Source: a virus. Taken from it: a stretch of 37,201 bases of DNA. The position numbers and the translations under genes are program-made. Under the pieces are notes generated by a model, which was not told the origin of the DNA, searched no databases, and saw only the letters and a program-made list of their open reading frames with translations. Positions 1-37,201 of this stretch are shown here, piece by piece (the first letter of the stretch is position 1; each line of letters starts with the position of its first letter). The stretch spans positions 1 through 37,201 of the IMG/VR virus record IMGVR_UViG_3300030098_005538. One strand, written 5' to 3'.

Positions 1-1175
1 GAGTCCGTATCAAACGTCCCATTAGTAACCAGCTCCGTGCCGCCGTCCGCTTGAATCCGAGGGCCATTGATGGTGCCGGAATTAGCAATCTTCTTCAGAG
101 TAATCCCTGAGAACTGAACAAACTTGCCATTGTCGATGTTTTGCGCGTTGACGAATTGACTCGTTGCATTTTGTGCTGTGAAACAATAACTCTTGCGTCC
201 ACTTCCTGCGGGAAACTCGTAATAACCTGTCGGTTGGTAAAGTCTTGGGTAAGCATCCGAATCGTTTGTTAAAAAATCAAAAGACAGCTCGTAGTTCTGC
301 CCCACAACGAGGTCTTGTGTCGCGGCTGATGCGTCTGCCCCGGTTGTTCTTAACCGAAAATACCCACCTTGCTGATTGCCTCCACTCGCTGGTCTTTCAA
401 TATTCGCAGCAGTTCCATTAGGGAATGATAGAATGTTACCGGTGTAATTAGAAAACCCACCGGTCCCATAAAGGTCCCCGTCAGCTTTCATTAGCTCACT
501 CCCCAGTCCACCATTCGGTCCTTGGTCAAACAGCAGGTTGCTCTCCCCGTCACTCTTAGTGCCCAGCTTGCCTTCACCCATGCGGAACCAGTGGTCGAGC
601 GTGGAGTAACTGCTAAGATTCGTCGGGCGTCCGTTGTTATAAAGTTCGTCGGCTAGTGCTGATTGGTCCCCAGTGAATATGGCAAACTCATCTAGGGAGC
701 CGTTAAACGAATAGTGTTGAGAGCCAATTTGAATACCTGTTGTAAAAGCAGTTCCAGCGCCATCTCCGGTAGAGGTCGAGGTAACTGACTGTAGGACACC
801 ATCGCAATACAGCTTACTCGCAGCGATGTCATCGTGCTTTTGATAAAGGAGCCAGTGGTGCCAAAGTCCGTCATCTTGTGCTGGGTTGTCTTCCCAAAAA
901 ATATAATAGCCGCTACCGTTATAAAGAATGGGCTTGTCTCCCCAGTTAAAGAAAAACACTCCACCTACACTTGCTCCGTGGTCCCAGACGGCAGTCCTTG
1001 ATGTAGTGCTACTTTTTGCCCAGAACGAATAAGTCTTCGTTGCCAGCGTGCTGTCGGCGTTCGTGGTTATGACGTCGTCCGTTCCGTCAAACAGCATCGA
1101 TGAAGACGACCTGGTGCCTTCTGCCTGGCGGGTTGAGGTAAGAGAATTCGAAAGTGTTGTGCCGATTGCTAGCAT
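1..1175 (-). CDS. LamG/concanavalin-like tail fibre or adhesin, partial
   Basis: The frame is open from an ATG at 1175 to the left edge, giving about 391 residues with no stop, so the C-terminus is missing. The first 60 or so residues lead into a jelly-roll pattern typical of LamG/pentraxin lectins: SMLFDGTDDVITT, then TYSFWAKSS, DGLWHHWLLYQ, KLYCDGVLQS and NGSLDEFAIFTGDQS. A second module from about residue 225 (GSELMKADGDLYGTGGF, then FRLRTTGAD and YELSFDF) looks like a CenC-type carbohydrate-binding domain, and the open edge begins another copy (GTELVTNGTFDTDS). Such proteins are usually distal fibres that bind surface glycans. It starts 4 nt after the endolysin stop and is probably in the same transcript. 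The adhesin role is inferred from the fold. Confidence 0.8.
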   Translation of the reverse strand, partial: MLAIGTTLSNSLTSTRQAEGTRSSSSMLFDGTDDVITTNADSTLATKTYSFWAKSSTTSRTAVWDHGASVGGVFFFNWGDKPILYNGSGYYIFWEDNPAQDDGLWHHWLLYQKHDDIAASKLYCDGVLQSVTSTSTGDGAGTAFTTGIQIGSQHYSFNGSLDEFAIFTGDQSALADELYNNGRPTNLSSYSTLDHWFRMGEGKLGTKSDGESNLLFDQGPNGGLGSELMKADGDLYGTGGFSNYTGNILSFPNGTAANIERPASGGNQQGGYFRLRTTGADASAATQDLVVGQNYELSFDFLTNDSDAYPRLYQPTGYYEFPAGSGRKSYCFTAQNATSQFVNAQNIDNGKFVQFSGITLKKIANSGTINGPRIQADGGTELVTNGTFDTD

Positions 1176-1179
1176 AGGT

Positions 1180-1617
1180 CTACCAGGTTGCATTGCGGCC
1201 TCTCAGGCCACAGTCAATGTGAGTGAATGTTGGGTAAGCGCCCAGGCCTCCCGTAAAGCAGCCTGCGTTTCGCATACGGTTAAGGTGATCAAATGCCCGC
1301 CCTGGGCTCATGCCGTCGATCTGGAAATCAAGAGCCCCGTTTTTTAAATGGAAACTGCGAGGGCTCCCTTTGACCTGCTTATTGTATTTAGGGCTCCGAT
1401 AATTTGACGTGATGCGGATCGGGAGATCGATATGCTCCCGAAGCTGATCCAAAACCCATAGAGGGACGACGATGTTCTTCCATAGCGAGCGGTCAGGAAT
1501 CGAATTGGTCACGCCACCGCGCTCGGCTTTCGAGTAATTCGTAATTTCGCGAGGGCTGAAATGCCTCAGTTGCAACGCCTCCAAAAACGCCTCGTATTCA
1601 AGTCGATCACTGCTCAT
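1180..1617 (-). CDS. Peptidase M15 family endolysin
   Basis: 145 aa. The pattern SFHLKNGALDF gives zinc ligands H90 and D97, with the third ligand H133 in THID, as in M15 (D-Ala-D-Ala carboxypeptidase / VanY-like, M15_3) peptidases. Family members of this size act as phage endolysins that cut peptidoglycan stem peptides. The upstream part (FSPREITNYSKAERGG) resembles the start of many phage M15 lysins. There is no signal peptide, so release would need the neighbouring holin. The start overlaps the 3' end of the 75-aa membrane protein by 11 nt, which suggests coupled translation. The catalytic triad and context make this a firm call; substrate specificity is inferred. Confidence 0.85.
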   Translation of the reverse strand: MSSDRLEYEAFLEALQLRHFSPREITNYSKAERGGVTNSIPDRSLWKNIVVPLWVLDQLREHIDLPIRITSNYRSPKYNKQVKGSPRSFHLKNGALDFQIDGMSPGRAFDHLNRMRNAGCFTGGLGAYPTFTHIDCGLRGRNATW

Positions 1618-1834
1618 CTCTATCCTGAAGGATTGCGGTTATTGTGTCGTGGAGCTTTTCTCGGTCTTGCTCGCAACTGTCCAGGCGCCGCCTTACCTCG
1701 CACAATTCGGCGTCATATCGGCTTTCGACCTTGTTCACCAGGACATCATTCCTGCGGGAAAGGAACCAGCAGGCCAAACAAAGCAGCCCTATCAGGCCGC
1801 CGTGCTCGACTAGCGAAAACATTTCGGGATCCAC
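1607..1834 (-). CDS. Small membrane protein, BhlA-like holin candidate
   Basis: 75 aa. A short acidic N-terminus is followed by one hydrophobic helix (about residues 9-26, LVEHGGLIGLLCLACWFL), then a double arginine and a charged, coiled-coil-like tail. By the positive-inside rule the tail is cytoplasmic. This is the layout of BhlA/UviB-type small holins. A Rz-like inner spanin would need the opposite topology and is less likely. It overlaps the endolysin start by 11 nt. The 257 nt upstream (1835-2091) hold no recognisable gene; the only thing I see there is a weak GTAAG/CTTAC inverted repeat with a T-rich loop near 1908-1926. Confidence 0.6.
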   Translation of the reverse strand: MDPEMFSLVEHGGLIGLLCLACWFLSRRNDVLVNKVESRYDAELCEVRRRLDSCEQDREKLHDTITAILQDRDEQ

Positions 1835-2091
1835 AGAGAAACCCTACCACTAGGTGTCCGAGCATGCGCAGCCAATCCTGATCATCAAGGACTGCCAATA
1901 GTCGTCGTAAGCTTTTTCCTGACTTACAAAACTAGTCACCATTTTTAATTGCAAACCCGGAGGCAAAAGTAGAAAAGAGCTCTTGGTCAATGCTTTATGG
2001 GTCAGATTAAGTATTGATTCAAGTGATGCCGCCTTTGATATTTTGGATGTGAAGTCACCGGGAATCTTAGGGTATCATCAACAAATCGATT

Positions 2092-2529
2092 ATGGACGAA
2101 CTAGATCTTACCGTTATTCCGGGCGCTACGCAGAAGGTAACGCTGTCATTCGACGAAAACAGGGAAGGGACCCTCAAGGCGGTCCTCCAAGGCTTCAGCC
2201 ACCTGGATCAGGCCGAGGAGCTACTGCATAGCTTCCTGGGCGCCCTGGCAGAGCTTAGCGACACCTGCCCAGATGCCCTGGCACACTTATTAGCTCAAGC
2301 CAAGAAAGGTGAACCGCGCCTCGCATCCGAGATCTCTAAACGGACAATGATTGCAGACACAGTCATAGATAACGTGCTGCCAAATAAGCAGCCAGTATCA
2401 GTCACGGTGAATATCGATGCGGTCGATGCAACAACAGCAAGACATCAACTGTTCTCCAACCTTTCCGGGCCAGCGACTAAGACCATTCTTAACGCTATGC
2501 ACGAGACGCTGATGAAGCACGTCGCTTAA
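2092..2529 (+). CDS. Hypothetical protein, isolated plus-strand gene in the lysis block
   Basis: 145 aa, acidic and mostly helical by composition. It begins MDELDLTVIPGATQKVTLSF, has a middle segment rich in leucine and alanine, and ends with a helical LSGPATKTILNAMHETL stretch. I do not recognise a family. The codon pattern looks coding throughout and no good alternative frame exists. It is the only plus-strand gene between minus-strand lysis genes, and its stop shares bases with the stop of the 65-aa holin-like gene (TTAA at 2526-2529). A weak promoter-like pair, TTGATT at 2014 and GATATT at 2037 with 17 bp spacing, lies about 50 bp upstream. An independently expressed lysogenic or regulatory cargo gene is possible but unproven. 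Confidence 0.6.
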   Translation: MDELDLTVIPGATQKVTLSFDENREGTLKAVLQGFSHLDQAEELLHSFLGALAELSDTCPDALAHLLAQAKKGEPRLASEISKRTMIADTVIDNVLPNKQPVSVTVNIDAVDATTARHQLFSNLSGPATKTILNAMHETLMKHVA

Positions 2530-2723
2530 TCGCTCGAAAGCTTTAACGGCTTTCCAGTCAATCCTCGCAGGACAATTATCAGTCCTCCCAGGATAGCTCC
2601 AACCACGTTCCAGTTCTCGTTCAGGAACTCCCTTGTCTCCGGGAACTTTGCTCCCACAACCGAGACAACCGAGGTCAATAAACCAAGCCAGATCGTTTTA
2701 GATTTTAACGCAGGCTTCTTCAT
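2526..2723 (-). CDS. Small two-helix holin-like membrane protein
   Basis: 65 aa. A basic start (MKKPALKSK) leads into a first hydrophobic stretch (TIWLGLLTSVVSVVGA), a charged loop (KFPETREFLNENW) and a second hydrophobic stretch (VVGAILGGLIIVLRGL). This K-S-K-T-I-W layout is common among small phage holins. Its ATG lies inside the stop of the upstream lipoprotein gene (TAATG), so the two are probably translated together. With the 75-aa protein nearby, either could be the main holin and the other an antiholin or accessory protein. Confidence 0.65.
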   Translation of the reverse strand: MKKPALKSKTIWLGLLTSVVSVVGAKFPETREFLNENWNVVGAILGGLIIVLRGLTGKPLKLSSD

Positions 2724-2863
2724 TACTCGAACAGGTTGAGCAGTCCACCAGCGTTAGCATCGAGCTCGCTTTCAATTGATACCTTCAATCCAGCGCAGCT
2801 TGTAAGCGCTAGAACCAACCCAGTACCCACTACCAGGGCACCCCAGAGGATAAGTCTCTTCAT
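2723..2863 (-). CDS. 46-aa lipoprotein, outer spanin (Rz1-like) candidate
   Basis: A short gene read from ATG at 2863 to TAA at 2723. The protein starts MKRLILWGALVV, continues hydrophobic, and has a lipobox LTSC with the acylated Cys at residue 23. The mature part is only about 24 residues. A tiny lipoprotein in a lysis block is typical of outer-membrane spanins, although no proline-rich segment is present and no clear inner spanin partner is seen. It may instead be a general lipoprotein. It is the first gene of the minus-strand block and overlaps the holin-like gene by TAATG. It supports a Gram-negative host. Confidence 0.6.
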   Translation of the reverse strand: MKRLILWGALVVGTGLVLALTSCAGLKVSIESELDANAGGLLNLFE

Positions 2864-3159
2864 ACCGGAGATTTAATCACCCACTGTCTAAACCTGACTT
2901 CTAAACCTTACTTCTAAAAAACCACACCAGCAAAGGTGGCGTAAGACACCGCGCAGTAGGCAACGCCTACGGAGTAATATTACTATCTCTAAGAAAAATT
3001 TTAACGACATTCGTCAATGCTTAAAAAGGATAAAATACAAAAATCTTATCCCCACACAAGAGCACGCGAGAGTACACGTGAGTCAGCGAACTAAGTTGAA
3101 GAAATGATCACTCTTAGTTGCTGATGATCTCGAGCACTACAATCATTTCATCACAACCA
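2864..3159. promoter_or_regulatory. Divergent intergenic control region with repeats
   Basis: This spacer separates the minus-strand lysis block from the plus-strand SSB-like gene and should carry promoters for both. It holds a 13-bp tandem repeat (TCTAAACCTGACT at 2887-2899, TCTAAACCTTACT at 2900-2912, then a partial copy TCTAAAAA to 2920), a 6-bp hairpin GTAGGC/GCCTAC with a 3-nt loop (2956-2970), and an inverted repeat GGATAA/TTATCC with a 12-nt A-rich spacer (3028-3051). The last element overlaps an AT-rich stretch that could be a -10 region. An operator role is inferred. No gene is seen inside. Confidence 0.4.
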
Positions 3160-3558
3160 ATGGACACGTACGAGATAACAGGAACACTCAAAGTCGTCGG
3201 AGGAATTCAAAGCTTTCCATCCGGATTTACTAAAAGACAAATCGTCATCGAAACCCATGACAAATATCCACAGAAAATCGCTTTCGACCTCTTCAAAGAA
3301 AACACCGAGCTCACTAACGGCCTCAACGCTGAAGATATGATCCGAGTGTCATTCAACCTGCGAGGAAATGAATACAACGGCAAATACTACGTTAACCTCC
3401 AGGCCTGGAGAATAGCTCCACTGCCTAAAGCACAGCCATCCCAAGCACCCCAGGCAGCTGCACAAACAGACTGGAACGCAATCGCAGCCAACGCCACTCC
3501 CCAGGTATCACAGCCCGCTGCAGCCGTAACCTCAGATGAGGATGAGATCCCTTTCTAA
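3160..3558 (+). CDS. SSB-like ssDNA-binding protein (DUF3127-type)
   Basis: 132 aa from the ATG at 3160. A start at 3118 would add 14 residues but lacks support. The N-terminal 85 or so residues read as an OB-like fold of the DUF3127 type: YEITGTLKVVGGIQSF, KRQIVIETHDKYPQKIAFDL, then a VSFNLRGNEYNGKYYVNLQAW strand pair. A low-complexity Ala/Pro/Gln linker follows and the protein ends in DEDEIPF, the acidic tip used by SSB proteins to recruit replication and repair partners. It is likely a phage single-strand binding protein acting with the RecT-like gene far downstream. The leader is A/C-rich with no Shine-Dalgarno sequence. Confidence 0.75.
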   Translation: MDTYEITGTLKVVGGIQSFPSGFTKRQIVIETHDKYPQKIAFDLFKENTELTNGLNAEDMIRVSFNLRGNEYNGKYYVNLQAWRIAPLPKAQPSQAPQAAAQTDWNAIAANATPQVSQPAAAVTSDEDEIPF

Positions 3559-3576
3559 GCAGTCACACTGAACGAT

Positions 3577-3792
3577 ATGAACGATCATAATGCTCGCAAT
3601 AAGCTAGTCGATGCAGCCCGGTGCATTGACGCAATCTTTCACGAGGAAGCTCGTCCTGGTCTGCGCACTTGGATGAATTGGAAAGCGAAAGGATATCTTC
3701 CATTTGTCAAAGTTGGACGACGTGTCTTTTACGACCCGGAAGCCTGTCGCGCTGAGTTAGAGAAGCGTTTCACTACACTGGCCGAATCATAA
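3577..3792 (+). CDS. Small helix-turn-helix DNA-binding protein
   Basis: 71 aa. The core LRTWMNWKAKGYLPFVKVGRRVFYDPEACRAELEKRF (residues about 28-64) matches the winged-helix HTH_17/AlpA-excisionase pattern: recognition helix, G-Y-L-P-x-x-K-V-G-R-R turn, and a final helix. Proteins like this act as phage regulators, excisionases or replication accessory factors. It lies 18 nt after the SSB-like gene and just before a spacer rich in repeats, including four TGTCGA boxes that could be its targets. That link is inferred from position only. Confidence 0.6.
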   Translation: MNDHNARNKLVDAARCIDAIFHEEARPGLRTWMNWKAKGYLPFVKVGRRVFYDPEACRAELEKRFTTLAES

Positions 3793-3825
3793 CCGCCACG
3801 ACATCTCACGAGCAATCACGTCACT

Positions 3826-3871
3826 TGTCGAAAACTGTCGAGCATATCGACATGTCCCGGCAATGTGTCGA
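3826..3871. repeat. Cluster of TGTCGA boxes
   Basis: TGTCGA occurs at 3826-3831, 3836-3841 and 3866-3871, and its reverse complement at 3847-3852. The direct copies are 10 and 30 bp apart, so they lie on the same face of the helix. Copy two and the inverted copy form a 6-bp inverted repeat with a 5-bp spacer. The cluster begins 33 bp after the HTH gene stop. The arrangement looks like a protein-binding array. Confidence 0.5.
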
Positions 3872-3881
3872 GAACGCTGAC

Positions 3882-3997
3882 CACCACCGCCGCATATAGC
3901 TGACTATAGATGCTGCGGTGGTGCCTGGGCTCTAGTTGGTGTGCGTTCTACACCACCAACAACACTTGTTTTCTAGGTTGTTGTTGAAGCCCCCAGG
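3882..3997. other. Multi-hairpin structured element between convergent genes
   Basis: Three inverted repeats follow one another. The first has 14-nt arms with one mismatch, CACCACCGCCGCAT (3882-3895) and ATGCTGCGGTGGTG (3910-3923). The second is GTTGGTG/CACCAAC (3935-3941, 3954-3960). The third is CAACAACA/TGTTGTTG (3957-3964, 3979-3986). The second and third share bases, so they exclude each other. CCTGGG (3924-3929) can pair with CCCAGG (3992-3997) and enclose both. No T-tract follows, so a simple intrinsic terminator is unlikely. It could be a structured RNA, a bidirectional terminator or part of a replication origin. Confidence 0.45.
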
Positions 3998-4021
3998 ACA
4001 CACAGCCCGCTAGCGTCTTCT

Positions 4022-4093
4022 CAAGCAAGTGCTCAAGCATATGCTTAACCATATGCTTAACCATATGCTCTAGCATGTGCTAAAGCGTGCGCT
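4022..4093. repeat. Six tandem 12-bp repeats, iteron-like
   Basis: Six exact 12-bp steps: CAAGCAAGTGCT, CAAGCATATGCT, TAACCATATGCT, TAACCATATGCT, CTAGCATGTGCT, AAAGCGTGCGCT. The conserved core is around CATATGCT; the central units agree best and the outer ones decay. The array ends 1 bp before the stop of the 53-aa minus-strand gene. Tandem repeats of this size next to replication-type genes and a GC-skew switch are typical of iterons or partition sites. The alternative is a coding repeat: on the minus strand the units read as a tetrapeptide repeat, M-(L/V)-(E/K)-H. Confidence 0.7.
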
Positions 4094-4094
4094 A

Positions 4095-4256
4095 TCACAG
4101 CTCCCTCACCAGGTCAGCCAAAGCCTGCAGCCTTACCCGCTCATCCTCATCCTCAACACGCAACACCATTGCCTCCAACTCCTGCAGCACAACAAGCTTC
4201 CGGGACTTACGACGCAATGCAGGCATCCAGGGACCAACATCAATCAATCCACTCAT
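4095..4256 (-). CDS. 53-aa hypothetical protein coupled to the VRR-NUC gene
   Basis: Read from ATG at 4256 to TGA at 4095. The start overlaps the VRR-NUC stop as ATGA, so it should be translated by re-initiation. The protein starts MSGLIDVGPWMPALRRKSRK and then forms a Leu/Glu-rich helix. It has a basic middle and an acidic stretch (VEDEDE), and no known family that I recognise. Codon use matches the upstream nuclease (GTG, CTG and GAG rich), which supports a real gene. The 12-bp repeat array follows it directly. Confidence 0.5.
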   Translation of the reverse strand: MSGLIDVGPWMPALRRKSRKLVVLQELEAMVLRVEDEDERVRLQALADLVREL

Positions 4257-4558
4257 CGCGCCAGGCTCCTTTCCAGCATGTCAGCCAGGATCTCCTCCGC
4301 ACTGCAGACCACTGCCACATGCCCCTGCCAGTTCCCATGAAAACCCAGCTGCGCATTCGTTAGCTTACGAGCGCTAGGGCTCTTCTCACCGTCCTTCACC
4401 TCATACAGGTATGTCAGCCCCCGGTAACCCACTACGAGGTCAGGAAAGCCCTTCCCAGCCCCAAAGGCGTCAAATACACTAACCCCAGGCAACGCAGCCT
4501 CCAGGTCCTTCTTCACCTCCGCATGATTGCGGTCCACTCTGTTCGCATATCTAGGCAT
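4253..4558 (-). CDS. VRR-NUC domain nuclease
   Basis: 101 aa, a single VRR-NUC domain of the PD-(D/E)XK superfamily. The N-terminal helix carries E14. The catalytic core is GKGFPDLVVG with D40 and YLYEVKDGEKS with E53 and K55, followed by Q70 in LTNAQLGFH. Stand-alone phage VRR-NUC proteins are thought to be structure-specific nucleases, for example Holliday-junction resolvases, acting in replication, recombination or packaging. It is transcribed away from the packaging genes and starts at the edge of the 500-bp noncoding segment. The biochemical role is inferred from the family. Confidence 0.85.
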   Translation of the reverse strand: MPRYANRVDRNHAEVKKDLEAALPGVSVFDAFGAGKGFPDLVVGYRGLTYLYEVKDGEKSPSARKLTNAQLGFHGNWQGHVAVVCSAEEILADMLERSLAR

Positions 4559-4709
4559 AAGATCAGACTGCCAGATGGTGTCTTAAAGGCCTCAGGATCC
4601 CTCACAGTAGGCCGTAGCGTGATTAATGAGTAGGTAGGCCAAACAGGGAACCAGAGCGTGAGATGGGGAACGGTTGCGAGTGGTGCAATCCAGGAACCAA
4701 CAACCCTTA

Positions 4710-4746
4710 TGGTGTGCCCTGGCTCTCAATCAGGGCTCTGACACCA
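4710..4746. other. Bulged hairpin in the noncoding segment
   Basis: Outer arms TGGTGT (4710-4715) and ACACCA (4741-4746) enclose inner arms GCCCTG (4716-4721) and CAGGGC (4731-4736), with a 9-nt loop and a 4-nt bulge (4737-4740) on the 3' side. Twelve base pairs in a 37-nt stretch are unlikely by chance. No T-run follows, so a terminator is not favoured; a structured RNA or a protein-binding site is possible. Confidence 0.4.
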
Positions 4747-4919
4747 CAATATATGGTATGCCTGTTTGCACACTAGGATCCACGCCGTATCAGCTGTAAT
4801 GCGGTCACTGATAATCAACGAGTTACGAGGCAGGAATTAGCCCGAAAACGCACTTAAAACCCTCAAGGTCAGGCAGTTACGACTTGGACTCCGCATTAGA
4901 TGCATTGTCGGAAGTTATA

Positions 4920-4947
4920 GGGGGGGAGGGGGGTCGGGCGCGGCGCC
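4920..4947. other. G-run and GC-rich motif, candidate packaging or origin site
   Basis: Seven G, one A, six G (4920-4933), then TCGGGCGCGGCGCC to 4947, which contains the palindrome GGCGCC. The plus strand could fold into a G-quadruplex. It sits about 110 bp before the first small gene and 320 bp before the terminase small subunit candidate, the usual place for cos or pac. The cos idea rests only on position and GC-rich character. Confidence 0.3.
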
Positions 4948-5055
4948 AGGTTCATTTCTAAACCGGTCACCTACCCTCTGAAAAAATGTGGCACAAGAGG
5001 CCCTTGGTCGCAAGGGGGTATTCTAGGGGATGTGAGGGTCCGTGGATCTACATTG

Positions 5056-5193
5056 ATGGAGACGTTATTGGCGTTGTTTATCTCGATGGTCTTGAGTGCG
5101 CTTTTGATAGAGGCGGCTTTTCGGGTGTATGAGGCGGTGTATGTGTTTGTGATCAACGCTGAATGGAAGGGAGGAGAGGTGAGGTCTCGTTGA
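5056..5193 (+). CDS. 45-aa single-pass membrane protein
   Basis: Read from ATG at 5056 to TGA at 5191-5193. The protein begins METLLALFISMVLSALLIEA, a hydrophobic helix, and continues with an amphipathic segment (FRVYEAVYVFVINAEW) and a charged end. Codon use (GTG, GCG and TTG rich) matches the following gene, and the opposite strand in this interval does not look coding. I do not recognise a family. It is the first gene after the noncoding segment, 73 nt before the terminase small subunit candidate. Small early membrane proteins of phages often act on the host envelope, but nothing here proves that. Confidence 0.45.
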   Translation: METLLALFISMVLSALLIEAAFRVYEAVYVFVINAEWKGGEVRSR

Positions 5194-5266
5194 GACAAGC
5201 GGTGTGAAAATAGATGAAGAATTGTCTCCCTGTCTTGTTTGAGGGCTACAAATGTTTGATTAAGGA

Positions 5267-5821
5267 ATGGGATCTGAGCTGACGACACCTGGTAATCCTG
5301 ACGACGACATTAAGTTGGCGGAGGAGATTGCGGCTAGCGTTGAGTATGTTGCTGAGTGCAATCGTCGTCCTGGCGGTGGTGAGAGTATATTGGAGGCAAA
5401 GGATCCTGCTCGTGCGGCGGCAACGCTTGCTGCTATTTGTCGGGGGGTTCCTGAGCGGACGATTAAGAAGGAGATAGGGACTCATTTTAAGACGATTCGA
5501 GGGTTGAAGCGTCGTCACAGTGATATTATTCGGTCTACCAGGGTTCACCGGTCGATGAAGGCCACGGCATTGCAGTTAAAGGCTGCTGATGCGTTGGAGC
5601 GGAAGTTGGATCGAGTTTTGGACGACGAGGAGAGCCTGGACAAGATTAACGCTAAGGATTTGGCGTTAACTTATGGGATTGTGACGGACAAGCAGCGAGT
5701 GATTCACGGGGAAGCGGGAGTGACGGTGACGCACGAGCACAAGGTGACATTGGAGGACGCGCAGAAAGCGATTGAGGACGCTAAGAGCAAGGTGAGTAAG
5801 CCTGGAATTATTGATGTATGA
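5267..5821 (+). CDS. Terminase small subunit candidate
   Basis: 184 aa. An acidic N-terminus is followed by an HTH-like segment (AAICRGVPERTIKKEIGTHF, then KTIRGLKRRHSDI, about residues 58-90), a long helical region (MKATALQLKAADALERKLDR) and a C-terminal part with the pattern LALTYGIVTDKQRVIHGEAG, which recurs in small terminase and phage DNA-binding proteins. A small terminase recognises the packaging site and stimulates the large subunit. It precedes the large subunit by four genes and lies just after the candidate packaging-site DNA. The assignment rests on the HTH, the TDK motif and position, so it is moderate. Confidence 0.55.
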   Translation: MGSELTTPGNPDDDIKLAEEIAASVEYVAECNRRPGGGESILEAKDPARAAATLAAICRGVPERTIKKEIGTHFKTIRGLKRRHSDIIRSTRVHRSMKATALQLKAADALERKLDRVLDDEESLDKINAKDLALTYGIVTDKQRVIHGEAGVTVTHEHKVTLEDAQKAIEDAKSKVSKPGIIDV

Positions 5822-5841
5822 AGCGGTGTGGAAGCAGCACA

Positions 5842-5878
5842 GGTGGCCGGGAGGATATGGGTTTTCCTCCCGGCCACC
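5842..5878. other. Perfect 14-bp hairpin
   Basis: GGTGGCCGGGAGGA (5842-5855) and TCCTCCCGGCCACC (5865-5878) are perfect reverse complements with a 9-nt loop. It lies 20 bp after the small terminase candidate and is followed only 10 bp later by a second long hairpin. No clear T-tract follows, so alone it is a poor terminator. It may shield the mRNA end or form one RNA element with the next hairpin. Confidence 0.6.
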
Positions 5879-5887
5879 ATCGTATTT

Positions 5888-5955
5888 TGTCCCTGGCGGC
5901 CATCTCCTCCATGAGAGTGAGCGCGCTGGTGTCGCTTACTTGGCCGCCAGGGACA
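5888..5955 (+). terminator. Perfect 15-bp hairpin with long loop and U-rich tail
   Basis: TGTCCCTGGCGGCCA (5888-5902) pairs perfectly with TGGCCGCCAGGGACA (5941-5955). The 38-nt loop holds a nested stem, AGTGAGCG with CGCTTACT (one G-U pair). A T-rich stretch (TTTCTTTTT) follows, as expected for intrinsic termination. The long structured loop is unusual for a plain terminator. It separates the small terminase candidate from the nuclease-like gene at 5970. Confidence 0.55.
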
Positions 5956-5969
5956 TTTCTTTTTGAGAG

Positions 5970-6488
5970 ATGGCAATAGTACAGCTGGAAAAGTATGATG
6001 CTGTTTTGTGTTCCACGTATGCGGCGCAGTTTTGTTGGAACGCGCACAAGATAGGAGCAAAGAAGCATCATGGTTATACGAGCAGCAGGAATTTTGAGCA
6101 GACTATGGCTCACTACTTTGTGGGCTGCATGGCTGAGGCAGCGTGTTGCCGGTATTACGGGATGCCCTATGATCTGAACCTGGATGGTTTGCACAGCGCG
6201 GACTTGGATGGTTTGTGTGAGGTAAAGGGTAGCACTCACGAGCGCAGCAACTTACTGATTTACGACAGCCAGTATCACCCTGATAAGCTGATGGTTCACG
6301 TCCGGCTGATGGACGACTTCAAGGCTAACCTGGTGGGCTGGATTTTTGGCCGGGAAGCGGCGGAGGTTTGGGAGGAGCGTGACAGCAAGCGTGGAGGGTT
6401 TGATACGCCTTGCAAGTTGGTCAGGTGGCAACATTTGAAGCCGATTGAGTCGATGCCGATGGACGGCAGGAGGTTTGCTAGAGGTTGA
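5970..6488 (+). CDS. PD-(D/E)XK nuclease-like protein in the packaging region
   Basis: 172 aa. A restriction-endonuclease-like core is visible: helix VGCMAEAACCRYYG with E56, then DGLHSADLDGLCEVKGSTH with D78 or D80, E84 and K86, followed by a strand that reads LMVHVRLMDDFKANLVGWIFG. This fits a PD-(D/E)XK nuclease, possibly a resolvase or endonuclease that trims branched DNA before packaging. It follows the strong hairpin pair and lies upstream of two small genes and the terminase large subunit. The family link is inferred from motif spacing; no named family is recognised. Confidence 0.55.
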   Translation: MAIVQLEKYDAVLCSTYAAQFCWNAHKIGAKKHHGYTSSRNFEQTMAHYFVGCMAEAACCRYYGMPYDLNLDGLHSADLDGLCEVKGSTHERSNLLIYDSQYHPDKLMVHVRLMDDFKANLVGWIFGREAAEVWEERDSKRGGFDTPCKLVRWQHLKPIESMPMDGRRFARG

Positions 6489-6489
6489 G

Positions 6490-6723
6490 ATGGATATCGA
6501 AGCGATAAGAGAATTCCTGGACGAGGAGGCTGTAATTATTAACGGGTTAGACGAGGCTATCCTGGGCTACAGCGACAGTGGGTTATTGGTCTACGATTTT
6601 GAGCGCTCGGTGGCGGTGTTTATGGAAAGCGGAATGTCCCGGGATGAGGCTGTTGAGTGGATTGATTATAATGTTTTAGGCCTGCAGGGCAACGGGGCTG
6701 GATTTGTGATGTTGTATGCCTGA
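6490..6723 (+). CDS. Conserved small phage protein
   Basis: 77 aa from ATG at 6490, preceded by an AGAGG Shine-Dalgarno-like sequence; a start 45 nt earlier would run deep into the preceding gene. The sequence (MDIEAIREFLDEEAVIING, DEAILGYSDSGLLVYD, SRDEAVEWIDYNVLG) has the layout of a widespread small phage protein whose function I do not know, with a final NVLGL-G motif. Acidic, likely a compact alpha/beta fold. It overlaps the next gene by 8 nt. Confidence 0.65.
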   Translation: MDIEAIREFLDEEAVIINGLDEAILGYSDSGLLVYDFERSVAVFMESGMSRDEAVEWIDYNVLGLQGNGAGFVMLYA

Positions 6724-6982
6724 GACGACAAGGCGCCCGACCTATTTTGGCATAGACATGGCTGTTATGTCTGACGACTCTGAGCGGTTAATTGTTTCGA
6801 TTTACGACGAGGAAGTTTTGTTGTTGGCCACGGGGGAGATGAAGGTGCCTAATAAGTTTGGGTTGGGGATGGTTGAGGAATTTTTGGTTGACGGTGAAGA
6901 GTTCATTGGTCGTCTCCCGGAAGTGCCGTGGTGGGCGCGGTCAATAAGCGACCGTATTTTAAAAGATTACGCATCAGAGTAA
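6716..6982 (+). CDS. Hypothetical protein preceding the terminase
   Basis: 88 aa, acidic. It starts MPETTRRPTYFGIDMAVMSD inside the end of the previous gene, and its stop TAA shares bases with the terminase ATG (TAATG). Alternating hydrophobic residues (RLIVSIYDEEVLLLATG) suggest a beta-sheet core and the end is amphipathic (WWARSISDRILKDYASE). No family is recognised. Tight coupling to the terminase suggests a role in packaging or its regulation. Confidence 0.55.
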   Translation: MPETTRRPTYFGIDMAVMSDDSERLIVSIYDEEVLLLATGEMKVPNKFGLGMVEEFLVDGEEFIGRLPEVPWWARSISDRILKDYASE

Positions 6983-8706
6983 TGGACTGGCAGGAACATC
7001 CGGTATTGAAGCCGCCTACGAACGAAGAGCTGGCATTAATGAAGCCTGAGCAGGTGTTGACTCTGCACCAGCAGTATCACGCTGCGATTAAGAATGCTGC
7101 GGAGGATCCGTTGAATTGCGGATTTAAGATGCCGCACTGGGAGAAGGCTGATGCGTTGGTTACTGGGGAGGACGCTACGAACGAGCTTATCATTCTGGGC
7201 GGCAACCGGTCGGGGAAGACGATCTACGGTGCCCGGAGTGTGGTGAAAGCCGCGATTGAAAACCCTGGCTCGACGATCTTTGTATTTTCTCAAAATGCGG
7301 AAGTCTCTGTGCGCCAGGTTCAATCAGCAGTGTATGACTGGCTGCCTCCGCACTTACGAAAAACTAGTCGGTCAGCAGGCACGTATTTATCATTTAAGCG
7401 TCAGACCGGGTTTGCGGGCGCCTCGTTTATTTTGCCTAACGAGAGCAGAGTAATTTTTCGGACTTATACGGCTTTTGCTCAAGACCCCAGCAGCATCGAG
7501 GGCGCCGAGTTGGGTAGTTTTTCTCCTAGCTTTGTGAACTTTGGCGTCTGGTGCGACGAGTATTTGGGCAGCCCTACTTTGTTGGACACCTTGCGGTTTC
7601 GTTGCGCGACCAGGAACGCAAAAATTTTAGCTACGTTCACACCGATCTGGGGATACAGCGAGACAGTGAGATTGTTCCTCCACCAGGCGGAAACAATCGA
7701 GCAGGCGCCGGCAGAATTATTAGGTGGTGAGCTCGTTCCTGTGTCTCAGCGCAGTAAATTGCGAGATGCGTCTGTGATTTATTTCCACAGTGCCTGGAAC
7801 CCGTTTGGTGGCTTCTCCCGGATTGCGTCTGACCTGGCAAACAGCTCTCGGGACGAAATCTTGACCAGGGCGTATGGCGTGCCGGTGCGGAGTAGCGCGA
7901 CGGTGTTCCCGATGTTCTCGCGGGAGGTAAATGTCGTGAAGCCGGAGCAGATCCCAATGAAAGACGTGACGACTTACCAGATAATCGACCCAGGAGGGAG
8001 TAAGGACTGGTGTGCTTGCTGGGTTAACGTCGATGCCTCGGGGACGTTTTGGGTGTGGAAAGAGTATCCTGACGGAGAGGACTGGGCTGAGTGGAGAACT
8101 GGTGAGTGGCGTCCTGGCCCTGGTGCGCGAGGGAAAGGATATGGCATTCGGGACTTTGTGCGGATGTTTTACGAGATGGAGGGAGGCATAGTGACTGAAC
8201 ATGAGGACGGCAGAATAACAACTGACACGAGCGGGAAAGGCGTTCCGGTTTACGAGCGGATCATTGACCCTCGAATGGCCAAGATCCAAACGCCAGGGGC
8301 TGGGAGCGGCGCGGTTTCTATTTTGAGCAATCTCGACGACATGGATTTTGTCTGTCAGCCAGCACTAATCCCTGGTGGCGGCCAAGGGCACGAGATCGAG
8401 CAGGGTCTCCAGGCTCTAAACGATCTAATGAGCTACGATCGCAGCCAACCGGTCGACGCGGTGAACCGGCCAAAGTTTTACGTCTCTGAAGACTGCCAGA
8501 ACATCATTTCTGCGCTGGGAGAGTATACGGGCCAGGGAGGGTTAAAAGAGGCCTGGAAGGACCCGATTGACTGCCTTCGGTATGCCGCAATCAGCAATTT
8601 ACAGCACGTTGACGACCCGGTTTTGCGGGCCTACTCGACAAACCAGGGGAGCTATGGCGCCCCCAACAGACACTCGAAAGTAAACTCAACACAGTTGGAA
8701 TGGTAA
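6982..8706 (+). CDS. terL: Terminase large subunit (ATPase and nuclease)
   Basis: 574 aa from the ATG at 6982, which overlaps the previous stop as TAATG; an upstream ATG at 6928 would add 18 residues inside the previous gene. It is the DNA-packaging motor. Walker A is GGNRSGKT (residues 73-80), Walker B is VWCDE with D192 and E193, and the coupling segment follows as ILATFTPIWG. The C-terminal RNase H-like nuclease carries D336 in YQIIDPGGSKDW, D429 in IIDPRMA and D527/D530 in DPIDCLRYA. Length and motif spacing are normal for podoviral terminases. The gene starts a co-directional run of virion genes. Confidence 0.93.
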   Translation: MDWQEHPVLKPPTNEELALMKPEQVLTLHQQYHAAIKNAAEDPLNCGFKMPHWEKADALVTGEDATNELIILGGNRSGKTIYGARSVVKAAIENPGSTIFVFSQNAEVSVRQVQSAVYDWLPPHLRKTSRSAGTYLSFKRQTGFAGASFILPNESRVIFRTYTAFAQDPSSIEGAELGSFSPSFVNFGVWCDEYLGSPTLLDTLRFRCATRNAKILATFTPIWGYSETVRLFLHQAETIEQAPAELLGGELVPVSQRSKLRDASVIYFHSAWNPFGGFSRIASDLANSSRDEILTRAYGVPVRSSATVFPMFSREVNVVKPEQIPMKDVTTYQIIDPGGSKDWCACWVNVDASGTFWVWKEYPDGEDWAEWRTGEWRPGPGARGKGYGIRDFVRMFYEMEGGIVTEHEDGRITTDTSGKGVPVYERIIDPRMAKIQTPGAGSGAVSILSNLDDMDFVCQPALIPGGGQGHEIEQGLQALNDLMSYDRSQPVDAVNRPKFYVSEDCQNIISALGEYTGQGGLKEAWKDPIDCLRYAAISNLQHVDDPVLRAYSTNQGSYGAPNRHSKVNSTQLEW

Positions 8707-9143
8707 ACGACGTAAAAGAAGGAGACCTGCCACAAAAAGAGGTCATAAGACTTCTCCGGATTTCGGGGAACCGCATTAAAAAGCTTCGAGAAGAGCACAT
8801 GTCTACGGAAGACTGGTACACTTCTCCGACAAAAGGACGGCCCTCGATTTTTTATCGGCCTAGTGGCATTGCGAAGCTGCAGATTCATCATGCTGCTGCG
8901 AGGATTCTTCCCTTGGCGGTCCCCAGGTTTCAGCAAGCGGTGATGTTGCCGTTACCTCCAAACAAGCAAGGCAACAGAATTTGGGCGCGGGTAAAACAGC
9001 AGACCGGAAAGTGGGAAAAGCACCCGGTTTTAATTACGCAGAAAATTGCGCGTCACCTGCGTCCGGGTAAGCCGTTCAAAGTAAATTTAGTTGAAGACGA
9101 AAATGGAAACAAATCATATCGACACGAAATCCTGTGCCCTTGA
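8700..9143 (+). CDS. Hypothetical protein with an HTH-like N-terminus
   Basis: 147 aa, basic. Residues 1-60 (LPQKEVIRLLRISGNRIKKL, then a GRPSIFYRPSGIAKL wing) resemble a MerR/HTH_17-type DNA-binding unit. The C-terminal half (RIWARVKQQ, HPVLITQKIARHL, KPFKVNLVEDENGNKSYRHEI) looks like a small beta-barrel and recalls nucleic-acid-binding folds of other phage small proteins. It overlaps the terminase by 7 nt. Function unknown; a DNA-binding role is inferred from the fold and charge. Confidence 0.55.
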   Translation: MVNDVKEGDLPQKEVIRLLRISGNRIKKLREEHMSTEDWYTSPTKGRPSIFYRPSGIAKLQIHHAAARILPLAVPRFQQAVMLPLPPNKQGNRIWARVKQQTGKWEKHPVLITQKIARHLRPGKPFKVNLVEDENGNKSYRHEILCP

Positions 9144-9315
9144 ACACGGTGACCGGTTCCTGGCGTGGGACTATTGTTACATGAAGATTCGAGGAGCAGT
9201 TTTGGGAGACGTGGAAGAAGCGTCTTTGGAAACCATTTCTGAGCGCACCGGTCACGACGAGCGGTGGGCATACAAACTTGTAAATTGTTTGCAGAAGCGT
9301 CTTTGCGAGAAATGA
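9103..9315 (+). CDS. Small HTH-like protein
   Basis: 70 aa from ATG at 9103; other starts exist at 9091 and 9181. The first 41 nt overlap the previous gene in another frame. The segment VEEASLETISERTGHDERWAYKLVNCL reads like a helix-turn-helix (T-I-S-E-R-T-G...W-A-Y-K-L-V). No family is recognised. The stop overlaps the next start as ATGA. A small transcriptional or assembly regulator is possible. Confidence 0.45.
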   Translation: METNHIDTKSCALEHGDRFLAWDYCYMKIRGAVLGDVEEASLETISERTGHDERWAYKLVNCLQKRLCEK

Positions 9316-9608
9316 CGCTGCCAAAATCGATACGGATTGCCGGCGTCACTGTGAAGGTTGTCGAGCGAGATTTATCCGAGATGGATTGCTACGGCCTTTG
9401 GAATATGGACAAGAAGACAATAACGATCGGGAAAGGCCTTAGCCCTAAGTTGCGACGAGAGACTCTGTGCCACGAAATGCTGCACGCTGTCCTGGACCTT
9501 TCCGGTGTTGGCTTCACTCAAGGGTTCCCTGACGAAGCGGTAGTAAGAGCAATCGAAACTCACTTCCTGGGAGCATGGGAAAGAGTACAAACACGCTGGC
9601 TAAATTGA
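9312..9608 (+). CDS. Small zinc metallopeptidase-like protein (HExxH)
   Basis: 98 aa from ATG at 9312, overlapping the previous stop as ATGA. A beta-rich N-terminus (IRIAGVTVKVVERDL, CYGLWNMDKKTITIG) precedes a helix with the zinc motif CHEMLHAV (H54, E55, H58), and an acidic residue that could be the third ligand lies in FPDEAVVRAIETHF (E75 or E82). This is the layout of minimal SprT/ImmA-like phage metallopeptidases found near terminase and portal genes. Substrate unknown; a maturation protease or a purely structural zinc protein is possible. Confidence 0.65.
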   Translation: MTLPKSIRIAGVTVKVVERDLSEMDCYGLWNMDKKTITIGKGLSPKLRRETLCHEMLHAVLDLSGVGFTQGFPDEAVVRAIETHFLGAWERVQTRWLN

Positions 9609-9610
9609 AA

Positions 9611-10039
9611 ATGACCATCAAAGAAAAGATCAAGCGGGCTCTACTTGCGGACCCGATGAAAACCAATGGGCAAATTGCGCACAACCTGAACAGCAGAGTG
9701 GCCGTTGTTCAAGAAGTCCGAGACAGCCTGGAGCTTCCAAGCCCTCCTAAAGGTAGGCCTAAAGGATTGAAAAAGGGCAAAACACTCGAGGAGTTTCGCG
9801 GAAAACACGATGTTGCCCTGATCATTCAGCGCAAAATAGACAGCGTGCTTTCAGAGGAGTCTGAAGAGTATTTCGAGGACCGCGATTTTCGCGAAATGTG
9901 CGAGGTGCCAATCCACAGCTGGCGCCGTTTTGCTGACTCTAAAAAATTCGCAGCCTACCGGCTAAAGCGCGGCGGGCACAACCTCTGGGCGTCCCCGCAA
10001 GTGATCTTGCAGATTAAAAAAATATTAGGAATTGAGTGA
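9611..10039 (+). CDS. Hypothetical basic protein
   Basis: 142 aa from ATG at 9611; an ATG at 9575 would add 12 residues inside the previous gene. The N-terminal part (IKEKIKRALLADPMKTNGQI, then AHNLNSRVAVVQEVRD) looks like a winged-helix/HTH unit of the kind that lets phages sense DNA. A basic linker (KGRPKGLKKGKT) and a helical domain (FREMCEVPIHSWRRFADSKKF) follow. No known family. The stop TGA overlaps the next ATG (TGATG). A DNA-binding role is inferred. Confidence 0.5.
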   Translation: MTIKEKIKRALLADPMKTNGQIAHNLNSRVAVVQEVRDSLELPSPPKGRPKGLKKGKTLEEFRGKHDVALIIQRKIDSVLSEESEEYFEDRDFREMCEVPIHSWRRFADSKKFAAYRLKRGGHNLWASPQVILQIKKILGIE

Positions 10040-10917
10040 TGTCTAAGAAAAAGAGCAAAGGAAAAAGCATTGAAGACCTGGCGCAAAGCAAGGGAGTTGC
10101 CGGGCAGATTTTATCTTTGCGAGAGCAGCTTGAAACATTAGCAAGCGCACGCGCTACGCAGCGGGTTAACATTGGGAGGAAGGCGCCCCCGTTCCGGTTC
10201 GGGACATTGAGCTGCACGCATTTTGGTTCGATCTATGAAGAGATCGGAATCACAAAAGCGATCTACGATTGGTTTAAACAGGAAGGAATTAAAACTGTGT
10301 ATCATTGCGGTGACATGACCGAGGGCGTGCAGATGCGCAAAGGTCACGAGCATGAGGTCCACAAGCACGGAGCGGATTCGCAAGTTGACTGGGTAGCCAA
10401 GCATTACCCTTACGTCAAAGGTATCACTACTCACTTAATCTCCGGGAATCACGACGAGGCGCACATGAAGAATGGGGGTACTGACGTGTGCCACCGGATT
10501 GGAGAGCGGCGTGAAGACATTAACTACTTGGGGGCTGACGTAGCTCGCTGGGTTGTTAACCGGGCAGGGGAGGAAAGGGACATCAGGATCGACATGCTGC
10601 ACCCAGGAGGAGGGAGCTCGTATGCGCTTTCTTACCGTATCCAGAAAATTATTGAGTCGCTTGAAAGTGACAACAAGCCTGACTGCCTGCTCGTTGGGCA
10701 TTTCCACAAAGCGTTTACACTGCCAGCTTACCGAGGTGTGGCGGCTGTCCTGGCGGGCTGCACGCAACGGCAAACAGGATTTATGGCCAGGCTTGGCCTC
10801 CAGGCGCACGTAGGCGCGCACATTGTCGAGTGTCGCGTCCTGGACGGACAGATCGTGTTTTCTTCTACCTGGCGGGGCTTTACTCCGTCGAAGCAAGAAG
10901 TCCCTGTTTTAGAATGA
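10039..10917 (+). CDS. Calcineurin-like metallophosphoesterase
   Basis: 292 aa from the ATG at 10039. Motifs of the metallophosphoesterase fold appear in order: TLSCTHFG (residues 57-64), HCGDMTEG (D92), ISGNHDEA (N137, H138, D139), LHPGGG (H188) and VGHFHKA (H221, H223). The first metal-binding motif normally reads D-x-H; here it is C59-T-H61, so one ligand is replaced. The basic N-terminal 45 residues are helical and precede the catalytic fold. In phages such enzymes can be nucleases or phosphatases. It lies between the terminase and portal genes. Whether it is active with the changed ligand is unknown. Confidence 0.8.
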   Translation: MSKKKSKGKSIEDLAQSKGVAGQILSLREQLETLASARATQRVNIGRKAPPFRFGTLSCTHFGSIYEEIGITKAIYDWFKQEGIKTVYHCGDMTEGVQMRKGHEHEVHKHGADSQVDWVAKHYPYVKGITTHLISGNHDEAHMKNGGTDVCHRIGERREDINYLGADVARWVVNRAGEERDIRIDMLHPGGGSSYALSYRIQKIIESLESDNKPDCLLVGHFHKAFTLPAYRGVAAVLAGCTQRQTGFMARLGLQAHVGAHIVECRVLDGQIVFSSTWRGFTPSKQEVPVLE

Positions 10918-11132
10918 CCCACGACTTTATCGAAGATGCTGCCAAAGCCTGCAACAAAGAGAAAGTTCCATTTATTTTGGCTATGAGAGCGGGCGGAGAG
11001 GACGGAGATTGGCGGGTGACTTACAACCTGCGCCACCACAAAGGACGCACTAGTATTAGCGAGCATTCTAAAATTATTGAGCTCATGCGCTTTGTTCTAT
11101 CGGACTACGAGGACGAATCAGACACGAGGTAG
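10914..11132 (+). CDS. Hypothetical small protein
   Basis: 72 aa from ATG at 10914, overlapping the phosphoesterase stop as ATGA; an earlier in-frame start at 10830 lies well inside the previous gene and is unlikely. The sequence starts MTHDFIEDAAKACNKEKVPF and contains DWRVTYNL and ISEHSKIIELMRFVLSDYED. It looks like a small alpha/beta protein. No family is recognised. It ends 12 nt before the portal gene. Confidence 0.55.
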   Translation: MTHDFIEDAAKACNKEKVPFILAMRAGGEDGDWRVTYNLRHHKGRTSISEHSKIIELMRFVLSDYEDESDTR

Positions 11133-11144
11133 TAGATTCTAGTT

Positions 11145-13190
11145 GTGACGGATAACGCTCAAGTTCACGCAGCAGACGGCCCAGACGTTGGGGATCTGTT
11201 GCGCTCGTATAAAGAAACGATTTCTCACCTTGGTCACTGGACAGACCAATGCTCGGTCTCATTTGATGACCGCAGGAACTACTGGCCGGGAAAACGAAAT
11301 GATCTTCGCAAGAGTGGGGCTGACGCTTTGCCTTGGGAGGGAGCTAGCGACTGCGAGAGCTTGGTCATATCTGAGCGGATCCAGGCGTATGTAGCACTCT
11401 GTATGTATGCGCTCAACCGGGCAAACATTCGTGCTTACCCAGTTGAGTCCGGGGACGCGGGTGCGGCTCAGATCGTTTCATCGTTTATCCGTTGGATGCG
11501 GGACTCAGGAATCCCAAACCTGGACAATACAATGGAAGAGGCCTGCAACTTCCTATTCGAGAAAGGGCACGCGATTTCCTACGTTGGATGGGAAAGTAAG
11601 GACATCACGCAAATGCAAGTGTTCGACCTCGAGCAGATTGCACAGCAAGCGCCGGACATGGCGCAGATGTTGATGGACGAAAGCTACGACCAGGAGATGG
11701 TCGACATGCTTTTGAGCCAGTGGCCAAAATTAAAAAAGAAAGCAGCGAAAAAAGCCCTGCGCAAATTGCGCAAAGAGGGATACGCCGAGCTGCCGGTCTA
11801 TCTGCGCACTGTTAACCAGCCGGTGGTTGAAGCCCTGGCAACGGACATCGACATCTTTTTCCCACACTACTGCACAGACCCAATGGCGGCTCCTTTCTGC
11901 CACCGCAGAGTCTTGATGACTCCGAGCGACTTGCTGTCAAAAGTTTCGACTGAAGGTTGGGATGAGAAATGGGCTAATCACCTTATTGAAAAGTTACGCG
12001 GTCAGCACACGTCAGATATCGACTCGAAAGATTCTGCTGCGTTTCTCGGCCAATTTAACGAAGGCAACTCAGATTTCATAGAGGTGATCTATACGTACCA
12101 GCGCCTGATGAAAGACGGCGCAGAAGGGATCTACTGCACTGTCTGGCACCAGAGCCACACCGGGAACAACGCGCACGCGAAGCACAGCCTGCTTGATGGT
12201 GCGACAGAGTATCCGTTTGTGATTACGCAGCTGCACAAAGACACCAAGCGGTTTTACGACACCCGGAGCATGGTTGACCTGCTGCGAGGGACTCAGTGGC
12301 TTGTAAAGGCTGAGCGAGACTCGCGGGTGGATAGAAGCTCCCTGGCAACATTGCCGGCGTCTAAAGGCCCCGTAGGGCGCCCTAAGCCGGAGTTCAGGCC
12401 AGGTGGGCACGTTACTGAGCGGCGCCCTGGAGAATTTGGCTGGATGGATCCGCCACCGGCAGACCCAGGATCCCTGGAGGTAGAATCCACGATGCTTGCC
12501 CAGGCAGACCGCATGGTGGGTCTTTCAGATCCGAGCGAAGACCCCGAGGCTCAGATGAAAAGAGCCTTCTATATGGACAAGTTTTTAAAGCACGTCCAGG
12601 GAGTGCTCAGCGAATGCTACAAGGCCTACAATCGCTATGGCCCGCCATCAGTATTCTTCCGAGTGTCAGGTATCCCTGAGCCTCAAGAATTCAAAAAGAT
12701 GCCGACCGATCACGAGATGGATCTGAAGGTGCAGTTCGATATTCAGAATTCTGATCCTGAATCAGTAGAGAAAAAGCTGACTCAGCTGCTCCAGCTCGTT
12801 CAATACGACAAGTCCGGCAAGATTGACCTGGGCAAAATGCTGGAATTTGCAGCAGCGGCTATTGATCCAGTCCTGGCGGACACGATTATGCGCCCTGGAG
12901 ACGGCTCTGAGGAGATGGCTAAAAATGTGGCTGAGGACCTTACTATGATCTTTGCGGGCATTGAGGTTGGCGCCAGGCCCCAGGGAGCGCAGGTAGCGAC
13001 AAGCATCATCCAGCAATACGTCCAGCAGCCTGACATTGCTGAGCGAGCGCAAAACGATGAAGCGTTTGCTGCGCGCCTGGAGAAATACGCCGGGCAATAC
13101 CAGTTTATGATGCAGCAGGCTGAAAACGCTACTATAGGGAGGCTAGGAACTGAGCCCGCAGCCTTCCAGGGCATCAATCAACAAGGCTAA
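11145..13190 (+). CDS. Portal protein
   Basis: 681 aa from a GTG at 11145. The pattern fits a podoviral portal: N-terminal RRNYWPGKRNDLRKSG and PWEGASDCESLVISERIQAY, a long wing and stem (ACNFLFEKGHAISYVGWESK, DIDIFFPHYCTDP, FCHRRVLMTPSDLL), then a helical crown region near LVKAERDSRVDRSSLATLP and a C-terminal Gln-rich tail with helix-rich barrel sequence. It forms the dodecameric DNA channel at the capsid vertex. It follows the terminase region and precedes scaffold and capsid genes in canonical order. The stop overlaps the next ATG. Family assignment is from position, size and composition; no catalytic motif is expected. Confidence 0.85.
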   Translation: MTDNAQVHAADGPDVGDLLRSYKETISHLGHWTDQCSVSFDDRRNYWPGKRNDLRKSGADALPWEGASDCESLVISERIQAYVALCMYALNRANIRAYPVESGDAGAAQIVSSFIRWMRDSGIPNLDNTMEEACNFLFEKGHAISYVGWESKDITQMQVFDLEQIAQQAPDMAQMLMDESYDQEMVDMLLSQWPKLKKKAAKKALRKLRKEGYAELPVYLRTVNQPVVEALATDIDIFFPHYCTDPMAAPFCHRRVLMTPSDLLSKVSTEGWDEKWANHLIEKLRGQHTSDIDSKDSAAFLGQFNEGNSDFIEVIYTYQRLMKDGAEGIYCTVWHQSHTGNNAHAKHSLLDGATEYPFVITQLHKDTKRFYDTRSMVDLLRGTQWLVKAERDSRVDRSSLATLPASKGPVGRPKPEFRPGGHVTERRPGEFGWMDPPPADPGSLEVESTMLAQADRMVGLSDPSEDPEAQMKRAFYMDKFLKHVQGVLSECYKAYNRYGPPSVFFRVSGIPEPQEFKKMPTDHEMDLKVQFDIQNSDPESVEKKLTQLLQLVQYDKSGKIDLGKMLEFAAAAIDPVLADTIMRPGDGSEEMAKNVAEDLTMIFAGIEVGARPQGAQVATSIIQQYVQQPDIAERAQNDEAFAARLEKYAGQYQFMMQQAENATIGRLGTEPAAFQGINQQG

Positions 13191-13393
13191 TGACTGAATT
13201 GACGTTTGATGACGCGGTTGAATACCTTCAGACGACCGACTACGGGAAGATCCTGATTGCTGAGCTGACCTCCCGCCGGGAGGCGTGTCTGGCGGCTTTG
13301 TCTGGGGCTGCAGACGACAAAGAGCTCTGGCAGCTAGTCGGGCAAATTGATGCTTTTGACACCCTGGCCACGCAGCTGGCTGAGGGCGCGTAA
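13190..13393 (+). CDS. Small helical protein after the portal
   Basis: 67 aa, acidic and mostly helical (MTELTFDDAVEYLQTTDYGK, LTSRREACLAALSGAADD, ELWQLVGQIDAFDTLATQL). It is translated from the TAATG overlap with the portal stop. Small helical proteins between portal and scaffold genes are frequent in podoviruses and may aid portal or scaffold assembly. No named family. Three bases after its stop begins a 20-bp repeat also found at 17596. Confidence 0.6.
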   Translation: MTELTFDDAVEYLQTTDYGKILIAELTSRREACLAALSGAADDKELWQLVGQIDAFDTLATQLAEGA

Positions 13394-13396
13394 AAA

Positions 13397-13416
13397 AGTT
13401 CAGACAGCCTGTGTCA
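13397..13416. repeat. Copy 1 of a 20-bp intergenic repeat
   Basis: AGTTCAGACAGCCTGTGTCA; 17 of 20 positions match the second copy at 17596-17615. It begins 3 bp after a stop codon and lies 39 bp before the scaffold gene. This copy can form a short GACA/TGTC stem. Its position between structural genes suggests a promoter, RNA-processing or transcription-control site. Confidence 0.5.
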
Positions 13417-13455
13417 TTTTTGAATTACGCAGCCGTTCGGGCGTAAAGAGAACGT

Positions 13456-14466
13456 ATGACAGACCAAGACCAAGCGGGAACCGCATCACCCGGAACAGAA
13501 GATGCGCTACATACAGGAGATGATTCGTTGTCCGCTAGTGATGCCGTTTCTCTTCTGGCCCAGGCTCCGGAGGACCAACTCGAAGAAGAAGTAGCTACTG
13601 AGGAAGTTGCCGATTCTGACGAGGAAGATTTTTCGGAGACAGTCGCTGGACTAGACTTGGATTCCCTTAGTGAAAGTGAATGGCAAGGAATCGCAGACCA
13701 TCTTAACAGTCGCGGAGCAGATCGCATCGCGGGTTTGATTAAGGAAAGAAGCGAACTGCGCCAAAAGCTGGAAGCTAAGAACACGCAAGAAGAGGACCCG
13801 CTCGCGCGACCTCCAGATCCAGAGGATAATCCTTACCGCGAAATCAACACGGTTGAAGAGCTCCAGGCTAAGGCCGCCGAGGTTGACGACATGATTGAGT
13901 GGGCCGACAGCCTTATTGAAGAAAACGATAACACACACAGTGATAGCGTTGTTCACGAGGAAGACGGCAAGGAATACACCCTCCGGGAAATCAAAAGTTT
14001 GCGCCGGAATGCAAGGAAAGCACGAACGACTCATCTAAAGAACCGCTACGAAGAGCTGCAGGGATTGCAGCAAATTGAAGCGCAACGTATGCAAGCACGT
14101 CAGATTGCCGAGGATGAGTTCGAGTGGATGAAGCAGAAGGATTCTCCGATTCGACAACGATGGGAAGGGGTGATGGCTCACCCTGGACTACAACCGTTGA
14201 AAAGTCAGTTTCCTGAGATCGACCTGGTGCTTGCGCACGCAGCCGACTCGATTCATCGATCAGAGCAAAGGAAGTTAGGGAAAGCCCCGGCAGCTAAGCA
14301 AGCGCGTAGCCGCATGAGGCCTCCTGAAAATCCTGGAAGCGGAACTGCAGCCCCTGCTCGTCAGGCGCCGTCAGCCCCCGCTGGACTGGAGAGTTTAACG
14401 CAACAGTTCGACTCGACTGGGAACTACAAGGTTTTGGAAGAAATCCTCAGTCTCAGTTCCGAATAA
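13456..14466 (+). CDS. Capsid scaffolding protein
   Basis: 336 aa, very acidic in the first 130 residues (DQLEEEVATEEVADSDEEDF), followed by coiled-coil-like helices (ELRQKLEAKNTQEE, LREIKSLRRNARKARTTHLK, ELQGLQQIEAQRMQARQIAE) and a low-complexity Ala/Pro stretch (GSGTAAPARQAPSAPAGLES) near a basic C-terminal part. An acidic start, helical middle and capsid-binding C-terminus are characteristic of podoviral scaffolds that direct procapsid assembly. It lies directly before the major capsid gene, the usual order. Confidence 0.8.
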   Translation: MTDQDQAGTASPGTEDALHTGDDSLSASDAVSLLAQAPEDQLEEEVATEEVADSDEEDFSETVAGLDLDSLSESEWQGIADHLNSRGADRIAGLIKERSELRQKLEAKNTQEEDPLARPPDPEDNPYREINTVEELQAKAAEVDDMIEWADSLIEENDNTHSDSVVHEEDGKEYTLREIKSLRRNARKARTTHLKNRYEELQGLQQIEAQRMQARQIAEDEFEWMKQKDSPIRQRWEGVMAHPGLQPLKSQFPEIDLVLAHAADSIHRSEQRKLGKAPAAKQARSRMRPPENPGSGTAAPARQAPSAPAGLESLTQQFDSTGNYKVLEEILSLSSE

Positions 14467-14488
14467 CAACAATCAAACACATAGAAAA

Positions 14489-15478
14489 ATGGCATTTTCG
14501 TCATCCTACGACAACCCAGCCGCTCCTGGCCAGGGTTCCGCTGTGTCGAACAGGGAGGATCTTACCGCCCTGCTTACTCAGCTCGACCCTACCAGTACGC
14601 CGCTGACCTCCCTGGCTCCTAAGCGCCGGGCTCAAGCCACTAACCACGAATGGACCGTAGACGGTCTTTCCGCAGTGGATCACTCAGGTATCGCAGAAGG
14701 AACGGACATTTCGTCCTTCAACGATAAATTCGAAAACCGAGCACGTCTCGGCAACCGCGTTCAAGGATTTAGGCGTGACTACATGGTCAGCCAGGTCCAG
14801 CAGGCAGTTAGCTCTGTCGGTGCGAATACGGCTGCTGCGAAGGTTCGCTGTTTGCGCGAAATTAAGCGCGACATTGAAGCTGCGATTGGCTCGGCCCAGG
14901 ACAAGCAAGTTGGATCCGGCTCTGCCGTTTCCCTCATGCGTGGACTTACTGACTGGATTGACTCCAGCGGCCCTAGCGATGTTCCTGCTGACTACCGCAC
15001 TCCGGCAGCTCAAATCATCACTAAGTCAAACGCAGACGTAGAAGAAGCAGACCTGAATGGTGCTCTTGCGAGCATGTTCAACGTCAGTGGAAACCTGCAG
15101 TCCGTAACATGCGTGGCAGATACAAAGGTCCGGGAATCCATAAGCCAGTTTATGAGAACTGGCGCATCCAACGACACTCAGAGATACACGGTTTCTGGCA
15201 CTGGGAAGACAATCCAGCTGTCTGTTGACCTGTTCCGGAGTGACTTTGGTGACCTTCGACTGGCCAATTCAAACCCCGATGCGTCCGTAGATCCTACGTT
15301 CCACGATCGGGCACACATCGTGAACACCGAGCACTATGGTGTAGCGTCCTTAATTCCGCTGAAGCAAGTAGAGCTCTCTGACCAAGGTGGTGGAGATCGC
15401 GGCTACTGTGAGGCGTGGTTGACGCTCGAATGCCTGGATCCAAGGGCCCACGGCAGAATCGATGAAGCACGCAGCTAA
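14489..15478 (+). CDS. Major capsid protein (SU10-like, DUF5309 type)
   Basis: 329 aa. The N-terminal segment (EDLTALLTQLDPTSTPLTSL, then KRRAQATNHEWTVDGLS) and the following GIAEGTDISSF, NRVQGFRRDYMVSQVQQAV and CLREIKRDIEAAIGSAQDK match the DUF5309/SU10 capsid family of HK97-like folds. The body includes a helical spine (residues 100-135), a beta-rich middle and a C-terminal EAWLTLECLDPRAHGRI. It forms the capsid shell. It follows the scaffold by 22 nt. The leader is A/C-rich without an evident Shine-Dalgarno sequence. Confidence 0.85.
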   Translation: MAFSSSYDNPAAPGQGSAVSNREDLTALLTQLDPTSTPLTSLAPKRRAQATNHEWTVDGLSAVDHSGIAEGTDISSFNDKFENRARLGNRVQGFRRDYMVSQVQQAVSSVGANTAAAKVRCLREIKRDIEAAIGSAQDKQVGSGSAVSLMRGLTDWIDSSGPSDVPADYRTPAAQIITKSNADVEEADLNGALASMFNVSGNLQSVTCVADTKVRESISQFMRTGASNDTQRYTVSGTGKTIQLSVDLFRSDFGDLRLANSNPDASVDPTFHDRAHIVNTEHYGVASLIPLKQVELSDQGGGDRGYCEAWLTLECLDPRAHGRIDEARS

Positions 15479-15504
15479 CCTTAACCAATAGAAAAACAAA
15501 TATT

Positions 15505-15960
15505 ATGGCTAAAGTAGCAAATAATGAGCTCGGAAACGGGTGGAGTGATTTCCTTGTTATCAAACATGGGGATTTAACGGCGGAGGCCACTACGCAAACC
15601 TTTACCTTGCCGGTTCCGGCTGGCGGCATTGTGAAAGATGTCGGGGTTTATCTGGAGACCGCATTTGACGGAGGGAGCACAAATGGTCTCAAAATCGACG
15701 TTGGTGACGGCACAGACGCTGACGGGTATATAGATAATGTTGAGCTCGCAGTTGATGCGACTGAGGTTATCTATACGCTCTCTAATGGACCGTTGTTGAA
15801 GGATGCTGACGCTTCCTCGACAAACCTGCACCAAGGCAAGCTGTATACCACAGCAGACACTATCGACATTCTTCTGACGGGAAGTCACAACTTGAACACT
15901 ATAGACACCGGCAAGGTGATCGTATGGGTGGACATGAAGCGACTTAACCCAGAAGCGTAA
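15505..15960 (+). CDS. Capsid decoration or head-fibre-like protein
   Basis: 151 aa, beta-rich. It reads as a jelly-roll: DFLVIKHGDLTAEATTQTF, TLPVPAGGIVKDVGVYLETA, LKIDVGDGTDADGYIDNVEL, then YTTADTIDILLTGSHNLNT and a KVIVWVDMKRLNPEA end. Proteins of this size and fold directly after the major capsid gene commonly decorate the shell. No cysteine or signal is present. A strong hairpin (15963-16034) follows, suggesting that high-level capsid transcripts end here. Confidence 0.6.
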   Translation: MAKVANNELGNGWSDFLVIKHGDLTAEATTQTFTLPVPAGGIVKDVGVYLETAFDGGSTNGLKIDVGDGTDADGYIDNVELAVDATEVIYTLSNGPLLKDADASSTNLHQGKLYTTADTIDILLTGSHNLNTIDTGKVIVWVDMKRLNPEA

Positions 15961-15962
15961 AT

Positions 15963-16034
15963 TTGGTTCGTCCAACCAAGGACCCCCGCTCACCACATGC
16001 TTATGCCCACGAGTGCTTCGCAGGTGAGCGGGGG
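15963..16034 (+). terminator. Hairpin pair after the capsid genes
   Basis: A small hairpin TTGGTT/AACCAA (15963-15968, 15974-15979) is followed by a 12-bp perfect stem, CCCCCGCTCACC (15983-15994) with GGTGAGCGGGGG (16023-16034), enclosing a 28-nt loop. A short CCTTTT follows. It lies 2 bp after the decoration gene stop and may act as a partial terminator limiting read-through from the capsid genes. The long loop recalls the hairpin at 5888-5955. Confidence 0.6.
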
Positions 16035-16046
16035 CCATCCTTTTAA

Positions 16047-16457
16047 ATGATCCACGTTGTCGAAAACTTAACGCGCGCGCAAGAGGGAGAGCTGCGCAGA
16101 GGAGGCCAATTGCTTGACCGCAGAGAAGCACATCTGCGACAGCAAAATGCTTTGAGGAATACAAAAGATTCCGACTTGAATGTGGAGGGGCTCTACAAAG
16201 AGCTTCGTAGCGCGGTCACTGACCAGGCGCATAAACTTAGAAAAAACGAGCGTAAGGCCAACCAGGTCAGCGCAAAACACGCCGCTTCCTGGAAAGAAGA
16301 CGTGCGATTTAAAAAGCAGAAGGTCTACCAACACAGGGCTTCAATCCCGGCAGAGGAGTATTTTGCTTTTGCCACTTCCAGGCCGGGCTGCTGGGAAGAC
16401 GAGGAGTTTACGAAAGACTACCTCAAGCGAAACCCACACCTAGTAAGCAATAAGTAA
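16047..16457 (+). CDS. Hypothetical charged helical protein
   Basis: 136 aa, highly charged (RAQEGELRRGGQLLDRREAH, DQAHKLRKNERKANQVSAKH) and probably helical, ending with an aromatic motif (RPGCWEDEEFTKDYLKRNPHL). The ending resembles small phage proteins I have seen between capsid and adaptor genes, but I cannot name a family. It begins 12 bp after the hairpin element and its stop overlaps the next ATG (TAATG). A minor virion or head-completion protein is plausible. Confidence 0.55.
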   Translation: MIHVVENLTRAQEGELRRGGQLLDRREAHLRQQNALRNTKDSDLNVEGLYKELRSAVTDQAHKLRKNERKANQVSAKHAASWKEDVRFKKQKVYQHRASIPAEEYFAFATSRPGCWEDEEFTKDYLKRNPHLVSNK

Positions 16458-17392
16458 TGGCGCAGACTGAAACCTACTCGAATCTTCTTTCGCTCATTGA
16501 GAGCTATCATGGAGCCACCCTTATTGCTTTAGAGAAGACGAGAGTGAAGCACCTGGTCAATGCCAGGGCGCGTTCAGCTTACAGGGAGTCTGATCTTTGG
16601 GATCAATTCCTGGTCACGGAAGACCGAGTCGTCAACGACGCAGACAGTTCACGGTTATTTGCTCCGTTCCAGGGCACTACATCTGCCACGGCTAGCGTCA
16701 CCAACGTAAAAGCAGGTGACATCGATACTGTGTTGCGGGCGCACAAGGAGACAAACACCTCCCAAAACAGCTCAAGGGAATACGAGGTATTTATGGGCCG
16801 GGAAGGAGCAGAACTAGTGGGTTATTCAACTGTTTACGGCCAGGCAACTGGGGTAACCGGACTTACGGGCTCAAACCCCAATTTCACTGTTCTCACAGAA
16901 GCAAAGAGAGATGCAATAGTGGGAGGAACGATGCAAATAACGGGCATAATAACTTCCGATGGATCAGCCACAGATGCGCTCGTAAATGCAAACCACACGA
17001 TCACAGGCGTCACGTATCTCACTGACTCTCAGACGTATGTAAGTTTTGCGTTAAATGCAAATATTAGTGGGGTTAACATTTCTGCTGCGGAGATCAAATT
17101 TCCGACAGTTCACCTAGCGTATAAGAAGCAGCTTAACGTCACCTACGGAGACGGATCAGGGGAAGAGGCTAGCATACCTCTGGAATGGAAAGATTACATA
17201 GCCCTGGGCGTTTATGCCGACATGCTGGCCAGCGATGGTTTCCACGACAAGTCCCTAGCCTGGGAAGGACGAGCAAACAAGGCACTTGAAAGAGAGCTCG
17301 AGCGAATAGACCGCAATAGAGCGCACCAATTCATTAACCATCGAGTCAGAACGCACGGTAGCGACCAGGCTCGGCAATCGTCACACTATTAA
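16457..17392 (+). CDS. Head-tail adaptor with inserted beta domain
   Basis: 311 aa. The N-terminal helix (SYHGATLIALEKTRVKHLV, then DLWDQFLVTEDRVV) and the C-terminal VHLAYKKQLNVTYGDGSGEE, DYIALGVYADMLASDGF and RANKALERELERIDRNRAHQ match the helical-bundle adaptor that joins portal to tail in podoviruses. About residues 130-215 form an insert rich in T, G and beta-strand patterns (FTVLTEAKRDAIVGGTMQIT, then DALVNANHTITGVTYLTDS), longer than the usual adaptor of roughly 200 residues. The insert may project from the connector surface. The function is inferred from helix patterns and gene order. Confidence 0.65.
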   Translation: MAQTETYSNLLSLIESYHGATLIALEKTRVKHLVNARARSAYRESDLWDQFLVTEDRVVNDADSSRLFAPFQGTTSATASVTNVKAGDIDTVLRAHKETNTSQNSSREYEVFMGREGAELVGYSTVYGQATGVTGLTGSNPNFTVLTEAKRDAIVGGTMQITGIITSDGSATDALVNANHTITGVTYLTDSQTYVSFALNANISGVNISAAEIKFPTVHLAYKKQLNVTYGDGSGEEASIPLEWKDYIALGVYADMLASDGFHDKSLAWEGRANKALERELERIDRNRAHQFINHRVRTHGSDQARQSSHY

Positions 17393-17393
17393 C

Positions 17394-17594
17394 ATGGCTT
17401 ACGGAAGTAAAAGCAAAGGTTCAGCTCTGAGCGGACTGTTTAAAGGCGCTGCAGCAAAAAAAGGAGCTGTCAGTGAGCGTGAAATGCAAAAGTTCAGAGA
17501 AATTGCGCGTCAAAGGAGGCGCAAGCTGCAAGAGGCTCAACGGAAAAAGGGAGCGATTAGTGAAAGAGAGCTCAAGCGGTTCAAAACCCGCTAA
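17394..17594 (+). CDS. Small basic protein with KKGA-SERE repeats
   Basis: 66 aa, very basic. A 14-residue repeat occurs twice: KKGAVSEREMQKFR (22-35) and KKGAISERELKRFK (51-64), joined by an Arg/Lys-rich helix. The same motif appears in the 681-aa protein at 22270 (KGAVSEKEMKYF) and, more loosely, in the basic protein at 30263. The basic charge suggests binding to DNA or to acidic partners in the virion. It lies 1 nt after the adaptor stop; a second copy of the 20-bp repeat follows its stop. Confidence 0.6.
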   Translation: MAYGSKSKGSALSGLFKGAAAKKGAVSEREMQKFREIARQRRRKLQEAQRKKGAISERELKRFKTR

Positions 17595-17595
17595 T

Positions 17596-17615
17596 AGTTC
17601 AGACAGGCCGTGACA
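17596..17615. repeat. Copy 2 of the 20-bp intergenic repeat
   Basis: AGTTCAGACAGGCCGTGACA; begins 1 bp after a stop codon and ends 9 bp before the next start at 17625. It differs from the copy at 13397-13416 at three positions. Both copies directly follow a small structural gene, so the site may mark transcript processing or initiation. Confidence 0.5.
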
Positions 17616-17624
17616 AATTAAGTC

Positions 17625-17879
17625 ATGGCCACAAACACAGCCTATAGCCTTACCGGCGGGAACGGCTCCACTTACGTAACAGACACGTCTCCGGTTTCCG
17701 GTGACTTTATGGCAATTCAGGCGGTTGGTGATGCTGCCGCGGTAATTAGTAACTCGTATACGACTGGAAATATTTCAGGTTTTTCGAGCGATCTCACCTT
17801 GTCTCCTGGCCAAACAATTTATGGCCGTTTCAGCTCGGTCGCATTGGCTAGCGGAAAGGTCCTTCTCTACAATAAGTAG
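17625..17879 (+). CDS. Small beta-rich virion protein
   Basis: 84 aa, rich in S, T, G and hydrophobics with alternating strand patterns (AYSLTGGNGSTYVTDTSPV, GDFMAIQAVGDAAAVISNSY, TLSPGQTIYGRFSSVALASG, KVLLYN). This is typical of small head or tail decoration proteins. No family is named. It lies immediately upstream of the tail nozzle gene, spaced by 5 bp. A structural role is inferred from context. Confidence 0.55.
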   Translation: MATNTAYSLTGGNGSTYVTDTSPVSGDFMAIQAVGDAAAVISNSYTTGNISGFSSDLTLSPGQTIYGRFSSVALASGKVLLYNK

Positions 17880-17884
17880 CCTGA

Positions 17885-20095
17885 ATGCCTCCTCTCGACA
17901 GTCCTGTTCTATTTGACGGTGACAGCGGCTTCCGAGCTCTGGTTACCCGTTCACGACCTTCCCAGCTAAAGCCTGGAGAAGTTGCGGTGAGCAAGAACAT
18001 GCGGTTTGAGGAATCAGGGACGGCTAAAGTAAGAGAAGGATACGACAACGTCTCAGGTGTAATTTTAAGCCAGGACGTTTTTCCGTTTTTAGTCTCTGAA
18101 ACAGGCACTGCGGCAATTGTTTTAATTGGCACAGTTTCTTCCTGTACGGCTTCAGCGTCTGGATCCACTGTCACTGTTGTTTGCCCTTCGGCTCATGGCA
18201 TTCCGGCAACCGGGGGCATGGTCAACCTGGCAAGTTTTACAGGTGGCACGGGGGACTTCCTGGGGAATCGCAAAGCGACCTATGTGACCTCAAATAAATT
18301 TTCAGTGGAGGTGGCCGGGATTAGCGGGAGCTGGACTGGGGGCGTAGTGGGAGCGGTTAAATTGATCGGCGGCTCCCAGGCTATTTATGGAGCATGTCGA
18401 TTCACTAACCCAAACTCGAACAACGATGAATATATCATCATCGCAGACAACGAGAACGCTACGGCAATCAAGCTTTCAGATTTCAGCGCGACCACGATTT
18501 CTTACCCAGGAGAGACGGTCAACGGAGACGCTCATCTCCAGCAAGAGTTTGACGTAGTAATGCTGCGCCAGGACGGCAAGACTCCTTACCAGTTTGATCC
18601 TGATGACTCAGTTTACGGGTTTAGTGGCTCGGATTCCAGCGCGCCTGCATTTCGGAAAGTCAGCAGTGGCACTTACACTCAGCCCCTAATACTCGCAGCA
18701 ACAAACATTGCTATTAGCGCTGCTAATCCCGATGCCGGTAAAGTCACTCTTACCAGTAATGCGCACAATCTGACGACCGGGCAAGAAATCGAGATAATCG
18801 ACAAAGGCGCTACTAATCTGACAAACGGAGACAAATACATCGTCACCGTAGATGACGCGAATGACTTCCATTTTTTTGCAAACATAGACGCTACAGGAGA
18901 CGGCACCAACAACACAAAGGTTCGCGCGCGCGTAAGTCTGGGAGGTGGATTTCAGCACCATCCTGCATCTGCCTGGGGGACGTATCACAACCGGAGAGTG
19001 TGGGTTCCATATACGCACACCTCAGCGGGTAGCCCTGCTCGTCGCAGTCCGGCGGTTTACGACGAACTAATTGCGAGCGACATTCTTTCCAATGACACTT
19101 TTGACACGATCTACAACCAGTTCCGCCTCAGTGGAGGCACGGCTGACTACATTGTGGGCGCCCAGGCTTATGACGACGACCGCCTGATTGTATTCAACAG
19201 GAACAGCATTCATCAGCTGCTTGGCACAAGCGGAAGCCTGGCGGACGTTCGAGTTCACCTGCTTACCAACGAAATGGGCTGCCTTGCTCGTCGCAGTATT
19301 GTCTATCACGCCGGCAACTTGCTTTTCCTTTCGGATAACGGAGTAATGGGAGTGACCTTTGCCGACAATCTAAACCTGCGAGGGTTAGACAAACCTTTAT
19401 CCGAGTCAATCGATTCAGAGATTAAGCGGATCAACCGGGCACACGCAGACAAGGCTGTAGCCTGCATTCACGATAACAAGCTTTGGCTGGCTGTTCCGAC
19501 TGGAGAAAGTGAAGTGTGCAATGAGATCTTCATTTTCAACTTCCTTACCCAGGGCTGGGAATCAATCGACTCCACAAGCGCAGATAATTGGGGTGTGGTT
19601 GACTTGATCCCCTCCAGGACGAACAAAGTGAACGAGCTCTTTGCAGTCACTCAGGACGGCGGATTACACCAGCTGGATCAAACCGGCTTAGGCCTGGACA
19701 ATATTGCTCCTGCTGCCGGAGCGCCGATCACGGTCAAATACCGCAATATCCCAGCGCATTTACGCACCAGGGGATATACGCACGGGACTCTTGAGCGCAA
19801 ACGATTTCAACATTTAGAGGTTCACGTCCTGGCGGATGAACAGCAATACGCAAACGGTAATTTGGCCCTGGTGACAGAGGATCCTGACCGCACTACAGAG
19901 CTCGGTGATATCGAAACCATGCTTGGTGCTGTTCTGCAAAAAGGAGAAGGCGCCAGCATCCGGACCAGGACTGGAAACCCTCGAGGATTTGCCTGCCAGG
20001 TTGATTGGACCCCTTCCGCAGGATCTCGCTCTGAATTGCGCGCAGTGAGCGTGCGAGCAACCAATACGTTTAATTCACCAACCTCAGCGCAATAA
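17885..20095 (+). CDS. Tail nozzle protein (tail tubular protein B-like)
   Basis: 736 aa, beta-rich. The N-terminus (FRALVTRSRPSQLKPGEVAV, then SKNMRFEESGTAKVREGY) is the usual start of gp12-like nozzle proteins that list the first propeller blade. The middle (HNRRVWVPYTHTSAGSPARR, YDDDRLIVFNRNSIHQLLG, LLFLSDNGVMGVTFADNLNL, DNKLWLAVPTGESE, IFNFLTQGWESIDS) shows repeated beta-propeller blade motifs. Two inserted Ig-like parts (VSSCTASASGSTVTVVCPSA and AISAANPDAGKVTLTSNAHN) interrupt the propeller. It forms the conical end of a short tail. It ends 1 bp before the fibre gene. Confidence 0.8.
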   Translation: MPPLDSPVLFDGDSGFRALVTRSRPSQLKPGEVAVSKNMRFEESGTAKVREGYDNVSGVILSQDVFPFLVSETGTAAIVLIGTVSSCTASASGSTVTVVCPSAHGIPATGGMVNLASFTGGTGDFLGNRKATYVTSNKFSVEVAGISGSWTGGVVGAVKLIGGSQAIYGACRFTNPNSNNDEYIIIADNENATAIKLSDFSATTISYPGETVNGDAHLQQEFDVVMLRQDGKTPYQFDPDDSVYGFSGSDSSAPAFRKVSSGTYTQPLILAATNIAISAANPDAGKVTLTSNAHNLTTGQEIEIIDKGATNLTNGDKYIVTVDDANDFHFFANIDATGDGTNNTKVRARVSLGGGFQHHPASAWGTYHNRRVWVPYTHTSAGSPARRSPAVYDELIASDILSNDTFDTIYNQFRLSGGTADYIVGAQAYDDDRLIVFNRNSIHQLLGTSGSLADVRVHLLTNEMGCLARRSIVYHAGNLLFLSDNGVMGVTFADNLNLRGLDKPLSESIDSEIKRINRAHADKAVACIHDNKLWLAVPTGESEVCNEIFIFNFLTQGWESIDSTSADNWGVVDLIPSRTNKVNELFAVTQDGGLHQLDQTGLGLDNIAPAAGAPITVKYRNIPAHLRTRGYTHGTLERKRFQHLEVHVLADEQQYANGNLALVTEDPDRTTELGDIETMLGAVLQKGEGASIRTRTGNPRGFACQVDWTPSAGSRSELRAVSVRATNTFNSPTSAQ

Positions 20096-20096
20096 G

Positions 20097-20873
20097 ATGC
20101 CCAAAGTAACGACCTCAACCAGCTTTAGCGAAGACGATCAATTGACGCATACGTCATTGAATTCGTTATTCACAAATTCCAGCTTTCACTCTTCTGCAGT
20201 CGATGACACGACTCTCGAGTTGTCGTCAGGAGCTATGCGGCTTAAAGCTGCAGGTGGTGGTAACGGTATTGACACAACGCACATTAAAGATGACGCAATA
20301 AACGCGGCAAAGATTGCTGACGATGCGGTTGAGACGGCACAGATAAAAGATGCAGCAGTTACTACTGCAAAGCTTGAACCGGACGCTGTTGACGGCACTA
20401 AGATTGCAGACGATGCGATCGATGAAACGCACCTGGCTGGAACTCTTATCAGCGGACATGCTGAGCTCACGGCTCTTCCAACTACAGCACAGGATCTTAT
20501 ACTGGTCTCAGACAATGGAGTGCTCAAAAAGTTCGACTTTATGAAGTGGCTGCCGCTTCCCAGGGCTTACTCCAAGATTACTGGGCACAGCTCCAGTCCA
20601 AGCCTGGCAGGGAATTATGCTTGCTCTCTTGCAAGCTACGCTAATGGGAGTGGAGGAAGCACTTACACGATCACTCTGGACAACGCGATGGCTGACCTAA
20701 ATTATGTGGTCAACGTCCAAATCGGACACAATGTCCACTGGCACGATGAAGACTCTACCCCTTCAGTGCAAATCGACAGCGATACGCAATTTAGAATCCA
20801 CTGGCACAGCGATTATAAAATCTACGATTTGTATTTTGTAGTTCACGGAGAACTGTCCGGTGGCGGCTACTAA
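20097..20873 (+). CDS. Tail fibre or spike with 10-residue repeats
   Basis: 258 aa. Residues 61-110 hold five consecutive 10-residue repeats (THIKDDAINA, AKIADDAVET, AQIKDAAVTT, AKLEPDAVDG, TKIADDAIDE), a pattern of phage tail-fibre shafts that form a trimeric stalk. The region after residue 150 (PLPRAYSKITGHSSSPSLAG, then STYTITLDNAMADLNYVVNV and HWHDEDSTPSVQ) is beta-rich and probably a distal receptor-binding or tip domain. The first 60 residues should attach to the tail. It follows the nozzle gene and its stop overlaps the next start (TAATG). Confidence 0.75.
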   Translation: MPKVTTSTSFSEDDQLTHTSLNSLFTNSSFHSSAVDDTTLELSSGAMRLKAAGGGNGIDTTHIKDDAINAAKIADDAVETAQIKDAAVTTAKLEPDAVDGTKIADDAIDETHLAGTLISGHAELTALPTTAQDLILVSDNGVLKKFDFMKWLPLPRAYSKITGHSSSPSLAGNYACSLASYANGSGGSTYTITLDNAMADLNYVVNVQIGHNVHWHDEDSTPSVQIDSDTQFRIHWHSDYKIYDLYFVVHGELSGGGY

Positions 20874-21490
20874 TGGAGCTTAAAGCGGGCCACATAGCGA
20901 CATTGCTGGACGAGGGCAAAATCGCTCCTCGATTGCGTAAGTTGTTCGCTCGACTAGAGGATTACGTCTACTCGACGCCTGAAAACCGAGAGGTCATTCG
21001 CAACTATCCCAAAGAGGTGGTGCGATTGCTAATTGCCTACCATTACTTCAAAAAAACCCTGGCCTACAACGTCAATGCCCAAGGGGAAATAGACGGCCTG
21101 CTTCTCTGGTATCGAGTGAACCAGGACTGGGATTGGAAAGACATCGAAGCCTGGACGCCAGACGATCCTGACGGAGATAGCTTTTTCATTGGGTTCTGCT
21201 GGGCCGCCCCAGGCAAAATGAGGGAACTACTCATTCAAATGATTGACCGGGCTCCGGATGTCATTGGTTCCAGGCTTTTTGCTGTCCGAGAGAAAAAGGA
21301 TGGACCCCGGTTGGTAGAGTGGAGTCAGAAAACCTTTATCAGAGCGCTAAAGAACTATGGGAAAACCATCACCTCCCCCAATGCCCGATCGGTTGGATCC
21401 GGGACAAGTCACAGGAGAATACCTCTTTGGCTCCGACTTTCAGGGAGCCCAGGGGATCACAGATCGAAATCTGCAGCAGCGGCTGGTTGA
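20873..21490 (+). CDS. Acyltransferase-like protein with a dual-coded C-terminus
   Basis: 205 aa. The core (IDGLLLWYRVNQDWDWKDIE, then FFIGFCWAAPGKMRELLIQM and APDVIGSRLFAVREKKDG) has a beta-alpha layout that reminds me of HlyC-type lysine acyltransferases or a GNAT-like fold, but this is a weak resemblance. From about residue 162 (after FIRALKNYG) the sequence becomes Ser/Arg/Gly rich and overlaps the next gene by 134 nt in another frame, so the last 44 residues look like read-through tail rather than a domain. The start is the TAATG overlap with the fibre gene. Function uncertain. Confidence 0.5.
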   Translation: MELKAGHIATLLDEGKIAPRLRKLFARLEDYVYSTPENREVIRNYPKEVVRLLIAYHYFKKTLAYNVNAQGEIDGLLLWYRVNQDWDWKDIEAWTPDDPDGDSFFIGFCWAAPGKMRELLIQMIDRAPDVIGSRLFAVREKKDGPRLVEWSQKTFIRALKNYGKTITSPNARSVGSGTSHRRIPLWLRLSGSPGDHRSKSAAAAG

Positions 21491-22265
21491 TACTGAGAGC
21501 GAATTTGGGCGCCAGTATGTTGCAAACGAGTTAGGCCGCCAACAGACAGCGCTATTTGGCCAAGGTGACCAGCCAGGGCTCCTGGAAATGTTATCCGATG
21601 CCTCTCCGGTTATTGAGGATATGCGCGCAAGCACAGCGCGATCTCAGCGGGAATCGGATCTAAGAGATATTCAGGATTTTGGACAACAATACGTTTCCGC
21701 TTTGCGAGGGGCTGACCCGGCCATGCAAAGCCTGCTTGACCAGCAACGAGCGCTCACAAGCGATCTGTACGACAGAGCTGGAGGTGTAACACCAGAACAG
21801 CGCCGTATTGCGCAGCAGGGCGCCCGTGAGGCGTCAGCAGCAAGAGGGAGGGTGATGGACAGCTCCAGCATTGCTGGAGAGCTCCTGGGACGAGAGGAGA
21901 TGCAGAGGATGAACCGGGCTGAAGCACAGCAAGCTGGAGGCAACCTTTTTGGAATGCTGGCTCAGACAGGAGCAGATCCATCGATGGCTGTCCTGGGACG
22001 AGCATCACAATCGATGCCTTACACGTTCCAAAGCGGGAACAACGCGGCAAATGCTTCGCGATTCGGCAGCCCGCAACTCTTTAACCCAGACACCGGCTTG
22101 AACATGGCTATGGCGCGCCAGGGTCAAGAAATGCAATACAATGCTGACGTGTATGGCGCCCAGCGGGCTGGGTTAGGCTCAATCATCGGTGGCGCACTTG
22201 GAGGCCTGGGCACACTTGGAGGAGGCTTTATGGGCACACCGGCAGGAATGAGAATGTTTAGTTAA
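21357..22265 (+). CDS. Internal virion protein candidate
   Basis: 302 aa, Gln/Ala/Gly rich and helical. It starts MGKPSPPPMPDRLDPGQVTG, has long helices (TDRNLQQRLVDTESEFGRQY, SALRGADPAMQSLLDQQRAL, RIAQQGAREASAARGRVMD), and ends with a glycine-rich hydrophobic segment (GLGSIIGGALGGLGTLGGG). Such proteins are ejected with the DNA in podoviruses and may insert into the host membrane. It overlaps the previous gene by 134 nt out of frame; its own frame looks coding from the start. It lies 4 bp before the next ejection protein gene. Confidence 0.65.
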   Translation: MGKPSPPPMPDRLDPGQVTGEYLFGSDFQGAQGITDRNLQQRLVDTESEFGRQYVANELGRQQTALFGQGDQPGLLEMLSDASPVIEDMRASTARSQRESDLRDIQDFGQQYVSALRGADPAMQSLLDQQRALTSDLYDRAGGVTPEQRRIAQQGAREASAARGRVMDSSSIAGELLGREEMQRMNRAEAQQAGGNLFGMLAQTGADPSMAVLGRASQSMPYTFQSGNNAANASRFGSPQLFNPDTGLNMAMARQGQEMQYNADVYGAQRAGLGSIIGGALGGLGTLGGGFMGTPAGMRMFS

Positions 22266-22269
22266 AACA

Positions 22270-24315
22270 ATGGCTAGAATTGGAGACACAGTAAACCCCG
22301 GGCTGATGCGCGCTGATACCAGCGGCATTTTGCGAGGTGCAGCAATGGGCGGCCAGGCAATTGGCCAGGGGCTCGCTAGTATGGCCAGCGGCCTGAACAA
22401 GGGCATTCAGAAGAACACAGAGCTTGATCAGCTTGTTAAGCAAACTGCCAGCCAGGCAAAGAACCTGGCGGAGTATTTGCCTGAAGGCTCTGAGTTTAAA
22501 GCAATGGCCCAGGGGGCTTCTGATTTCCTTAACGACCCGGAAAACCGGCGCAGCGAAAAGATAGCAGCTGCCAGGGCATTCGAGCCAAACCTGAAAATGG
22601 TTTCGATGAATCTGGATGCCTCGATGAGAAAGCAGGCAATGGAGATCCAAAAAAACGAAGTAGCTCGGCAAAAAAGCCAGCGCGAAGGAGCGTCTAGAGG
22701 CCTTGCCGATTTAGTGGCCTCAGAAGGAAATAGAGATGCTCTTGCAGAGATATCGATTGCTTCGATGAAAGAGCTGCAAGGAGATCCGGAAGCTACGGCT
22801 GCTTACAAGAGCTCCGCGCTTCAGGGTCTGCTAAGCATTGAGCAGTCTCAAAGAAAGTCTCCAGGATCGATCACTACGCTGTCGAAATCTGTAGATGGAT
22901 CGGAAGTTGGTCGCGAGGCTGGCAAGACTTACACGTATTCAGCGTTCCAGCAGAACGGACAAATAATACCGGGAACTGTCAGTATTACTCCGAAGGAAAG
23001 AGCCGGCGTGTTGTCACCGAAAGAGGCTTTGCAGCAAAGAGAAGCAGTGGCATCACAGGATTTTGATCAACAAGCGCAGTTTGAAATGATCGAAAAACTA
23101 CCAGACAGGGAGTTGGCTGCGTCTACCTATGTAGAAGCGTTAGATTTACTTAACGAGAAAGGCAGAAACAAAACCTATCAAGGAATGGGAGCCGAGCTAG
23201 TGGTTAAGGTGAACCAACTAGGGGCGGCTTTAGGTATCGACGAAGCAAAAATCAAAGCGGCAAAAGGAGAGCGGCTGATTCAGATTTTTGGAGACGAGGT
23301 AATGAAGCAGATCAACAAGACGAAGGGTGCTGTTTCTGAGAAAGAGATGAAATATTTTGCTTTGATTTCTCCCGGCTTGAACAAGCAAGGCAAAGTCAAC
23401 AGGGACGTAATGCTGAAGCAGCTGAAGTTCCTTCAAAGGGAAATTAAGGTTGGCACTTTGGTTAGGAACATGCGCAACGAAGGCAAAACTGTTAGTGAGA
23501 TTGCAAAAGCAGTTGGGGACTTCCGCATGGAAAACCTTGTTGTTCCTCTTGCTGAGATGCAGCGAGTAATAGATGCAGCCGAAGCGAAAACTACGCCTGC
23601 CAAGTCGAAGCGACAGGTTAGCCAGGATGCGATGAAAATGCTCCAGGGGATACGGGCGGGCAACCCTACACAAGCCGCGCCAGCGCCACCACAGATGCCT
23701 CCTGAGCAGGGATCAAGCCCCGTGGCGCCCACCGCTCCTGCACAACCACAGCCCGGCCCTACAGGGGCCACACAGCCTGCCAGCAGCCAGTTTAACGTCT
23801 TAACTGTGCCACGCGACACAGCAGCGGCCCGGTTGGCTTTGAAAGACGCACAGCACGTTGTATCGACAGATTTCAATAGTGGAGCAGAAGGCAAACGTGC
23901 GCCGGCTCCTGGCATCGAAATAGTGGTTCCGAGAAACGCTACCCCGCAAATAGTCCAAGCCGCCAAAGATTATCTATCGCAGACTGAAAACTTCATGCGC
24001 AGTCGCGGCGTAAAAACCGCGATTCGCAAGACCGGCAAAAACAAGGACGGCATCCTTTACAAGGGCGCAACGCCTCGGTTTATTTACACTGAGCCATTCT
24101 TTAAAAGTGACGCGGCTTCCCGCAAAGCGATTGAAAAAGACGGCGCCGGATACGCACAGATTTTAGCAAACACGTTAGGGAGGCTTCCTGGAGTTAGCTT
24201 TATTCCTCCTCACAAGAAAAACGACAAAGGCGCCGCAATTCGCGGCACCAACATTAATGAGCAGGACTGGTCGATGAGGCACGTCATTCCTCATTTGCTA
24301 AATCTCAAAGGTTAA
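22270..24315 (+). CDS. Internal virion protein with a C-terminal amidase-like domain
   Basis: 681 aa. The first 470 residues are helical (GQGLASMASGLNKGIQKNTE, EMIEKLPDRELAASTYVEAL) and include KGAVSEKEMKYF at about 352-363. A Pro/Ala/Gln linker (about 475-505) leads to a C-terminal domain from about 508 with motifs PGIEIVVPRNATPQIVQAA, FIYTEPFF and SFIPPHKKNDKGA (H648). These motifs occur in a phage-specific domain similar to N-acetylmuramoyl-L-alanine amidases, which may loosen peptidoglycan during genome ejection. The amidase assignment is from recalled pattern only and metal ligands are not fully identified. Confidence 0.6.
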   Translation: MARIGDTVNPGLMRADTSGILRGAAMGGQAIGQGLASMASGLNKGIQKNTELDQLVKQTASQAKNLAEYLPEGSEFKAMAQGASDFLNDPENRRSEKIAAARAFEPNLKMVSMNLDASMRKQAMEIQKNEVARQKSQREGASRGLADLVASEGNRDALAEISIASMKELQGDPEATAAYKSSALQGLLSIEQSQRKSPGSITTLSKSVDGSEVGREAGKTYTYSAFQQNGQIIPGTVSITPKERAGVLSPKEALQQREAVASQDFDQQAQFEMIEKLPDRELAASTYVEALDLLNEKGRNKTYQGMGAELVVKVNQLGAALGIDEAKIKAAKGERLIQIFGDEVMKQINKTKGAVSEKEMKYFALISPGLNKQGKVNRDVMLKQLKFLQREIKVGTLVRNMRNEGKTVSEIAKAVGDFRMENLVVPLAEMQRVIDAAEAKTTPAKSKRQVSQDAMKMLQGIRAGNPTQAAPAPPQMPPEQGSSPVAPTAPAQPQPGPTGATQPASSQFNVLTVPRDTAAARLALKDAQHVVSTDFNSGAEGKRAPAPGIEIVVPRNATPQIVQAAKDYLSQTENFMRSRGVKTAIRKTGKNKDGILYKGATPRFIYTEPFFKSDAASRKAIEKDGAGYAQILANTLGRLPGVSFIPPHKKNDKGAAIRGTNINEQDWSMRHVIPHLLNLKG

Positions 24316-24321
24316 CTAGCT

Positions 24322-27300
24322 GTGTCAACCGAAGCTGCTGCACTAGAAGAGTTGCAATCTGCTGGACTAGTGTTTCCAGACGGATCTTTGACCCAACGTG
24401 GTGAATTTGAAGCCAACCTGGCTGACTACCAATTTTCTGATCAAGAGCTAACCACTTTCCGGGATTTTTATGACCGAGGATTAATTCTTGAAGATTTAAG
24501 CCAAACTGAAGAAGGACGCATTTTTGGCATGTCCAGGGAAGAGGTCCTGGACGAAGGAGAGGAGACCTTTGCCCGTTGGTATAAACTGGGAGGCTGGGAA
24601 GAACACACTGACGAGATTGCAATGCGCGACCCGGAAACAGGTGAGCGCCTGCCTTTTATTGCTGGGCCTACATCAAAGTCTGTAGTCAGCGAATCAATCA
24701 AAGGATTAGCTACAGAAGTAATTCCTAGTGCGGTTCAAGGAGCCGGGCTTATGGCGCGATCCATGAAGCCTGATTTCCTTTCCAAAATTGACGACACTCT
24801 AGGCAAGGTCACTCTTTTTGATCTACCGATATTGGCGCCAATCTATCCAGGGGCTGCGCTTGGATACGTTGAGCGAAAAGCCAGAGAGAAGGCCGGGCTT
24901 ACCTTGGACGAGTTCAATGAACTTGCTGACGACCTAGCGCTAGCGACATCTGGAAAACTTGTCGCTGGGATGGCCCGGAATCAGGTGTGGCTAGCAAGAG
25001 GGATTGAATTACAAGAAGCCTTTCTCGCTAAAAAGATGATGGGGGACAGCGAGGAGGCAGAAGACGCATACATCAAAGCGCTTTTTAACTTTGAGAAAGG
25101 GCTACAGGAAATCGAAGACCTTGATGCAGCCGAAGGCATGATGATGGGGCAAGCCTTCCTGGACATTTTTAAGCCTTTTGACGATCGCACCGAAGACGAA
25201 AAGCTTTCGGAGATTGCCAGAGTTGGAGAGTTAGTAAGGACTAAACGCGAGCGGTTTGACGACGACACGCTGGAGGAGTTTGAAAAGCACCAGGACAACC
25301 TTTCGCAATTTGTTGAGATAAGCGCTCCAATCACGCCACTTGCTTCAGTTGGATTAAGGCTTGGTGCGTCTACCGCTAAGAAAGGGATGAAAATCTCTAA
25401 AGAAATTGCGAAGAAGCAAGCGCAGTTGAGCATGACGCAGCGCATGATTGATAGGGGAGCGTTTGCGACTCCTTACGTCAGAAAAGGAGAGACTGTGTTG
25501 CCGACAGGCTCCCAAGGTCTAAAAACCAGAGCCGCCAAGCTTACTGAAGAAATCGGCGCACTAAATCAAAAGGCTGGAAAGATCGACGCTCAAACTGGAG
25601 TGGCAGGCGCGGTTAAAGATGCAGCGCGAAACGCCGGCTACGCAACTAGGAATTGGTTTGCAGGAACAAAAATGGGCCAAGGGTTGGCAGTGGCAGCACG
25701 AAAGGGAAGTGAGTTTGTTGACGATTCACCCCGACTAGCAAAAGGACTTAGAACTATAACCCGGGCTGGCAGATATGGAGGCTTTGCTGTGGCAGCTGGC
25801 GGCGGAGGGCTGGCCATGCTTGGATCCGGAGGAGCATTGGCGCCTATTGCAGGACTTGCCGTAGGCTTAGGCACTTTGCCTGCGCGCTACAATATTTTGC
25901 GAGCCGCATTCCTGACCATGCGAGACATGGGTGCTGAAGCATTGCGTCGAAAAGGGTCGATGCCGTATTGGAAGCGAGTCGCAGAGGACACCAGCAAAAA
26001 TGCTTTGGCTCGAAAAGGAGCTCTGGCAATGGACCTTTTCCGAGTTCCCGCGCGTGTAGCGTCTCGTGGAGCCGAGGCAGCAGCAAAAGGAATCATTGCA
26101 GAGACACCATTTTCGATGATTGGTGGTCTACACCTGGGAGCGGAAGCCTGGGCGGCAGATGCGATTTCTGAAGGTGTTGTGCTTGGATCTCCAGGGATTG
26201 TCCGGGGGATGGTTTATGGTGCTGGAGGAATGCCAGCAGTGGCCAAGAAAGCTGAGTTCGACAAACTGGCTATGGCTGACGCAGCAGAGATGCGCAGGAA
26301 CTTAGACGGTCAAGCGCAGCAAGATGCTTTTGACAGGCTACCTAGAGACATACGGCGGCAGCTAGGTGTCTACTCTGCAGTGTTCCCGGACATCGATTGG
26401 TATTTAGATACTGAGGGGGTTGATTCTTCTTGGGACAAACACACAGGGAAGTTGACCATTGCAGTCAACTCTGCAGATCCTCTAGGTGCTTTAATAGGCC
26501 ACGAAGTAGCTCACAGCTTGCACGACCGGGGTCTGGCCGATCTTGTGGTCGAAGAGTTAGTAGGTGACGGCGGGGCGCTGCGCATGACAAAGGAGCAATA
26601 CTTGCGAGCAAGAAGAGCAGAGCAGGACCAGGCGCGAGTTAATGAAAAAGGAGAAGTTGTTTTGCCTTCAGAGGCGCAAATCGTGGCAGAGCGCGATGCA
26701 AGGCGCACAGATGAGGAAGGCGTCATCGTTATTCCAACCGATCCTGACGAAGCCGGCCTGGGAGACACAATGCCTGACGTGCTGCCTCTTACTCCTGAAG
26801 CGCAGGAGTTTAAGCGCCGCTACGAAGAGCGGTCAGGAGAGCTACTTGATGAGCCGGATCTTGCGCTTGAATACTTTGCGGACACAGTGGGGGCTAGCTT
26901 GTCCAGGAGCCGTCAAAAGCTCCAGGAGTATGCTCAACGCAATCCGATTGTAAGGGGCTTAGTTGACGGAGTGTTTAACAAGTTTGCCTTTGGCCGAGAG
27001 TTTCTTTTGCGCAGTGGAGTAATGTTCGACCGCTACGGAAACCCAATCAAAGGCCAGGGCGTGTTGGGTGTGTTTCAGCAAAGCCCTAGCTTGAGTCGAG
27101 TTGTAGAAACTTACTTGCGCGAAAACACAGGAAGGCTGCCTGAAAATGTGCCAGATTCAGCGGCTAAACGAGCGCGAGAAAAAGCCGACATTCTCACTAC
27201 AGAAGAAGAGCAAGCAGCCATTAAGGACAACATTGTCGACTACGTGACAGACAAAGATGGCAACGTCAAATTTCTGCCAGACGGAACGCCAGTAGGCTGG

Positions 27301-30300
27301 GATGAAGAAACGTGGAAGGCGCGCCAAACTGCCGGCAAAACAATCATCCAGGAGATTGCTGAAAAGTATGGAGTTAGTGGTGTGATCTTTAAGAACGGAG
27401 AAAGGTCTTACCGGCTTACCAGGACGCAATGGGACGAGGTGTTGCGGAAACTTTCTGAGTCAGGCTGGTATAACCGAGTGCAGCTAAAAATCTTCGAGCA
27501 GATGATTGACGCTGTGCAGCGCGAAGATGGTGACCAGTTTTTGCTGCATTATCATCCGGTCTATTCGACTGACAGAAGAGGAGGAAAACGAGTCCCCAGG
27601 AATGGACGATTTTCGAAGCTAAAAAAAGGAGTGCCTTACGACATAACGGTAAGCAGCAAAGGCAATATGCTCTTCCGGGTTGTGGACGTAGATAAGCTGG
27701 CAAACAACGCAGAAAAAGCGTTCAACACAAAGCTAGGCCAACAGCTCTACAACAATACCAGGGACATTATGAATGACCTGGAGACCCTGGCTAAAAACCA
27801 CAAAGCAGGGAAAAGTAACGTCGACCATTTTGGCAGCCAGGACCGCGTCAACTTCCTGAATGCCATCATGGGCATTCTTAACAAAGAGCACGAAGCAAAG
27901 AACCCGCTGTTTGAGCAGCCGGTGTTCAGGAACTTCCGCAACAAAACCAACGCAACAGACAGCGTTCGGCTTGATCGAATCAACCGGGCTCGCATTGGTA
28001 GGACTCAAGCTCTACCATTTAGGTTTGATGAGTGGCGCAAGAACATGATGCCTGGGCCAGCAGATGCGGCAAATCAGCAAAGCGATGCCCAAGCAGACGA
28101 CATCCGGAGAATGCCGGCCAAACCGGAATGGGTGGGCAATCCTCCCACATTCTTTGACCCGGCAGAGCCGGTTGTCTCAGTCGAGAACCAGCCCGGATTT
28201 AATTCGCAAATCCTCCGGGGACTGCACACAGCAAGTAAATCTGTGCAGCGAGCTTTTTTCCAAGAAATAGAAGAGGCCTTGGCTCACGACAAGTCCGGTG
28301 ACGTGATAGCTCACGAGATGGGTTTGGCTGGGTTGCTCGGCCCGGAAGGACTAAAGACAGCGGAGCCGGCCCCGAGCGTCTACGTTAACAAAAGCGGCAA
28401 AGTTGAGGTGAACCAAGCCGTCCAGGTTGGAGGGTTTGTCTCTCAAGAAGCGGCAGAACTCTATGCCCTGATCCGCGGCTACTACACCTACCAGGAAGCT
28501 GTAGCCGGTTACAATCCGGTCGAAGGTGGAGACAAAGCTGGGGCTCAATACCGCCTGGGCCGAGCTCTTAAAACAAAGGGTGAGGTGACTGGGGTAATGC
28601 AGACAATAAAAAAAGAGCTGCGAGAGGCCGGGATCAAGCAGCGCAAGGCCGCTGAGGATTTTGCCTTTTATCCTACACCGGAAGGGTTTAGACTTGTTCA
28701 CCTTGGCTTTAACGAGGCCATCACTCCAGCCATTCGGGACGCAGCGTTTGACGCAGTAATGGAGTATGTCAATCTTGACGCTTGGGGTGAGTTTGATACC
28801 GACACATTTTACGAGTTCAATAACTGGACAACAGAAGACATAGAAGAATATGGAGAAGTCATCAAAGCAGCCCCAGGGGGTGAATATTTTAGGCAAGCGA
28901 TCCGGGAAAAAGCGGCTGCCCTCGGACGACCCAATATACTCACAGGGGTGGACCGTAGGGTCGGCACCAATCTTCAGGGAGTCTACGAAAAGTATTCCGA
29001 GGCCCTCGGACTCGGACGACCAGGACGACAACCTGCCAGAAGGTTCAAAGACCAAGGGTCTTTAAAACAGGAAGAGATTGGGCCTGAGGCCATCCCGGTT
29101 CGCTACAAGACTCACCGGACAGGGGAGCGAGTCCTTGATAAGGACGGTAAGTTCAAGCCGATTGAGGTTCCTTACAGGCTTACTGAGGGGCCGTTTGTAG
29201 ACGAACCCCACCCGGCACCCAGGGATTCGACCATAGACTACTTAGAGGACGGGAACAGGCATTACGAACTTACCGACCCCGCCAAAAACAGGCTTCGCGA
29301 GCTAGCAGAGAACGGATCAATCGATCACGCTGCAGACCTTCTTGTTGAGGAAGCCACTAGGGCCTTGGAAATACCGGAGATTGCATCCGGGCTGGGTTGG
29401 TATTCTAGGATGCGGGAGAAGCTGGGTGGCGCCCTGGGGGACTTCTTTGACATTTTCACTCAATTTCTGGGAGCCACGTCTGCCAAGACCCCGGTAGAAA
29501 CGAACTTTAGTCAGTCGGTGGACGTTCTTGACCAGTACCAGAAAGGCAAGTTTGAGGAGACTATCCCCGCTTACCTGGAACTGCGCAGTGCTATGAAGGA
29601 AGGGATTGAGGCCACTCGGGAGCTGCTGATCAGGGAAGGGATAAAACCCAAAGGCAGGACGTTGTCGACGCTAGGAGATGATTACATTGAAGCAAAAAAC
29701 CTGATGCCAAGGCAGCACAACGGGGCACTGTTCAATTCTAATGGCAACGCAGTTCTGAAGGTGTTAGCCGGTGTTTGGTTCCAAGAGGTCGAAGCACCCA
29801 AAACACCTCAGTTCGCGATGAACCTTTTTGGAACATCCCTTCGGGCAACCATCGATGTCTGGGCCGCCCGGACGTTGCGCAGAATCTTTCACCGAGGCAC
29901 CCAGCGTTGGAGAATTCAACCTGAGTCTGAAACGGGAGTGAACAACATCGATTTTGCGCTCGGACAGATGGTCTTTGCCAGGGCTGCAGAGAGATTGAAG
30001 ATGTCTCCGGACGACCTCCAGGCTTTGATCTGGTTTGCAGAGAAAGATATCTGGTCAAAAAATGGCTGGACCGGAGAGATAGGAGCTTTTAAGGGAAGCT
30101 TCGATGCTGCAGCGGAGGTCTACTTTCCCGCCGGGAGAGGACCTCGCAGACTTGATCACGCACGCAATATTATGACGTTTCTACAAAAGCGCAGACTCGT
30201 AGAGCACGATGACACTCTGCCTCCTGCGCAAAATAAAAAGGAGGCCGACCTCCGCAAAAACCATGAGAAAGAACTACGGAAAGCAGAGACCCAGCCGGGA

Positions 30301-30345
30301 GTCCAAGAGTGGCTTGTCGAAGCTGGAACAGAAAAAGTTCGTTGA
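24322..30345 (+). CDS. 2007-aa ejected or internal virion protein with HExxH motif
   Basis: 2007 aa from a GTG at 24322. Helical N-terminal part; a Gly/Ala-rich hydrophobic segment at about 487-521 (GGGGLAMLGSGGALAPIAGL) may enter the membrane. A metallopeptidase-like site is LIGHEVAHSLHD (H727, E728, H731), with a candidate third ligand E850 in LALEYFADTVG, after an acidic insert. Mixed regions follow. A conserved C-terminal domain at about 1700-1950 (FLGATSAKTPVETNF, then PQFAMNLFGTSLRATIDVWA) resembles a domain found in other giant phage proteins and as stand-alone proteins (DUF7178-like, possibly helix-hairpin-helix). Giant proteins in this position are ejected into the host cell. Enzymatic roles are inferred. 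Confidence 0.65.
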   Translation: MSTEAAALEELQSAGLVFPDGSLTQRGEFEANLADYQFSDQELTTFRDFYDRGLILEDLSQTEEGRIFGMSREEVLDEGEETFARWYKLGGWEEHTDEIAMRDPETGERLPFIAGPTSKSVVSESIKGLATEVIPSAVQGAGLMARSMKPDFLSKIDDTLGKVTLFDLPILAPIYPGAALGYVERKAREKAGLTLDEFNELADDLALATSGKLVAGMARNQVWLARGIELQEAFLAKKMMGDSEEAEDAYIKALFNFEKGLQEIEDLDAAEGMMMGQAFLDIFKPFDDRTEDEKLSEIARVGELVRTKRERFDDDTLEEFEKHQDNLSQFVEISAPITPLASVGLRLGASTAKKGMKISKEIAKKQAQLSMTQRMIDRGAFATPYVRKGETVLPTGSQGLKTRAAKLTEEIGALNQKAGKIDAQTGVAGAVKDAARNAGYATRNWFAGTKMGQGLAVAARKGSEFVDDSPRLAKGLRTITRAGRYGGFAVAAGGGGLAMLGSGGALAPIAGLAVGLGTLPARYNILRAAFLTMRDMGAEALRRKGSMPYWKRVAEDTSKNALARKGALAMDLFRVPARVASRGAEAAAKGIIAETPFSMIGGLHLGAEAWAADAISEGVVLGSPGIVRGMVYGAGGMPAVAKKAEFDKLAMADAAEMRRNLDGQAQQDAFDRLPRDIRRQLGVYSAVFPDIDWYLDTEGVDSSWDKHTGKLTIAVNSADPLGALIGHEVAHSLHDRGLADLVVEELVGDGGALRMTKEQYLRARRAEQDQARVNEKGEVVLPSEAQIVAERDARRTDEEGVIVIPTDPDEAGLGDTMPDVLPLTPEAQEFKRRYEERSGELLDEPDLALEYFADTVGASLSRSRQKLQEYAQRNPIVRGLVDGVFNKFAFGREFLLRSGVMFDRYGNPIKGQGVLGVFQQSPSLSRVVETYLRENTGRLPENVPDSAAKRAREKADILTTEEEQAAIKDNIVDYVTDKDGNVKFLPDGTPVGWDEETWKARQTAGKTIIQEIAEKYGVSGVIFKNGERSYRLTRTQWDEVLRKLSESGWYNRVQLKIFEQMIDAVQREDGDQFLLHYHPVYSTDRRGGKRVPRNGRFSKLKKGVPYDITVSSKGNMLFRVVDVDKLANNAEKAFNTKLGQQLYNNTRDIMNDLETLAKNHKAGKSNVDHFGSQDRVNFLNAIMGILNKEHEAKNPLFEQPVFRNFRNKTNATDSVRLDRINRARIGRTQALPFRFDEWRKNMMPGPADAANQQSDAQADDIRRMPAKPEWVGNPPTFFDPAEPVVSVENQPGFNSQILRGLHTASKSVQRAFFQEIEEALAHDKSGDVIAHEMGLAGLLGPEGLKTAEPAPSVYVNKSGKVEVNQAVQVGGFVSQEAAELYALIRGYYTYQEAVAGYNPVEGGDKAGAQYRLGRALKTKGEVTGVMQTIKKELREAGIKQRKAAEDFAFYPTPEGFRLVHLGFNEAITPAIRDAAFDAVMEYVNLDAWGEFDTDTFYEFNNWTTEDIEEYGEVIKAAPGGEYFRQAIREKAAALGRPNILTGVDRRVGTNLQGVYEKYSEALGLGRPGRQPARRFKDQGSLKQEEIGPEAIPVRYKTHRTGERVLDKDGKFKPIEVPYRLTEGPFVDEPHPAPRDSTIDYLEDGNRHYELTDPAKNRLRELAENGSIDHAADLLVEEATRALEIPEIASGLGWYSRMREKLGGALGDFFDIFTQFLGATSAKTPVETNFSQSVDVLDQYQKGKFEETIPAYLELRSAMKEGIEATRELLIREGIKPKGRTLSTLGDDYIEAKNLMPRQHNGALFNSNGNAVLKVLAGVWFQEVEAPKTPQFAMNLFGTSLRATIDVWAARTLRRIFHRGTQRWRIQPESETGVNNIDFALGQMVFARAAERLKMSPDDLQALIWFAEKDIWSKNGWTGEIGAFKGSFDAAAEVYFPAGRGPRRLDHARNIMTFLQKRRLVEHDDTLPPAQNKKEADLRKNHEKELRKAETQPGVQEWLVEAGTEKVR

Positions 30346-30475
30346 GCTGGCTCGAGCGGCATCTCAGGAGCATACAGCTGATCCCGTGGACGCTGTTCTA
30401 GAGGAGGCTTTTGCTCGCGTGGCGTCTCGTCAGAGAAGACGCAAGAACGCTCCGATGCCAAAGTGGAGCTTGTAG
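30263..30475 (+). CDS. Small basic protein overlapping the 2007-aa gene
   Basis: 70 aa from ATG at 30263 (an earlier start at 30209 lies deeper in the preceding gene). It overlaps the giant gene by 83 nt in another frame. It is very basic (MRKNYGKQRPSRESKSG, ASRQRRRKNAPMPKWSL), with a helical KSGLSKLEQKKFVELARAA stretch that resembles the repeat unit of the 66-aa protein at 17394. No family is recognised. It is the last gene of the structural run and may be a minor virion or DNA-binding protein. Confidence 0.45.
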   Translation: MRKNYGKQRPSRESKSGLSKLEQKKFVELARAASQEHTADPVDAVLEEAFARVASRQRRRKNAPMPKWSL

Positions 30476-30509
30476 GCAAGCCCGCATTCCTGCCGCTTAG
30501 CCGATCTTT

Positions 30510-30535
30510 TTTCGCTGTTTGTAAAAAAAGCGAAA
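30510..30535. terminator. AT-rich hairpin between convergent genes
   Basis: TTTCGCT (30510-30516) and AGCGAAA (30529-30535) form a 7-bp stem with a 12-nt loop rich in A. It lies 35 bp after the last structural gene and at the end of the minus-strand HTH gene. T-runs are adjacent to or within the structure but not cleanly after the stem, so it is a weak candidate for a bidirectional terminator. Confidence 0.35.
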
Positions 30536-30754
30536 TTAATTCATTTCTGACGGATTATCCGGCAACGATTCCAGCCAGGCATCCAAACTCTCTTTAGAAA
30601 TAAGCCGGCGCTTTCGTCCTGTTACCCCATTCCCGGAAGTATACAGCTTGGCCCTAATGTTGCCCCGCTGCATTTCCCGTTGAATTGTTCTCTCTCCCAG
30701 GCCGCAGTAGACTACGGCATCCTTTACTGAAAACCAGGCAGGTTGTGCGCTCAT
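30536..30754 (-). CDS. Small HTH protein, excisionase candidate
   Basis: 72 aa from ATG at 30754; a GTG at 30763 would add three residues. The core (WFSVKDAVVYCGLGERTIQR, then EMQRGNIRAKL and RRLISKESLDAWLESLP) fits the HTH_17/excisionase winged-helix layout: helix, turn, recognition helix, short wing, final helix. It follows the integrase by 48 bp on the same strand and is probably co-transcribed. Its position next to integrase suggests a recombination directionality factor, but a regulator is also possible. Confidence 0.6.
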   Translation of the reverse strand: MSAQPAWFSVKDAVVYCGLGERTIQREMQRGNIRAKLYTSGNGVTGRKRRLISKESLDAWLESLPDNPSEMN

Positions 30755-30802
30755 GGACGCCACAATGCGCCCAGACTAAACCCGGAGGAAGAATTATTTT
30801 AC

Positions 30803-31978
30803 TTATTGCGGAAGTTTTTGCACGGCCTCGTTGAGCGACTGGTCGTGATGCGTATATCTCGCGTGTATTCCGTCCTTACTGTGCCCGGTAAGCTTCTTCC
30901 GGATATCCGGCGCCACAGCGGCATCAGCCAGCCAGGAGGTAAATGAGTGGCGCAGAGAGTGAAATGTCCGCTTGGCCTGGCCTCCTTCAGGCGTTTCGAC
31001 GTATTTGGGAACCCCGGCCTCTTTCATAATGGAGGCAAACTGCGACGAGGTTGAGCTTGTAGCCTGCTTCTTCAGAGTAGGGAAGAACTTGCCCTGGCGC
31101 TCGTCGATCCACTCAAGAACCCTGGAGGTGATCGGAACCCGCACGGTTTTCTTTGCAGCCTTCTTCTTCCCCTGGACAAAGACGAACGAGTCATTGCGGA
31201 TACTGGCTGTCCCGAGCTCCAGGCAGTCTCCCAGGCGCTGTCCGGTGTGGCCGGCTATCAGAATCAACCCAGCCCACTCGTCGCTCTTATGCTTCTTAGC
31301 AGCAGCCTCTAGCAGCAAATTAAACTCCTCCTGCGTAAACGCAGCCACCTGCTCGCTGTCATTCTCCTGGAACGGCTTGATTACCTTCTCTCCGGCAGGA
31401 TTGGTAGGGATTAAGCCCTCGTCCACAGCCTGCTCCATAGCGTATCGGAACATTTTGACGTACAGATTGGCTGTGGCGCCCTTCATCCCTTTCCGCATCT
31501 TCCCAGCCGCTGCGACCACCAGAGCGCCTGTGAGGCCATCTACAGGCCCCTGAGCGGTCTTTTTGCCTAATGCCTCGAGCATCTTCTGACAACCGGTCCG
31601 GTAGCTGTTCCTAGAGCTCTCTGTCGGAAGCTGGGGGATCTTTGCAGCCAGGAACGCATCTACATGCTCCTGGAGGGTTACCCGGCAGTAGTCAGGGTTA
31701 GCGATGCGATGGAGGCGCCTGATGAGATCCTCAGCCTTCGAGAGCGACAATGAACCCTCAGCTGCGTAGTCGGCAGCCCTGCGCACTACGTCCTGGAATG
31801 CGACTCCCAGGCCCACCTCCTTAGCGGCCTCCCGGCGCATACCTGCAGCGATGTCCTCAGCCTTCCTGCGAGCTTCCTTTTTGAGCGTTGTCCTGGTGCT
31901 CTTGTAAACCGGCTTGCCGTCCGGATCGTAGAACTTGACCCACCAATATTTAGATTCCTTCTGTTTGTATAAATGCAC
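30803..31978 (-). CDS. int: Tyrosine integrase
   Basis: 391 aa from GTG at 31978, which is preceded by AGGAG (minus strand) with 8-nt spacing; a GTG at 31996 gives six more residues but has no such site. N-terminal arm-binding part (HLYKQKESKYWWVKFYDPDG), core-binding domain (HVDAFLAAKIPQLPTESSRN), and catalytic domain with R248 (HTGQRLGD), a hairpin lysine in KKAAKKTVRVPIT, H340 and R343 (HSLRH), H366 (LTGHSK) and nucleophile Y375 (ARYTHH). It catalyses phage integration at the tRNA-like core next to its start. Two candidate arm sites overlap its start and could make the gene autoregulated. Confidence 0.93.
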   Translation of the reverse strand: MHLYKQKESKYWWVKFYDPDGKPVYKSTRTTLKKEARRKAEDIAAGMRREAAKEVGLGVAFQDVVRRAADYAAEGSLSLSKAEDLIRRLHRIANPDYCRVTLQEHVDAFLAAKIPQLPTESSRNSYRTGCQKMLEALGKKTAQGPVDGLTGALVVAAAGKMRKGMKGATANLYVKMFRYAMEQAVDEGLIPTNPAGEKVIKPFQENDSEQVAAFTQEEFNLLLEAAAKKHKSDEWAGLILIAGHTGQRLGDCLELGTASIRNDSFVFVQGKKKAAKKTVRVPITSRVLEWIDERQGKFFPTLKKQATSSTSSQFASIMKEAGVPKYVETPEGGQAKRTFHSLRHSFTSWLADAAVAPDIRKKLTGHSKDGIHARYTHHDQSLNEAVQKLPQ

Positions 31979-32182
31979 TATCACTGCTCCTATCACCGCC
32001 GATGGCCGCCAGCAAGCTTTTTAAGGTGATAGGATGCGTAAGTTACTGGTGCTTAATGGGGATGAACTAATAGGTCGAAGGTTCGAATCCTTCCGCAGGA
32101 GCCAACTTAAACTCCTAAGAATCAAGGGCATAGCTTTTTGGCAGTTTTCAGAAAACGCCAACTATCACCGCAACTATCACCG
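31978..32182. other. attP: Phage attachment site attP with tRNA-derived core and arm sites
   Basis: The core 32072-32104 is the 3' end of a tRNA: T-arm GAAGG-TTCGAAT-CCTTC (32077-32093), acceptor strand CGCAGGA, discriminator G and CCA. The G discriminator and AGGAGCCA end fit a tRNA(Asn)-like gene. Upstream bases do not match a tRNA, so only the 3' part is carried. Arm sites with CTATCAC occur at 31978 and 31990 (direct), 32024-32033 (inverted), 32162 and 32174 (direct). Pairs are exactly 12 bp apart on each side. A GTTTTC-A-GAAAAC inverted repeat (32144-32156) and two CTTTTTGGC copies (32134, 32192) lie between or beside them. Arms on both sides imply an intact, non-integrated attP. Confidence 0.85.
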
Positions 32183-32298
32183 TTGCTAAAACTTTTTGGC
32201 CAAAACATCGGCGCCCCGCTATAGCCGCCCATAGGCCTTTCTAGCAAGGGTTCCATTTTTTTGTTCCTGTTTTGCGCGAGTGCGAAAACGCTCCAGGA

Positions 32299-32496
32299 AT
32301 GGCCATCAATTTACCGCCTCCAGGAGAAGAGCCAGAGTATGTTTCCATCAGCGAATTTGGACAGATTTTTGGCAAGTCCCGCTACTGGGTAAAGCTCGTC
32401 ATTAAAGAGAAAAATCTCAAAGTGAAACGCATCGGACTGGGCGCGGGCACGATGTATCTTCCTTACTCAGAAGTAGAGCGCCTCTTGGCCGACTGA
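32299..32496 (+). CDS. Small HTH regulator near attP
   Basis: 65 aa from ATG at 32299; an upstream TTG at 32272 is less likely. The sequence YVSISEFGQIFGKSRYWVKL, then VIKEKNLKVKRIGLGAG and TMYLPYSEVERLL, reads as a winged HTH of the excisionase or MerR type. It starts 195 bp after the tRNA-like core, with the right-arm sites in between, and is divergent from the integrase. Roles as excisionase, directionality factor or Cro-like regulator are all possible. It overlaps the stop of the RHH gene on the other strand by 34 bp. Confidence 0.55.
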   Translation: MAINLPPPGEEPEYVSISEFGQIFGKSRYWVKLVIKEKNLKVKRIGLGAGTMYLPYSEVERLLAD

Positions 32497-32711
32497 GCCT
32501 GCTCGTCGTTCGCTAGAGGGATGTCATGGCCAGCGGCTCGTAAGCCGTCTCTGACCAACCTACGCATCACCTGCGAGCGCGTCTGGCCTGAGCGCTTCAT
32601 CTCAGCCTTCATAGCACGGTCGGTTGCTTGTTCAAAATCCGCGCGAAACGAAATTTGCAGCTTAGCGAATTCCGGGACTCGAGGGCGTCCCATATTCTTC
32701 TTTTTGCTCAA
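32463..32711 (-). CDS. Ribbon-helix-helix-type repressor candidate
   Basis: 82 aa. The stretch KLQISFRADFEQATDRAMKA, then EMKRSGQTRSQVMRRLVRDG, fits a ribbon-helix-helix DNA-binding domain (strand, helix, turn, helix with SQVMRRLV). The N-terminus is basic and the tail is polar. RHH proteins regulate phage lysogeny or their own operon. It is divergent from the early operon that starts at 32776, with an inverted repeat (32740-32762) between, so it may repress that operon. Repressor function is inferred from fold and position. Confidence 0.65.
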   Translation of the reverse strand: MSKKKNMGRPRVPEFAKLQISFRADFEQATDRAMKAEMKRSGQTRSQVMRRLVRDGLRAAGHDIPLANDEQAQSAKRRSTSE

Positions 32712-32739
32712 CGACTTGACGGCTATCTAAGCAATCTTC

Positions 32740-32762
32740 TGCACCACTTCAAGCCTGGTGCA
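32740..32762. promoter_or_regulatory. Operator-like inverted repeat
   Basis: TGCACCA (32740-32746) and TGGTGCA (32756-32762) are perfect 7-bp arms with a 9-bp spacer, centred between the divergent RHH gene (start 32711) and the small gene starting at 32776. A TATCTA sequence at 32724 could be a -10 element for the rightward operon. It is a reasonable target for the RHH protein. Confidence 0.45.
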
Positions 32763-32775
32763 AGTAAATTGCGTT

Positions 32776-32904
32776 ATGGAGGCCAATCTCAGTAGAGGCA
32801 TTGTGGACTATTTAGCGGTACTCACCTTTGTGAAAAAGCTGTGCAGCAAAAAGAATAAAAATATCTTGGTAAGACTTAAGTCGGAGGGTTTAGTCGAGAG
32901 CTAG
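32776..32904 (+). CDS. 42-aa putative small protein
   Basis: Read from ATG at 32776 to TAG at 32902-32904. The sequence starts MEANLSRGIVDYLAVLTFVK and continues with a Lys-rich stretch, so it is basic with a hydrophobic middle. The stop lies 1 nt before the ATG of the next gene, which supports a coupled reading frame. There is no family match I can name. It would be the first gene of the rightward early operon, directly downstream of the inverted repeat at 32740-32762. Confidence 0.4.
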   Translation: MEANLSRGIVDYLAVLTFVKKLCSKKNKNILVRLKSEGLVES

Positions 32905-32905
32905 T

Positions 32906-33115
32906 ATGAATGACGCTCATAACTATCTAAAAGTAAGAAGAAAAGCGCAGCTTCAGCGAGTAGTGGGAAGCAAGCGGGAATATCGGAATCTATTGAACAG
33001 CCGAGCCGTGAGGTCTGCCTGCCGTGATTTCTGGACGGCGCGTGGCATCACAGAGCCGATCGTATGCGTTACGCAAGTTGAGCAGAACACTGCTTTAAAA
33101 ATTAACCACAACTAA
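32906..33115 (+). CDS. Small basic hypothetical protein
   Basis: 69 aa, basic (MNDAHNYLKVRRKAQLQRVV, GSKREYRNLLNSRAVRSACR) with a short hydrophobic C-terminal part (EPIVCVTQVEQNTALK). Its ATG is 1 nt after the previous small gene's stop and it ends 4 nt before the RecT-like gene. No family is recognised. It is likely an early gene of the recombination operon, and its charge would suit nucleic-acid contact. Confidence 0.5.
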   Translation: MNDAHNYLKVRRKAQLQRVVGSKREYRNLLNSRAVRSACRDFWTARGITEPIVCVTQVEQNTALKINHN

Positions 33116-33119
33116 TCAA

Positions 33120-34019
33120 ATGAACGAAATAACAACCAACACCAACGAAGAGGCGGCTAGCAAGAGCTTGTCAGTTTTTGCATCAAACGAAAGCTTCGAG
33201 CTTGCTCAGCGCGCCGCCAAGCTTTTGAGCGCGTCAGATCTAGTTCCTGAGAGCTTCCGGGGGTCGCTGCCAAATTGCCTCCTGGCTCTTAATATTGCGC
33301 AAAGGCTTGGAGCGGATCCGTTTAGCGTGCTCCAAAACGTGTCAATGATTAGAGGCAAGCCCTCCTGGTCAGCATCGTTTTTGATTGGAATGGTCAACTC
33401 CTCTGGCCGCTTCACTCCTCTTCAATTCCGAATGACCGGGGAAGGTGACGATCTGACCTGCGTAGCCCACGCAAAATGCAAGCAGACCGGAGAGCCGTGC
33501 GAAGGGCCGCCCGTCTCCATTAGGTTAGCAAAGAGTGAAGGCTGGTATGACAAGCCAGGAAGCAAGTGGAAGGGGGAAATGGCTCCGCTCATGCTTAGGT
33601 ATCGTGCGGGCGCTTTCTTTTCTCGCATTTACGCTCCGGATTTGACCCTGGGCATGCGGACAGCTGAAGAGGAAATAGAAATCCGTGATGTCGAGGTAAG
33701 TCCGCCCGCTCCTCTTTTTGAGGCAGCTCCACCAATTGAATCGAAACCCGAGGCTATTGAAATCCCTGTTGTTCAAGAGGAAAAACAAGAAAGCCCAGAT
33801 CCTAAGGCTGAAGCTTTGACGGAGGTATTGCAGCTTATAACCCAATCGCAGGCTAAAGGAGAGGCTGTCGAGGCGGCCCTGGTAAGGCGTCAGATCATGG
33901 GGAAAACAGGATCAATTGCGCGTCTAGGCCAGGCCAAGCTGGAAAAGATTCGCAGCGAGTGGATCGAAATCGAGTCTGAGGCTTTAAATCCGCCTACCAG
34001 GCAAAACTGGGAAAACTAA
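33120..34019 (+). CDS. RecT-like single-strand annealing protein
   Basis: 299 aa. The conserved core FELAQRAAKLLSASDLVPES, NCLLALNIAQRLGADPFSVL, QNVSMIRGKPSWSASFLIGM and VNSSGRFTPLQF, then SEGWYDKPGSKW and APLMLRYRAGAFFSRIYAPD, matches a RecT-type annealing family. A Glu/Pro-rich linker (residues about 190-235) precedes a C-terminal helical part. These proteins pair complementary ssDNA during phage recombination and repair. The next gene, overlapping by TAATG, encodes the partner-type nuclease, and an SSB-like protein is encoded at 3160. The leader is A/C-rich and lacks a clear Shine-Dalgarno sequence. Confidence 0.8.
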   Translation: MNEITTNTNEEAASKSLSVFASNESFELAQRAAKLLSASDLVPESFRGSLPNCLLALNIAQRLGADPFSVLQNVSMIRGKPSWSASFLIGMVNSSGRFTPLQFRMTGEGDDLTCVAHAKCKQTGEPCEGPPVSIRLAKSEGWYDKPGSKWKGEMAPLMLRYRAGAFFSRIYAPDLTLGMRTAEEEIEIRDVEVSPPAPLFEAAPPIESKPEAIEIPVVQEEKQESPDPKAEALTEVLQLITQSQAKGEAVEAALVRRQIMGKTGSIARLGQAKLEKIRSEWIEIESEALNPPTRQNWEN

Positions 34020-35167
34020 TGGACGGAGAACGCCAAGGACTACCTAGCGCGTCATCGTTTGATCGTTACCAGGCGTGTGCTGGCTCTCTTCCGCTCGAGC
34101 GCTTATTGCGCAAGCGGAAAGAGCTGCCGGCAGATCAAGACTCAGACGCGGCATCTCATGGCCGCTTAATTCACGATCTCTGCGACCAGGCGTTTTTTAC
34201 CGAGGACAATATTGATCGAAAGATTTACCGGAAAGAGCACTTAGCAGAAGCCAGGACGTATATTGTTGCGGCTAAAGAGTGCGCGCTGCGCTCCTGGGGA
34301 GATGACGAAACGTGTTCGTTCTATTTTGAAAAGCGACTGTATCTCAAGCACGGAGACGGGGTGCCTTACGCCACAGGAAAGCCTGACCTGATTATGGTCA
34401 ATGAGGACGAGGGCATTGTGGTCGATTACAAGACCGGATGGGGAGATCTACCTCCGGCCAGCAAATCGTGGCAGTTACTTTCATACGCAGCAATGGCAGC
34501 GGAAGAGTATGACCTCAAGCAAGTCACTGTTGCGTTTATTCATAGAGGACAGCTAGCTAGCGAACACACCCTTGACGAAAAAGAGCTGTTTCAATTAACG
34601 CAATTTGCTCTCCCTGGCATTGTGTTGGGGCGCGATGATAATCCATTTGTCGGCTCGGATTACTCTCCAGACCCGGACACCTGCCGCTACTGCCGTGTAA
34701 AGCTCAAGTGCCCGGCCTTAAACGCTCAATATCTGCTGATGGAGCCTAAAGGCATATCGAAGGATGTGTTTATCCCAAGCTTGTCCAATCAGGACCTTTC
34801 AAAAATGAAAGAGCAGCTGGCTCAGCTAGACACTTTGAGTAAGTCGCTGGACGCAGAAATCCGGAGCCGCTTGCAAGTTGATCCGGATGGGTTTGAGGAT
34901 TGGGAAATGGCTCCAGGTAGAGGGCGCCGCACTATTTCTGATCCTGCAGCTTTGTGCGCGCAACTAATCGCGGACGGCGCGTCACCAGAATCGATTTATG
35001 CGGTTCTAAAACTCGGAGTCACAGACGCGGAGAAACTTCACAAGGAAACAACTCAACTCACCGGCAAAAGAGCAAAGAGCGATTTTAACGAACGGTACGG
35101 AGCGCATATCGAAATAACGCCAGGGAAGCAGTCGCTAAAAAGAAAAAAGCATGAGCACCTCAATTAA
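34019..35167 (+). CDS. RecB-family nuclease with an Fe-S cluster
   Basis: 382 aa. RecB-type nuclease motifs are in order: H52 in GRLIHDLC, D123 in GKPDLIMV, D136 and K138 in VVDYKTG, and Q152 with Y156 in SWQLLSYA. Four cysteines match a Cas4/AddB-like 4Fe-4S site: C20 (QACAGS) and C222, C225, C231 (TCRYCRVKLKC). The C-terminal part has helices and an unusual basic tail. As the partner of the RecT-like gene it probably resects DNA ends to make the ssDNA substrate. It overlaps the RecT-like gene by TAATG and the next gene by 17 nt. Confidence 0.85.
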   Translation: MDGERQGLPSASSFDRYQACAGSLPLERLLRKRKELPADQDSDAASHGRLIHDLCDQAFFTEDNIDRKIYRKEHLAEARTYIVAAKECALRSWGDDETCSFYFEKRLYLKHGDGVPYATGKPDLIMVNEDEGIVVDYKTGWGDLPPASKSWQLLSYAAMAAEEYDLKQVTVAFIHRGQLASEHTLDEKELFQLTQFALPGIVLGRDDNPFVGSDYSPDPDTCRYCRVKLKCPALNAQYLLMEPKGISKDVFIPSLSNQDLSKMKEQLAQLDTLSKSLDAEIRSRLQVDPDGFEDWEMAPGRGRRTISDPAALCAQLIADGASPESIYAVLKLGVTDAEKLHKETTQLTGKRAKSDFNERYGAHIEITPGKQSLKRKKHEHLN

Positions 35168-35543
35168 CTGGGAAAATGGCTGGGTAGGCATTACCGCTGA
35201 ACACCTCCAACAGTGGAGCAAAGCATACCCGTCTGTGAGGGTAAAAACAGAATTGCTGGCCATGAATCAGTGGCTGTCAAGCAACCCTCGCAACAGAAAG
35301 AAAAACTACGCGAGGTTCATTGTGAACTGGCTCAAGCGTTGCCAGGAACGTGGAGGGGCAAGCAATTACCAGTGCCAAGTCGTACACTGCTCTGGAAACA
35401 ATCCGTTGCCCAGGAGGCTCACGGAAGAAGAGATAGCAATACGCACTGCGAAGAACGAAGAGCCTGGGGGCGCCTGCGATCAAATAGCCGCTTTGCTTGC
35501 TGAATTCAAAAAGGGAGGAGCTAGACGCGAGAGGCTGAATTAA
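35151..35543 (+). CDS. Small protein of the recombination operon
   Basis: 130 aa. The N-terminal part (VGITAEHLQQWSKAYPSVRV, then KTELLAMNQWLSSNPRNRKK and YARFIVNWLKRCQ) matches a helical pattern often found in phage replication initiators and helicase-loader-like proteins: W-x2-A/Y-P-x-V, then W-L-x-N-P, then F-I-x-N-W-L. The C-terminal half is polar and ends acidic then basic. It overlaps the nuclease gene by 17 nt. A role in replisome recruitment is inferred. Confidence 0.5.
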   Translation: MSTSINWENGWVGITAEHLQQWSKAYPSVRVKTELLAMNQWLSSNPRNRKKNYARFIVNWLKRCQERGGASNYQCQVVHCSGNNPLPRRLTEEEIAIRTAKNEEPGGACDQIAALLAEFKKGGARRERLN

Positions 35544-35592
35544 GAAATAAGCCTGGAAAACAGGGGTTAATAAACCCGGAAGAAAAAAGATT

Positions 35593-35647
35593 AAAAGTAG
35601 CTCCTTTCTTGTTGCGTTACAGCAGAAAAGTAGCTACTTTCTTTTTG
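35593..35647. repeat. 22-bp direct repeat with palindrome and T-rich end
   Basis: Two 22-bp copies (35593-35614 and 35626-35647) begin AAAAGTAGCT, then C or A, then CTTTCTT; they differ at two positions and lie 33 bp apart. The second copy contains the perfect palindrome AAAGTAGCTACTTT (35627-35640). AAAGTAGCT of copy one can also pair with AGCTACTTT of copy two to make a 9-bp stem followed by CTTTTTG, a possible terminator for the recombination operon. It precedes the gene at 35668 and may instead be an operator. Confidence 0.55.
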
Positions 35648-35667
35648 ATGACCAACACCACTACACC

Positions 35668-36021
35668 ATGACTGCTACCTTTCCTATAACTTACAAGTTC
35701 ACTCGCATCGAGTGGTCTTTAATTTCAGATCGTCTTGAGACCCCTTGCTGCATCGCTGAGGCATTAGAGGAGCACTACCCTAGCGAGGATATTATTCAGC
35801 GTTGCGACGACCTCCTCGACTACAAGCCTGGAGCAGTGCTTTCAATTAAAGACGAAGTAGACGCTGCCATTTTGCATGACGCAATCGACGGATCCAATGC
35901 GGTTCACACCATCGCACCTGCTGTGGATTACGGAGACAAAACCCGCCAGGAAGCTCTTGTCCTTTACGCTGCAGCGGCCCGTGTTGAGAAAAAAACAGGC
36001 GCTTACTTTCCCCGATACTAA
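35668..36021 (+). CDS. Hypothetical early protein
   Basis: 117 aa, acidic, starting MTATFPITYKFTRIEWSLIS. It has helical EHYPSEDIIQRCDDLLDYK and ILHDAIDGSNAVHT segments and a helical end (ARVEKKTGAYFPRY). No family is recognised. The leader is A/C-rich (ACCAACACCACTACACC directly before ATG) with no Shine-Dalgarno sequence. It is the first of three genes with such leaders, downstream of the repeat pair at 35593-35647. Confidence 0.55.
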   Translation: MTATFPITYKFTRIEWSLISDRLETPCCIAEALEEHYPSEDIIQRCDDLLDYKPGAVLSIKDEVDAAILHDAIDGSNAVHTIAPAVDYGDKTRQEALVLYAAAARVEKKTGAYFPRY

Positions 36022-36042
36022 CAACACCAACCACACCACATT

Positions 36043-36255
36043 ATGAGACATTCAAAAAACAAAACACGCTACAAGTCCCTGGACAAAATTTGCGAAGACT
36101 CCCGAGTTATAGAAATCTGGGACGAGCACGAAGACGGCATCTGGCTACACCTAGCAGATGGCTGGAACTGGGAGGGCTGCTCATGCTGTCACGAGTGGAC
36201 CTGTGCAAGTTTGATTGCCGCTTTCGGAGCCGTGACAAAGGGAGATCCCAGCTAA
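36043..36255 (+). CDS. Hypothetical early protein
   Basis: 70 aa. The sequence has a positive start (MRHSKNKTRYKSLDKIC), a central strand pattern (SRVIEIWDEHEDGIWLHLAD), and a Cys-rich end (WEGCSCCHEWTCASL). The cysteines and histidine could bind metal. No family is recognised. Its leader is CA-rich and lacks Shine-Dalgarno (CCAACCACACCACATT before ATG). Confidence 0.5.
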   Translation: MRHSKNKTRYKSLDKICEDSRVIEIWDEHEDGIWLHLADGWNWEGCSCCHEWTCASLIAAFGAVTKGDPS

Positions 36256-36274
36256 CCCTCAACCACGCCACACC

Positions 36275-36568
36275 ATGAACACTACCCTTACTTATCCCGC
36301 CCAGTCGGACATTGCCCAGGCAGAGCTGCACGTTGAGCTGGCTGAACACATGGTAGACTGCAAGCTGCAGAACCTAGCAGAGCTCAGAGCAAAATACGCA
36401 ACAATTGACAAGCAGACCAGGAGCCCCCGAGGCCGGCAGTATCTCCGGGACGAGATTGCTATGAACATCCGGACAGAGTGCCAGCAGCTTTCATGGAGAA
36501 AGAGCCAGGCTGTGAAGGCGCGTAAAAAGTTGCGCCAGCTCCAGGGGTTTCAATTGACCTCCGCGTAG
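36275..36568 (+). CDS. Hypothetical early protein, helical
   Basis: 97 aa. It has two long helices (ELHVELAEHMVDCKLQNLAE, then REIAMNIRTECQQ-like and LSWRKSQAVKARKKLRQLQ) with a basic end. No family is recognised. The leader is again CA-rich (CTCAACCACGCCACACC before ATG). The gene is followed 26 nt later by the 59-aa gene. Confidence 0.5.
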   Translation: MNTTLTYPAQSDIAQAELHVELAEHMVDCKLQNLAELRAKYATIDKQTRSPRGRQYLRDEIAMNIRTECQQLSWRKSQAVKARKKLRQLQGFQLTSA

Positions 36569-36594
36569 GTGATGCCTAAACGAGAACCAGGACG

Positions 36595-36774
36595 ATGAAA
36601 CGCGAAAGCCTCAAACTCAGCGACGAGCGCAAAGAATCGCTCAATCAAATCGCGACAAAGCTGGGATGTAAAAACACCAGGGGCACGGCAGCCGGGAAGC
36701 CGTCCTGGCGGGCGCTCATTTACGCCATAGCGGATGGCGCGGTAAAGGTGGCCAGGGGAAAGAAGAAGGGGTAG
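36595..36774 (+). CDS. 59-aa small basic protein
   Basis: Read from ATG at 36595 to TAG at 36772-36774. Sequence begins MKRESLKLSDERKESLNQIA and later reads PSWRALIYAIADGAVKV, ending basic. The layout, a helix with a small turn and an alpha-helical end, matches a group of short phage/plasmid DNA-binding proteins (L-x-x-I-A-x-x-L-G, then a W-R-A-L-I-Y-A-I-A-D-G motif). The AGGACG upstream is a weak Shine-Dalgarno sequence. It lies 26 bp after the preceding gene and 8 bp from the convergent gene on the other strand. Confidence 0.6.
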   Translation: MKRESLKLSDERKESLNQIATKLGCKNTRGTAAGKPSWRALIYAIADGAVKVARGKKKG

Positions 36775-36782
36775 GGGAGCCT

Positions 36783-37201
36783 CTACGGTGCTTCTGGCTC
36801 ATATTTTGCAAGCCACTCGACCCACTCCTCGTCACCTACAGGCTCAAGATCCTCGAGCTCCTCAGCGTTGAGGTATTGCCTCTGGCTTTCATTGCTCAGG
36901 ATGATGGCCGACCCTCCAAAGGTTTTAGTAGAGCGCAGCGCGGTGATCCCGTGACCTTCAGGGAACTCTGCCAGGCGCTCCTGGGCTGAACTCTTTGCGC
37001 GATACTTAACGTAGCTCTGCGACGATACTGCGGCTTGCCCTGGCTCCTCATTAGAGGTCCAGGCTGGTCCTGCAAGCTCCTCCAGGATCTCTGCGTGAGT
37101 GTAGGTGTCCATTCCCTCAAAGACCTCAGGGGTCTCTCCGTCCCACTTGAGGATTGTCTTGGTGCCGTCTACCGATAGTCGGAGGGTAGCCTTAGAGCTT
37201 T
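36783..37201 (-). CDS. Hypothetical protein, 5' end beyond the window
   Basis: The reading frame is open from the right edge to a stop at 36783, at least 139 residues. An ATG at 37112 looks like a start, but coding-like sequence continues upstream of it to the edge (ATLRLSVDGTKTILKWDGE), so the true start is outside the window. The visible protein is acidic with a helical segment (TYTHAEILEELAGPAWTSNE) and a C-terminal acidic part. No family is recognised. It is convergent with the early operon and could belong to another transcription unit. Confidence 0.5.
   Translation of the reverse strand, partial: SSKATLRLSVDGTKTILKWDGETPEVFEGMDTYTHAEILEELAGPAWTSNEEPGQAAVSSQSYVKYRAKSSAQERLAEFPEGHGITALRSTKTFGGSAIILSNESQRQYLNAEELEDLEPVGDEEWVEWLAKYEPEAP

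Follow-up and report, generated by a model that had tools for sequence, protein, structure and literature searches.

Architecture of the Attachment Region

The DNA analyzed here, termed the window, comprises the 37,201 bases of a linear virus record. The sequence lacks end repeats and has a G+C content of 51.8%. Structural (head and packaging) genes, a candidate excisionase gene, and an integrase gene are located to the left of a putative phage attachment site (attP), and genes for a RecT-like protein and an exonuclease are located to the right. The integrase gene occupies positions 30803 to 31978 on the minus strand, and its product is classified as a tyrosine integrase (PF00589, E = 1e-15; phrog_1) of the lambda type with a predicted N-terminal arm-binding domain. 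The excisionase candidate (HTH_17 / phrog_66) is directly downstream on the same strand, at positions 30536 to 30763. Two additional genes are found nearby. For a 2007-aa gene (24322 to 30345) between the structural genes and the integrase, the only match is a weak one to a PHROG whose function is unknown, and an 82-aa protein (32463 to 32711), for which family searches returned no match, adjoins attP.

The putative attP core, AGGTCGAAGGTTCGAATCCTTCCGCAGGAGCCA, is a 33-bp sequence at positions 32072 to 32104 on the plus strand. It reads as the 3′ end of a tRNA-Asn, comprising the variable loop, the T-arm GAAGG-TTCGAAT-CCTTC, the acceptor 3′ strand CGCAGGA, the discriminator G, and CCA. A search of the window with ARAGORN yields no tRNA, which is expected given that the core is only a 3′ fragment. 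The record contains no second copy of the core; a single unrelated 12-mer is the only partial match elsewhere.

Five exact copies of the motif CTATCAC surround this core. Sites 1 (31978 to 31984) and 2 (31990 to 31996, CTATCACCG) are on the plus strand next to the integrase gene, site 3 (32026 to 32032) is inverted and is positioned between this pair and the core, and sites 4 (32162 to 32168, AACTATCACCG) and 5 (32174 to 32180) are again on the plus strand on the far side of the core. These positions agree base for base with those proposed in a first-pass annotation, in which the third site had been given as 32024 to 32033. The same annotation claimed a spacing of 12 bp within both direct pairs, and the site positions bear this out. 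Thus, repeated arm-type sites lie on both sides of the core, as is characteristic of attP. A sixth sequence at 32219, CTATAGCCG, is degenerate, with two mismatches, and was set aside as a chance occurrence.

The clustering of these sites is difficult to attribute to chance. CTATCAC occurs nine times in the whole window, compared with 2.5 expected occurrences, and none of 100 shuffles reaches nine; five of the nine copies fall inside 203 bp. With five copies, it is also the most frequent 7-mer of the interval 31900 to 32350. When this interval was subjected to dinucleotide shuffling with no requirement for pairing geometry, some 7-mer was present at least five times in 10 of 2000 shuffles. The regular 12-bp pairing makes a chance origin less likely still than this count indicates. 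Moreover, a direct pair with ∼12-bp spacing plus an inverted copy, as seen on the integrase side, was equaled in score by none of 200 shuffles.

An inverted repeat, GTTTTC-AGA-AAAC (32144 to 32156), is located just ahead of the far arm pair. It is predicted to form a hairpin, and the overall fold of the region is ordinary (z = 0.35). A bend or a binding site for an accessory factor is one possible function for this element.

Integrase Gene and Protein

The integrase open reading frame extends to a GTG codon at 31996, but the GTG at 31978 is the likelier start, judging from the sequence. An AGGAG element at 31991 to 31987 is 8 nt upstream of the latter codon, and an alignment of the start region with those of two viral relatives (G001 and L092, described below) agrees with this choice. 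If translation begins there, site 1 falls on the start codon and site 2 on the likely ribosome-binding site. The overlap of two sites with the integrase start region, which had been noted previously, is therefore real, and it recurs in relatives: by eye, the outer arm site is no more than about 20 bp from the integrase start in most of them. A search for sigma-70-like promoters between 31900 and 32330 yielded no match. By analogy with KplE1, autoregulation of the integrase is plausible.

Among 27 integrase relatives, residues R248, K271, H340, R343, and Y375 are invariant and H366 is present in 90% or more. An AlphaFold2 model (mean pLDDT 88.8) begins with a three-stranded sheet, whose strands have pLDDT values of about 90, and a helix. 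In the PDB, it is matched best by full-length lambda integrase–DNA complexes (1z1b, E = 3e-12). The model thus predicts a separate N-terminal arm-binding domain, and the Pfam family Arm-DNA-bind_4 matches one relative.

Related Viral Contigs

Homologues of the terminase are frequent among IMG/VR contigs (305 stretches). Two contigs, G001 and L092 (the latter from G049), belong to the same phage group as the window and carry integrases with about 50% identity to that of the window; the major capsid protein of G001 is 87% identical. In both, the layout around a tRNA-Asn end is that of the window. The arms of L092 are CATATCACCGTTACTATCACCG by the integrase and CAACTATCACCGCAACTATCACC past the core, giving the same motif and the same far pair as in the window. 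Those of G001 are GACTATGACCGACTATGACCGAC by the integrase and CAACTATGACCGCAACTATGCCC past the core, where the counterpart of the far pair reads CTATGACC. Site 1 has counterparts in both phages, and the third, inverted site is imperfect in both.

Other elements are conserved as well. TTTTC..GAAAA repeats resembling the one at 32144 to 32156 are present in both relatives, and each has a phrog_66-type gene after its integrase. This retention of the HTH_17 protein beside the integrase, at 61–66% identity, accompanies its assignment as a likely excisionase. The two relatives also retain the terminator of the host tRNA after the core. In the window, by contrast, a search for a terminator directly after the core found none, and the fold there is ordinary.

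The integrases of G001 and L092 offer a comparison that bears on arm recognition. Their identity is 89% in the catalytic domain and drops to 72% over residues 1–32, and their arm motifs differ. Four N-domain residues are common to L092 and the window, namely the Tyr in HLY, the first Trp of WW, and the Lys and Tyr in GKxVYK, whereas G001 has Phe, Tyr, Ser, and Arg at these positions. This pattern fits recognition of the arms by the N-terminal domain, with the three proteins compared being too few for proof.

G001 and L092 match the end of the 2007-aa gene at about 82% identity, and the 82-aa protein is retained in G001 (71%) and in G003 (47%), a 38.6-kb phage that is a more distant relative. 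At the place of the window integrase, between the giant gene and the homologue of the 82-aa gene, G003 has a different integrase-like open reading frame (L088:12955-14214). The integration cassette therefore appears to be exchangeable.

Additional searches were negative. A single-sequence scan of viral contigs for the integrase confirmed no relative, a nucleotide search of phage records gave no match, and scanning viral and GTDB contigs for an exact 27-mer of the core was likewise without a hit. Integrases of Ruminococcus and Akkermansia phages, at only 25–27% identity, were set aside as relatives.

Arm Sites Are Divided between the Ends of Related Prophages

Integrases related to that of the window (E ≤ 1e-25) are present in 62 of 387 Verrucomicrobiales genomes. 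For most of those with 35–41% identity, a tRNA 3′ end is located about 95–150 nt upstream. Three elements have both ends on one contig: G304 (41.5 kb), G343 (11.2 kb), and G404 (7.5 kb). One end of each consists of a complete tRNA-Asn followed by a direct arm pair. The other end carries the core, one or more inverted copies of the same motif, a further site or pair, and the integrase. The division of arms between attL and attR that was anticipated for related prophages is thus directly visible. The paired cores in each element are identical through the T-arm, so crossover in the T-loop cannot be distinguished there from crossover 5′ of the T-stem.

The geometry is retained among these elements even as the arm motifs vary (GTGGACA, ACTGAACA, GTGTAGGCAC). 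A direct pair with 12-bp spacing plus an inverted copy is found in the window, L122/L092, L137, L138, L141, L143, L147, and L158, and between none and two of 200 mononucleotide shuffles score equally in this test. By eye, the members of the far pair are 12 bp apart in the phages, compared with 13 bp in the three prophages. Most arm motifs are particular to one element: in five of seven elements, counts of shared 7-mers peak on the diagonal, and the exceptions are the motif shared by the window and L092 and the cross-matches of G369 to G304 and G404. G205 and the C1 copy in G298 were left out because they involve a different tRNA end.

Small elements resembling satellites share the integrase family and the tRNA-Asn target with the phage group of the window. 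The 7.5-kb insertion in G404 (L173; G404:C29, about 9459-16998) carries primase-like and small-terminase-like genes and looks like a phage satellite from its gene content. The 11.2-kb insertion in G343 (L172; G343:C179, about 19008-30240) has primase-like, small-terminase-like, and tape-measure-like genes.

At another locus (L180:9500-9760; G210:C83), a core adjoins an integrase with GTAGGCA arms, and after this core comes a pair of another type, ACTGAACACT. This order suggests that a single tRNA-Asn holds two tandem elements whose arm motifs differ. An arrangement of this kind raises the question of whether the window segment might itself be attL, attR, or a junction between tandem prophages in a bacterial chromosome, and the record, having no terminal repeats, does not establish circularity. 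However, both arm sets of the window carry one motif, unlike those in G210. Phage genes also run on both sides of a single core copy, and no cellular flank is recognized. We therefore regard a chromosomal junction as very unlikely. The proposal of the first-pass annotation that the window is an unintegrated phage genome is supported by the flanking phage genes and the single core. Its proposal of an intact attP is likewise supported by the two viral relatives with the same layout and by the three Verrucomicrobiales elements with split arms.

The split arms also bear on the function of the CTATCAC sites. These could be operators for a repressor or for the excisionase, with the core being a genuine attP core whose arms are elsewhere. 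Overlap with the integrase start region is an operator-like feature, and small open reading frames, one of them encoding an HTH protein, are present on both sides. Against this reading, the sites flank the core on both sides and are divided between prophage ends in relatives; L092 also agrees with the window, and G001 departs from it, in both arm motif and N-domain residues. We consequently give this explanation scant credence and favor integrase arm sites.

The Probable Host tRNA Target

When two T-stem positions of the core were relaxed, a scan of GTDB contigs identified 29 stretches, nearly all from Verrucomicrobiota. Many come from Roseibacillus metagenome-assembled genomes (MAGs), and most of the stretches are tRNA-Asn(GTT) genes. 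For L092, the sequence of the core and downstream terminator equals that of tRNA-Asn loci in marine Roseibacillus MAGs (L107, L115) from CCACTAGGTC to GGGGGATTTCT; in this relative, the phage core is that of the host attB at the Roseibacillus tRNA-Asn gene.

The window core differs from this pattern in one respect. Its identification as a tRNA-Asn-like 3′ end is upheld by the match to Verrucomicrobiota tRNA-Asn(GTT) genes everywhere apart from the T-stem. The expectation that host genomes would carry the core at a tRNA-Asn end holds to the same extent; for the exact core, neither the scan of GTDB contigs nor a set of 384 genomes from the class gave a match. The nearest core, among 374 genomes, has three mismatches. 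The T-stem GAAGG/CCTTC joined to this acceptor stem occurs in none of the genomes searched. Both the window and G001 have compensatory T-stem changes that are absent, in combination with this acceptor stem, from these host genomes. No prophage of the window phage was found, as its terminase matched only one of 387 Verrucomicrobiales genomes, at 29% identity. With the exact core absent from the searched genomes, the host is deduced from relatives only, and these point to a marine Verrucomicrobiales bacterium as the likely host.

The missing host T-stem might indicate that the core is a degenerate tRNA remnant gained by chance in a phage that can no longer integrate, but this is highly improbable given that GAAGG pairs with CCTTC through compensatory changes, that the acceptor strand is the same as in host tRNA-Asn genes, and that the arms are intact beside an open integrase frame with all catalytic residues.

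A Roseibacillus tRNA-Asn (L109:3057-3131) has the T-stem GTAGG..CCAAC, with one A-A mismatch. It may represent an att site that has undergone recombination, or an artifact of assembly.

A Model for Integration

We are highly confident that positions 31978 to 32180 constitute the attP of a temperate tailed phage that most likely inserts, by lambda-type integration, where the tRNA-Asn(GTT) gene of its host ends, the host being likely in Verrucomicrobiales. Comparison with relatives supports the site layout, the core identity, the division of the arms, and the integrase architecture. Binding, regulation, the excisionase role, the crossover point, and the host of the window phage are aspects that we infer.

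The integrase N-terminal domain would bind the five CTATCAC arm sites, and its central and catalytic domains would bind the tRNA-derived core. By bridging arms and core, the enzyme would recombine the core with the 3′ end of the host tRNA-Asn(GTT) gene. One end of the integrated phage would then comprise the 5′ part of the tRNA, the phage core, and the far arm pair, and the tRNA would be regenerated by this junction. The other end would carry the integrase, the near arm pair, the inverted site, and the core. The HTH_17 protein would act as the probable excisionase. Integrase bound to the near arm pair, which overlies the start region of its gene, would probably also limit its own expression.

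In the T-stem, an inverted repeat flanks TTCGAAT, an arrangement that suits crossover in the T-loop, as reported for phage Ms6 (PMC1762012). However, there are further explanations that would fit the compensatory T-stem changes of the window and G001: strand exchange on the 5′ side of the T-stem, a host that has not been sampled, or a symmetry requirement of integrase binding.

A broader reading, which we offer as speculation and consider rather unlikely in its entirety, is that phages and satellite-like elements of Verrucomicrobiota share an integrase family and the tRNA-Asn target, that their diverged arms are read by a few N-terminal residues, and that the phage brings a variant T-arm. If this is true, then diverged arms would keep co-resident elements independent, and integration would swap part of the host tRNA-Asn for the phage version.

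The attachment site ties a marine metagenomic phage group to Verrucomicrobiota. With integrase, candidate excisionase, and attP, the module is complete for testing and could be a starting point for integration vectors in bacteria that have few genetic tools. In addition, the Verrucomicrobiales elements, with the same geometry and varied arm motifs, form a natural set for studying DNA choice by arm-binding domains.

Comparison with Known Integration Systems

As in phage lambda, the window has a bivalent tyrosine integrase with a predicted N-terminal arm-binding domain and arms on both sides of the core. It differs from lambda in that the core is a tRNA-Asn 3′ end and the arms are two 12-bp direct pairs plus one inverted site. 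The integrases share only about 17–20% sequence identity, and sites for IHF, Xis, or FIS are not established in the window.

In cluster K mycobacteriophages such as CrimD and Pixie, arm sites in pairs surround a core derived from a tRNA or tmRNA (PMC3203893). The stem–loop between the core and far arms of CrimD resembles the terminator-like sequence of G001 and L092, and the Pixie array has one inverted site, like the window (PMC3203893). The cluster K phages differ in hosts, integrase clade, and target (tRNA-Asn in the window), and their integration was put to experimental test (PMC3203893).

For intS of KplE1, arm sites overlap the integrase control region and lead to negative autoregulation (PMC2951348). 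The window is similar in that two CTATCAC sites overlap the integrase start region. However, the overlap in KplE1 is with a promoter at attL beside the tRNA (PMC2951348), whereas in the window the likely ribosome-binding site and start codon are covered. These are at the end that would face away from the tRNA, and the promoter search gave no match.

In 2013, an attP had already led to the prediction of a marine phage of Verrucomicrobia (PMC3861242). The phages of that group, G11, like the window, are metagenomic and were tied to Verrucomicrobia by an integrase and an attP matching a host tRNA. Their G+C content averages 45.2%, compared with 51.8% for the window, and the available text of that report makes no mention of arm sites (PMC3861242). 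A lambda-type attP in a tRNA gene is thus a known arrangement, to which the window adds an example with an unusually clear comparative set.
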